Shown one piece after another: positions 1 through 64,000 of a stretch of 64,000 nt of DNA. The stretch is from contig CM073329.1 of the NCBI GenBank assembly GCA_037043015.1, positions 11,176,648 to 11,240,647 of the forward strand. Reading direction: 5' to 3'. The stretch is from Bryum argenteum (taxonomy: Eukaryota; Streptophyta; Bryopsida; Bryales; Bryaceae). The position numbers and the translations under genes were made by a program. Position 1 is the stretch's first letter; each line of letters opens with the position of its first letter. Under the pieces are notes generated by a model that saw nothing but the letters and a program-made list of their open reading frames with translations, searched no databases and had not been told where the DNA came from.

Positions 1-724
1 TCCACTGTACACAAGGTAGATGCATCCCACACAAAGCCACAAGGAGTCATGCAAGGGATCCCATCAGGGATGTCGAACAGGAAAAAAGCTAGCAAGGGGT
101 CACGCAAGAAATCCCAGCAGTGATGTTGAAGAAGCCAGCAACATACCAAGAGTGTCGAATGGAATATCAGCATGGGATGAGGCTTACATCTGCTGGTTCA
201 CAAGCTGCTTCCAAGGAGATGGAATGGATGCTCCAATATGGAGGGAAGTACGTACCCTGCTAGGAGGGCTAACTACCAGAGACACTTCACACAAGATTAC
301 TATCTGCTAGCAGCACTATTTACTCGTTTTGCTCGCGAAAGTCAACTCGTTCGTTGGATAGCGGAGGCCTTCCTTACACTCGAATCCGCGGTCCGTTGAG
401 GCTGCTCCATGACACACCCATGTTGCAACAACATTCAAGGAAGGTTGGTTAGTTGAGAACTCATTAATAAACACCCATAACATGCTAATGGTGAATGCAA
501 CTCATTCAAGGAGGCGGACAATGTGGTGAGTAAGAATGTTGGGCAATGTGGTGAGTAAGGATGCCGGGCAAACGATTGAGTACGTACCGTCTGCAGCTGG
601 AGTTTCGAGCCGCCTTTATGCGAGCAACGATTGCAGACGCCGAAAGAAAGATGAGCAAGTACTGGATCGGCAACTCAGATGCATGCTTAGCGCGTTCTAT
701 GATTCAAGGTACAGATCAAGGAGC
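1..724. other. No gene recognised; flank of a retrotransposon
   Basis: Open frames here are short (under 100 codons), lack recognisable motifs and overlap one another in different frames. The tract directly precedes the LTR-like sequence of the Ty3/gypsy element to its right, so it may be older repeat or target sequence. I see no gene. Confidence 0.5.
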
Positions 725-1020
725 TGTCAAGGACACGGAAAGACACAAGAATATTCAGAACAGAAATTAACAAGAACTTGGAATAACAGAACGAGAACAC
801 AAACAACACCAATAAAGGTGAGTTAGAACTCCAAGGAATGTGTTGTCGAGACTGAAGAACCCTTCAGTTTTGACTCCTATATATACCACCAGATAGGAAG
901 CTTCTCAAGCGACTTTTGAGACGCTTTAAGACGCTTCTCAATCTTCTAGAAGTATCTAATGTATGTCTTTGACATCTCTTCAAGGAAACTTCTAAAAGTT
1001 TCTAATGTATGTCCATGACA
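725..1020 (-). repeat. LTR remnant of Ty3/gypsy element 1 (3' LTR in element orientation)
   Basis: The tract has the same layout as the LTRs of the element at 39594-45749: a start near TGTCAAGGACACGG, an ACAAGA-rich stretch, an 'actcctatatata' TATA-like motif near 875-890, a series of 'cttctagaa'-type repeats, and an end at TGTCCATGACA near 1010-1020. Directly after it, 'tcacctccttttctagcttc' matches the polypurine-tract side of the second element (40059 onward) when read on the minus strand. The LTR start is placed by comparison with the second element and is uncertain by tens of bases. No matching partner LTR was found on the 4.4-kb side, so the element looks 5'-truncated. Confidence 0.6.
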
Positions 1021-1372
1021 TGTACATCACCTCCTTTTCTAGCTTCAAGGTCTCCGAGAAGCAATATTGTCGTCAGTCAGTACCAACGCAGAAAATTGAA
1101 GATTTGCCGCATAACGTCTGCAATGAACGCCAATTGTTGTTCACACGACAACTCCGGCAAGTGGGTCTTTGTCTCAGGGTTGCCTACGAGATATCGTTGG
1201 TTGAGATGACATGACTGAAATGTTGTCTATCTCTTGCTTATCTATGACTAAAGACCAAACTATGGCTACTGAAAAAATTCTATTTAAGACCAATTAACTA
1301 TCTCAATTGTGAATCATGGTGGTGTGCTCTCCCCCCTTTTATTTTCTTGGGTAGGCAAGCCTCCGAGAGAAG

Positions 1373-1813
1373 TTATCGTTGGGATGGCTTAGGCTTATGA
1401 GGGTATCGTTGATGAAATTCCTGTACTTTTTCTGCCGCGTTAGTAGGATTCTCGGCATCCTCCCACATTCTTTCATTGATGTCGTAGCCGCTCCAATGCA
1501 CAAAATACTCCAATTTCCCCCTTCTTTGTCGTGAATCTAATATTGTTTCCACCTCATATTCTTCGTTGTTCTCAATTTGGATACTAGGTGGCGGCCCTTG
1601 CACTCTTCCAGGAAAAGCCAACTTGAGATAAGGTTCTAACAAAGACACATGGAAGACAGGATGTACCTCCATAGCAGTTGATAACTCTAGCCGGTATGCC
1701 ATTGGATTGATTTGCTTCTCGATGACAAACGATTCCCAATCTTCGATACTCCAACTTATCACACGGCCGCTTGGCCTTGATGTTCCGTCGAAGCAGCCAT
1801 ACCTTATCTCCAA
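1373..1813 (-). pseudogene. Integrase C-terminus and chromodomain of gypsy element 1
   Basis: The frame carries the integrase C-terminal HPVFHVSLLEPY motif followed by a chromodomain: EVETILDSRQRRGKLEYFVHW, then SGYDINERMWEDAENP. Chromodomains of this type guide chromovirus integration towards particular chromatin. The fragment is in one frame to its stop codon, which lies about 350 bp before the LTR. Confidence 0.82.
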
Positions 1814-2446
1814 TCTTGAAACTAGGTGCCTCGTTCCGAAATATCTGCGGACGCCTCGTAAGACTCCTGTGCACCTTGCGATTGAAGTTTCAACGTGGCT
1901 TCAATCTCTGATAGTTGCTTCGTAAATCCCTTAACTGCGAGATTGATGTTTGTTGATGAACTCAACAAATCAAGCTTTGGATGATATCCATAGTTGGAAA
2001 AGAATGGTGTTTGTTGAGTTGACGCATGAAGAGTGTTGTTGTAAGCAAACTTGGCAAGTAGTAGATATGCGGTCCAATTGTCTTGTTGATAGTTGATGCT
2101 GCATCGTAGGTACTACTCCAAAACTTGATTCACCCGCTCCGTTTGGCTGTCAGTCTGGGGATGGAAAGCCAAAGAAAGCTTGATATCCACCTTTAATGCT
2201 TAAAAGAGAGATCTTCAGAACTTAGATACAAACTCAGTTCTTCGATCCGAAACAATATCATCTGATAGGCTATGATAACGATATATGTTATCAAGAAAGA
2301 GCCTTGCAGTATCTTCACCTGAAGACGCCTTCTTGCAAAGGACAAAATGTGTCATCTTTGTAAGCCGATCCACTACAACAAAAATGCTATCAAATGAACC
2401 TGATGGCGGTAGGTGTAATGAAGTCCATAGAAACCAAAGATTTTGG

Positions 2447-2755
2447 TCAACGCGGAATAGGCAATGGCTCTAGAAGTCCATAAGGGCGATGCCGAGGATT
2501 CTTGGATCTCGAACAAATGTCACAAGAAAAGACAAACTCCTTTACATCCTTCGACACTTGAGGCCACCAAAAATCTTGGGAGATAAGTTCCAAAGTCTTA
2601 TTGAACCCAAAATGTCTTGCAGCTGGAAAGTCATGACGAGATTGAATAACTCGGAGCCGTGTTGGCCCCTTCGGAATGTACAACCGCTCTTCAAAGTATA
2701 AGAGATCTTCTTTCACCTTGAATTTGTCGTTGTCGATATCGTTGCTTGATATCAA
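2447..2755 (-). pseudogene. Integrase zinc-finger region of gypsy element 1
   Basis: The frame shows the HHCC integrase zinc-binding domain: LYIPKGPTRLRVIQSRHD, AARHFGFNKTLELI, FWWPQVSKDVKEFVFSCDIC, then PYGLLEPLPIPR. The catalytic core (DDE) that should follow, about 1900-2447, survives only as scattered fragments in other frames, so the integrase is broken. Confidence 0.8.
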
Positions 2756-2835
2756 CGGTTACAGCATCTTCAAGAGTCGCAACACGTACTTGGTTGAAGA
2801 AATCGGCATCAATTGGCATAGAAGCAGCGCAAATT

Positions 2836-3354
2836 CTAAATTATTTTGGCTTCAACAATGTTGCACACTGTTGGTCGAAAACTGCATCTCCAACCTTTGC
2901 GCAAGATATGATCTCCTCGATAATGTATCGGATAATCCTTGAAAGCGACATATTCCATCGAGCTTGACGACGATTCAGAACTCGAGACATCATGAAGTAT
3001 TCCAAATTCTTGTGATCTGTATGTACGGTCACTAGATGTGCAGCTCCTTTCGAGGAGATGACGCCACTTTTTAAAAGAATCCACTATTGCAAAGAGTTTT
3101 TTATCATGGATCTCATAGTTGATCTCGGCAGCAGAAAAATTGCGGGAATAGAATGCAACTGGATGGAGCTTTCCGTCTGCGCCCATTTGTGAAAGCACCG
3201 CTTCCAAAGCAAAATCTGAAGCATCGGTCTCTAAATAGAAGGCTTTTGCAAAGTCAGGATGTACCAAGATTGGAGCCGTAGTAAATGCGGCCTTAAGATC
3301 TTGAGATGTTTTTTCCGCTTGAAGTCCCCATTTGAGCTTGTCCTTACATGTCAA
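2836..3354 (-). pseudogene. RNase H domain of gypsy element 1
   Basis: The frame reads into the RT-RNase H connection and the retroelement RNase H. Visible motifs are APILVHPDF, the catalytic TDASDFALEAVLSQ region, HPVAFYSRNFS and [12 protein letters not shown]. The frame shifts at about 3010, and a second frame (2841-3032) continues with [13 protein letters not shown], which belongs to the same domain. At least one indel therefore splits the domain. Confidence 0.8.
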
Positions 3355-3429
3355 CCGAGTAAGGGGAGCATGAACCTGAGAGTAATTTTTGATGACGATC
3401 CGATAGAAGTTAGCAAAGCCGAGGAAGCA

Positions 3430-4335
3430 TTATACGCCATGAACTGTTTTTGGAATTTCCCAAGACACGATTGCCTCCACCTTCTTAGGATCCATCTTTA
3501 ATCCTTCTATCGTCGCGACAAATCCCAAAAACTCCATCTTAGTTTGATGGAATAGGCATTTCTCCAATTTGACATAGAACCCTCGTTCGCGTAATTTCTC
3601 CATGACCAAACGAACATGTTTCTCATGTTTCCCCTTGTTTTTTGAAAATATAAGAATGTCATCCAAGTAGATGACAATGAAGTCGTCAAGGTGCTCTCGG
3701 AAGATGTCATTCATCATGTATTGGAAGACGGCGGGAACATTGGTAAGGCCAAAAGGCATGACATTGTATTCAAAATGACTATACCTTGTACGGAAAACTG
3801 TCTTCCATTTGTCTCCTTCCTTGATACGCACAAGATTGTAAGCACCTCTTAAATCAATTTTTGTGAAGATCCTTGCATGTCCAAGTTGTTCTAATAGACC
3901 GGAGATCAACGGTAACGGATAATGATTCTTCTTAGTCACCTTGTTGAGGCCTCGATAATCAACGCACATCCGCAACGATCTATCCTTCTTCTTTACAAAT
4001 AAGATTCGTGCTCCGGCCGGCGACTTAGAATGACGAATGAAATTCTTGGCCAGATTCTCGTCGATGTACTTCCGCAACTCCGTCAACTCCGTTTGCAACA
4101 GATTGTAGATTGGGCCAAACGGCGGTTGTGCTCCTTCCTGTAAATCAAAGGCGCAATCGTATGGCCGGTGCTCTGGTAGCATGTCAACATTCTTCTTTTG
4201 AAATACGTCTAGTTGAAATTGTTTCTGTGCTAGTTGAGGCCGCGTAAATAACAAATGGTGTGCCTTCCTTAAATGTCCTTGCAAATACTCTTGCTCCAAT
4301 AAACAGGGGCTTTCTGACTCGAGATGTCTTATCAA
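3430..4335 (-). pseudogene. Reverse transcriptase domain of gypsy element 1
   Basis: A 301-codon open frame holds the Ty3/gypsy reverse transcriptase. It contains [33 protein letters not shown], the palm segment MPFGLTN followed by an (A/V)FQYMMND block, and the catalytic YLDDILIFS. It begins in the linker after the protease; another frame (4184-4426) carries a typical protease end, [15 protein letters not shown]. The frame ends where RNase H should begin, at a frameshift. The RT core motifs look intact, but the reading frame is broken from the rest of pol. Confidence 0.88.
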
Positions 4336-4430
4336 GCTTATTTTTGGGGTAGACTCTAGGGAATGTTATCCTCCGCAACCTCCAATCTATAGACGGGTTA
4401 TGTTTGAAAATTGCATGCATACTCAATAAT

Positions 4431-5147
4431 GGTCAATTTTCAGAACCATAAAGTGCATTGTAATCACATCGCAGTGTACTACAATACAATACCTCTCACA
4501 TTCAACATTGTAATGGTGTGAAGGGCTTTTATAGGTGGAGAGACAAGTTTATTGATCATTAGGGTTTTTCAAATCAAAGAAATTCCTCAAAAAACAAGAA
4601 ATATATCAATGAATCAACATGCATGGGCTCAAGTACCTTAAGAAAAAATGTAGAAACTCATATCAAATTTGCTAGTGAAATTCACCATTGTAATGGAAGC
4701 AATAAATGGAAGTTGTTTGTGACAGAGGATGCACGAAATGTTGTAGATGCTTGCAATGTACTCCAATTTTTGTTTCAAGATTAAAATTTTGTAGATACTT
4801 GCAATGTATTACTAATATGATACTGCAAGTTTCAATCGGAATCATCAGACAAAATTTCATGTGCTGGCTCCAGGTCCAATAAGAATGACAAGGAAAGAAT
4901 CTTCATCAACTCATGAATTCTTCAATAGATTGATACTCATACACCTACCGCAACGGCTCGAGTGCGATGTCACCAACACCGATAGTTACCTTCTACATCG
5001 ATTTCTAGCTATTTGTACAAAACCCTCAGTATCGGTAAAATAATGGAGAGCTGCTGCTGCTAATGTGAATGTCCAGCCAGCTTATTGTATTCACCCTCAT
5101 GAATGCCTACTCTAACCCTCATCAACACTTTCTCCAGTCTAATCTTC
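4431..5147. other. Intergenic; low-grade direct repeats, SCYL2 3' flank
   Basis: No coding signal is seen. Related short segments recur around 4500-4520, 4680-4700 and 4745-4810 ('cattgtaatgg', 'gtagatgcttgcaatgtac' and 'gtagatacttgcaatgtat'), suggesting old local duplication. The last 100 bases are the likely 3' UTR of the minus-strand SCYL2 gene. Confidence 0.4.
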
Positions 5148-8100
5148 TCACAGCAGGTCCAGCAGGGGGGGCTGTTCACTGGAATTGCTCTTCTGATGTC
5201 TGGCCTGTGGAGGCTGAATGGGACGGATGGGGTTCCGGCCTCTGCCCTTGCCCAAGCCCGACGCAGTGGCAGGAGGAGGCGCCAGCTTCAACGGTGCATC
5301 TTGCCGCTTCGGAGACGAGCTGCTGAAGAAGTTGCCGAAATCGTTCGTGTCTTTCTGAGGGCTGCTCGCCATGGTCCAGTCGTCCGCGCTGAGCATGGAG
5401 TTCGCACTTCCCTTGGAGCTTTTCAAGTTGCTCAGACTGTTGAACCCAGCATTGCTCGGAGTGTTGGACCCAGCATTACTCAGAGTGTTGGACCCGGCAT
5501 TCCATGTGGAAGTGGCAGTGCTCGGAGGTGGCCAGTTCGAGAACGGATCGTTGTCAAAGCTGCCGGGAGAGCTCAAGTTGGGGCTACTCATTCTGCCGAC
5601 ACTCGAAGTCTTACTGCTCAAATTCGAAGCAAAATGTGTCTTGGTCGCTGATGCGGGTGGAGGCCACTCAAATGACAGAGCTGGCTCAGGCGCTGGAGTA
5701 GACACTGCAATCGGAGGTGCAGGGGTCGGAGTTGGGTTCGGGGTCGGGGTCGGGGTAGGAGTGGACTTTTTAGGAAATAGGCCGTTGTCCGATGTAGAAC
5801 CAGCCTTCTTTGGTGCGGTCCAGTCCGCGTCCCATGAAGCGCTGTTACTCTCCGTCCCATTCCCTGTTGCCTTTACACTCTCTCTCGCAGGACCACTAAG
5901 AGCCATAGTCTTCATGTCGAGGGACACTGGCTCCACCTCGTTCACAACAACACCTCGCTTCTCCTCGATTTTCCTGGCAAAGATACATGATATTCTTCCG
6001 TCAGCACACTTAATCCGAGGCTGGAAGATTTTTGAGAGGACGACTAGTGATAGAAACTTATAGAAACTCCCAACGCTATAAACCGGACTTGTAATCCCTG
6101 ATGAGACTTCTTCTCGTGGATGCATCGTAATACTTAAAACTTTGAGGGTTAGTTCAAGCTTTTGCTCGAGACCCTACTTCATCGAACTTCAACATTCATG
6201 AATAATTCCTACAGTACATAATGACACATACCAGCACTCTGTAAAAAATTTGCATAAAGAAAGACCAGATAAAAGGCATATACGACATGGCTTTCCAACC
6301 TCATCAGTAAGCGAGACACTACCGGTATCTCACAAACCAGGGAAAGGGCCGTGGCGGCATATAGTTACCTGAGAACCTCTTTCACGAAGTGCATGTATTT
6401 TGCAAATTGTTGAAGATTCAACTGCTGAGCGGTGAGCAGAGGGCAGACTAGTGGAAGCAGATACTCTGCAGCATACTCCACACCCATCTGAAGACATAGA
6501 GCAAGGATTTTTCAGTGATACAATCAAAAAAGAGAATCGTAGTCCTGCACTTAAATCACATTCGAAAAGACGAGTATGATATCCTCAAAAACCACCGTCT
6601 GGATGAAGCATCCATAATGTAGACAATATGATCACAAAATATCTTCCGACTTTGCGGAAAATTATTCTGACTGCAAGGCGGTGAATAAAGGATTACAAAC
6701 GTATGATGACATCGTACCTGTTTATTTATAGCAGACACAACTCCCAGAGAGCACATTAGAGTCGGAGCCGAATGGTCAACAGCAGTACAACGCTGCAGGG
6801 TCTGGAGCACTTCTTGTATTGCCACTTTGTCAAGGCGGGGAACAACTTCGCCTAAGCACAACAACGCATTCACTCGCACCTGCATCATTCAGCTCCTCTG
6901 TGAATTCAAGTCCTACCTTGGTCACAAGCTAACTCCAAGCTCTATTTCTGCTGAGTCTAGCAACAAGGATATATTTACAACTAAGAACTAACAACGTGCT
7001 AATTGGAATTCCGTTGAGTCCTTCACTTCGGATATTATTGCAGCCGTATTAATTCAATGCATGAATGCGGAGGCAGAGGCGAATCTTACTGCTGCCATCG
7101 TAGTCTTGAGAGCCAGACCATGAACTCGAGGCAGAATTGATTGTCTCAATACCTGCACATTTAAAAATCACCAGTCACAGGTAGGGCGTCAAACCGCAGT
7201 AGTGTAAAGATTACAGTCACGTAGAAGGAAGAAAAACAGGTGCAGCTAATTCAACTCGAAAGTTGCTGACATTGACCAGGAATTGAGATGCATTAGATTG
7301 TATAGTCAAGGACAATAGAGTGATCAACAAGTAAATAAAAGCATGGGCAGGACAGTAACTGTGAAATCCAGCTGCTTGGTGAGGGTCAAAGTGCGCTTCA
7401 GAACTTCCTCTTGCATTCGGGCATCAGGGTCCTCAAAAGCACGGATCACCATTGGCACAACGTGGGCTGCCAAGGCATCTGGTCCTGCCTACGAACCAAA
7501 CGATCGACAAACATCAGGACTAAGCTTCGTCATGAGACTTCCGACACAATTCAAGTTCGAACTATTCTATATCGCTCGCTTCAATCCAGAAAAGAAAAAC
7601 CACACATATGTGAGGACAAGCTATCCTAGTCCAACACAAGTGTGTACCTTATTGATGAGAAGACTTGCATGCTTAACCAGCAGAAGCAAAGCATCTCCTG
7701 AGGCGGTGCCAAGAACAGGCAAAAGGGCTGGGAGTGTTGCGGACTGGAAATCCACAGCTTCCTGCACATTAAGTAGAAGCTACTTAGAAGAAATTTGAGC
7801 ATCCATGCCGGGGTGGAGTTTCACAAACCAGCAGATTCCTTATCAATAAAGCAAAGCATATTCATTGCTGTACTTATTGAAGGGACCCATACCTGCGAGT
7901 CTGCTATAGTGAGCACCATGGGGAGCACCATTGGCAGCATCACCTCATTCCGAAGCTCCGCACACAATGGTGGCAGCACCTTCATTTCACGAACAGAGTT
8001 GCATCTGGATTAGTAATGTCCAGATGCAATATTATCAAGAGTTTTACACACAACATGATCACATCTAACTCAATAAACGGAGGCTGTTTCGCGTAAACAC

Positions 8101-11100
8101 ACCTTGTAACGCAGCACACGAGCGTCGAAGCCAGTCCACATATCTGACATAGCTTTCAAGAACTGAGATTTCTGCATATTGTCCCTTTCCTGTGCATCCA
8201 AGACAAGCGTGAAATGTGTATGAAACTCAATCCCACTGCGAAGCAGTCAAAAACAGTCAAGGAATACAATGTGCCAAGTATTCATACCGGTAGCTACTAT
8301 ACAAGAAAAGTATTGAAGAATTTCATGCCTATGTAGGTCATTCGCAAATCGGCTCGTAAAGAAGAGATGAGACTTGATGATTTTTGAGTTATCTTGCTAA
8401 TTGTCAAAGGAGATAGATGTCTTTACCAGCATGTGATCTAAGAACCGCAATGCCCGCAATCTTGTGTCATCCCGGAAGAAAGGAGAGGCTGTAAAACCAT
8501 GTCCAGAGTCTCCATAAGTACCATACGATACTATAATCATGCAAGATAGCTGACCGTTGCTCTCCCTTATGACAGGCATGTATTGTAGCAAACAACGCCA
8601 ACCATAAGCGTTGAATGCGATTTAAAGTACGCACGAATGAGAGACTTTGTACACATGGTGAAAATCACACCCAAAGGAGTTGAGATAAATCATTCAAGGA
8701 AACAGCATTTACCAACAAAAAATGGACATCGTACTCTTCACTTCGCAACGTAATCTACAGTTACTCAAATCTACTAGAAGCTCCCAGAGCTGATTTGAGA
8801 AAGAATTTTACGGGATAGAGTATTGATCAACCATGCAATAGGACAACAACAAAAGTGGCAATGACGTCCCCAACTTACTTGTGAAGTCGAGCGCACGAGG
8901 TCTGGAGTGCTCATCCGAACTGAGCATCCGCCTCAAGTCCTGGCCAATATCTGCTGGCACATTCGAGAAACTTTCGTTCGGAAAGTATGACACCTTGCTA
9001 AGATACTGCAGCCACCAGATTAGATGCGGGTCAAATGGCAGTAATTTGGAAACAGGACACCGATACTGAAACTAGATGTGTACTTTCAGATTGTGTCAGA
9101 TTTCCATGGGTGGCACTAGCTGTGAGTATCTTCAAAGTTGAAGTGATGGCATAAAAGCTACAATTTTAATTTCCAAAGTATAATTGAATGAGTGTCTCTT
9201 CGTAAGTGACAGAGATGATGTTAAAGATCTGTAAGGTGGTCGAATACAAATGAGTAATCTGAGTGACAATACGAGCGGGAGAAAAAACAGAGAATGAAGG
9301 CCACCGCACGTAGTAAAGCTTTCAAAACGAATAATAGAAACCAAGCATATCGAGAATGCTCACATGGTCGTACAAATTAGAAGAGAATCGTACCGTTTGT
9401 AGATTGTTATTGCACTGTAGGAGTGACTGCCGGGATACGAGGTGATATGCAAGCAAAGCAAGGCTGAAGATGTCTGAAGATGCAACAAAACCGCCAGCTC
9501 CTTTCCGCGTCAACTCCGGTGCTGTATAATCAAGTGGTGGTTGCAACGGCATAATTACATCGTCCACATCATAGTCCTGCAGATCAGATCCTCAGTTAAC
9601 AATCATGATAAATCCAGCGACTTCTAAGAGATTTCCTAATTTGAAAATCAACCAGTATCAATGCAAGACACGAATCATTCTCGCAGACCTGCCCGAGTAC
9701 TGATGAAATCGATGAACAGTTGATCAACCCAAATGCACTAAGGTATATGCAGCTCAATGTGATCACTGATCGGCATATCAACAGTGCCTAGAATGAGAAT
9801 ATTTTGCCTCATTACTCTCAACTGTTACGAAGGGCTTTACCGGGTAATGAAAGGCAGGACCTCCAGTCGGATCAGCTCCAGATTGATCTAAGCTGATAGC
9901 GTGTCCAAATCCAGCAAGCTTCCATGCTCCACTCGCCGTGATATAAACCGACTGTCATCGCGACATACTTTCCGTTCAGTACAGAACGACCATAAGCAGA
10001 ACACCAAGTTGATCAACAATAAACCACAAACAAATTACTGTTCTCCATAACTGGGATACTCAATAAGAACTCAAAAGTAGCATAATAAACCTCAGAAACT
10101 GCATGATGGGCCATTGCAATGACATATGATCCTTCACTAATCCCAACAATGCGAAAAAAGAGTATAGTGCAATTCATCAAACCAAAAATGTTCTCGCCAT
10201 TCCAAGTGTTAGAATGTTAAACGAATTTGAAAAACGCCAACAGAACTTTATTATCTTCATGTGAAGACTGCACGTTTCATATTCTAAAGATGTGTATGCC
10301 TATGTTGGAGGCAGGTACTTTCATGTTATAGTATACAAGATGGTCACTAACCTCTGGTGAGAGGGCTCGGTGAAGAAGTCGTGCGTTGTTGTGAAGAAAG
10401 CCCAGTGTTTCCGCCAGTTGCAATAGCCCGTGCTTCACTTCGAGCTGCCCTAGATCCTGCGGAAAAACGAAGAAAAGAAACCATTCACTGTGATGAAGAT
10501 GCAAAGCTCCAATGTAGAACCTTTAGGGAGGTGTAGATTGCAAGTACTTACCAGATCTTTCAACTCACTGGGCACTTTCGAAATGTTGTCGTGTCGCCCC
10601 AACACATTAGCAACCGAGGCAAAGATAGGCTCAGTAACCATAGCCATGGCTGCCTTGCTTTCATCCAGAGCTTGGATCACACGCACCACGCCTGGATGTC
10701 GTAAACGCATCAGCTGTGCAGCATCTTGACGAACTAGATCCAAAAATGCATCCTCCGCAGCTCTGCAACCACAACACACGATAAAAGCTTTCAAAATGAT
10801 GCTGGGAAAATGTTAACTCGCACCCAAAAGATGAGAAGCCTTGGAAGACATCAAGGAATGTGTACTCTGGTCGGAAACCCTTTGGAAGACATCAAGGAAG
10901 TTGTGTTTCAAGTCGCAAAACTTCAAAGAATGCGTTTTCAAGAGCTATTAAAACCTACTGCAGCTGATATTCCTGACACAACTTTGAGAAGTTCTGTTCT
11001 CCGAGCATTGCAAAAATATTAAAGATAGGGCAGCAAGTGCTTCACTTGTTTCAAAATTCGCAAGTGCAGCTAAGTCTTCACTGCCCAGCTCTAAACTTTT

Positions 11101-12134
11101 TCTTTACCTCTGTCTTAATCTTCGCAAGGTAGAAACCCTAACGATCGTGCAAAATGGCAAAGAAATAGTTGTATCTGGAAGAACCTAAATCGACCTAAAA
11201 GGGGTTGAATTTCCAAACCTAGCTCCGAACATTTTCCCTGCCTCTGCCTTGAGATCTTCGCGAGGTGGAAACCCTAAACATCATCCGAAATGGCAAAGAA
11301 AGTCCAGAAGATTGTCTCCGAAAGAGTCTAAAATTCTCATTCTAAATTCTCTTACAGCCCCCTGACCGTCTTAACTCTCTGCGAGGTGAAAACTCTAACA
11401 ATGCTTCAAAATGGCAGAGGAAGTTAAGCAATTTGTCTCAGAAAGAATCTAAATTTTGTTAGTGCAGCTGAATTTTAGCACCCAGCTCCATACAGTTTCC
11501 TGACCTCTGTCTTAATTACTCCGCGAGGTGGAAAACCCTAACAAGCGTGTAGAGAAAGAGCAGCAAGCAAGTCCCGAATTTCAGACAGAAGCTAACTTTC
11601 CAGTGCATCGTCAAACCCAGCTCTAAACATTTCTATTCTACCGATCTCGATTGCTCGGCGAGGTGGAAACCCTAACAATCGCGCAAAATGGTAAAGCAAG
11701 AGCAGCAAATGTGTCACCTATTGAAAACAGAATCTATGATTCCCAGTGCAGCTGAATTTTCAAACCCTGCTCTGAACGTTTTCCTTACCTCAGTCTCAAA
11801 TACTCCGCTGAATTGATAGAAAAAGAACAGAAGCAAAGACAGTGGGATACCTGGAGATGCCGACGCGGAGGCGAAGATCGGTGAGCGCCTTCTTGTCGAG
11901 GACCCAGACGCAAACTTCGGGGTTATGCGCCTGCGTGACCTTGTTGCGGGGTCTGCCGGAATAGAGCTTCCAGATCAAGTCGGGACCTCCGGATCCCACC
12001 TGCTCCAGCAACTCATAATCCTGCATCGCTTTCGGCCCCGTGACCTCGTGGACGGTGCTTGACACCGTCTCCCCGATCACCGCGGCCGTCTTGGCCAGCG
12101 CTTGAGTAAACGACTTCATATTCAGCCCCGACAT
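5148..12134 (-). CDS. SCYL2: SCY1-like protein 2 (SCYL2), pseudokinase of clathrin/TGN trafficking
   Basis: SCYL2 proteins are catalytically degenerate kinases with HEAT repeats that act with clathrin and adaptors at the trans-Golgi network and endosomes. Fifteen exons join in frame to about 889 residues, close to the ~910 of Arabidopsis SCYL2A/B: 11851-12134, 10552-10762, 10352-10456, 9841-9951, 9394-9576, 8879-9005, 8427-8488, 8103-8189, 7893-7979, 7648-7761, 7360-7488, 7090-7152, 6718-6879, 6369-6487, 5148-5973. The start is the ATG at 12134 ([15 protein letters not shown]); an in-frame GTG lies two codons upstream. The kinase-like half shows [26 protein letters not shown] in place of HRD, and LAGFGHAIS in place of DFG. 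HEAT-like segments follow ([40 protein letters not shown]). The last exon is low complexity, with Pro-Thr repeats and [15 protein letters not shown] motifs of a clathrin/adaptor-binding tail. Confidence 0.95.
11040..11850 (-). repeat. Degenerate ~135-bp tandem array in SCYL2 intron 1
   Basis: Intron 1 (10763-11850) is 1088 bp, far longer than the other introns, and most of it is about six diverged copies of one unit. Each copy shows 'cagctctaaac/cagctccgaac', then a 'ccttacctctg'-like block, then 'cgcgaggtggaaaccctaac', then 'aaaatggcaaag'. Copies begin near 11085, 11219, 11350, 11480, 11620 and 11765. The last copy abuts the exon 1 donor. On the minus strand the 'cttacctc' block reads GAGGTAAG, a donor-like sequence. 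Confidence 0.75.
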
Positions 12135-12139
12135 CCTCA

Positions 12140-13047
12140 CACCAAACGCAACGAGGATCCACTCTCTCCCAAATCAGAAAATAAGAACTAACAAAATCAA
12201 AACCATAATCAGCGGCCAAACCCTATCAGAACGCTCCAGGGAGATCTGCCGTGACGTGAGCACAAAGCATCCCGACAATCACTACAGATTCCGGTCCATT
12301 GATTGAATCCGGAGTCCGATCGGGAGAACAAAAGAAGGGATACTGAAGTTTCGTTCTCTCATATATCAGACTGGGTGTACTGAACCTAAAAGCGGGGATA
12401 CAATCATAAAGTGCTGGATCGAGGAAGACTTAGTCATGGCAGCATCGAAATTACGAGCATCCATCCACTTTCTAAGTTCGTACCTTCTTTTAGGTCGAGA
12501 ACACATTCTTGCATGTTACTTTATTAGAAGAAAGCCTGGGTCCCAGTAGCAGAATTTCGGTACTAACAGTCGACACATGGTGATTCCAAGGTCGCTGCAA
12601 TGGTATGCGATGTCAGCCACGCTTACTGTACACTCTGCCTTGCATAAATTTCCTAAGCTGTTGAATCTTACGTTGTGGTTTCTTATGCATGATTGTTGGA
12701 GCTGCAGATTGTTGGAGCTGCAGATTGCTGGAGCTTCATCTCTACTGCTCCAGTCACCTTTGGTAGGGTCCTCAATCCGCGTTTCTTTTGTGAGCTTCAG
12801 TGATTGAGATTCCATGCCTTGAATCTAAAGTTTTTGAGCTGCAGATTTTTGGAGCTCCATCTCTTCTGCGGGTGACACCTTTGGTAATCTTTCCATCCTC
12901 CTCGTCACTTCCCGTTTCTGATTATCTGATTAGATTGAGATTCCATTCAATGAATCGTGATAATTTGAGCTGTAGATTGCGAGCTTCACCAGCACCACTA
13001 GAGTTTCCAAGCTCAAATGTGTGTCGTCGCTTCGTGGTGTCCCGGGA
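12140..13047 (+). promoter_or_regulatory. Divergent intergenic region with a ~125-bp tandem duplication
   Basis: The region separates SCYL2 (leftward) from the ADP-ribose diphosphatase gene (rightward), so it should hold both promoters. Two consecutive copies of a ~120-130 bp segment lie at about 12716-12835 and 12836-12965. Both start with GAGCTGCAGATT and share 'ggagct(t/c)catctct', 'cacctttggta' and 'attgagattccat'. No clear TATA box stands out. The duplication lies in what is probably the 5' leader of the rightward gene. Confidence 0.5.
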
Positions 13048-14070
13048 ATGGCAAATGAGGAGTCATCACTTGCTGCGAGGACGGCAGAGATGGCGTTACA
13101 GAAGAAGAAGGATCCCAATCAGAAGCCGCTGTTCTCATTCGGAGTGATTACCGACATCCAATACGCAGACATCGACGACGGGAGATCCTTCCTCGGCGTG
13201 CCCCGTTACTATCGCCATGCGCTGGAGGGGTCGCAACGCGCGGTGGAAGCGTGGAATGCGAAAGGAGACTTATCGTTTGCCATTCACTTCGGCGATATCG
13301 TCGACGGCTACTGCCCGAAAGAGCGCTCACGAGCGGCGTTCGACAAAGTCATAGGCGAGCTCGAGAAATTCAAGGGAGGGAAAGTTTATCATATGATCGG
13401 GAACCATTGTCTCTACAACCTTCCCCGTCATGAATTGAACTCGATTTTTCAGATTCCAACTACAGAGGAGCTTCAAGAGAGTTATTACTTTTTTAGTCCG
13501 CATGAAGGTTTTCTTTTCGTAGTGTTGGATGGCTACGACGTGAGCGAGCTCGGGTGGCCGGCAGATCACCCGCACACGAAACTCGCCATTGAAACCCTAG
13601 CGAGTCGAAACCCTAATGAGGAAAAAAACTCGCCCGAGGGCTTGGAGGGCGTGGCAAGGAGGTTCGTGAAGTTCAATGGTGGTGTAGGCGAGCGGCAGCT
13701 GCAATGGCTGGAGCGGACGCTGGAAGAAGCCTCAAATGCCAGCCAGAAGGTCGTGATCTGCTGTCACCTTCCGTTAGACCCTGGTGCGACGTTCCCCTCG
13801 ACATTGCTGTGGAACTACGATGTGGTGATGGCAATTGTGCACAAATTCTCCTGTGTCGTGGCTTGCATTGGCGGCCATGCGCATGATGGTGGCCATTCTG
13901 TTGACTCTCACGGCGTGCATCACCATGTTCTGGAAGCTGTGCTCGAGTGTCCCCCTGGTTCTGACGCTTATGGCTACATCGACGTCTTCGACGATCATCT
14001 CTCCCTTCATGGCACGGATCGCATGGCCTCCGCTGACATGTTCTTCCCTCAAGCTTCCTCTCTCCATTAA
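13048..14070 (+). CDS. Manganese-dependent ADP-ribose/CDP-alcohol diphosphatase
   Basis: This is a calcineurin-like metallophosphoesterase of the ADPRibase-Mn family, which hydrolyses ADP-ribose and CDP-choline-type substrates in an Mn2+-dependent way, probably in the cytosol. It is a single exon of 340 codons. The reading frame extends to an in-frame GTG at 13021, but the first ATG is 13048 (MANEESSL), so I take that. Metal-site motifs appear in the expected order: TDIQYAD (about residues 35-41), HFGDIVDG (80-87), MIGNH (116-120), CCHLPLDP (about 240) and CIGGHAHDGGH (about 275-285). Length and motif spacing are normal for the family. The gene runs divergently from SCYL2 and convergently with the large minus-strand gene to its right. 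Confidence 0.92.
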   Translation: MANEESSLAARTAEMALQKKKDPNQKPLFSFGVITDIQYADIDDGRSFLGVPRYYRHALEGSQRAVEAWNAKGDLSFAIHFGDIVDGYCPKERSRAAFDKVIGELEKFKGGKVYHMIGNHCLYNLPRHELNSIFQIPTTEELQESYYFFSPHEGFLFVVLDGYDVSELGWPADHPHTKLAIETLASRNPNEEKNSPEGLEGVARRFVKFNGGVGERQLQWLERTLEEASNASQKVVICCHLPLDPGATFPSTLLWNYDVVMAIVHKFSCVVACIGGHAHDGGHSVDSHGVHHHVLEAVLECPPGSDAYGYIDVFDDHLSLHGTDRMASADMFFPQASSLH

Positions 14071-14888
14071 TCGTTGGAGCTCCTTCTTCTTCTCATCTGC
14101 TACTCCCCTCGTCATTGATCGTCGAGGCTTACCCCTTCTCCACTCTTTACTGATCGTCGAGCTTCTTCTCTTCCACATCTGCTACTCCATTCTTCATTGA
14201 TCGTCGAATCTGTATGATATCTGGTAGAGTTTCCCCGCATGTCGGAGCTATCTCAGATTGTCCGCTCATCTTCCATTGTTCCATTTAGTGATGAAATTTG
14301 GAGATCAGCACTGGGCCTGTTTTTACACCAATTTCCCCTCGACTCAAACTGCTGAGGGGTTGGTGTGCTGATTTACATGCTATAGAAGTGACTTCTATGT
14401 ACAAGAAATGGGCAGTTTGTGAAACCACAGGCCCTGACAATGGAGAACCTGGATTGGTTTCAGCATAGTTTGAATTCAGAATGAATTTAACTATGATCTC
14501 TAGAATTCAGCGTAATACGCTGAAGACCACAGCATCGTTGGATGGAGAAAAAGAGTTCTATTTCCTAGATTGACACTCATTTCTTGTGGTATTTAAGAAT
14601 GCTGCATCTACTCGTAAGTTTGAGCAACAATGATTGAAAAGAATGGCGAGGGTGCCTTTTCCACCACAACACGATATTCTATGGTTCAATGGTATTATTG
14701 ATCATAAATGTTGCTAACATGAGTTTCGTATACTCCAAGTTAGCAAACACTTCCATCAGATACGAAGGCCAATACTGCTTGGGAAATAACAACATATCAT
14801 AAGAATCTAGTAACCGCATGCTTAAAATCAAGTTCAGAATGCGTATGAGATGAAAGGGTGACAAGCTTGCAAAGAAAATTGTGGTGTT
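14071..14888. other. Convergent intergenic region; short tandem repeats in the 3' UTR
   Basis: Just after the diphosphatase stop, a 55-75-bp unit recurs about three times to 14210. Its shared core is 'tc(a/t)ttgatcgtcga' with 'cttctcatctgctactc'. The remainder to 14888 shows no coding signal and should hold the 3' ends of two converging genes. Confidence 0.5.
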
Positions 14889-17800
14889 CTATACAATATT
14901 TTGCAGTTGTAACAAGTAGGACTCCATATCTGCCCTACGACCTGAAATGTCGAGACTTGCAGCTTTTCTATCATCGAGCCACAGCTGACGAAATCCATCC
15001 TCCAGTCCCGTTCGAATGTGTGACAGAAGCAAAGCCCAACACTTTGAGTCCGACTTCACGAGACTCAAGACTGTGTCTTTAGGCAGACCTGCAACGACAA
15101 GGATTAAAGCTAGTGCGTTGGAACCAGCGTCAATATTTCCATGATGAGAGTTCAGGAGTTCACTAATTGAGTCTGGACATAGAGTGATCGAACTGGTCAC
15201 CCACTCCAGCAAATTGTCCCAGACCCTTCCCTTCCGCTCACCACTTTCTTCATCAAGCTCCAATTCTATAGATGCCAATGACAACAGAGTTGAAGATTTT
15301 GGAGTCACCCACTTCCGCTTGTACTCGAACGCCGTCCATTTTTTAAGAATTAGGTCAGGGCTAGATTTGGCTACCATTGATAACAGATCTACGAGGTTGA
15401 ATATGAGGCGTTTGAAAAATGGTGTAGCTTTCTCCATCCGTGATCCCGGCGGGTCTTCTATTGGTACCATTTTTAGCAAATCAAGGACTGAGTCTGCTAC
15501 TTGATGTTGTTGCGGAGATGCTTCTGTTGCCAGATTAACCACGAAACGATCTGTTGCCGAGAAAGGGGTATAGGAAGCGAACAACGATTCTATAAGAAAA
15601 ACCGCTGCAAGTTGTGGCATGGTCTTTGCTGCCACTCTGAACCCTCTAATGTCCAGGCTGCGATAGTCTCTGCAGATGTATACCATATTAGTAGCCGACA
15701 AAATCAAAACTTGCAGAACTATCCAATAAATGATTTGTCAGCTGGCCATTGTCATTTTTGTCGAAATCAGCAAAATGCTAAAAAGACCGGCTTAGTGTGT
15801 TAAGGAGTTGAAGTAATTCATTTAGAAAGCTTCAAGGTAACAGATTGCTTCATTATTAATAAGTTGAAATAAGTGGAAACTTGCACATTTGTTACATGGT
15901 GCTTCAAGGTATGACAAGCTGAAACTTACTCGTCTGAACAAAAGTGTTGCAGCGTAATATGCAGATTTTCCAATACCGATCCAAGATCTACGTCTCCGAC
16001 CATATGATGCACATTCAAAATTGGTGCTCCAACGACATTGAAAAAGCGCACCCAAGTTGACAGTAAGAATGTGCTCCACTGGTTTTCGGCCTGTACCGCT
16101 GAACGTCAGAATGGAGTGAATTGCAGGGAACCAAGATGATTCATGGCACAGTGATCACCAACTCTACAGAGATAAATGCGAAGCAGGCTGAATGACATAT
16201 AAGAAAGAAAAGCCACAATCTACGGTCCATACTATTCATGAAAGGATCGTCGTGTGATGAAAAAAGACTGTAAAGTTGATCTGAAGGGAAACTGGTGCCC
16301 ACCTTGAGAAAAGTATCAGACAATTGAGTACTTTGAAGGTCTGAAAGAAAGTGAGCAGCAAAATCGAGTGAGAAGGGTCCGTCCTTCAACCAGCAAAACC
16401 TAAAGATATTCTCCATCTTGTGCAATCTTCAACGAAACGAGTAAAGCTTGAGATTGAGGCCCTTCGCGAGCATGTATAAACACAATGTTGATAAATTCAA
16501 CTAAGATGGTTCAGGTGCAATTCCACGGAAGCTTCAAGTGGTGAGCTGTGACCAGGACACTAAGGTATCAAATGCAGAACGGACTCAGGATGTTCACCTT
16601 TCATACGAAATACTATGCGATGGTGAGAGTGCAGTCATGCAACTCTTCAACCTGTGAGCACTGCAAACCCCTGAACTATACTGCCTGCTCTTGCACTTGC
16701 TTGCATAAGGGCATGTCTCATTGTGCATAACTAGTGCACTCTCCAGTCTTAATTGCTTCTCGAGAGAGTCGGATGCTGCCTGCCAAAGGAAAAACCTCGG
16801 TAGTGAGTCATCAGCCTGTAAAGGACTAAGAGACCCCAAATGGATCACCTGAAATTTTCGAAGTATGAAAAGGTCATCTGTTCAATCCGTTCAGTCATCA
16901 CTATGTTTTGACCCGACACATGCCAAGCTCTTCACTACTTCCGGTACTTCTGTACTAGGCTCTATCTAAACCACATTAGTCAATTGGTCGTCTTCAAACA
17001 CAGCTTCGGCACAACGTAAATGGAGCTATTGTTTTTCCTTGGTAAGAACCTGGCTTCCTTAGGACCACGGCTACAGCTCGCAGAATTTCTTTGAATGTTT
17101 ATAAGCTTCTTTGGGAAGTTTAAATGATGTTATGAAAAGGGCTTGTTCGAAACCATGATGAAAAGGGAGAGGATAATGTGGACAGCGTGGAGTATAGAGT
17201 ACCTCCAAGAACCACTGTCCGCGTTGCAGGTCAAGATTAGATGTAAGCTGTACAAGTATCTGGAGTATAAACATCTCAGCAGGGCTTGTTTCAGACTCCT
17301 TGAACCACAGCACCTGAGGCAGATTCTGAAAGTCTGAAGGATCTGCAAGGAAGCTTTGCTTCTTTGTCCCAGACCATGATCTCTTTGAGGACTCCTTGTC
17401 GTCGTGTACTCGAGCAATCAGCAGCTGTTCTTCAGGAAATAGAGACTTCATACTACGTTCACAAAGATAAGCCGCTGTTAAGTCAATGCAAGCACGTGCT
17501 CTGTCACCGCCGTAGTCCTTCCATAGCAGACCCCAGCTGCAACAGTACTCAGAGGCTCCAGTATTTACTCCGCCCCAAACAACAGACCGCAGATAAAGGT
17601 GGCAACTCTTGCTCAGGATCCATTCCCTCCACCCTGTTCTTGATTCCAGTTGGACAATCTTGCGCAAACACAAGGGTGGTTTGGTGGACCGGAGCAGTTT
17701 CCCCAAAGGACTGGCTAGTACTGTCTCGCAAAGAACAAGTGCTTTCTTCAGGCTTGCGGTCTCCTGGGGCGGGGAGAAGTGAAATGCAAAGGCTAGCCGC

Positions 17801-20578
17801 TGATGAAGCCAGAGGAGCAAGAGCACCAAGTTTTGAGGGACGAATGCCACTGCACAAGTAGTACGAGCCAAGATGATACGAGTAGGTGAGTTTCTCCTAA
17901 AGCTGAACACCGCTGCCAGTAGCAGAAGTGGAACCATTTTAAACAAGGCACTTCAACCGCTCGCAAACACTCTTGAAAAACACTATGATAAAGAAAAGAT
18001 TTTAAAGTCGAATTCGTCATGATCTTGACGATTTCAAGATCGTTTCGAAAAGATCACCGAGATAAACTTGCTGATGATCTCTGGGCAGGTCTCCTGATGG
18101 AAACAGTAATCGAACGTAGACATCTTCATGTCACATAGAAAACTCTCTGTTTCTTACTACTGCGATAGTAAGACATCCTCATTAACAGTGGACAAGAATT
18201 TCTTCGTCATATCGTTCATCAGTTCCAAATCTACGATAAATCCTGCTGAAGACACGAATGGGGTGTCTTGTCCACTACAAGGAAGAGGACAACGGAATGC
18301 AACAAACTGCAGCAAGATTGTTACTTAGCAAAGTTTAAAGACATGTACAAACCAAAGATGGGACCGACCAAGGTGATGCTCTTAAGCTGCTGAGCAAAGT
18401 CAGTGAGTAGCCATCTCTCTCCGTAGTCCTTGTTGAACAGAACATGCTCCCAATAAACTGCTACATTGCGCAAGTAGCTCGCTGCAAAACGAGTAGCCCA
18501 AAGGATGTTTGCCTCACTGTCCAAGAAAAATGCGTCGCAGAATGCCTCCATCCAGTGATTGCCGACATGGCCTTCTATTGAATTCGAAACCACAGATTCA
18601 TCTCCCACCTGACTGGTCTCCTCATGACCATCTTTGTGAGAAAGTTCTTGCACGCTCTGGACTCTGAAGCAAGCCTCCCAACGCCACTCAAACAACACTT
18701 GTATCTGACAATTATCCTTCCCTTTAGACCTCCCCTCCACAATGTCCTTCTCGTCAATCTGCATGTCATCTTTCGAGTGACCATCAACTTGATCTCCTGA
18801 CATTTGTACTTTTGGCAATAACTGAAAGGGGCTCATGAACAACATGAAAGTGCAGAGCGCAGAGCATTGGACAGGGCCCAAAGAACCGCCGGAGTGCAGC
18901 AAGACTTCCAATTGCCTTATCAGAGGCAGATGCAAGGAAGTATGCTTGTGGAGCATAGCCACGTAAGGCAAACGCCAGGAGCCTAGCTTCATATGATCAG
19001 ACATATGATCTGCATTGAAACAAAGCAATCCAATTTCATGGCTATGAAAACATTTGCATCAACAAAGGCTTCACTATCCAGCAGATTCAGAGAGTTTAAG
19101 AGCTTCTGATCCGCAGTGTTGTTACTCAAAAACTGAGCCTCGGTTCAAAACATGAGATGGAATACATCTTTGATGCAACTTTGATATGAGGTCAGCTGCA
19201 AAGCTGTACGAGGTTTTTTAGGTGGTAAAGAAGAGGGACGAAGCCTCATATTGCACAATAATTGTTGTAAAAGCAACATGAGAGATAAAAGGACCATAAA
19301 AGGATAAAAGGCCCATCATCACCATGTACATAATTGGTGCTAAGAAATAAGATCCACTCAGCCCATGCTAATAGCATGTTCTTTACTTGCATGTTCCTTT
19401 TTGTGGCTCATGAGGGGCGGGCAATGGCAAAGTTAATATAAGCTAATGACTGAGACCCTTTCACCATTAACAAACACGAGAAATATTCACACGCTATAGA
19501 TACTCCGCTGCATAAGAATCCTTTTAGGCATGGCGTCAATACTCTAAAACTCCGATCGGATAATGGAACCCATTGAAAAACAGCCCACCGAATCGTACTG
19601 CAAAGCGATTCGTGAGAATACTAACCTTCAACATGTGCTTTGCAGAATGTGTCGAGCAAAGCTTGCACAGCCTGCTCCTGTTCAGCATGTTGTTGCAGTG
19701 GCAACAAATCCGTTTCCTGCTTCAACACACCTCACTTTAATCAACGCTCATGCCTCAATAGCAGCGCACAGTTCCTTTCCCTATCCTCCAATGTCGTTGA
19801 AAGCAAAAAGTACAAACACTCCAACCGCTCTAGTCGCACTAGGCCATTTCCAATATTATGGTACAGAAGTGAGAAATTATTTAGTGACATTGAAAAAGAA
19901 GTAAAGCTCGAAAGTCGTAATCAATGTGATCCCTACGCATCCTGCACCCGTAATTCTTGGGATTAAATCCCACGCAAAACTGGCGTTCCATTAGCTTAGG
20001 AACAAGAACACAATTAACCTTTCTAGTTCCACTGATCCATTTCCAGAGTTAAAATACAACAGAGGGAAAGCGTTGTCTGACAACGATAAAGAATGGAAGC
20101 TCGAAACTCGCAATTCTTCAAGTCTTCTTGAAAAGTCAAACATCGATGTGATCCCTAAGCATCTTACACTAGAAACTGTCGTAAAGCGTTCCGATAGATC
20201 CTCTCGCCTCTAGAGCCCTAAATATGAATGTTCCCTCCAAAATGTGACATTTGTATTCAATAATCTTGTGATATCAGAGTAATAAGAGATGTGTAATGAA
20301 AGTGTGCAATTAAGGAGGCTGATTGTACCTGTGGCGAAAGAAGGGCAGCAAGTGCAGTGGCAACCTCTCGCAGCTGACGATCGATCCTTGAAGGAGCTGT
20401 CACCTCAAACGAGTTCAAGTTTACGATAGGAAATTAAACATGACGCAAAAATTCAAAAAGAGTGTGCTAGATCAAATGCGAAAGCTGTGCGGATGCGATG
20501 GAATTGTGAATTACGTGCTGAGGCCACGAGCGCGGGGAACGGCGTGAGCGCCTGACGCAGCGACTCCATGGCCGCCAT
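14889..20578 (-). CDS. Large multi-exon helical protein, family not recognised
   Basis: The product is a Leu-rich, probably all-helical (HEAT/ARM-like) protein I cannot name. The start is ATG 20578 (MAAMESLRQALTPFPALVAS). Exon 1 (20515-20578), exon 2 (20329-20396, ...SRIDRQLREVATALAALL) and exon 3 (19626-19677, AVQALLDTFCKAHVE) join in frame. The two last exons also join cleanly: 15930-16090 (NQWSTFLLSTWVRFFNVV) and 14889-15669, ending LLQLQNIV. Between them, coding blocks lie near 19035-19110, 18353-19015 (contains PVQCSALCTFMLFMSPFQLL), 17100-17946 (WFKESETSPAEMFILQILVQ), 16600-16848 and 16330-16415. Their exact splice sites were not resolved. The total is probably over 1000 residues. A scaffold such as an Integrator subunit 5-like or AP-5-like protein is possible, but this is a guess. 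The gene shares a divergent promoter with bL33m. Confidence 0.7.
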
Positions 20579-20861
20579 CGTCCTCGAACATCAAGCTCCT
20601 TCCTCGTTACGCACTTCTTCTTCCTCGCATGAATGGTGATGATATGGAGTTGTGATTTCAGAAGTAATGGATGAAGAGACATAACCGGACGGATGAAGAG
20701 AAATGGGGATGAACGATAGATGAAATCCTGCACTGTTTTTTGCTTTCGCTAGGGTTTAGTGTTCCTGCAGGTGTCTAATGGTTTAGGAAGGGGGATTTCT
20801 CCACACAAATTTTGCAAAATTTGTGTAACGCAATCGACTAGAGTTTTGTAAAGCACGAGCG
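20579..20861. promoter_or_regulatory. Divergent promoter, 283 bp
   Basis: Only 283 bp separate the minus-strand ATG at 20578 from the bL33m ATG at 20862, so both promoters and leaders must lie here. 'gctagggtttagtg' near 20748-20761 resembles a telo-box (AAACCCTA on the minus strand), an element common at plant ribosomal-protein and translation genes. I see no TATA box. Confidence 0.55.
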
Positions 20862-21035
20862 ATGGCGAAGGCGAAGGGCGGATCTATCCTGGTGCGTCTC
20901 ATCTCGGCTGCGGGCACGGGCTTCTTCTACGTGAAGCCGAAGAACCCCCGCAAACTCACCACCAAGCTCGAGTTTCGCAAGTACGATCCCGTCGTCAAGA
21001 AGCATGTGCTTTTCACTGAAGCCAAGATGAAGTAG
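20862..21035 (+). CDS. Mitochondrial large-subunit ribosomal protein bL33m
   Basis: A 57-codon intronless frame starting ATG GCG AAG matches the short bacterial-type L33 family. Diagnostic stretches are [19 protein letters not shown] and [20 protein letters not shown]. Plant mitochondrial L33 proteins are about 58 residues and end in the same FTE.K(M)K tail, so this is full length. The [10 protein letters not shown] segment fits the mitochondrial rather than the plastid paralogue. The protein belongs to the 50S-like subunit of the mitochondrial ribosome. It is shorter than typical ORF cut-offs and easily missed. Confidence 0.93.
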
Positions 21036-23012
21036 TCACAATCAAATGCGCTTTCCTTCTTTCTCTCCCTCCGGTAAGCCATCTCTGCTTCGCCTCATTC
21101 CTTTCTGTCCCTCATCTCGTTTTAACAAAAAGCAGGTTTGAGATTCTCCAATTTTTCATTTTAGGATGCCTTTCCCTTGTGGATAACGACATCGTCAATT
21201 GTCAAGTATTTACTTCATCAATCTTTGAATATATCTACTGGTTCATCATCAGGCATATATCATGTGCAGGGATGAGAGCGAGCTCTTCCGCACATGAGAA
21301 TGATCATTGCGACATGATTCATGGAAGCGAACCGTTTTCCCTCTTGGCATGGCCGATGATTCGGAGGTAGGACAGATGCTACCGTCATGAATGTACAACC
21401 CTCAAGAGGGGTTTAGGATATTATATGCATTTTTGTCGACATTGTCACATTGCACCGATGCTTTTGTAAACAAAGCCCATAGTGAATCTTGTACTTTGTT
21501 GAGATTCTTCAGTACGTTCGCCTTGTCGGAAGAAGTTTTAGGAGTCGCACCTTGAAATGTCTCCACATTGAAGCTGGTCGAGCAGGAGATCTCACATGTG
21601 ATGCTCTATCTGATGGATATGTAGTGAGGTCATTTACATTTCAGAGTATATGACCTACAATGCTTTAGAATGTTGCTATGTTGCCTCGGTTTGAGAATCA
21701 GTGATCTTGCCCTGCTTTTGTTTCTGGCGCAATGTTGAAGCAGGTATGGGCATTCATCTGAACCTGCCTAATTTGCAAGTTTCGTACATCAATCTGGTCA
21801 ATACACAACCTTGACGACTTGTGCTTTCTGGACGATCAAAGCACAACTACCTCTGAACAGTGAGAAACCAATTGCACTGAAGTGTACAAACTGATCCGTG
21901 AATTTTGAAGTTGGCATGGTCAGCAAACTTTCAGAGCTTGCTTTGGGTGTTCGATTCCTCCACCGGCTTTAAGACACCCGAACCTAATGGTAAACGTTCA
22001 GTATAGGAAGATGATGTTGGTACATTTCTTACGTAAAACAAGTATTTATTGCTCACAACAATACTCTTCATCCATCCTGGAATGGCTTCCTACAGATTTA
22101 TGAAATATATCAGAGTTTGAAGCATTCTATGAAGCAAAAGAATATACAATCTCTATGCAAGCAAGGAAGATTCATACTTGAATTTTCCTGTTAAAACTTG
22201 CAGCATCATTTTCCGATAGCCGGAAATCGAAGGCATGTAAATCTCAACCTTCCAAATCATATATAAGACTTATTGTAAGTCATGTGCACCAAAATTTGAG
22301 TCATGAAGCCTTCTATTGCATGATCATAATGTATTAGTACTAGGAAAAGGTTGTAAAATTTCATCATTTTAGTGCGGAAATTCTACCAATAACCCAATTG
22401 CAACCAAAAATTCACCAATTAGAAAGTTGTTCACCTTCAACTCAAAAACAACCTTGCACCAGAAAAATTTATAAGAAATACCTGTTGGCTCATGTAGTAG
22501 TTGTACAATGGTGAAACTGCCAAAGATATTTATAAGGAGAAGTAGTCCTAAAATAGATCATTTGCACTCAAACTTATGACCCATTTTCAAAACATCTTTG
22601 ATTGGGTAAAGCTTTCTACCTCTAAACCCAAACTCTGATCGAAATTCATCCCAAAATATGAAGATTAAATCTAACACTGGATGAAGGAGAGATAGCTCCT
22701 CAAGTTTCATCCATTTTTCAATTTTTTCATTGTAGAAACATCATTGCATATCGGAACTCAAAGTTATTTGGATCAGAAGTCTTCCAACTAGAAATCTTTT
22801 GATATTCGTCTCAAGATCATATCTATATCCCACATAATAATTGGCTTGCATTGCTAAGTTTAGATACATTTTATAAATCTAATTTGTAGATGATTGATAT
22901 TAATATGATTACCTACACAGGTTTGTGGTAAAAATCACGTTAGAAGTGGAACAATATTATATTGGTGTTCATTTATTTACTTTTACTTTATCCTTCAAGG
23001 TTAGTATATTAA
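21036..23012. other. Intergenic, AT-rich; dispersed repeat remnants
   Basis: The first 300 bp are probably the bL33m 3' UTR. From about 22240 to 22830 the sequence resembles tracts at 33900-34230 and 52080-52300. Shared phrases include 'gagtcatg...gcatgatcat...tattagtact', 'aaattctaccaat' and 'catcattgca', diverged and with indels. These are likely copies of one old non-coding dispersed repeat. No coding signal is seen. Confidence 0.45.
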
Positions 23013-23751
23013 CCCCTAAAGTCGAAAGCCCCCAAAACATTCAAAACTCTTCAAAACCACCCTCTTTCAATGCAAGATGAAAATTTTCAACTTTTGACAT
23101 AATCTCAAGTATTTAACCGTAAGATCTTATACCTAACTTGTCCATGTATGTGTGTACCAAAACTTAGTTCCAAATTCCTTACCAATTGTGAGATCATAAC
23201 ATTCAAAGTTGAAGAAAAGTTTTTTTCCCTTGTTGCAAAATGGATTCAAAGTTTTTTGTGAGCCCAAAAAACCAATTTTAGGATTAAATTTGAATTGAGG
23301 CTTTTCTAAATTTTTGTTCCTGAGTGAGTTAGGAACGTGCCTATGCAATTATTACCCTCATGCGATGTGTAAAACTTAATGAAATGCTTGAACTTTCACA
23401 TGGACATATGGTAAAATTCAACTTCAAAGGCTCCTCTTCGGTAATAAAAATAGCATGTGAAGAATAATTGGAAGAAAGTTCCAAACAGTGAAATCATGCC
23501 TTACAACCTTATTTCCAAGTAAAAAGAACAAAAATTGAGAAAAAGTAAAATCTCAATCTTTGGTGAATTTTTGAAGCTCTAGCGATCTTATTTATTTTGG
23601 GCTAATTTTTAGAATCTCTTGAAATGAAATGACTTTTCGGAAAGCTATAGAAATACTCTTCAACCTGCAAAAGGTTTCATTTTCGTACGAACTAAATATA
23701 GTAAGTACGGAGCTGACCAGACCGATTCGGGCTCTTTTCAGACTTTAGGGG
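23013..23751. mobile_element. MITE-like element with TTAA target duplication (piggyBac-type), copy A
   Basis: The element is bounded by perfect 11-bp terminal inverted repeats CCCCTAAAGTC / GACTTTAGGGG, with extended similarity inward (GAAAGCCC on one end, TGAAAAGAGCCC on the other). It is flanked on both sides by TTAA (23009-23012 and 23752-23755). TTAA duplication with CCC...GGG ends is the hallmark of the piggyBac superfamily. The 739-bp interior is AT-rich with no transposase frame, so this is a non-autonomous element. Confidence 0.65.
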
Positions 23752-23755
23752 TTAA

Positions 23756-24511
23756 GAGGAACACTGCCTCAAATAGGTTCAAGGATAATCTTCTTAAAAT
23801 CTATGCCTATTAAATTCTTCTTTTCCATTTCGTTACTTTTACTTTATACTTCATGGTTAGTACAAGAGTTTCCCAAATACAACTACAAGTATTTTTTTTT
23901 GAGAAGATTCTTCATTACTGTATGAGAAGTGGCTTACATTACCAAATTTGAGAAATTGTTGCAAGCAAGACCAAACTCTAAAATCTCTAGAATGTGCAAT
24001 ATATGAAATGATCTGAAGTTGACGAGACCATCTATTGATACCCGGGTACACATGACCGCCGGTCATCTCAGCCATGGCTCTTTTCCTCCGTAGACATTTC
24101 CAGTAGCCTTTGCAAAGCAATCTCTCCGCCATAGCCCTGTCGCGGACAGACACTTCTCCTTGACGGAGAGGTAAGTGCCATATTCGATTTCTTGCCGACC
24201 ACGTCTTGACAGACTTCCCGCTTTCCGCTTTTATTTGAGGAATTTTGATGCGGTAATGACTCAGATTGAGTTCTCTAGGGTTTATGGAATTGAACACGAT
24301 TAGTCCACGGGTTTGATAGCTGGATTGCACGAAATTCAAACCTTTCACTCGTCTGAACAAGTACAAATTATTACAGTTCAATAAATTTCGTATTATTTTT
24401 TCATTTTAGGGTTACGAAGTTAGCATTCATCGAATACAGTGTGTGGAAGAAGCGTTAGTAAGCTGAGGTTTAGTTTCTGTTGAGGAGATAAGAGGAGGTT
24501 GATTGTTTGAG
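23756..24511. other. Intergenic leading to the TFIP11 promoter
   Basis: No gene is seen. A 31-bp segment at 22977-23007 (left of MITE copy A) recurs at 23833-23863 with few mismatches ('ttacttttactttat...ggttagta'). The open frame on the minus strand at 23857-24381 has no recognisable motif. The TFIP11 promoter and leader occupy the right part. Confidence 0.4.
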
Positions 24512-24576
24512 GTGAGTCAAGATTTAGGGTTGAGAGTCAAAATTGATTGACCAGGACGTATATTTGAATATTCCAG
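24512..24576 (+). other. Probable 5'-UTR intron of TFIP11
   Basis: A consensus donor (GAG|GTGAGT at 24512) and acceptor (TTCCAG at 24571-24576) lie 20 bp before the start codon and bracket a 65-bp, T-rich segment with 'attgattgac', a plausible branch site. This is inferred from splice-site quality only. Confidence 0.45.
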
Positions 24577-24595
24577 GGTTTGCTAATCCGAGAAA

Positions 24596-27148
24596 ATGGA
24601 CGAGTATCAGCACATGGAGCGGTTTAGTGTAGAGAATGAGTATGAGAATGGGGTGTGGATAGGAGATGATTTTTTTGCCCGGAAGCAGAAGGTGAAGAAG
24701 CGGCAAACGAAGGAGGAGGCGTTATATGGAGTGGAAGACAGTGACTCCGATTACGAAGAGTCAGGAAAGAGACGGCGACGGGGCGATGGTAAGAAGGGAG
24801 ACTTATCAAAGCCCGTGAGCTTCGTCTCCACAGGGACAGTGATGCCGTCGGAAGAGATTGATAAGGAGGAGAAAGAGGAGCATAATAACGCGCAGAACGG
24901 TGTTGGTGCTGGATTAGGTTTTGGTGGCACTCCGGGGCTAGGATCTGGGGCAGCAGGTTTAGGGTTTGGTCCAAACGTGAACATGCAGCAACAGGAAGAA
25001 GAGGCTGAAGAGTTGCTACCGACAGCATTTGGGAGGAGGATCAAAGAAGGTGCGGAGCGTAGAGAGATGGAGAGAGAGAAGGGGAAGAAAGCAGCTGCGT
25101 CCAAGGGGCCAAACTCTGCCCTCCCTGTCTTCGAGCAATACACGAAGGGAATCGGGTCGAAGTTGCTGGAGAAGATGGGATATAAAGGTGGAGGTCTGGG
25201 GAAGAATCAGCAGGGTATAGCGAAGCCAATCGAAGCGAAACTGAGACCCAAGAACATGGGAATGGGCTTCAATGAGTTTCGAGAAACCTCAACCGGGTTA
25301 CCTCCCCCTCCTGGAATGCAGCCACCCGACGAAGAGGTTGTGACCGAGAAGCCGAAGTCGAAGGAGAAGCTATGGATGAAAAAGAACAAAGGAAAGAAGA
25401 AGCCTGAGCTTCGCACTGCAGCTGAGCTCATTGCAGAGAAAGAAGCTGAGAATGGAGGCATGATCCAGCAAACGGTGCTTGACATGCGAGGTCCCCAGCC
25501 GAGGCTACTAACGAATCTAGAGAATCTGAATGCCGAGCAGACAGCAATTGAAGATAACACTCCGATGCCGGAGTTGCAACACAACCTCCGCTTAATCGTA
25601 GACATGACAGAAGCAGAAGTACAGACGTGCAATCAACGATTACAAAAGGAGAGGGACACGGTGTTGATCCTGAATAAAGACAGGGAACGATTAGAAACTG
25701 CAGTCAGCGCGCAGGCGAAGCAGATTACTGTCATGGAGGCCGTGATGACCTCTCTAGAGCAGATTCGAAGACAAGTTGCGGAGGGAAGCATGAATCTAGA
25801 AACGTTAGCTAACGCGTTTGCCAGAGTGAAGTATTCACACCGAGAAGAGTACAAGCTATTCAGTGTTGGCCTCATAGCCCTCTCGTTTGCGCTTCCTATG
25901 ATGTCCAACCTGTTTAGAGGCTGGCAACCCTTTCTGCAACCTCAGCATGGAATTGAAGCCATGCTTGCATGGCAGGATCTTCTACAAGGGAACGAAGCAA
26001 ACGATCATGCAATATTCCAGGACGTTGACAACTCACCGTATCTTCAGCTAGTCATTGAGGTTGTGTTTCCTCACATTCGTTTGGCTACCACTAACGTGTG
26101 GCAACCTCGAGATCCCGAGCCCATTCTTCGGTTTCTCGAAGCGTGGGATAAGGTCCTTCCTGGAGGTGTGAAACAGAACTTGCTGGAAGGAGTTGTGATG
26201 CCGAAGCTGACTGCTGCGGTGGACGCATGGGATCCTCGCCTTGAAGAAGTTCCAATCCATGCTTGGCTTCATCCTTGGCTACCTTGGTTAGGTGCCAGAA
26301 TGGAGCCGCTCTACGTTCCAATTCGGTACAAGTTAAATGTGGCGCTCGTGAATTGGCATCCAGGGGACTCGTCTGCTTTGGCGCTCCTCTCTCCATGGAA
26401 AACGGTGTTCGACCCTGCGAATTGGGAGCTTCTGATTGTGCGATCGATCATGCCCAAGCTTATCTTAGCAATGCAGGAGTTTGTGATAAACCCTGCCAAT
26501 CAAGTACTGGACCAGTTTCACTGGGCGATGGCCTGGGTTTCAGCCGTCCCTCTGCACCATATGGTCAATCTTCTCGAAGTGAGCTTTTTCCCGAAATGGC
26601 ATCAGGTGTTACTTCACTGGCTTCGAGCTTCACCAGATTACGAGGAGGTGACGGCATGGTTCGTGGGATGGAAGTCGTTGCTGCCGACAGAGCTTTTGGC
26701 CAACGAGAAGGTCCGGCACCAGCTCAGTCTAGCACTGGAGTTGATACACCAAGGCATGGAGGCAACATCGAGCGTGTCACTGGCAACACGGGACAAACTG
26801 GCATTCCTCAGAGCTGCGGAACAGAGAGTATTCGAGAAAGCTCAGCACACTGTTCCACCCCAGAAGCAGCAACCCGCAGTAGTGCACATGGATGAGAATG
26901 GATCTGGAGATGAGATGACTCTCAAAGAAGTGGTGGAGTCTTTTGCAGAAGACAACGATGTGCAGTTCATGCCGAAACCAGGGCGAATGCACGAGGGCCT
27001 ACAAGTGTACAGCTTTGGTGCTGTCAGTGTGGTCATCGATTCCGCGAAGCAGAAAATTATTGCTCAGACTGGAGATGGGTGGAACCCCGTTTACCTGGAA
27101 CAGATTCTGGAGTTGCATCGCAGCCGTGGTGGCAGCCGATGGAAGTAA
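24596..27148 (+). CDS. STIPL1: TFIP11/STIP-like G-patch spliceosome-disassembly factor
   Basis: This is the plant orthologue of tuftelin-interacting protein 11 (yeast Ntr1), which recruits and activates the DEAH helicase Prp43/DHX15 to release the intron lariat and disassemble spliceosomes in the nucleus. The frame is one uninterrupted exon of 850 codons, similar in size to family members. It has a charged N-terminal TIP domain (ENEYENGVWIGDDFFARK at residues 14-30, DSDSDYEESG at 48-57), a Gly-rich linker, and a G-patch at about 182-227 (GIGSKLLEKMGYKGGGLGKN). A coiled-coil region lies around 340-380, and the GCFC domain at about 400-720 includes SNLFRGWQPFLQ, WLHPWLPWLG, SPWKTVFDP and FHWAMAWVSAVP. 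The C-terminus ends with VSVVIDSAKQKIIAQ and LEQILELHR. Start ATG 24596 is the first in frame. Confidence 0.95.
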   Translation: MDEYQHMERFSVENEYENGVWIGDDFFARKQKVKKRQTKEEALYGVEDSDSDYEESGKRRRRGDGKKGDLSKPVSFVSTGTVMPSEEIDKEEKEEHNNAQNGVGAGLGFGGTPGLGSGAAGLGFGPNVNMQQQEEEAEELLPTAFGRRIKEGAERREMEREKGKKAAASKGPNSALPVFEQYTKGIGSKLLEKMGYKGGGLGKNQQGIAKPIEAKLRPKNMGMGFNEFRETSTGLPPPPGMQPPDEEVVTEKPKSKEKLWMKKNKGKKKPELRTAAELIAEKEAENGGMIQQTVLDMRGPQPRLLTNLENLNAEQTAIEDNTPMPELQHNLRLIVDMTEAEVQTCNQRLQKERDTVLILNKDRERLETAVSAQAKQITVMEAVMTSLEQIRRQVAEGSMNLETLANAFARVKYSHREEYKLFSVGLIALSFALPMMSNLFRGWQPFLQPQHGIEAMLAWQDLLQGNEANDHAIFQDVDNSPYLQLVIEVVFPHIRLATTNVWQPRDPEPILRFLEAWDKVLPGGVKQNLLEGVVMPKLTAAVDAWDPRLEEVPIHAWLHPWLPWLGARMEPLYVPIRYKLNVALVNWHPGDSSALALLSPWKTVFDPANWELLIVRSIMPKLILAMQEFVINPANQVLDQFHWAMAWVSAVPLHHMVNLLEVSFFPKWHQVLLHWLRASPDYEEVTAWFVGWKSLLPTELLANEKVRHQLSLALELIHQGMEATSSVSLATRDKLAFLRAAEQRVFEKAQHTVPPQKQQPAVVHMDENGSGDEMTLKEVVESFAEDNDVQFMPKPGRMHEGLQVYSFGAVSVVIDSAKQKIIAQTGDGWNPVYLEQILELHRSRGGSRWK

Positions 27149-28932
27149 TAGGTATGCTCTGACTGCTTTGTCAAACCTAACTATCAGGATGCTGATTGTC
27201 AGCTCATATTGCTCTTTGGGACCATTTTTATTGATACTTTGTCAACCTCCAGGCTGAATAGATCTGGAAGCTGCAATTGGCAAGAAACTTTCAGTACTGC
27301 TCCACCGTTGTGGCGGTGTACTGACATCATTCTTGGTCGGCCTTATCCACGAATGCGTTGCGTGGTTCAATTACAACACGCAAGCGTGATCGGTATGTAC
27401 AGATTTCCATTCAAAGCAGAGGTGTTGATTTAAGTTAATGTAGTCATTGTGATATTGGCTTCGTCTTTTCTTAAGTTTGCGGTGCATGTTGCAGACATTT
27501 ATCTGGGAGCTTAGCTGTTCCACATCGAGATATGGCTGAGTAAACCTTTACGACTCTCTTCATGTAGCAGTTGTAGATTATGCCATGTTCTGGCTTTTCT
27601 GAAGGGAAGCTAATTGAGAAAGAGGGAACGTCTTCGATTCAGATTAGTGTCCCTCATGTAATCTGTAACTTGTAATATATGGCACCACAGTAGAACAACC
27701 ACAACTGTGATTGGAGTTTGTTTCGGTTACACTTTGCAACCCAGCTTTACTTCTCGGGGGATTTTTCGCATATATTAATATCTCAAAGAAAGCTACTAAA
27801 CTTAATGCAGGATGATAACCTGCTTGCAGAAACAAAACCTGATCTCCGGCAGAAGAGTTCATTATAGCATTCAATTTAAATCTGCATATTGTGTGAAAGT
27901 TCAATTTAATTGACGCTGTTATTACTTTATCTTGAACAAAATAAACAAGAAACTTCAGTTGGACCTATCCAGTAATTAATCAGATCTATCCAATAATCAC
28001 AACAAGCATCTAGCTCAAGGAAAAGGTTGCACAAGTGTCTGGAGTCAAAAATAATCTCTTACTACCCAACAGGTACATTTAGGGCAAACCCAATGTAAAT
28101 TCAGTACAAATTATATAGAGAAATCATTGAATATAATGATCAAAAGGGAGCGATGTCGCACGGGCTTGGTATGGTTTGAGCAAGGGTCGTGTGTAAGTCG
28201 GCTCGCCGGAACTGATCGTGTGTAAGTCGGCTCGCCGGAACAGGGCAGTGAGAGCACAAACTGCTATTAATTGTGATAAATTATCAATTGTCGAGTGACG
28301 GTGTGCGCTCTACCAAGCGCTTTGCTTGGTGGTACAAGGTTAGCAATGCTGTACGAGCTTGGTATGATTTCAGCAAAGATCGTGAGTGAGTCCACTCCCT
28401 GGAGGAGGGGCTGCGAGGGGAAAGATGTGCTCTCCTCACCAGCTTGTACACTACAACAGGTTCATGTGACTTTTGTAGTGATGTATCAAAGGCGGCATTT
28501 CAATTTTCCTCTTCATGTACAATATGATGGTATAAAAAGAGCACCAAGAAACTCCAAATGAAGACCCATTTTGAAACAAACATCGCACATCGCACTTGAG
28601 AGATTTGTTCGAGATGAATTCTCGGAAGCTCAAGCATCCGGAAACTACTACATAGTTTCTGATATTATTTAAATGAGGGACGTTCTAGTGTTGTGAGAAA
28701 GTAGCATCCCGACATTGTATATGAGGAGGTGATCATCTAACAATTGTTGCATAATGGTATGTGGCTTTTCTTATTTGTCCTCCTTGAGCTCAATGTTGCA
28801 AGAAACAAGGAATAAGTTGAATTTGAAATTCCCCAAAAGATAGATGAATTTCACGAGCTTGTTTTTGAAACAATACATCATCCTACATAAATAAAGAGCA
28901 ACAAAAAGCTACAAAAATTAGTATCACGGCCT
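27149..28932. other. Intergenic; TFIP11 3' region and a small tandem repeat
   Basis: The first 500 bp are likely 3' UTR. A 29-bp unit repeats twice at 28187-28215 and 28216-28241 (core 'gtaagtcggctcgccgga'). A wider related segment, 'gcttggtatg(g/a)ttt.agcaa', occurs at 28164 and again at 28360, about 195 bp later. No coding signal is seen. Confidence 0.45.
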
Positions 28933-31900
28933 TTACACTCTTTGAACTTTTAATTTCACCGAGCTATCGAGAGCCTCAATAGCCACATTCTCCCATGTCG
29001 TTGTCGTGGTGGGTAGCTCCGTAAGCTTCTCAACAAGATGCATATCAGCCTCTACAATGGTGGCAAATACTGTGTGCTTCCGAGGCCACTCGTAATGATC
29101 CGCTAAACTGATGAAAAAATCGGGCCCTTCGCCTACCCATCCCACCATGCCCCTCCTTATAACTGGTGTGTACTCTTTTGAAATCCTCTTGAATGAAACA
29201 TGTTGAGCATCTAGTGTCCCTTGTACAACCGCGTATGGTGGCCCCATGCTCATCTGAATGTGATTACCATACATACCCCATATATTAGCAAGTTCATATA
29301 GAAAATTGGTTTGGAGAAACAACTATAACCAACACAAAAAAAACAAGAATGACATTGGAACCAAAGTAAAAGTAATGGTTGGTGAAGTTCAGTATTTAAT
29401 TTGATCTAATCCCTAATCCATGATAACAAACAACATCTAGAAATCAAGCTAGGCTCAAAACTTAGGAGTAGTTACAGTTCTTTGATCCTTTCATGTTTTG
29501 ATAATCGTTGAGCTTCTTACTCATGTTGTTAAGAAATCACTCCGTATAAAGACTCAATTAAACCAAGTCCATGTACGTTGTGTACCTTCGATATGTGGCT
29601 CCCATGAGTATCCCACATGTTGCCGCGTCCTTCCGCACGATAAAATCGACAGCCTTGGCAATGAGTCAACTTAGCAAGCTCTAAAATATGTAACACCGAT
29701 TGTGGTGAACAATCTGATAGCAACTGTATTCATTCAAGAACGCACCAATAAGAATAAGAAAGAAACAATCATCAAAGTTTGTCTATTTTCATAACACATG
29801 TACAAATCCACAAACATTACCAATATTCAACAACCACCAACATTCATTCCATTTTGAAAACTACTGTAAACAATTTTTCATACGATAGGACTCTAGCTCA
29901 AAAAATGCTCACCTTTATACGTATGACTTGACCGTTCATGGTACCACTATCAATTGCCAAACCTACAATACCCTAGTATAAGAAACAAAACCACCATCAT
30001 AAATAATAAGTATATCGCACAACCACTATATTAAAGACATAAGAAAAGACAACATAAAATCAATTATATTGACCCCTCACCATCCTAATTTTCAATGATG
30101 TTACAAACTAAATGCTCACTACGGAACCTTAATAGCCATATTATTGAACAAGTATCAAAACCCTACAATCTTAGTCACAAAACAAACAACACCCCAACCA
30201 AGATCCTACGATACTAGTGACAAAACAAACAACACCCCCAACCAAGACCCTACAATCCTAGTGACAAAAACAAACAACACCTCAATCAAGACCCTACGAT
30301 CCTAGTGATAAAACAAACAACACCTCAACCAAGACCCTACAATCCAAGTGACAAAAACAAACAACACCTCAACCAAGACCCTACAATCCAAGTGACAAAA
30401 ACAAACAACACCTCAACCAAGACCCTACGATCCTAGTGACAAAACAAACAACACCTCAATCAAGACCCTACGATCCTAGTGACAAAACAAACAACACCTC
30501 AACCAAGACCCTACGATCCTAGTGACAAAACAAACAACACCCCAACCAAGACCCTACGATCCTAGTGACAAAACAAACAACACCCCCAACCAAGAAAAAC
30601 GGAACCATAGTTTTCTAAAGAGAAGTTTGGCATGCTACATACATACAATGGGCATCATCATTGAGCCATTGACTACTAGCTACTTTTTCAATGTACAAAA
30701 CTTACTTCTAACCGTAGCATCCACGAGTAAGTTTTAAATTCGGTCATTGACATGTTTTTTTTTCCACGAGCATCATCATCATCATCATCAAAGGAAGGAA
30801 AGAATTTCCATACATCATCTTTCTCGAATATGAGGCCCGAGGTCCAAGGATTTGATTGGGATGTGTCATGAATGTCAGGATTGAGAGGGTCCTTTTGCCT
30901 CTTCAACCAGCACTGCCAGTCAAACATCATATGCATTCCATTAGCCATCATCACAATTTGCTCAATAACGGCTCACCATGAAAACAATGCATGTTACCAA
31001 TTTTTCGTGCATGTGGAAAATCAGTAGAAAGCTAGAGCAAGTGGAATCATCATTTTTGGACTCTTCTATAATGAGTTATGAATTTATGAAACAACGCGTT
31101 TTTTGACATGGTGCCTTGAAGTGACACCCTATAATGAGTACATGGTATTCCATAAGCCATCATCATAATTACAATGAGGTGCTCAATAACGGCTCAGTCA
31201 CCATGGGAAAAAAATGCATGTTACCAATTTTTCGTGCGTGTGGAAAATCAATAGAAAGCTAGAGTAAGTGGAATCATCATTTTTGGACTCTTCTATAATG
31301 AGTTATGAATTTCTGAAACAAGGTGTTTTTAACATGGTGCCCTAAATTGACACACTATAATGAGTACTGATGGTACTGTTGTATTGGGGAAGCTAATATG
31401 TACATGTGAGTGAAGATTACTAGAACTCCATTACAGGGACCTACTCCATTTTAGACCACTCTTACTACTAACGAAGGCCATGATACAGTGTACAAACGTC
31501 CAATGCATGAACATTTGTACGTCCCTATCAGAGGCCCTCGGCGGAAAGTGCCAAAGAGGTGACAACTGACCTGACGGTGAAAGGTGCCACATTTGGCAGC
31601 ATCGGCACAATAGACCCAAGAGTTGCATTTGCGGTTGGATTTGCAAGCATCACAGCACTCTTGGGTGGAATCCACGTGAAAATCATTGCCCCAGTTCACG
31701 GCATCGCTCCAAAACTCGGTGTGCTCTAAACCCCTACAACACCCTCCTGTTCCTCCTCCTCCTCCTTCTCCTCCTCCTTCCTCGGTAGCCGCCGAGGTGT
31801 ACGTACTAAGTGCCTGCACATACACAAGAATCAATTAACCCTTAAACGCCCATGGGGTCTGAAACACGGGCAGCCCAAAATTGGATCACAACGTGTGAAT

Positions 31901-32636
31901 AGTGCACTTTTTGAACTTGGGTTTCGTGAATGAACCAATCAATGATGAGCTTGCAACCTTTCTACAAGGTTATGTACAACCCCAACCTACCTATCACATT
32001 CTTTTCAAACCACAAAATCACTCATACGAATTGTAAGATTTGACTTTTTGAATGCATCACAAGAAGGTGACCAATTTGACATCAAAATATAAGTGAAATT
32101 TGAGTACAGTGAGAGCTACCCTGTCGGAAAAGAGCCTCTCGGGCTTCCCTGGGCATTCAAGGGTTAAACAACGATTTGGACTGTGTAGTTCTAAGGAGTG
32201 TCCAGCCTGATCTCTCATGTACCGGTAGTTTAGGTTATTTTAGATTTTTTGGTGCATTCTGTTCATGCATTGAGACAAGTTGAACATTTGAGTTCTGAAG
32301 GATGATATTGCATGAGTAGTTAATTTTTGTTCAAGGTGTTTTGTATGTAAGTACTACCAAAATCATAGGTTAAAACATTCTAGAAAGAAAAATGTCTGAA
32401 AAAGTAACAACAGATCGGTATTTCAACAATCACGCTTGCAATAGCAATGTTATAAAACCACCGATCCAAAGGTGGACAGTGCGTACCTGAGAAGAAGAGA
32501 CAGAGGAAGCTCCAAGAGAGAGTTGGACAAGAGGCGAGAAGCAGAGATAAGCCACCACACAGGAGCACGTAACGGCCAGCGCTATGAGCAGGGACCGCCA
32601 TCGCCTCCCATTCTCATGCAATCGCTTCATCGCCAT
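28933..32636 (-). CDS. Membrane-anchored PAN-domain, cyclophilin-like protein
   Basis: The product combines an N-terminal membrane anchor, a Cys-rich PAN/apple domain and a C-terminal cyclophilin-like (peptidyl-prolyl isomerase-type) domain. Six exons join in frame to about 361 residues: 32487-32636, 31571-31813, 30713-30912, 29913-29946, 29586-29723, 28933-29253. Exon 1 encodes the hydrophobic segment SLLIALAVTCSCVVAYLCF. Exon 2 has a Gly/Glu-rich linker and the PAN domain (CCDACKSNRKCNSWVYC, AAKCGTFHRQ). The cyclophilin-like part shows NGQVIRIKLLSDCSPQSV, GCRFYRAEG, GPPYAVVQGTL, GPDFFISLADHYEW and KHTVFATIVEADMHLV. FYR and the FFISLADHYEW block match active-site positions of cyclophilins. 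The exon 3 donor is the least certain: the CTACG|GTTAGA site keeps the frame, while a stronger-looking GAA|GTAAGT seven bases on would break it. The anchor suggests a Golgi or ER lumenal protein. Confidence 0.82.
30161..30595 (-). repeat. 43-bp minisatellite in intron 3 of the PAN-cyclophilin gene
   Basis: About ten nearly perfect head-to-tail copies of a 43-44 bp unit occur, each holding 'ccaagaccctac(a/g)atcc', '(t)agtgacaaaa' and 'caaacaacacc'. Copies differ by single substitutions and by the length of A and C runs. The array fills more than half of intron 3 (29947-30712). Confidence 0.9.
30940..31365 (-). repeat. ~210-bp tandem duplication in intron 2 of the PAN-cyclophilin gene
   Basis: Two consecutive copies start with 'attcca(t/a)(t/a)agccatcatca' at about 30935 and 31149. 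Both continue through 'gctcaataacggctca', 'atgcatgttaccaatttttc', 'aagtggaatcatcattttt' and 'ctataatgagta'. They are about 90% identical by eye, so the duplication is recent. Confidence 0.8.
31839..32163. mobile_element. MITE-like element with TTAA target duplication, copy B1 (in an intron)
   Basis: Imperfect terminal inverted repeats CCCTTAAACGCCCATGGG and CCCTTGAATGCCCAGGG (the right end read on the minus strand) bound a 325-bp non-coding element. TTAA sits on both sides (31835-31838, 32164-32167). The interior matches the element at 53692-54052 over most of its length (for example 'gcagcccaaaattggatcac', 'caatcaatgatgagcttgca' and 'caaggttatgtacaacccca'). It lies in intron 1 of the PAN-cyclophilin gene, so any effect would be on splicing or expression rather than on the protein. 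Confidence 0.8.
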
Positions 32637-34869
32637 CGCTAATCACTCACTCACAGATTGCTACTCTCACTCACCTTTTTCTTCACAAAAAAGCCTCCAT
32701 CGAGCTAATCCGAACTCCACCTCTGCACAATCTGCTCAATCAATCAAAGAGCTTCAAAATTATTGCAGCAAATATTAATTAGGTTGTTGCAAAAAAGCCC
32801 ACAGCATTCAGAAACCTTCCAGCAAAAACCCTCGACAAGAGTGAGAGGCTAGCTAACGAATCCCAGAGCTCGCATGAGATCTACCGCCTACCGACAAAGA
32901 GGGCTTTGACCACAACAGAGGGATCAATTGTCAGAGCGAACCCAGAAAAGGAAACGATCAAGAAAGAAACGGAACCAAGAATTCAAACCTCGATAGTTGA
33001 ATCTGGAGAGAGAGAGAGAGCGAACCTGAAGAGAAGAGAGAGAGAAGACAAAAGTGTGAACTTCGGAAGAGGTCAGTCACATAGTCATCCTTCGATCGAT
33101 ATTGCCGAATTGTGCACGAAGATTCTTCGATGCGGTGTTGACTTGTTGCGGGGAGGCTCTGACAAAGCTACTACTGTTTGCAAAAAGCGAGTAGAATATT
33201 AATATATTCAGAACGCAAAGGTTTCTTCTGTTTGCTTTCTTTCATTCTCTGTCAACTTCGTGATTGTGAACCCTCGTAATTGGAGTGCTTGATGGGAATC
33301 GATCCTGCGGCCGAAAGAATGGTGTGATGATTGGCGCATGATTTGATGCAAGATTCGATCGTCCGTAGTCGATTTCGCGATCGAAAAGCGGCAGTTTCGG
33401 GTGGACGGACTCCGTGCGGCTTCCTTCCGTTTCCTTCTCCCTTTCTATCATTGTACACTGACTCGGTAGGTTGGCTCTTTTGTTGCCGGTACAAAAGCTC
33501 TGTGGAACTTGAGTAGTGATTTGGTTATGAACATATTTTTTTGACAAAAAGGACTAAATGTAAGCTGCTGCCCTTTTTGGAGTTGAAAACCAAAAGTTTC
33601 AGAGAAGGTTTCGGAATTGGATTTTGATCGATTTTGTAAATTTTATCACGTACAACATCAAATAAATGTGGTGTAGGGAGCGCCTAGTAAAATTCTTAAA
33701 CAAACATCATATTACATTTAAGGCCTTCATCTAGGTTGCTTGAAATCGCTCCAACCCATTTTGGGTTTTAAGAACCTTTAGGAGTTGATTTATGCTCAAT
33801 ATGGTTTGACCCCTAAATGGTTTGACTCATTGATGATAAAAGGTATACATTCTCACAAAAAGAGTTATAAATGGCAACGGAGAAGCTATTGAGAACTTAA
33901 CCGTAGAATCTTGTAGTGAAGAGATTTTAAATCCTATAGGTCAAATTTTGAGTCATGGGGCCTCATGGATTGCAAGATCATGACATATTAGTACTCACAA
34001 AGTATTAACATTTTCAATTTGTAGTGGAGATGCTACCAATATAATTATTGCAATCAAAAATTACCATTATTAAGATGTTATCTTCATCTTAATAACACCT
34101 TCGAACAAAATAAATTCATGAGAAAATTTTCTTTGCACAAATAATGACCTTGCAATGGGGAAATCTGCCAAAAATATTGGAAAGGAAAAATTGTCCAAGA
34201 CTTAACCCTCTGCACTCAAATTTATGCCTTGTCTTCAATTCTCCTATAACACGCAATTAAGCAATTATGCACCCGGCTATTTAAAAGTGCACTTCGGTAC
34301 TACGATGGCTATTGCTTGCAAAAATGGAATTTTTTATTTTTAAACTTGATTTTTTCTGGAAAAAAAGGTGTTTTGCAAAGAATATTGTGTATTGTCAGAA
34401 GTGGTAATATAAAAAGACTTCTAATGGCATTGTGAACATATTTTTGGTATAAATCCATGTGAATAATACAAATATTTTTGTCCAGGGATATTTGAAATGC
34501 TTAGTATATGCTACAAATTGTGTAGATTATAGTTAATATATTTTTGGTGAGCAAAATGACGTGAGCACCAAACTGTTAATAAAAGTAGGCACCAAATTGT
34601 TCCAATGGACATTTAATAAAAATATACTCTATATTGTGCTTTGTATATATGTGGTAGAAAAGTATCTAAATACTGTGATTCTAAACGTATACCAAGTTAT
34701 GTATATAATCGATAATACAACTAAATTCAACCCATATGTCCATCGCAACAACACGTCCCGAAAATAATCCTTGCAATATTGTACTATCTAGTACGTATAT
34801 ACACTTAGAAACACCATGTGTACACAAAACACATGGACTACGTACTAATATCTAATGCGGCTTGCAACC
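32637..34869. other. Promoter side of the PAN-cyclophilin gene and AT-rich repeat tract
   Basis: A (GA)n run at 33010-33024 lies about 370 bp upstream of the PAN-cyclophilin ATG and is a plausible GAGA-type promoter element. From about 33900 to 34230 the sequence resembles 22240-22700 and 52080-52300, an old dispersed repeat. No open frame with recognisable motifs was seen. Confidence 0.4.
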
Positions 34870-37800
34870 GGTCATCGTCGATAGCTTGGGTTTGCATTGC
34901 GATATATTCTAATATGTGGGCCTTCGCAGATTGGATAATGCAAATGTTGCTTGGAACCCGCACTCCAAAGACATTGCGGTTTCTCCCCGACTATGGCGGA
35001 CATGATTTTTTCGGTTCGTCCGCCCATGAAAAAAATACATGCCTCTTTCTCTATCCAATCGTGATTCTCCCCGGATGGCTCCCACAATGAATCCAAAAGT
35101 TTGCATACCGTTGTAAAGAGGATCTCGGTCCGTCAACAACTCCCCCCCTCGTATGATTGGCCAATACCAACAAACTTTCATCTTGATTTTATTCCGCCTT
35201 TTCCGTCTTCAATCACCTTCCCTAAATAAAATGGAACACCTCGTCTACTTCTCGCACGATCAACACCGAGGGCTACAAATTGTCCGAAAGGATATCGGAT
35301 TGAGGATCAAGGTGGGGAAAAGGATCGTCAAGACTTTCCGATACCGCTCTTTTTCTTGGTTCCATCAAAGATGTGATTGCGAGCCGTTCTTTTGTGCCTC
35401 TACGACCGCTTGGTTAGGTGGCCTCTCTCTTCGATGACCAAAGTATCCTCTAGCCTCGAATTTGGAAGCATCGCCACTATTTGGTCCACAATAGTAATCT
35501 CGTGGTTTGATTCATTTCGATCGTCAATAACATCTATTGATGCATCTATAGTAGGTGATGTCTCTAATACCTACGAAGGCCAAAGTGTGAAGAACTATGC
35601 TCGTTGCTACGATCTTTGCTTGGAAATTCGGCTAGGTATAGTTTCAAATGTTCGGCCTCTCTTTTCGCTTCACCATTTTTTTCCGGATGTTGGAATCTTT
35701 GAATGCACCTTTCTTTGTATGCAATAAAGTCATCCAATGCCTTCAACTCCCTTTCTTTCATCACCGCAAACACCTTTGCAAACGATGGTCGTTCTTCTTT
35801 ATTTGGTAGCGATCGCAACATCTTTGTCCCTAACTCGGTCCCCATTTATCCTTGCTATAATGTTTGTGTTGTCTTTCGAACCTTACCGACCCCCTCTCGA
35901 TTGTCCATATAGAATCGCATGTGGTGCGGAAAGGTTATGCCAACCAAAAAAGTCCCCACCCGTCGATAAGTGAGGGGTTATGAAGGACTTCTAGTCCCAC
36001 ACATTTTCTAAGAAGTCCGCGCGCTAACAAACGCCTCTGTTATGGATGTACCTTGTTCTATTAGACTAAGCATTTCTTTCAATGAGTCGATGTCCGACCT
36101 CTTCAACACATTAGATATACAACTAAAGCGTTGGTCGATATCTTCGTGTGTGTATGGCCCACTATAAGGAAAGAGAGCTCCACCTCTTGAAAAAAAACCC
36201 AATCCCACCAATGAAACACATAGAAAGAAACATGTAAATGTTTTTATTCTCTCGTGTGCGATTATCCGCTTGATACGTAATGTTGGAGGCAAAAAGCGTT
36301 TTCTCCTCTTCACATCTCCTATCACGCGCAACAATGCGCCACCACCTGGTTGCTATCGTATTTAATGGTGCGCGCCGAACCACACATCGCGAGATAAACC
36401 AATCCCATGTACGAGGGCTCCACACAAATGGGTCTTCACAAACCGATCTTCGATGTTCTTCACGGTTTGACGATTCGGTACCATGGTAGTGTTTTGATCC
36501 ACGCCATCAACGATGATGCACATGTACAACTTCGGGCTGATATAGCACGACCTCTTAAATATCCAATAATCCCTCCGTTCCTTCATCGAATACGCAGATG
36601 CATCATAAACAACTCTTTTATTTTGATCCGAAAGATCCGCATTCGTGGTTCCCTCCACGGCACATTTATACTCCCAAAGAAGGTGATAACACTTTGAAAA
36701 CCTCGAGAATGGGGTACGCGGACATGAGGATATCGATGCTTTCCACATCCTCCGGAACGAGCTAATTGAAATGGTTTCTCCGTTACAAACTCTCTTCACC
36801 TCCTCGTTCACGTAATTGAATATATCGGACTTCCGAGTATTCGTAGGCGAGGAGAATAAGAGGCACCACTTCGTTGTCATCCTTACGAAAAATTGAACGA
36901 TGAGGTTGAGGACAACCAAACTTCGTCCCACAAATGATTTAAATGAGGCCTCTGCCGTGACATTCTAGTGCTCTCCGGCGGGTTTGAAAGGTCATTATTC
37001 GAAGTGAATCGCCGCCACTCTTCCATATATTAAACACTCCTTCTTGATTGTTTAAACCGTCTTTGTGAATATCCAACGCCAGAAAGATAACAGCATTGCA
37101 AACTTGTTTGCCATCTAACTTTGTGACAAATTTATCTCGTTGGAAACGTTCCGTCCGTGTATAAAAAAAAAAAAGATTTGTCTCATCCAAGATCTTGGTG
37201 CATAAGTAGAAGCCCACACATTATAACGCATGTCCAATAGATACCGTTCTTGAATGTCTCTCAAACAATTTTGTTTGCATCCTCCTCGCCCTATTGCCCT
37301 TTGACGCTTAGAAGAGATACCTTTGTAGATATACCTTCTCCGGAAGATGTCTCCTGGAATCTCTCGCTTCTTCTATTTTGATAGAATATGGACGTCGGGC
37401 CGCCTCGACATTTAATAAGCCCATCTACATGGGGCAAATCTCGGATGTTGGAAGAAGACTTTGAGAGAATGGAGAGTTCTCATCTACGGGGTTTGAAGCT
37501 ATACTCATCGGCCGAGACCTATCGGTGGATCCGGGTGTGTTGAAGTTGTCATGGAAATCAAATTCTTGCGCCAACCTCCGTGACAGGTGGCGTTTGAGAC
37601 CCATTCAATACGTCCTCGCCATTTTTGAATGGTGGGTTCCACGCTTATCGCGACGTAGATAAGACTTGTGCCAACGGATGATCAATCCAACACACATTCC
37701 AAGACGCTCCCACAATCTCTCCGGTCAACGCAATGCATCGTCTACCCTAGTGATGCGTCTTCGCCACCTCGGACGGGAATAACTTCGATCCATGCAATTG

Positions 37801-37960
37801 CGCGCCCGATTTAAATGTATACTCCCTAGTTGCCAAGCCGACAACTTCTCTTCTTTCTCGATAACAATTCAAATGTCCTTCCCAATTGAGATGAAATAGC
37901 CGAGTAATACCATCTCCAGTCCACCTTGCACGATTTGCTCAGATTAATCGCGCTCTCCCA
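34870..37960 (-). pseudogene. Broken DUF7869-type transposon-associated gene
   Basis: Several minus-strand frames carry consecutive pieces of one protein family (DUF7869, linked to mobile elements in plants and algae), which I recognise from conserved phrases. At 36362-36931 the frame shows KLYMCIIVDGVDQNTTMVPN, TVKNIEDRFVKTHLCG, ALVHGIGLSRDVWFGAHH. At 36008-36425, in two frames, come NRTRENKNIYMF, then THEDIDQRFSCISNVLKR and IEQGTSITEAF. At 35564-35845 comes ERPSFAKVFAVMKERELKAL. The frame changes at least three times, so it cannot be translated as read. Sequence on both sides, from 34909 and to about 37950, has the same CG-rich texture and is included as the likely extent. Confidence 0.65.
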
Positions 37961-39374
37961 TCGAACCGTTTGGATTAATGACATCGCGTCAGACGTATTG
38001 GGTGTTTTGATGTACTAAAGGGATTTGGAAATTGGAGTCATCCATTGTCGTTGTTGAACTAATAGGAACCTATACATTGCAAACATGTGAAAATATGTGT
38101 GTAAGCAATAGAAAATATCATTCATTCAAACGAACATATATTCTAGGACATAAATTTTGCTTCCAAACATGATTGTTAATGTTGGTTACTAAGTCAGTAA
38201 TGATATTGTATATAATTGTTAAGATTGTTTAAAGTTGTTAAATTACTTAGGATTATCTTGTGTACTTTATTTATATATAAATTAACGGTTTATCTACCTC
38301 TACAAACCTGTGTTGGATAAAATAATACAATGCTAAGTTTTGATTACATGGAAATAACAATAATCATGTTTGATACCTTGTCCAAGACTATGTTACACCT
38401 TAGGAATTGGATTGTTTGCGTTTCATAATACATTGCTAAAAATCGTTGATTGAAATAAAAAAGACAATGACAACATGAAATGGCGTCAATTTACTTTGTA
38501 CCTATGGCAATTTCTATTATAAATCCTACATCATGCTTTGAGCGTCATAAAACCACAAAAGATGGTGGTATTGTTTAGGATAAAGGAATAATTATTGCAA
38601 TGACAATGATTATAGAAAGTTACAACTTACTTATAGGTTCAATTAAATTTGCAAGAAAAATAATATTTGCAATATTCATTGTATGATCTATTATCATAGC
38701 GATGGATAGAATTATCATGTGTTCTTGTATGAATGCAATATATTATTGTTTGGAAAATATGGTAATTTTAAACTTTAACTTTAACTTCTACTACATTATA
38801 AAATTGAAAGTTGAATAAAACTTGCAATCAATGATTCAATTGCACTCAAGTAGGAACAAAGTTTTATAGAAGAACAAAAATATTAAATCAAATTGGAACT
38901 AAATTATTCCCACCTCAATGAGTTAGCTTTATAGGGCTTAGAACCAAGTGGTGTTCACACCACATGTCCATTCTTAGACATGCTCTTCAATAGATGTAAA
39001 AATATAGAGCGCGGAAACATACAACAAATAAACCGGAATTTAGCAATGCAAACACTTGTGCGTTAGAGATTATTCAACTAGTAACTTACATTTTGAGTCA
39101 TCTTGGAATTTGAAAGAAAAAATAAAAAAATAAATTTAATTTTCAGTCAATTTTAAGAATTAAAAAATGATTCACAACATACAACAAAATTTCAAGAATT
39201 TAGTGAAACAATAACTTGTAGATTACATTATTTAGCCTTCTACTAAAATCATTCAATTCAATTTTTCATAATTATAGAAAGTTTTTAAAAAACTTAACAT
39301 ACAACAAAATTGCTATAATACAAAGAATAAAAATACCTTTGATTAGACATCCTCAACTAAAAATGACATTATTT

Positions 39375-39378
<4 letters not shown>
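37961..39378. other. AT-rich intergenic tract, nothing recognised
   Basis: The composition changes sharply to AT-rich after about 37990. I see no open frame above 60 codons, no terminal repeats and no RNA gene. Confidence 0.5.
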
Positions 39379-39416
<38 letters not shown>

Positions 39417-39511
39417 AAAAGAGAGGAGGTGGTAGAGGTGTTAGCACCGCAAGTGAGGGGGGGTGGGTGTGCCCGGCGAACACCTCTACCACCTCCTCCT
39501 TTTTTTTTTTT
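39379..39511. repeat. Poly(A), perfect 19-bp inverted repeat and poly(T): foldback
   Basis: A run of 36 A residues (39379-39414) is followed by arm 39423-39441, a 38-nt G-rich loop, arm 39480-39498 (perfect complement of the first) and a T run (39501-39511). The A and T runs extend the pairing, so the whole segment can fold into one long hairpin. It lies about 80 bp before the LTR retrotransposon. Confidence 0.8.
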
Positions 39512-39593
39512 CCATCCGACCTCCCCGCTTCGATCTTGGCGCACACTTGTTTCTTTCTTCCTCCTCCGCCTGCTCGTGTTTTGAAGGTCGTTG

Positions 39594-40058
39594 TGTCGGG
39601 ACACGGCAATGAGATTATAAGAATATGTGGAAACTAACAAGAATCGACGGGAGAGCTTGAATTAACAAGAATACACGAACAACAACAAGAGAGATGAGCT
39701 AGAGCTCCAAGAGATGCGTTGTTGAGACCGGGTTGCCCTCACCGACTCCTATATATACTAGTTAAGAAGAAGGTTCAAGTAACCTTCCTCAACCTAGGAC
39801 CTTCTAAGATCTTCCAAGAACTTCCAAGACCTTCCGAAGCTTCCGGGGCCTTCCCGGAAACTTCAAGGACCTTCCAAAACTTCCAGAGACTTCGGGAACT
39901 TCCGAAGAAGTTCCGGAAGCTTCTAACCTTCTAGAACCTTCCTAAGTTGTCTACCTAGTACGTGGCCGTGACAGGGGAATCTTCAAGGAATCTTTTAGGG
40001 AATCTTCAGAGAATATTTTAGAAGAACCTTCTAGAAACTTCTTGTGTATGTCCCGACA
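39594..40058 (-). repeat. LTR of element 2 (3' LTR in element orientation)
   Basis: The LTR begins TGTCGGGACA and ends TGTCCCGACA. It carries 'ctcctatatatac' (TATA-like) and many 'cttccaag(a/g)' type repeats. It is about 50 bp shorter than its partner at 45233-45749. The differences cluster at CAG and CTG trinucleotides. Confidence 0.9.
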
Positions 40059-43000
40059 TCACCTCCCCTTCTAGCTTCGAGGTCTCCAGGAAATTAACGT
40101 TGTTGTTAGTCAATACCAACGCAGGAAAATGAAAATCGCCGCATTGACATCCGCAATAAACTCCAATTGTTGTTCACGGGCAAGTGGTTCATCGGTCCTT
40201 GAAGCCAACGATAGTGGCCGACGCTTCCACCACCGGCGTGAAGCGCAACGTATGCCCGTTATGGAATTGTCCCGCAAACACACCTTCCAGCGGTCATTGA
40301 AAGCGGGCTCGACCTCAAATACAATCACCGGCGATCGATTGTTCGGAATCCTCCGTCGGCGTCGTGGTGAGGCGGTTCTTCATCTCAGGTCGCCGCCGAG
40401 AGTTGGTTGGTTGAGATGGCATAACCGGTATGTTATCTATCTCTTGACTATCCATGACTAAAAACCAAACTATGACTATAGAGAAATTCTATCTAGAACA
40501 AAATATGTAAATCAAATGTGAATCGAGGTTGTGTTCACTCTCCCCTTTTATTCTCCCGAGTGGGCAAGCGTCGGAGAAAGTTATCGTCGGAAAAGGCTTA
40601 GGTTCACGAGGATATCGTTGATGAAATTCCATGCCCTTTTCCGGCGCATTTCAAGATTTTCGGCATGTTTTAGGGGTTCTTTCGTTGATGTCGTATCCGC
40701 TCCAATCACAAAATACTCCAAGTTTTTCTCAAGCCTGCGTAGTGAATCCAAAGACCTTATCCACCTCATATTCCTCGTGGTTCTCAATTTCAATACTAGG
40801 TGGCGGCCCTCGCACTCTTAGGAAAAGTCGACTCTCGATAAGGTTCCAATAAAGACACGTAGAAGACCGGATGGATGTACCTTCATAGTAGCTTCAGTAA
40901 CTCCAACCGATACGCCACCTGGATTGATTTGTTTACGGATGGCAAATGGTCCCAATCTTCGATAGTCCAACTTATCACACGGCCGCTTGGTCTTGATATT
41001 CCGTCAAGCGAGCCCATACTTTATCTCCGATCTTGAAAGTAGGTCTCATTCGAAATTTATCTGCGGGACGCCTTGTACAACTCTTGGGCGGTTTGCAATT
41101 GAAGTCTCGGCGTTCTTGAAGTTCCGATAGGCGCCGCAATGAAAATCTCTTATTTCTTTGGGTTGTTATTGGCATCTGAATTCCATAAATCGAGCGGGTG
41201 GTATCCGTAGTTAGCGAAGAATGGTGTTTGTTGGGGCCGACGCAATGAATAGTGTTGTTGTGGCGAACTCGGCAAGCGGTAGATACTCGATCCAATCGTC
41301 TGGCGATAGTTGATGGTGCAGCGTAGATCTCGCTTCCAAATACTGATTCACCCGTTCCGTCGTCCGTCGGTTTGAGGATGAAATGCGAAGAAAACGATAT
41401 CCACCTTCAATATCTCAAATAGAGATTTTAACTTGGAGACGAACCGGGTTCCGCGATCCGACACAATATCATCTCGGCAAGCCGTGATAACGATATACAT
41501 TATCGAAAAAAGTCTTCTTTGTATCTTGGTTTCGACGATGTCTTCTTGCAAGCGAACAAAATGCGCCATCTTCGTCACCGATCTACCACAACAAAGATCT
41601 TTGTCAAACGAGTTTGAAGGCGGCAGAGTCCGTAATGAAATCCATGGAAATCAAGACCATGGTCGATGCGGGATAAGCGAATGGCCGCAAAAAGTCCATG
41701 CAGGGCGATGCCGAGGGTTCTTCGACTTGAACAAATATCACAAGAGAGAACAAACTCCTTCACATCCTTCCACATTTGGGCCACCGAGAAGTCTCGCGAA
41801 ATAAGCTCCAATGTCTTGTTGTATCCAAAATGTCCTGCATTTGGAAAGTCGTGGCGTGATTGGAGGACTCGAAGTCGTGTTCGTCCCTTAGGAATATACA
41901 TCGCTTCTTCAAAGTACAAAAGATCTCCTCCACTCAACTTGTCATTATCAAGACGCTTTCGATCTCGAGAAGCTACTGAGAATCTTCAATTGTCGTGAAG
42001 ACGATTCGGTTAAAGAAGTCCGTATCGATTGGCGTGTGATGAGCGCAAATTCTAAAATCTTTCGGTTTTTAAGAATGTGGTGCATTGTTGATGAAAGCGC
42101 CGCTTCTCAAACCTTTTAGGCGCCGGATACGATCTCCCGATAAGGCATCGGATAGTCCTTGTTGTTTCCAGGCCGATAGGTAATAACAAAGTCAAATCGT
42201 GACAACGACATATTCCACGAAAGCAGCGTCGATTCAAGACTCGGCCCCGACATAAAGTACTCCAAATTCTTGTGATCCGTGTATACGGTCGGCTGGATGT
42301 CTGTGCCTTCGAGAAAGTGTCACGCTCTTGGAAGGAATCTACTATGGCAAGAAGTTCCTTATCGTGGATTCATAATTGATTTTTCAGAGAAAACTTTCGA
42401 GAATAGAACGCCACTAGATGAAGCTTCCCGTCCACGTCCATCAGTGAAAAGACGGCTCCCAAAGAAAATCAAGCGTCGGTCTCAAATAGAAGAAGCGCTG
42501 TAAAGTCGGGATGTACCAAGATTGGAGGTGTGATAAATGCCATCTTGAGGTCTTGGAATGCTTTCTTGCTTGAGGTCCCCATTCGAGCTTGTCCTTATAA
42601 GTCAACCGAGTGAGTGGAGCGGCGACTCGAGAATAATTCTTGATGAAGATTCGATAGAAGTTAGCAAATCCAAGAAAACATTAGACGTCTCTAAACTGTC
42701 TCTGGAACCTCCAATGATACAATTGCTTCCACCTTCTTAGGGTCCATCTTCAAGCCGTCTGTAGTTGCAATGAACCCTAAAAACTCCATCTCGGTTTGGT
42801 GGAATAGGCACTTCTCCAACTTGGCGTAGAGTCGCCGTTCGTAGTTTTCTCGAGGACCAAACGAGCGTGGTTCCGTCTCTTCTTCGTTTTTGGAAAATAT
42901 CGGGATGTCATCCAGGATAGATGACAACAAAGTCGTCGAGTGCTTCCCGAAAGATGTCATTCATCATGTGTTGGAAAACAACGGAAAGCGTTGGTAAGGC

Positions 43001-45232
43001 GCCAAAAGCGCATTTACATTATATTCAAAATGGCCATACCTTTATTTTAATTTGTCTTCCACTCGTCTCTCCTTCCTCGATCCGCACGAGGTTGTAAGCT
43101 CCTCGGATCAATTTTTGTAAAGATCTTTCACGCCCGAGCTGCTCAAGAGACAGTAAATCGAGGGTAGCGGGTAACGATTTTCTTAGTTACCTTGTTGAGG
43201 CCTCGATAGTCCACGCACATTCGTAAGGAGCCATCCTTCTTCTTTACAAACAAAGATCGGTGCCCCGGTGGCGACTTTGAATGACGAATGAAGTTCTTCG
43301 CTAGATTCTCGTTAATGTCTTTTCTTGACTCCGCTAACTCCGTTTGAGAGATTGTAGATTGGGCCAAAAGGCGGTTGTCTCCTTCTTGCAGGTCTACGGC
43401 GCGTCGTATGGCCGATCTTTCCGTAGTATGTCGCGTTCTTCTTCAAACACGTCCTCAATATCTTGTATATTTCTGGTATCTTTGCCGTCGAACTCTTCTC
43501 CGTGCTAGTTGAAATTGCATAGATACAAAGAGTCTGCTTCTTTGGATGATCGTCTTAACGCCCTTCTTTCCAATAAACAATGGTTTTCCTATCTTGGGAT
43601 GTCTACTAGGTTGGCTCTTGGAATGTTCTTTGGAAAAAGTCATTTTCCGCAACTTCCAATCTATGGTAGGGTTATGTTGTTCTAACCAAGAGAGACCTAG
43701 GATGACGAGGGGTTTGACGGGGTTAATGACATTAAAAACAGCGTAACTACTATGGTCCTTAAACGCCACCTCTATAGAGTGCGATTCAGGTGACATTTCT
43801 TGGGAGACAATAAAGGTCGTCCATCTATCACCTCTACATAAACAGGTTTGGACACTGTACTAGAGCGAATCTTGTGGCGCTTACAGAAATTCTTCATTTA
43901 AAAAACAAGTAGATGCTCCCGAATCTAATAGAGCTAAAGTTTTGTGTTTTTGAGGACCAAGAGACGAGGAATTGTAAAACAACAGGCGGGTTGGACGAGA
44001 GAAAGAGGAACACGATTGTTGTTGTGGCATTGAATCGTCAAGCCGCATGGTTCCTCATCAGAATGCAAGATCGTCGTTTTCGGGATCACCGCACTCCTAG
44101 TCTTAACAATGCGCCGGTTCTCGCTTCTTGGGGCAATTTCAACCTTGTGGCCTTCTTCTCCATGAGACAAACAGAGTCCTTCTTCCATACGCCGTTTCTT
44201 CTCTTCGGGTAAGAGCTCGCGACACGTGCCGCGTCGATTTGCGTGGCTTCTGCTCCGAATGAGAACTCAAATTGTTTGCCAACATACTCGTGGTGTAGCG
44301 ACTCGTTTGGTATTTTGTATTTGGTCTTGACGATATTTGGAATAAACGGTTGTCGCACTTTATAGCTTGGCTAATGGCCGTTGAGCGTTTGCGGATCGGG
44401 AAGAGATAAAAGTAGGTCCTTCACATCATCCTCAAACCCCAATAAAACCGACTCACCAATGCTTTTTTCCCATGATTGATGTCACTGCTTGATTGTCTAA
44501 AATCCGATCGTCGTAGATCGACGCAGAGCGCATTCTTGTCGTAGTGATCGGATCTTTGTTGTAGCCCATCGGACCTTGTCGTATTCGCCAAACGCTTCGC
44601 AAATGCCTCCAAGAACGTCTCAAAGTTGCTCGAGAATTGGCGTCGTTTTCGAACAAGGGGCAAACCACGACAAAGCTTGCCCGTAGCGCGAGTTCCAACA
44701 AGTCTAACACGCGCCTCCTCCGTCGGATATCGTTGTTTTGTAAAATCGTTATCAACTTGATTTGGTTGACAAAACCTCGAAACTTGAAACGCGTTCCGTC
44801 GAAACATCGGGAAGACTAACTCTAGGCTCCTTCCGTTGTTGAATCATTGGGTTTTGTTGAACCAAAGGTGTAGTCGCCTCCTCCGGTGTAGTTGCTTGAG
44901 ACTGGTGAATCGCGGATGATGTTATCCCGGATGCTCCATTATTGTGAAGTCTTGCCATGGCTCCTTCTATCTCCGCTTGTCATGTGATAATGCAGCAAGA
45001 GCACTCGTGATGGCGTCAATTTGGATTCCAAATTTTCAGCCATACTAACGTCTTGATCTTTGACTAAATCTACGAAAGAAAAGAAAAAAATTTGACAAGA
45101 GAACAATATTGGTTTAGAGGAGGGTAATCCGCAACCTCTAAAACACTAAAGACACCTTCGAGAAGAGGGGTAATCCACTCTCTAACAAGAAGGACTAACT
45201 CTCATATTTGTGAGAAGGCGGTCTCGACAAAT

Positions 45233-45749
45233 CGTCGAGACACGGAAATGCAGATGATAAGAATATGTGGAAACTAACAAGAACTGACAGGAGCTTGAAT
45301 TAACAAGAAGAATACACGAACAACAACAAGAGAGATGAGCTAGAGCTCCAAGAGATGCGTTGTCGAGACTGAGGTTGCCCTCAGCCTCGACTCTTATATA
45401 TACTAGTTAAGAAGAAGGTTCTCCAGAACCTTCCTCAACCTAGGACCTTCTAAGACCTTCCAAGAACTTCCAAGACCTTCCAGAAGCTTCCAGGGCCTTC
45501 CGGAAACTTCAAGGACCTTCCAAAAACTTCCAGAGACTTCCAAAAACTTCCAGAGACTTCCAAAAACTTCCAGAGACTTCCAGAAACTTCCAGAAGTTTC
45601 CGGAAGCTTCTAGAACCTTCTAGAACCTTCCTAAGTTGTCTACCTAGTACGTGGCCGTGACACAGGGAATCTTCAAGGAATCTTTTAGGGAATCTTCAGA
45701 GAATATTTTAGAAGAACCTTCTAGAAACTTCTTGTGTATGTCCGTGACA
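45233..45749 (-). repeat. LTR of element 2 (5' LTR in element orientation)
   Basis: The partner LTR starts near 'tcgtcgagacacgg' and ends TGTCCGTGACA. It keeps a regular series of 'cttccaga(g/a)acttcc' repeats, about four copies at 45525-45600, only partly present in the other LTR. The TATA-like 'tatatatac' lies near 45395. The sequence just inside this LTR does not show the usual tRNA-iMet primer-binding site, so the primer is unknown. Confidence 0.85.
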
Positions 45750-47499
45750 CGTTGTTGCCGTTTCTTCCTCCTCCGCTCTTGCTCGTGTTTCTGCAGGTTG
45801 CTATTGTCTTTTCTTCCTCCTCCGCTCTTGCTCGTGTTTCTCAAAAACGCTGCTAGGACGATCTGTAGAGCACTAGGAGAGTTTCGTGACTTGTTGCAAC
45901 CAAAAATCTTTTTGCCGATTCTCCTTATCGCTTCTTCTTTGTTGTCTTAGAATCATTCGCTTGCTGCTCAAGTACCGAATCGCTTCTTTGCTATTGTACA
46001 GGATCGCCGCCCTCTTTGTTGCTATCGAATCGATGCTTGCTACTTACTGGCGATCTTGTTGCTATTCCTCATTGCTATCATTTGGTATTGTTGCTGCATT
46101 GTTGCGGCGTGCATTTTGGGTTCTTGTTCGCTCTTGTCATGCAGTGCGCTACTATTCAAGTTGTCCACTTTGTACTCGATATGTTAAAATCTTCGTCTTC
46201 CTCCCTTCATCCTCTTTGTGGTCTTTGTTGCAGCCATGCAGCCGCCACCAAAGCCACCAAAATCCTAATTTTAAAACCTTAAACCCTAAAAAAATTTAAA
46301 AATCTTTTAAAAATAAAAATAATAAAAAAATTAGCGAGAGATTGCAGGGGGTGTGTGCGCGCACAAGACACCCTTGAAACAATCAACCAAGTGAACTCCA
46401 ATAAACATCCCATTTACTATATTAAAGCCATTTCAAACGTCGATCCCGCCTATGAGGGATACCCGCCCATATTGATACCCGTCATACATTATAGTTACTT
46501 GCTTAAGAACAAGAAAAATGAAAACATTTAGCAACACATGATAGTAAAAATATTAATGTAGATATTGTAGAACTAACATCTTTCACATCTGATCGTTTGA
46601 GACTAAAAATATTACCTTCTTTTTACGATTCTAAATTTCTAAAATTGTCTTCACTCGTAAAAAGAGCATTTAACTTGATCAAACGTGTTCACACATTTTG
46701 GTCAAAGGAAAGAAAAAAATACTATTTTCTACATAAAACCTATAGATCTTCATTTAATTTTTTTTTTTTAGCGAAAATTTTATGTGATAAATAAATTCTT
46801 ATCAATCATTTTGGATTTTCATTCTAAAGCATGTTGAGTTCACAAAAGATTAAAATGTGGCATAAAATTTTGTCAAATAATTTCAATCTCGATCCTTTGT
46901 ATATTTGTTTTGAATATGCTACACACCTTTTCCATGTCTAGAAATTGGTTTTAAGGTAACCAACATGATCATGCCAATCATGATTTTAAAGAAGTTAGAC
47001 CTTGTATAGTGAATTTTTTTAAGCCAAGTGAAATTAAAATGTCTAGACCACTAAATACAATTAAGCAAATGAATTATTCTTATCATTTCAAATGCTATAA
47101 TATTTTAATCCTTCCGATGCATAGTAGCCTAAAAAAATTTGGTGGCTTTATATCAATGTTTATTTTAAGATTCTAGGATTAGAAGTCTTAAATTTCACTC
47201 TAAAACTAGATTTTGAAGCCACTTTTTGATAGTGAATGATTTGAAGTGTTTCTTGAAGAATAATGGCCTAGGCTTTTCGGGGCTAAAGAGTCGTCAATCA
47301 TAAAACAACTTCCACATGGAGTCATATTAGAATCAAAACAAACAAAATGGCCTATGTTTGTCTATATTCACATGAACCATGTGGTCGGATGGTGAATTTT
47401 GGTATAAGTTATCAATATTTTATTGAATAGAAATCAAAACAATTGTCAAATAGACTCTAAATTACACCATATTAACCATTATGATATTGTGTTCCAATG
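45750..47499. other. Target-site tandem repeat, then AT-rich tract
   Basis: From 45755 to 45850 a ~53-bp unit ('tttcttcctcctccgctctt', then 'gctcgtgtttct') repeats twice; a third, altered copy lies on the other side of element 2 at 39550-39590. The retrotransposon therefore inserted into this tandem repeat. The plus-strand frames at 45886-46299 are Ser/Leu/Cys-rich translations of pyrimidine-rich repeats and do not look real. From 46340 on the sequence is AT-rich with no coding signal. Confidence 0.55.
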
Positions 47500-50400
47500 A
47501 TGATCGAGGTTGCCATGCGCCGCAACGTCGGAACCAAGCGCAAAATCGACAAGATGGGAGAAGCAGCGGATGGTGGATTGTAGAAGAGGACCCCTCAAAG
47601 CCTTATTTGTGGATGACGCACCAACCTTTTAAAATAAGGGACCGTCGTCGGCGTTAGGCAAGCGTTTTGGCGAGATTCAAGCAATTACTACCCGCCCGTA
47701 AATGCCCGACATGATATATGTGATGTGTGTCACGATCTTTGATGAAGCAATGCAAAAGACTTCTCCGTCGAGAGGCTTAACTTCTTCTTGCATCCATTCC
47801 GGAATCTTTGCTTGCAAGTTAAGGTCCGTGAAATTCTCAATACCTTGCAGAAATTTTTGGTGAATATCGCTCTCTGCGACGCGTCTGTGAGGCGGGAGCA
47901 TATGTCACATTGTCTAGGGTTATCACGGGAGGATGTGGCGCGCGCAATGGTTCTTATGGATGCCCATATTAAGACGAAGCATTACTAGAGGCGGATCCAA
48001 CACATGCAACATCACATCGCGAGTCCACCATTTGAAACAAGAAGAGACGGATCCAATTCACCGTAGTTATGTTATTGGAAGTGAGTTGGATTCTGGCCAC
48101 TTGCCAGATTACTGCAATCTGTGCCCGTCCAGCATATCGCGACCTCTCGAGCCGCTTTGTAGGAAGTGTTCTCTATGTGGAAGAGGACGTCCTTCAAAGC
48201 GGCACGACGTGAGAGAAGCGACATAGCATCTCCCAGTTGGTGGACGATCGTCGAATGTGGCTACAAGTGGTGCGAGGTCAAGCGGACGACGGATCGAGGG
48301 CGCGTGGTAGGGGTAGTGGGTCTACAACCATGAGGTTTTCATTTCAGCGTGGAGCATCAACATGTACCGAGTTCTTCACTGAATGTATCGGCGGTGGAGG
48401 ACGAGTTTCAAAAATATCGGACCGGGGACGAAGAGGATTGAGTCGGAACCGAGGATGGCGTTGGAGGCCTCAACGTCAAGTAAGTTCCTAGCACCGATAC
48501 CTCTCGGGCGAAAGTGCGAAAGGATCGCTATGGGGGACATTGTATTCGAGGTGAAGATCGACAAGATTATCCAAGTGGAGAGTCCTTTTACAAACCATCG
48601 GGTCTCTCTGCAAAGAGAGTTAGAGAGGTTTATGACTTTATGAGACATCAGGAGAGAACAAGACTTGTGTGAAGCAAGTTGGTTCTTCGTCCGATCAATA
48701 CATTGTGGATGTCACTCACGGCGATGGTGTGGTTCGGCGAGAAGAGGTGTCATTCCCCCTCGAAAGAAAGCACAACGAGAGTTCCAACGCATATTTGATC
48801 ACACGGATTAGCGTCTATTCACGGTACAACGCACTCTCGGTTGTGTTGGATTGAGAGAGAGGATCATTTGGGAGCCAGGTGGATGGACAACACATAGTTG
48901 CGGCCTGCAATTTTGCGAAGGAAGAGGTTGCCCAACACAAACTCTCGCATCGCCGAGTTTGTTAACATCTTTGAAATGCGGGAGGCAACATTTGTCGTAT
49001 ACGATGATCTGCATTGTACCTAGCGAAGTCCGCGTGGTCAACAAGAAGGAATGGAATAGGACAAAATATTCCACCATGGATGAGGACTTGAGAAAGCTAC
49101 GAGATTTGGGAGTTGTATGGGAAGCGCGATAGCTTGGTTCGTGCAGGCGATGACGCGGGCTAAAGCTACGGTGTGTGCGGCTAATGCGGTGAGAAGAACC
49201 TTGTTGAGGGCAACAAAGGTATAACAATCAAGAGGTTTGAAAGCGGATCGTGACTTGACCATTCATGCGTGGAATCGCCGGCGCGAGTGTTCTGAAGCTA
49301 TCCTTCAGTGTGTGCAAGGACTACGAAGATGGCTATCTCTTTTATAGCAAGAAGAGGAGAAGAAGTGGAAGGCGTTTGGAGACAAGAACAACCTAGATCC
49401 CTCTTGTGGATGTACGGGAGCGTCGGAGCGAATGACCATGTGGGTGGTTGAGGCCGCTCAATGTGGTTCCGATACCGCTTATCTACGGCTAGTCAAGTCT
49501 TGTGCGGCTAAGCCGGTGGGGAGGACAACCGCAGACCTCGACAATCAAATTACTTTCACGCCATCGAGGATGCGTCCAGGGATCCCGTCCGTCTTATGCA
49601 GTGCGATTGGACCGGATCGTGAGACAAGAAGCGGTCGCTAATATCACTCGTTGGTTAATGGTGTCCAACAAAGAGTCTTTCACCTAATTCCATGGAAGAG
49701 TTCTTCCACATATCTGTCACGGAATTATTTTAGGGCAAGGAGCAAATTGATGCATTTGGCAAGGACTTGGCAAAGACACAAAAGCGCGCATGGGCTAAAC
49801 CTACACGAGAGAAGGTGTCAAGTTGGCGGGACATAAGTGAACTTATTCCCACCTCCATCAACGTTCACTATCGGGACATTGCAACAAGAACACATGGAGA
49901 AGTGGAAGCATCGGCGAGATGAAGGTGGTGCCGCTACCGTCGCATGGAAGTGGGTATTACAAGTTCGAAGGCCAACTCGCACCCGAGACACCGGATCATC
50001 TTATGGTTCGAGCTTAGGAAGGATTATTTCATCACGATGTCGTGATTGACACAATCGTTCTTGTGGATTGTTGATTGTCGGCGTGGTGGGGAAAGCGTGG
50101 AGACTGTCGCAGGAAGAAGAAGCGATTCACCAAAGTTATTGCACAATCGTCGGCGTGGATGACGGGCGTTGAACGATGGACAAAAAGTATTCTCTTTATT
50201 ACCGCGGCCGTGTTTTAATGCCGAGTTGTTCGCGAAGCTCAAACTTCCCGTGGTGGCACTCAACGACATGGATGTTGGGCATTTGGCGCAAACTCGGTTG
50301 ATCGGTATGCCCTCAACTTTCACGGGGTGGTCGATTCTGACAAGCGGTGGAACCATTTGGAGGTGTTGTTGTTCATATGCAACACCTGTTGATACTTCCC

Positions 50401-51290
50401 CAACAGGAATTATGTTTTCGGGGGACCGTCCACTACCACTTGTATTTCGCGATCAATGGGTGAGACACATCAACCGTCGGAGGGTGATAGACTCGGCGAT
50501 CGCCATCCAAGCTCTCTAGATTTGGTGGATGCGTATTTGCCAATTGGTTGGGGTTTGTTGCGTATAACATTACAACGGCCATTCCGACAATCCTTCATGG
50601 AGGTTTCCGTGGATCGGAGATCATTGTCATTGACGATAGCCTGGAAAGGCTAAACTTCTTGTATACAAAGTTGTTTGACAACTTCCAAGGACAATTTGGA
50701 TCCCGAGATGACAGTGCAACAAGGAGCACGGCGTTGGCATTTCCGAGGGTGAAGATCCGATGAACATAGGTTGAGAGGAAGGCGGTAGTGACGAGGACGA
50801 GCTTGGAGATGAAGCGGATACTTCTATTCCAAAGACCATACACATTGGCAAATGTCACGGCGGGTAGCGTGAGTATGGCGCGAGATGTCTCGCCTCGCGC
50901 GATCATAACTCATGTGACGACGGCTTCGTTCGTGCAGTGGAACCTAATGGCTTTGAGGAAGGATCGGAGAGACCAGGCAGGTGGTTCTAGATACTCCAAT
51001 TCAAACGAGACCAATGGTGCCATCCATTCCACAATCTACGGAATCGGCGGACACCATAGCTTTCAACGAGCGCTGCACCAATGATGACATTTAGAGACGG
51101 CTTCTACTATAACACCGATGGCATAAGGTACACTCGCCCGCGCGGTGGCCGAGCGATTCACGCACGTACGAGAGTGCGTCCATGATCTCAAATTCTATTG
51201 ATCCCCCAGTGTCGTTGGCGGCAGTGGATCGTATGGTACATGAGGCCTATGAAGGCAGTACCGGTAGGACAATGGAGGAGGATGATTAGA
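47500..51290 (+). pseudogene. Coding-like but frame-broken tract, probably a mobile element; not identified
   Basis: This 3.8-kb CG-containing tract sits between AT-rich flanks with abrupt edges. Many short frames follow one another, for example 48383-48643, 49432-49641 (MTMWVVEAAQCGSDTAYLRL), 50169-50519 and 50548-50763 (SEIIVIDDSLERLNFLYTKL). A final stop lies near 51289 after an acidic stretch ending GRTMEEDD. No frame stays open over 140 codons and I recognised no conserved domain. It resembles the DUF7869-type tract and element 2 in texture: few CAG/CTG and many frame changes. A degraded transposase gene is likeliest; a decayed host gene is possible. Confidence 0.35.
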
Positions 51291-53691
51291 GCATCAGAGA
51301 TTTATAAGTAGCAAGTCAATATGATGTTTAGGTGGCATGTTAGGTTTGATTGATATGTTTGAGTAAAGTATGAGATGTTTGGTTATAGTATTATGCATGT
51401 TATATTATAGTATTTACTATCGATTCTAAAAGTACGTTTATGAATTTTATGTATGGATTTTCATATAATATAGAGCGAGATGCTACATATTTTCTCGTTG
51501 AATAGCACATGTTGGCCTTTTATCTCTTATAAAGTATGTCTATTGTATAAATGCCAAAAATAGTATATAAATGTCATATAGCAGCAATGTACAACGTAGA
51601 AGTTCATAATCAAAATTGCATTGAATCTAAAAAGAAACACTATAGGAAGTTCAAGGACAAAATTGAATCTTTGAAATTCTTTAAATTTCAATTTTTGCAC
51701 TCCAAGACGTGACGTTGTCCTTCATATTGATCCATTGGGATTTGTATTCCAAAAATTTATATGGTACACAAAATAATAAAATAGATGTTGGCAATATTTG
51801 AATATAATAATTTGGTAGTATTTACAAAGCAATAAAACATGATTTAGCAACAAATTTGTTATTAAAAAAATACTATTTCTCGTTAGTTTAAGTTTAGTGC
51901 CTCCACATTTAAATTATTTTTTTTGTGTGGAATTTTTGTTGTTTTTTTTTCATTTTGGAGGAAAATGTTGTTGTTTTGACATGCCATTGAGTGCACTTGG
52001 CAAAGTGCATAATTGCTTAATTGCGTGTTCTATGATGTTGTCAATGTTTCTACTACTAAAAATAGACTCTAATAGGAATATATCTCAAAATGAAGTCAAC
52101 ATCCAACGATGGATGAAGGAGATATAAATCCTCAAAAATAGTCCATATATTCATTTATTTCACTGGATAAACATCATTGCAATTGCAAGACCAGAAGTAT
52201 TTCAATCAAAAATCTTCTAACTAGGAAGTTTTTAGCCTTCAATTTAAAATCATGACCATGTAAAAAGTTTCCAAAAAAATATCTTTGGTTTCCCATATTT
52301 GCCTCACAATGTTAAAACATGCTCCATGTTTGAAAACTCAAAAACAAGAGCTCCCTTCACTATAATGCACGTCATTTGATTATAATTCATTGTACGGATT
52401 TGCAATTTTTATTACGCAAAGTAAACTCAATTTTGAGACCCAATTCAAACAATTTCGTCCAACAAAGACTCCGAATGAAGTTATGGTTCTTCAAAGTTGT
52501 TGTAGTTATCCAAAATGTCGATTTTTGACATTCAATGCGATAAAGGGTTAGAGAGCTTTAATTTAACAAGGGGGCAAGGTTTTCTTAGTGTTAGAATACT
52601 TACTATCTTGAGAAATTTACATTGTTCCTTGCACAATATTGATTCCCTCTCTCGATTTTTTCCATGCACAATGTGATTTGAGCCAATCATATCAATTTCC
52701 AACTATTAATAATAGAAAGTACATTTTATTGATTTTCAAAGTTGTCATCTCTCTTTAATTTATCCTAGAACAATATTTATTATTTTAGGAAATTTAACCG
52801 TATTTATCTAATCTACAAATTAAGTTCTTCATATTGTTTTTGGAGTTAAAAAAATACAAAGTTTATAATACATCCGAGTTTTTTGTCAAACCATCAAGAC
52901 TTTAGATATTAACTCAAGGACTTGTACCGTTTCAATCCAAGTCCATGAAAATATTAAGAATTTTAGTTGTCTACAACACTTGACCATTTACCCAACCAAT
53001 GAACCCTTTGTCCACTTGCATCACCTAAAAAATCATCTTGTGTATTAATTGCTTGATTGGCTAGGCATCTCTCCTACAAATGTAAACAAAAAAATTCATG
53101 AGGGTGTTAACACATTTTTGAGTTGATTGTGAATTTTGAAAAGTTTCTACAACTAATATTTAGATGTTTTTAATTCTTTTTCTTTATGTAGAGTTAAACT
53201 TTGCGAGTTGAGTTCCATATGCAATTTATTAACTTCAATGACTTTGTAAATAATTTGTTAAAACTCTTCAAACATAGACATGACATGTGTCTTTTTTTTT
53301 AGAGGCAATTAAGAGCCCAAGTTATAGACCACTTAGATATCAATATTGGTTAAAAAAAACCTTGACCAAATCATGATTATAATCTCCGTATTTTTCATGA
53401 AAGGTTGGGTTTTTTGTGTACCTTTGCTTATTACAAGCCACAAAAATGATGTTTTATAATCCTCAAATTTGTCTATGATGAATCAATGAAAGGTATGTAA
53501 TGCCATTGTGCAATGCATTTTCAAAAGAGGTTCTATATATGACTTTGTATGAAGTTATATTGCTTGCTCGATTTCAACTGAAATTCTTTGAGCCAAAAAT
53601 GACCATCATACCATTTTCCTTACACCATAAACGACCATGGTGTTTTGGAAACTCCAAACCCCAAGATTGCGATTTTATACCACCTTCTTAA
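51291..53691. other. AT-rich intergenic tract with dispersed repeat remnants
   Basis: There is no open frame of note. 52080-52300 resembles 22240-22830 and 33900-34230 (phrases such as 'catcattgca', 'cagaagt.tt' and 'cttctaactaggaa'), marking another copy of the old dispersed repeat. Confidence 0.45.
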
Positions 53692-54052
53692 CCCTTAAAC
53701 GTCTAGCTATACGGATTGGGGCAGCCCAAAATTGGATCACAACATCTTTTGGACTTGGGCATCATGAATAGTGCACTTTTTGAACTTGGGCATCATGAAT
53801 GATCCAATCAATGATGAGCTTGCAACCTCCTACAAGGTTATGTACAACCCCAACCTACCTACCACAATCCTTTCAAAGCACAAACCACTCATACAAATTG
53901 TGGTTTGAATTCTAAAATTTCACTTTTTGAATGCATCACAAGAAGGTGACCAGTTTGGCATTAAAATATGAGTGAAAAGTTGAGTACATTGAGAGCTACA
54001 GAGGAGATTCTGTTGGAAACGGCCCCCTCGGGGCCGCTAAGACGTTTAAGGG
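53692..54052. mobile_element. MITE-like element with TTAA target duplication, copy B2
   Basis: The terminal inverted repeats are CCCTTAAACGTCTAGC and CCCTTAAACGTCTTAGC (right end on the minus strand), flanked by TTAA at 53688-53691 and 54053-54056. The 361-bp interior is non-coding and is the same family as 31839-32163. A short internal duplication ('tttgaacttgggcatcatgaat', preceded by 'ttttggacttgggcatcatgaat') explains part of the length difference. The presence of two copies of one family with clean TTAA boundaries makes the ends secure. Confidence 0.85.
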
Positions 54053-54056
54053 TTAA

Positions 54057-54860
54057 CTTTGGGGTATGAGAATTTAGTTTTACACTTTTCTGAAACTTTC
54101 AACCGTAAAAAGCTAAAAGAGAACTACCATCAAAGATATTGGTTGAAATTTCAAGTGTTGGATCTTCAGGATTTGCAAGATCATAACATTCAACATCTTT
54201 GTAAAACTTATTTTTGTCGGTTTTCGCAAGATGATTTACTTTGTGCACAAAATTTGATGATTATAACCTTCAACATTTTGTTTCTGTTTTTGTCCATGTA
54301 GATACCTAAGTTGAGCATGTCTAAAATATTGGAAAATCATTTGGCTTCTCAAACCTTCAAGCATTTCTATTTTCCAACAAAACTTCAAAAACAATAATGT
54401 AATACAACCTACAATAGTTGTTGATTGTATTTGGTGGAGGAAAAAGTGTACATCAAGTAGGCACCTTCATGTGTTTGTGAATTTTTAAGAAAAAAAAAGA
54501 AAAGAAAAAAGTCAAACATTCCTAAATCTCAAACCTAATGACTTCTGAAAGAAAAACAATTAAATCACCGATAACTTTGAAACTAGCTCTTGTAAATTTT
54601 GAAAGTTGCCCTTCTAGAATCGGCAAAGGTTCCATATTTCAAATTTAAGTAGAAAATTAGTCAAGAAAATAATTTAATTAAAAATAATCTTGACTTAAAA
54701 AAAAAAAATAGATAGTTTTATTCTACCCCCCAAGGTCTAAAAACTTTTTTCTTTTTCAAAAAACTCAAAAATTAGAGTATGGTTGTGCAATTTTTTTCAC
54801 ATACACCTTGTAGTATGAGGAACACCCAATAATAATTTTAGGCAGAAATTTTGATTCTAA
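54057..54860. other. Intergenic, AT-rich; nothing recognised
   Basis: The plus-strand frame at 54059-54301 starts inside the MITE flank and has no motif. No other signal is seen. Confidence 0.45.
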
Positions 54861-55353
54861 GGGTCCCTTTACACTATAGATTGACCATGGCCTTGTAAAA
54901 TTTGTGATTGGAGAGTAAAGTGCTCTTGGTCCCATTTGGCTTTACACTACCTTGAAATAAGGAGAATGACTAGTAACTTTGAGGTTCCCAAAGTATGCTA
55001 TATTTTGCATAGTGAATAATGTTTTCATGTTCTCCTTGATTATAGTTGAGTTAAAGCAAATACCTCGACTCAACTACAATCAAGGAGACCATGAGGCTCA
55101 AAAATCATTGATTGGCTAGTGTTCAACTATTTAAAAAGAAAATAGGAAAAGGGGGAGGATAATAGGAAGAAAGATGAGGATTTATATCAGAAAATTGAGC
55201 TTCAACTTCTCCCGGTCCAAATCCACTTTACACTACAAGAGTGACCAAGCCACTCAAAAATCCATTTCTGATTTATCATGGTCATAGCCACGACCATGAA
55301 ACTGATTTCAATTTTCTTGGTCATGGCTCTTGGTTCATAGTGTAAAGGGACCC
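54861..55353. mobile_element. PIF/Harbinger-type (Tourist-like) MITE with TAA target duplication
   Basis: Both ends read GGGTCCCTTTACACTAT inward (17 bp perfect, then diverging). A TAA target duplication lies at 54858-54860 and 55354-55356. A GGG(T/C)C start with a TAA/TTA duplication is typical of PIF/Harbinger Tourist-like MITEs. The 493-bp interior is non-coding and contains the inverted repeat described separately. It ends 295 bp before the PORR gene start codon, within its promoter region. Confidence 0.82.
55031..55088. repeat. Internal 21-bp inverted repeat (hairpin) in the Harbinger-like MITE
   Basis: Arms 55031-55051 and 55068-55088 pair over 21 bp with a single A:C mismatch (T:G on the other strand, so one strand's RNA would pair with a G:U). 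The loop is 16 nt. Transcription would give a short, well-paired hairpin. Confidence 0.75.
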
Positions 55354-55419
55354 TAACCCTTCACCCAAACTATCCTAAGAGCAAAGAGCCACATCGGTGA
55401 CCGTGGTCGTTGAGGTGTC

Positions 55420-55620
55420 AAATACTGGGATCTCCCCAATTTTGAGGATGTGGGTTTTGGGGACGTGGGTTTTGGGGACGTGGGTTTTGCGGACGTGGCT
55501 TGGAGCAAGGAAGCATGTAGTGAGACCGGAACTACCATTCAGCTGTGGTCTTTTCCGAAGGGTCCCAGTTTTCTATTGCTTTTTGTCGGAGCACAAAATT
55601 AGGGCATATTGGCGCCTCTT
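55420..55620 (+). repeat. Block with three 15-bp repeats, related to 60500-60790
   Basis: At 55450-55494 a 15-bp unit (GTGGGTTTTGGGGAC) occurs three times, the third with one change. In one frame it reads GFGDV repeats. The surrounding 200 bp, through 'ggagcaagga', 'agctgtggtcttttccgaag' and 'gggtcccagttttctattgc', is homologous to 60500-60790, upstream of NDX. It lies just before the PORR start codon and may be leader, promoter, or a duplicated exon fragment. Confidence 0.6.
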
Positions 55621-55647
55621 CTCTTTTTCATTTCCTCTGCACAAGCC

Positions 55648-57489
55648 ATGGCTTCTAGAGCCAGGTTCAGGTCTGTATGGATCGCAGCAGAAGCGACCTT
55701 GAATGGAGCTTCAAAAGTTTCTCACAATCCTCCACATTCAATTCTGTTGTCACAATCTCAATCGAAGCTTGACGCTCCTATTAGTCGATGTTTTGAGCTG
55801 TTTAGGTCGCATTTTCATAGTACCGAATTCAGAAGTAGAGCATTCAGAGCAGAGAGTTTCGTAGCTGTTGATATCCACTCGCGAAGTCTTGCTACAAAAA
55901 GTTATGAACAAGAAGAAGAGGAAGGTGAATCAAGCGACGAGGAAGGCGGATCAAACGATGACGATGTAGAAGCAGGTAGATCAAACGGCGAGGAAGTAGC
56001 CAAAGTAGAATCGGAGAGAGCGAAGTGGCACGTGGATAAGCTGTGCCCGACGAGTTTGCGAGTGCGGCAACTGAAGGAAGTCGATTTCGACGACTTAATC
56101 GAGAAGGAGAAGAAACTGAAAATTGTACTGAAGGTGAAGGACCTGCTTACTGCGGATACGGAGCAGTTTATGACGCTACAGGACTTAGGTAAGTGTAGGG
56201 ACTACATTGGTCTGACAGGGAACAAACGGATAATCGCTTTTTTGAAGAGGTTTCCAGGTGTATTCATCGTTCACGAGAAGGTCGAGCCAGGCAAATTGCC
56301 GTGGGCTCAGCTTACTCCAGAGGCAGAAGCGATTTGTGAAGAAGAGAGAGAAATTCGTAAAGGTATGAAGGTTGAAGCTGTTACGAAGCTACGGAAGCTT
56401 CTGATGATGGCAAATGACAAACGGCTCCATCTTGGGAAAATTGCACACATCGCAAAAGATATCGGCCTCCCTGAAGACTTTAGGTCGCGGTTAGTGTACA
56501 AATACCCGAAGTATTTTCGTGTTGTTCCTGGTGAAGACGTCACGAATGTCGATATGCGCCTCTTGGAGCTTGTGAAATGGAGCGATCGTCTGGCCATTAC
56601 TGTTGAGGAGCAGAAAGTCCGAGACCTTATGGAAGAAAATGGACTTGGTAAGACCTTCCTCCTTTTCTCAGTCAGAGTGTAGTGTTCCTCCTACCTACAG
56701 TCAGGGTTTAGTGTCCTCCTTTCCTTAGCGAGGGTTCAGGGTTTTAGGGCTTACTCTTATCAGTTGGATTTGTTTCTACTTACTGAGTTCTTCGGAAAGC
56801 AGATAGGCCACCAAGATTGGAGATTCAACTGCCCAAGAGATATCGGCTCTCGAATAGAGACAAGTACGTGCTATACAAATTTCACGAGCTTGAATGTCCA
56901 TCACCTTACGAAGCTTCAAACTACCTCGAGCCATCGTCACCGGAGGCTGAAAAGCGTGCGGTTCTTCTAATAAAAGAGCTACTGTCACTTACTTTAGAGA
57001 AGCGAGTGTACGTGGACCATCTCACTCACTTTCGGAAAGAATTCAAGTTCTCAAACCAGGTGTGTTTATTTGGCATCTCTTTCCTTCGAATTTCTTTCGA
57101 TTTTGCAGGATCTCTGATGCCTCTGTTTTCAGGTGCGCGGTTTGCTGATTCGCCATCCAGAGCACTTTTACGTCTCAAGGAAAGGTGCTCGTGATACCGT
57201 GTTTTTACGGGACGCTTACGTGGGAGTTCATGCTCCTGGTCAACGGCAACAGTATCTATTGAAAGAGAAGCACCCGCTAGTCGATCTTAAGGAGAAGTAT
57301 TATTCCCTCATGGAGCAGAAGCGGGTGTACATACCTCGGAATACTGCCGATTCTGATTCTGATTCTGTCCCTCTCCAAGAGGCGAATGGGGAGAATGCAT
57401 CATCTGTACCCAAGGAGAATGCATCCTCCGTATCTGAGGAGAATGCATCATTCGTACCTAAGGGAAATGCGTCATCCGTATCTGTGTGA
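55648..57489 (+). CDS. PORR-domain organelle RNA-splicing factor (WTF1/RPD1-type)
   Basis: PORR-domain proteins bind organelle RNAs and promote group II intron splicing in plastids or mitochondria. Three exons join in frame to 537 residues: 55648-56647, 56803-57059, 57133-57489. The start is ATG 55648 (MASRARFRSVWI); the longer open frame upstream begins at TTG. The N-terminus is rich in Ser/Arg with few acidic residues, as in a transit peptide, followed by an acidic spacer (EQEEEEGESSDEEGGSNDDD). The PORR domain runs from about residue 125 to 460: VLKVKDLLTADTEQFMTLQD, NKRIIAFLKRFPGVFIVHE, LRKLLMMANDKRLHLGKIAH, LPEDFRSRLVYKYPKYFRVV, then LIRHPEHFYVSRKGARDTVF, YVGVHAPGQRQ and HPLVDLKEKYYSLM. 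Four copies of a 24-bp unit end the frame. Mitochondrial targeting seems likelier than plastid, but the sequence does not prove it. Confidence 0.92.
57391..57486 (+). repeat. Four in-frame 24-bp repeats at the end of the PORR coding region
   Basis: Four exact-length copies (57391, 57415, 57439, 57463) encode (E/G)NAS(S/F)V(P/S) octapeptides directly before the TGA at 57487. Substitutions between copies mostly keep the frame and the Ser/Val character. Confidence 0.85.
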
Positions 57490-60480
57490 ATGAGGGTGTT
57501 GGTTTGGAGATTCGCATCCGAACACATGGTTTTTGAAGCTTCGATCAGATCATCAAAGGAATTTCCCCCTCATTAGAATTTGCGCTCTGTCAGATCTTTG
57601 AACAGCTTGAGTTTCAGAAGCTTCTTTCTCGGGTAAGTAGAGCTTCACATCTGCTTGCATTTCCGTCCCTTAGCCAATCCTGTTCCTATTTGCATTCCGT
57701 TGGGGGTGTAGGAGTGAAATCAGTGATAAGTGCAGGAATCGCTTTGTCGCGTTTCCATCGGATGGGCTGTATTTTGACTTCGTTACTTATTTTGGTCAGG
57801 ATATCAATTGGTATTCTCCACTGTATTTTTTCTGAGTATTGCCACAATGTTATATATATGCAGGAACTGCAATCATCGTCATTTCAGGCGATGCAAGTCA
57901 CTGTTCGTAGGCGGCATTGGCTACTTCGCTGCGGTCATGAGAGGAGAGTGGCGATCATTTTTTTGGTTGTTACTGAGAGGCAATGCATTGCTAATTCTAC
58001 CTGGCTCTGTAAGATGCAACAGATCTGCAGGTTTTTGTAATCGTCCTCACCTTGGATGTCAAGTAGTAGCAGATTAGCATCACTGTCGAAATGAATGGAC
58101 CAGGTTAGAGATGCATCATGACTGTGAGGATATTGTGTGGTTGGAGAGCTAGATTGCGACGGCCTACAAGGGACTGAGCTGCGATCATGAAATTGAATAG
58201 GTTTCATCTTGGTCCAAACATTTGCAAGCAGCTTTGCACAGGCATAAAAATATCTTCGAAGTAAGTGTTATGCGTTTCAATTTCAGTTGTTTAAATCGTT
58301 GAGGGAATAGCAAGTCTTTTATCCAAAGGTAGGAAGCTCCATATTTCCCCCAAAATGAAAAAGTTCTATGCGTTATATAATGAATTTCAAGTTTTTTCAC
58401 TATGTACTTTTGGGAAAGTCATGCATTATCTAAGGATTTGGGCAGCGACTTTGACCAAGCAATTCAACTTCATTCTGGTGAACTTGCACATCACCTTCTG
58501 TAGAACTGGAACATAATTGGGAACTACCAAAGTCTAAATGTGGAGCTATTGTGTACCAAAGTCTAAATGTGGAGGTATTGTGAGCTTTACAGTGATCACT
58601 TTTGAGGAATTGTACAAACTTCATACATGATGTGCGGTAAGGTGCTCACTTTTTGAGGAAATTGTACCAACTTCATACATGATGTGAGGTAAGGTGCTCC
58701 AAAATCATGTAGAATTGAGAATGATTGAAGTAAATGGAAGTTTGGAAGTTTAGCAATGGGAGAGAATTCCATTGATGAGCAAGGCAATAGGGAGTTAAGA
58801 AATTCAAGAATTATAATTTTTTGGCTTGTGAGGACTTGGCTACAATTAAAAGGAGGGGAGGTGGTAGCCTCCCCTATGTGGCACCTAGGGTGCATACATA
58901 ATGATGAGTAGAACTCACCAAAGTTGTTCTAAAATGGAGTGAAGGGCTCTTTCACCAATAGTGTCAAAAGTTGTTCTAAAATAGAATGAAGGGCTCTTTT
59001 CACTAATTGTAGAATTCACCAACAATGACAAAAATTGTTTTGAAATGGAGCAAATGGCTTTTGGTTCATTGGTTTCTCCACATTAGGTGCCTACATTGAG
59101 AAACCCTAAGGAAACTCAAGGAGTTCTATTTTAGAGCTACCTTGGTGATTTGACGTTCTAATGTGTAACCACTTCTGACATATTAAAGGCATAGTTGCAA
59201 GCTTTGGTGTCATAAGGATATGATTACGTCATACAAAGTGACTGACGAACTAGTTTTATGTAAACTTTAAGTCATTTAAGGTATCCACAATCAATTATGA
59301 GGCTTGTGAGAGGCACAAGTACACAAAATATCTAACACCATCATTTTTGGAAAAGAGTTTTATGTAAACTTTAAATCATTTAAGGTATCCACAGTCAATT
59401 ATTGAGGCTTGTGAGAGGCAGAGGTACACAAAATATCAACACCATCATTTTTGGAAAAAGTCATAATAATTTAGGTGTCCCCCCTAGGAGCCCTTTATAT
59501 GGCCTTTATTCTTCAACACACAATGAATTTTAGAGCAATCAAAATATGATAACTACCACGGTTACTTTAGCTCCTTGTCTAAACATGATTATTTTATTTT
59601 ATTTTTATCTTTTAAAAATATTTGGCATGGGAAAATCAGGGGTGACTCTCACATCTTACTTGCCTTTATAAAAAAACTGCAATGTTAGAGCATCCCTAAC
59701 AGACTCGTAATGTACTAAAACTTCTGTGATACTTTGGTATACCATGAAGAAAAGTTGAAAATGCTTGAAGTACAAAAGTTTTGAAGTATTTTCAAAGGGC
59801 ATATAGAATCTTCCAAAAGTCACGTTAACTACAAGATAACAAGTTAAGATGAAGTTTAGGTAGGTGTGCGGCAAGTAGCTTTGCTATGGTTGGCTCCTCT
59901 TTACTAGGTACTGTTGACCCCTCTTTACTAGGTACTGTTGACCCCTCTTTACTAATCGTCAAATCGGTGACTCAACAGCCGTTGGAAGTGATTGTTCCTC
60001 CTTTAGATTTGGTAACATGGATTAGCTAGTATGTTGGGAATGCCGTTGGGCAGTCGGAGCTCACCTCATACCACTACTCTATCTCGATTGGTTCACAACT
60101 TGGTCTATATACTAGCAAAGAACATATTCTTGTCTTGTTTGTATTTGATAACAAATCAACAACAAATAAACTGCACAATTCAATGAAGTCCCGTAAATTA
60201 CATAATAAACTCCATTGTTGTATTGTTTTATAAGCATGTCAACAAGAGTATGTTGATCAAAAATTTTATAATGAGCAACTCCAGAGGAGGCATCGTGTTC
60301 TTATCAGTTTATAATAAGTCTTAACTTGGCGTGGTGACCCTTTGAAGTTCAAAATCAACTCAGATATGATGGTTTATGCATTTAGGGTATAACTAAAAAC
60401 CACTATATAATACAGGTTACAATTACTTTTGATGCCATCTAAAAAAATACTAACAAATAGGAATATATATACTTGCACAA
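57490..60480. other. Intergenic with several small tandem duplications
   Basis: No gene is seen. Local duplications are: 58612-58700 (two ~60-bp copies around 'acttcatacatgatgtg'); 58920-59070 (about three ~55-bp copies around 'aaagttgttctaaaat'); 59252-59460 (two 104-bp copies starting 'agttttatgtaaacttta'); and 59896-59960 (25-bp unit 'ctttactaggtactgttgac', nearly three copies). Repeated slippage or unequal exchange has shaped this tract. Confidence 0.6.
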
Positions 60481-60499
60481 GTAATTAAATGGAATATAT

Positions 60500-60790
60500 G
60501 GTGCAAGGGGACATGAAATTTAGAGATCAGAGATTTGAGGACATGGATTCGAGAAATAATAAGAACCTGGGTTTTGGGGATGTGGAATTTGGGGACATGC
60601 CTCGAAGGAGCAAGAAGAAGGAGTATAGAGAGAGAGACGAAGACGAGCCAGTGGAGAGTAGCTATGGTCTTGTTCGAAGCAACGATGGCCAGAACCTGCA
60701 GCTCTTAGGGTCCGACTTTTTTATTGCTATTTCAGATTGCCAAGCGCCAGCATTTCTTCCTCTTTACACATTCATTCGTATACATCTTCT
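60500..60790 (+). repeat. Block related to 55420-55620, upstream of NDX
   Basis: It carries two 15-bp units at 60568-60597 that read LGFGDVEFGD in frame, preceded by weaker copies. It shares 'ggagcaagaag', 'agctatggtcttgttcgaag' and 'gggtccgacttttttattgc' in the same order as the block before the PORR gene. The open frame 60489-60833 (ATG start, ~114 codons) runs through it and contains a charged RRSKKKEYRERDEDEP stretch, so it could be a short coding remnant. Confidence 0.55.
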
Positions 60791-60967
60791 TTCTCTTGTG
60801 CGCTCCTTTCTCATAACCGTTTCTTTCTTATGAAATTTCTTGCCCTGGTTTTGCCGATAACGTAAGTATTTTACCTTGAAGGCCTTGAAGATTTCTATCG
60901 GAGAATCCCAGCGATAACAGGAGGATTGATTGAATTATTCTCATATCTTGCTTCCTTAGCAGTTGTT

Positions 60968-60988
60968 TCTGAGAGAGAGAGAGAGAGC
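60968..60988 (+). promoter_or_regulatory. GA-repeat in the NDX leader
   Basis: A 'gagagagagagagagagc' run lies 20-40 bp before the NDX start codon. GA repeats in plant 5' leaders are often bound by BBR/BPC (GAGA-binding) proteins. This is inferred from the sequence only. Confidence 0.4.
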
Positions 60989-61008
60989 AAAATTTATCTT
61001 TTGAAAGA

Positions 61009-64000
61009 ATGCGTAGTGCCGAGAGTAGTCCTTACGACGTCGATCAGGTTCTTGTCGAAACTCTCGCGACGAAATTCAAGCGCGACGAGGCTGATCAGAC
61101 TGTCCAGGAGCCACAATCGAAACAAAGAGAGAAGTTGAAACAACAGGTATGAGTCATGATTTTTGGCACAATTGCGATTAATATGAGAAAAGTGTTTCAT
61201 TTTCTTGATGTTAGGAAGAGAATAATAATAGTTGTATTTTTATCGATTTTGGTTGTAGTTTTGCCGTATCGTATTGGATTGCAACTGATTTTATGCGACT
61301 GATTTTAACGTGAGTAGCTCAGTATTAGGACTTGGTTTGGTTTCGTCATGCACGGAGCCTGAAGTTAATGTTATGATTAAGAACTGTGAAAACCTAAAAA
61401 ATACGTCGTCACTATATCGTGCTGCAAATTTGTAGCTTTGGTCTCAGTATTCACTGAATTAAGATGCCCGTCAAGCTGCGAAATTTCAGTCAATTTAAGC
61501 AAGTTCGTCGATGCGAGTATTAACCTCACTCGATTTTGTCTTGGACCGGTCATGAGCAGCTCATAGCACGCAAAGGTTGTTAGTAATGTCCTCAATAGCA
61601 TTAACGATCGGCTACACGCGTAAAATATAGATCTTTCTCTATCAGTAGGGTTGAACTTTTCGACGTTTCTCCGTAGAAGAGCTTCTGGATCATTTACAAG
61701 CTGGTATAGTTATGTGCTCGCAGTAGCAAAGCAGTCCAAGTTCATCTACGATTAACTCCTTGATCAAGCTGACTACTTTTATATCCATGACCTACACTGC
61801 TGCACAAGTCATGTTCTTACATAAATTTTTGGAAGACTTACAAGGATCTGATTCAATTTGAACAGTGCGGGTGTCTGAAGTAGGTAAATAATGCGGTTTT
61901 CTTAATTTAAGTGGTAAACTTTTACAGAATGATGAAATCTATGTACGGTTCCCAATGTTGTTTCCTTCAGATTAATATTGAGCGAGGACTTGCTTGGCAG
62001 TGCGTGGGCTCGTCTCGCTTAGCATCAGCGTTAGGCATAGATTTCATAACTTGGCGAAGACTCTGCCTGAGGGTCATGCCATATGGAAGAAGCTGTAGGC
62101 AGAAATTATGACATGCATGCACAACATTTTGATATCAGCTTACATCAGCACGATAGAGACACTTCTTGTTGTTTGCAATTTTAAGTGACCGAAAGATGAT
62201 ACCTGACATGATCGTAGTGATATTATATGCAGGCAGGTGGTTTAGGTGACGAGATGGCGCGGCGTGGTTCGAATGTGAGAACTTTTTTTTCTTGTTGTTT
62301 GTATTTTTTGTTCTTGTTGTTTGTATCATGTTTTTTCCAATTTCTCCATTATTCTTCAACAGATCATAATTTATCTAGGATTACACAAAAATGTTCAGAA
62401 CTGTCAAGATAGAGTTGTTGATGATCCTATGCAAGGTGTATGCTTGGGTGATCACGATACGTTACAAGGAGCATGAAACTCCAGTTTTCCGAGGCTGGAA
62501 AGATCTTTAATTGAGATGCATTTCTTTCTGTGTTGGTATATAATACCAAAGATGTAATGGTCTTCTTGATTTGATCATTCTGGTTCCTTGATGTAATAAT
62601 TTCGTTACATACAGCAGAAGTTAGTGCTCAGTTGAGACGTTAGTATCCTGGAATCGGACATTGATTTTGCTTGTGATTCTACATATCGTGTGAAATCGTA
62701 TTTAGCCCTTGGAATAAGTAATGATTAGTCGTAAAACTGTATTAGGTCAATTGGTAGAGCTCAATCGAGTCGGAGATTTCATGAAGTATCTGGGAGAGAT
62801 ATTGTCGTCTAGGGCTTTAATCTGACCACCTCAAGAATAGTAAATGCCAACAATTTCCTCTCGTTCTGGACGGTTCTACCTGCAGGAATTGATGTTATAT
62901 GTGGGCTTTTCTCTGAACAGATTGTCGATGAGTTTGTAGCTGTTGAAGAACTTCATGCGTATGGTGCGAAAGAGATGGGACCTTTACTTGAGGATGAGGG
63001 ACTACTGCTGAAATTATGCTCTGCGAAAGGTGTTGTTTTTACAGTAAGCTCTCTCGCTTCCTCTCTATCTCGATCATCGAAACGATACAATAGTTTTGAT
63101 CATGTTTATTCTCAAAGATATTAGTTTTTAGAAGATTTTCACTGATGTTTTGGTCGCATAGATGTATCTGAATCCGAAGCACAATGCATCGATCGAGCCT
63201 CTGTGTCATGCGTTTTTGCAACGTCAGTTTTTGGAAATACACCTTAAGTCATCTGTAAAGAGGACAGCCATGTTTGATTACTACCTAATCATTAGATATC
63301 TCTTAGAATATTGCATCTCTGGCGAAACCCGTCTTATTAATTTCCTCTTGCAGGTGGATATGGAAAAACTAGCTGGCTGCCTGCCTTTGCATCTTATGGC
63401 ATGTGTTGCTTCGAGCGGCAGTGAGCCGCGGTTGCGATATTGGCTACGCTCTGTGCGCTTGCTTCACACTTTGAGTACCTTGGCTCATGATTCCCCTAAA
63501 CTTTCACAGGTATGCTCCTTAAGTCGAGCTCCACATAATTGAAATCTGATGCCAATGGTTTGGGATCTATACTCCTTTGTATGGTTTCTGAAATTTTTTT
63601 GGTCCTTGTGCAGGTACTACTACAGGACGTTAAATTAAGGATGCAGATTCTTGATCTTGTCACTTACATGCTGGTTGTTTTAGCTAATATGGAACAGGTA
63701 TGTTCTTCAACTTATATCTGGCTTCTTGAAAGTTTCTTCTAATAATAGGTCATTGGCCTATATATTTTGTGTCCATTTCTATGATATAATCTTGACAGAA
63801 TATTGACAGTTTTATAGTGCTACAGAATATTGGTAGAGCTTTACTCGACTCTGATTAGGTCTCTAGGTTCACGCCATATATTGCAGATGTCGTTTGTTGC
63901 TATATTCAGCTCATTTTCCGGCTTGCACATGTGCAGGAGGGTCGAGGGGGAGGCTTCATCGCAGTACTTCATACGGCATCAGTGGCATGCAGTCTATACC
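61009..64000 (+). CDS. NDX: NODULIN HOMEOBOX (NDX), N-terminal part, cut by the window edge
   Basis: NDX is a plant-specific atypical homeodomain protein that works in chromatin regulation, for example at the FLC antisense COOLAIR promoter in Arabidopsis. Five exons join in frame: 61009-61146 (start MRSAESSPYDVDQVLVETLA), 62921-63043 (IVDEFVAVEELHAYGAKEMG), 63354-63509 (VDMEKLAGCLPLHLMACVAS, YWLRSVRLLHTLSTLA), 63614-63697 (VLLQDVKLRMQILDLVTYML) and 63937-64000 (FIAVLHTASVACSLY, open at the edge). The pattern VD.EKLA..LPLHL, the RLLH.L..LA run, LL.DVK...Q.LDLV and LH.A.VACSLY is the conserved NDX N-terminal region. The homeodomain should lie to the right. Intron 1 is 1.77 kb, and a short exon inside it cannot be excluded. 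Confidence 0.85.

What the first reader, a model, noticed from the sequence alone, without database searches (positions are those of the whole stretch)
39594..45749. LTR pair of one retrotransposon differs almost only at CAG/CTG sites
Aligned by eye, the two LTRs are near-identical except where the 45.2-kb LTR has CAG or CTG. Examples (45-kb LTR versus 39-kb LTR): 'atgcagatg' to 'atgagatt'; 'aactgacaggagc' to 'aatcgacgggag'; 'gactgaggtt' to 'gaccgggtt'; 'ctcagcctcgac' to 'ctcaccgac'; 'ttccagaagcttccaggg' to 'ttccgaagcttccgggg'. About eight of nine CWG sites in the stretch changed. Deamination would give TAG/CAA or TTG/CTA, but what is seen is base loss and CG-type replacement. CWG is the main CHG-methylation context in plants. 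Base-calling error of long reads at methylated CHG sites in unpolished repeats explains this best; a targeted mutational process is the exciting alternative.
Basis: partly seen in the sequence, partly recalled or inferred. Interest (0 to 1): 0.78.

Follow-up and report, generated by a model that had tools for sequence, protein, structure and literature searches.

The report
CAG/CTG miscalled in methylated plant retrotransposons
The two ends of one plant jumping gene look different mainly where they should read CAG or CTG; the pattern recurs in other copies, and is best explained by a sequencing-machine reading error at methylated DNA, not by a new mutation process.

Summary
In exact alignment, 13 of 15 CAG/CTG (CWG) sites of the 45-kb LTR are altered or missing in the 39-kb LTR; with aligned sites only, 12 of 14 CWG against 7 of 395 bases away from CWG (Fisher p 1e-16). 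It reaches far beyond the pair: CWG is at 0.34 of expectation over 25 kb of the window, but at 1.00 in the two Pfam-supported genes (147 observed, 147 expected). Other genomic copies show it too. Among 165 altered CWG sites in 54 LTRs, 129 gained a CG and 12 are deamination-type. CWG and CG counts trade off across copies (r -0.93). One LTR (L036) has 5 of 13 CWG altered and no other substitution or gap. The same kind of change hits conserved rRNA positions. Best explanation: nanopore-type miscalling of 5-methylcytosine in the plant CHG context, by a model that expects 5mC before G, unevenly polished. Methylation, platform and species are inferred; no reads were available. Not a biological feature, but a caution for transposon annotation.

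The parts
39594..40058 (-). LTR downstream of the coding region (element lies on the minus strand); CWG-depleted copy with 3 CWG
   Evidence: Sequence; repeat families D1-D6; exact alignment
45232..45749 (-). LTR upstream of the coding region; 15 CWG; its outer start (about 45232-45236) is blurred
39589..39593 (.). target-site duplication CGTTG, left copy
45750..45754 (.). target-site duplication CGTTG, right copy
40059..40070 (-). polypurine-tract-like AAGGGGAGGTGA beside the left LTR
   Evidence: read by eye; label by recall of LTR-element anatomy
42694..43400 (-). broken reverse transcriptase region, matches spread over two frames with stops
   Evidence: tblastn with the window's other RT ORF, E 3e-33 and 4e-30; that ORF hits Pfam RVT_1
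42292..42585 (-). broken RNase H region (best match)
   Evidence: tblastn E 5e-26
41578..41985 (-). piece with integrase zinc-binding domain (PF17921); order RT-RNaseH-integrase
   Evidence: Pfam E 2e-15; the other 9 of 10 pieces given had no Pfam hit
28001..32000 (.). CWG-depleted block
   Evidence: 1-kb CWG observed/expected 0.2-0.5
34001..55000 (.). CWG-depleted block that contains the element
   Evidence: 1-kb CWG observed/expected 0.0-0.7; both depleted blocks together 199 observed against 593 expected; the element alone 64 against 157

Best explanation
The assembly, not the plant, differs at CWG. The element is an ordinary Ty3/gypsy-type LTR retrotransposon. Its CAG/CTG sites are probably 5-methylated in the living plant (CHG methylation). 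A nanopore base-caller whose training data hold 5mC mainly before G reads mCAG and mCTG as a methylated CpG, so the consensus shows CGG, CG, CCG, TCG or GCG in place of CWG. Polishing repaired some stretches (the 45-kb LTR, many near-identical copies) and not others (the 39-kb LTR, most of 34-55 kb). Shown: CWG specificity, CWG-to-CG exchange, regional pattern, same changes in rRNA copies. Inferred: that the sites are methylated, that the reads are nanopore, the training bias, and the role of polishing.
For: 1) Specificity: LTR pair 12 of 14 aligned CWG altered against 7 of 395 off-CWG bases. Against each of ten other genomic copies, 63-84% of CWG are altered in the window's internal region; pooled CAG 79%, CTG 78%, next trinucleotide TGC 48%, which can overlap CTG. 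2) Spectrum: 129 of 165 altered CWG in 54 LTRs gain CG, 12 deamination-type, 24 other; triplets away from CWG change in 487 of 17820 cases, 13 gaining CG. 3) Exchange: CWG count against CG count r -0.93, slope -0.78 over 55 LTRs; r -0.91, slope -0.81 over 11 internal regions, sum 368 +/- 9. 4) Not a 5mC mutation clock: in 25 LTRs picked for 11 or fewer CWG, 173 of 325 CWG changed but 16 of 273 CG, 8 of them to TG/CA. 5) Not age: L036 has 5 of 13 CWG altered with 0 of 416 substitutions and no gap run off CWG; L041 8 of 13 with 0 of 401 substitutions but 5 gap runs; one site shows many states, e.g. CCAGA to CCGA, CCGGA, CCGTA. 6) Same changes at positions conserved in Rfam rRNA models: SSU CUGAGA to UCGAGA and GCUCAG to GCUCGG in L059; SSU UCUGUGAUG to UCGUGAUG and CCUGCCC to CCCGCCC in L061, where the second rDNA copy L060 keeps the CTG at both places. 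7) The two Pfam-supported genes have 147 CWG, 147 expected. 8) Precedent: default ONT models made about 70% of consensus errors in the Dcm 5mC motif CCAGG/CCTGG, attributed to training data lacking that methylation; custom training nearly removed them (PMC6591954, passages).
Against: No reads, signal, methylation data or platform could be checked. The window's internal region also differs from ten copies by 5.3-6.3% substitutions off CWG columns, against 0.8-4.4% among those ten, so CWG is not the whole of its divergence. In the internal region the CG share is lower: 265 CG-gaining, 75 deamination-type, 252 other of 592 lost. In 19 dispersed 5S copies against a twentieth, 30 of 95 CWG are altered and the commonest class is deamination (14 deamination, 7 CG, 9 other; hand count), so a real CWG decay also exists in this genome. 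CCAGG, the published Dcm motif, is not the worst-hit context here. The rRNA copies may be pseudogenes or organelle inserts, and several of their CWG are intact. The LSU change CCCGCUGA to CCCGCCGA is in both L060 and L061, so it may be a true variant. Two ORFs without Pfam hit have 0.75-0.78 of expected CWG.
Confidence: 0.9

Rival explanations
1. A targeted mutational process in the plant converts methylated CWG to CpG in transposons (for example an error-prone repair of methylated CHG).
For: CWG specificity and recurrence in many copies; strongest in certain blocks.
Against: Needs many CWG changed while CG sites and other LTR bases stay nearly fixed; many different products at the same site; hits conserved rRNA positions; I know of no enzyme that does this (recall).
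Confidence: 0.03
2. Ordinary deamination of CHG-methylated cytosine (CAG to TAG/CAA, CTG to TTG/CTA) made the differences.
For: 14 of 30 altered CWG in the dispersed 5S copies are of this type (hand count); 75 of 592 in the internal region.
Against: Only 12 of 165 altered LTR sites; CG sites hardly decayed.
Confidence: 0.02
3. The two LTRs belong to different subfamilies (recombinant element or gene conversion), so the differences are inherited.
For: Length differences in the tandem array between LTR copies.
Against: Target-site duplication matches; altered CWG states recur with different products among 55 LTRs; LTR pairs of other elements are discordant too, e.g. L005/L044 with 14 and 4 CWG. 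No tree was built.
Confidence: 0.03
4. Consensus errors of another kind (low coverage, homopolymers, misassembly of collapsed repeats) without methylation.
For: Extra off-CWG divergence in this copy.
Against: Does not predict CWG specificity or exchange to CG.
Confidence: 0.02

Closest known systems
Dcm-motif (C5mCWGG) consensus errors of ONT base-callers in Enterobacteriaceae (PMC6591954, passages read)
   Same: Errors concentrated in a symmetric 5mC CWG motif when the model's training data lack that methylation; nearly gone after training on suitable native DNA
   Different: Here all CWG contexts are hit, not only CCWGG, in a plant nuclear assembly; the products (CpG) were tabulated here, whereas the passages I saw do not give products
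Plant-specific base-calling bias (PMC9749173, passages read)
   Same: Names plant methylation as a likely cause of lower accuracy of generic ONT models
   Different: The term CHG occurs 0 times in its main text; the passages seen give no CWG-to-CG signature
Ty3/gypsy LTR retrotransposons (name and anatomy by recall)
   Same: LTRs, 5-bp target-site duplication, RT-RNaseH-integrase order
   Different: Nothing novel seen; frames broken in this copy as written

Membership tests
Methylation-motif base-calling error | Errors concentrated in a 5mC sequence motif | tested here: met
   CAG/CTG 78-79% altered, next trinucleotide 48%; LTR 12/14 against 7/395
Methylation-motif base-calling error | Products are not those of deamination | tested here: met
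   12 of 165 deamination-type in LTRs; in the internal region 75 of 592
Methylation-motif base-calling error | Sequence expected to lack CHG methylation (genes) is spared | tested here: met
   Two Pfam-supported genes: 147 CWG against 147 expected; four further ORFs without Pfam hit 0.75-1.09
Methylation-motif base-calling error | The sites carry 5mC | not testable with these tools
   no methylation data
Methylation-motif base-calling error | Vanishes in short reads or amplified DNA | not testable with these tools
   no reads held
5mC deamination | CAG to TAG/CAA, CTG to TTG/CTA dominate | tested here: not met
   12 of 165 in LTRs; met as commonest class only in the 5S copies, 14 of 30
5mC deamination | CG sites decay at least as fast as CWG | tested here: not met
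   16 of 273 CG against 173 of 325 CWG changed in 25 LTRs picked for low CWG
Ty3/gypsy LTR retrotransposon | Paired LTRs with short target-site duplication | tested here: met
Ty3/gypsy LTR retrotransposon | RT-RNaseH-integrase order | tested here: met
Ty3/gypsy LTR retrotransposon | tRNA primer-binding site | not tested
   the upstream LTR border is blurred

The most novel reading that the evidence does not exclude
A real, CWG-directed process in this plant rewrites methylated CAG/CTG in transposons into CpG-containing sequence, turning CHG sites into CG sites.
Probability: 0.03. Interest if true: 0.92.

Novelty: not a real feature. Interest (0 to 1): 0.25.

Why it matters
If right, transposons and probably other methylated sequence in this assembly are written wrongly at one motif. 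That can break reading frames, inflate LTR ages, lower CAG/CTG counts and raise CpG counts, and could be mistaken for transposon decay or for a mutational process. The CWG deficit can be computed from an assembly alone, so it may serve as a quick screen for this fault, and perhaps as a rough map of CHG methylation. In six answered literature searches on the topic, one open-access library and capped listings, I saw no title or abstract start that reports the CWG-to-CG signature; of these papers I read passages of two.

Tried and rejected
Deamination, subfamily difference and generic consensus error were weighed and set aside (see rivals). A base-caller tolerant of CCWGG (trained on Dcm-methylated E. 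coli) was considered; CCAGG is partly spared (17 of 34 kept between copies, depleted-to-undepleted ratio 0.38) but not more than GCAGG (29 of 44 kept) or ACAGG (ratio 0.45), so I do not claim it. Species: the moss Hypnum curvifolium was guessed from genome size; the table in PMC13120521 (section read) gives 262 Mb, N50 20.7 Mb and 10x Genomics data; here the four largest contigs seen already hold 138.0 of 258.8 Mb, an N50 of at least 28.7 Mb, so it does not match. Size searches found no fitting paper. Species and platform stay unknown. A 5S pattern search hit one unrelated place. A random survey was cut to six 2-kb stretches (CWG 0.49-0.86 of expectation). The psbA (PF00124) and LSU (RF02543) searches did not complete.

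Selection to bear in mind: the LTR copies are best matches to the CWG-rich LTR (27 of 39 non-window rows) and to the CWG-poor LTR (29 of 39 non-window rows, 3 of them already in the first set), so the spread of CWG counts is partly made by the choice of query; first-look candidates were 484 and 368. Reference copy L008 was chosen because it is CWG-rich. The first CWG site of the LTR was left out of the spectrum because it is too near the end. The 'undepleted' blocks (917 CWG, 925 expected) were chosen after seeing the profile, so the test on genes is the one. 5S: 20 of 46 matches fetched, spread over the score range.

Full report
What was checked. The window is C9:11176648-11240647 of an unnamed 258.8-Mb, 25-contig assembly. 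It is taken as a plant from a gene with the plant organelle RNA recognition domain (PORR) at 55609-56682; a G-patch/GCFC gene lies at 24596-27148. The finding names one LTR retrotransposon. It is there: LTRs at 39594-40058 and about 45232-45749, target-site duplication CGTTG on both sides, and, on the minus strand, RT, RNase H and integrase pieces in the Ty3/gypsy order. No ORF of 150 aa or more lies between the LTRs as written.

The LTR pair. Exact alignment gives 440 identical of 523 columns; much of the rest is a shortened tandem array. Of 15 CWG in the 45-kb LTR 2 are kept in the other. With aligned sites only, 12 of 14 CWG are altered against 7 of 395 bases off CWG, Fisher p 1e-16. Two blocks of 79 and 49 nt are identical.

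Wider pattern. CWG is depleted over 28-32 and 34-55 kb: 199 observed, 593 expected. Blocks that I chose afterwards as undepleted have 917 observed, 925 expected, which by itself is circular; the two Pfam-supported genes, a fairer control, have 147 observed and 147 expected, while four ORFs without Pfam hit run from 0.75 to 1.09 and the RT/RNase H frames of another element at 2836-4335 have 0.52. Ten stretches around copies of the element and the two beside the window have 0.52-0.94 of expectation, six random 2-kb stretches 0.49-0.86.

Other copies. I compared 55 LTRs: two of the window and 53 others. CWG counts run from 3 to 16. Against a real CWG-rich copy (L008), depleted copies have many CWG altered and few other substitutions: L036 5 of 13 with 0 of 416 and no gap run off CWG; L033 10 of 12 with 1 of 414 and 2 gap runs; L041 8 of 13 with 0 of 401 and 5 gap runs; L049 11 of 13 with 2 of 412 and 5 gap runs. 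LTR pairs of one element are sometimes discordant (L005/L044: 14 and 4 CWG; L054/L057: 11 and 6) and sometimes alike (L011/L021: 15 and 13; L035/L036: 11 and 10). Of 165 altered sites 129 gained CG, 12 are deamination-type, 24 other, and 47 involve an indel; the commonest are CCAGG to CCGGG, CCAGA to CCGA or CCGGA, ACTGA to ATCGA or ACCGA, ACAGG to ACGGG. CWG and CG counts trade nearly one for one (r -0.93, slope -0.78; internal region r -0.91, slope -0.81).

Internal region. Against each of ten other copies, 63-84% of their CWG are altered in the window's copy. Columns near a CWG of any copy are variable in 56% of cases, other columns in 18.5%. Here the picture is less clean: the window's copy differs by 5.3-6.3% substitutions also away from such columns, against 0.8-4.4% among the other ten, and of 592 lost CWG 265 gain CG, 75 are deamination-type and 252 other. 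Sites damaged in every copy, other errors and true divergence cannot be told apart here.

Conserved RNA as a yardstick. L059 holds a bacterial-type SSU rRNA (mitochondrial by recall, probably a nuclear insert), L060 and L061 nuclear rDNA. Where the Rfam consensus is conserved, L059 has CUGAGA as UCGAGA and GCUCAG as GCUCGG, and L061 has UCUGUGAUG as UCGUGAUG and CCUGCCC as CCCGCCC; L060 keeps the CTG at both of the latter places. The LSU change CCCGCUGA to CCCGCCGA is in both rDNA copies and may be a true variant. Other CWG in the same genes are intact, and these copies may be non-functional, so this is support, not proof. In 19 dispersed 5S copies compared with L082, 30 of 95 CWG are altered against 68 of 1785 other bases, and the commonest class is deamination: 14, against 7 CG-gaining and 9 other (hand count; 20 of 46 matches fetched). 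The contrast with the LTRs (129 CG to 12 deamination against 7 to 14; Fisher p 1e-8) suggests that natural decay of CWG in this genome looks like deamination, while the LTR pattern is of another kind.

Explanation. A 5mC-driven mutation clock should hit CG as well, but in 25 LTRs picked for low CWG 16 of 273 CG changed against 173 of 325 CWG. Making CG out of CAG in different ways at the same site, in nearly identical copies, and in rRNA copies, is what a base-caller would do that takes 5mC as a sign of CpG. Published work reports the same class of fault for the bacterial Dcm motif, C5mCWGG: about 70% of consensus errors of then-current ONT base-callers with default models lay there, attributed to training data without that methylation (PMC6591954, passages); another paper names plant methylation as a likely problem (PMC9749173, passages). 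Methylation, platform, training bias and uneven polishing are inference.

Verdict.

Noticed in passing
G000 contigs C1-C11, e.g. L081-L100: 46 dispersed 5S rRNA matches over the gathering score (a lower bound) instead of one array; from recall this resembles Cassandra-type TRIM elements that carry 5S sequence. Four of the 20 fetched are identical over 119 bases.
   Followed up: partly
L059 (C4:23308 region): Bacterial-type SSU rRNA followed by a tRNA, probably a mitochondrial insert in nuclear DNA near a contig end, with CWG changes.
   Followed up: partly
L060, L061: Nuclear rDNA copies that differ from each other by odd insertions; L061 LSU reads GGCAGGAGACC where many LSU genes have GGCGAGAGACC (recall), a change in the opposite direction, CG to CAG. 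Unexplained.
   Followed up: no
window 52001-54000: AT-rich stretch (GC 0.32) with 5 CWG against 39 expected, no listed ORF of 150 aa.
   Followed up: no
window 2836-4335, minus strand: A different element with an open RT frame of 301 aa and an RNase H frame of 172 aa, CWG at 0.52 of expectation.
   Followed up: partly
window 39379-39511: Long A run and, near 39500, a facing T run with a short inverted repeat between them (read by eye), just left of the element.
   Followed up: no
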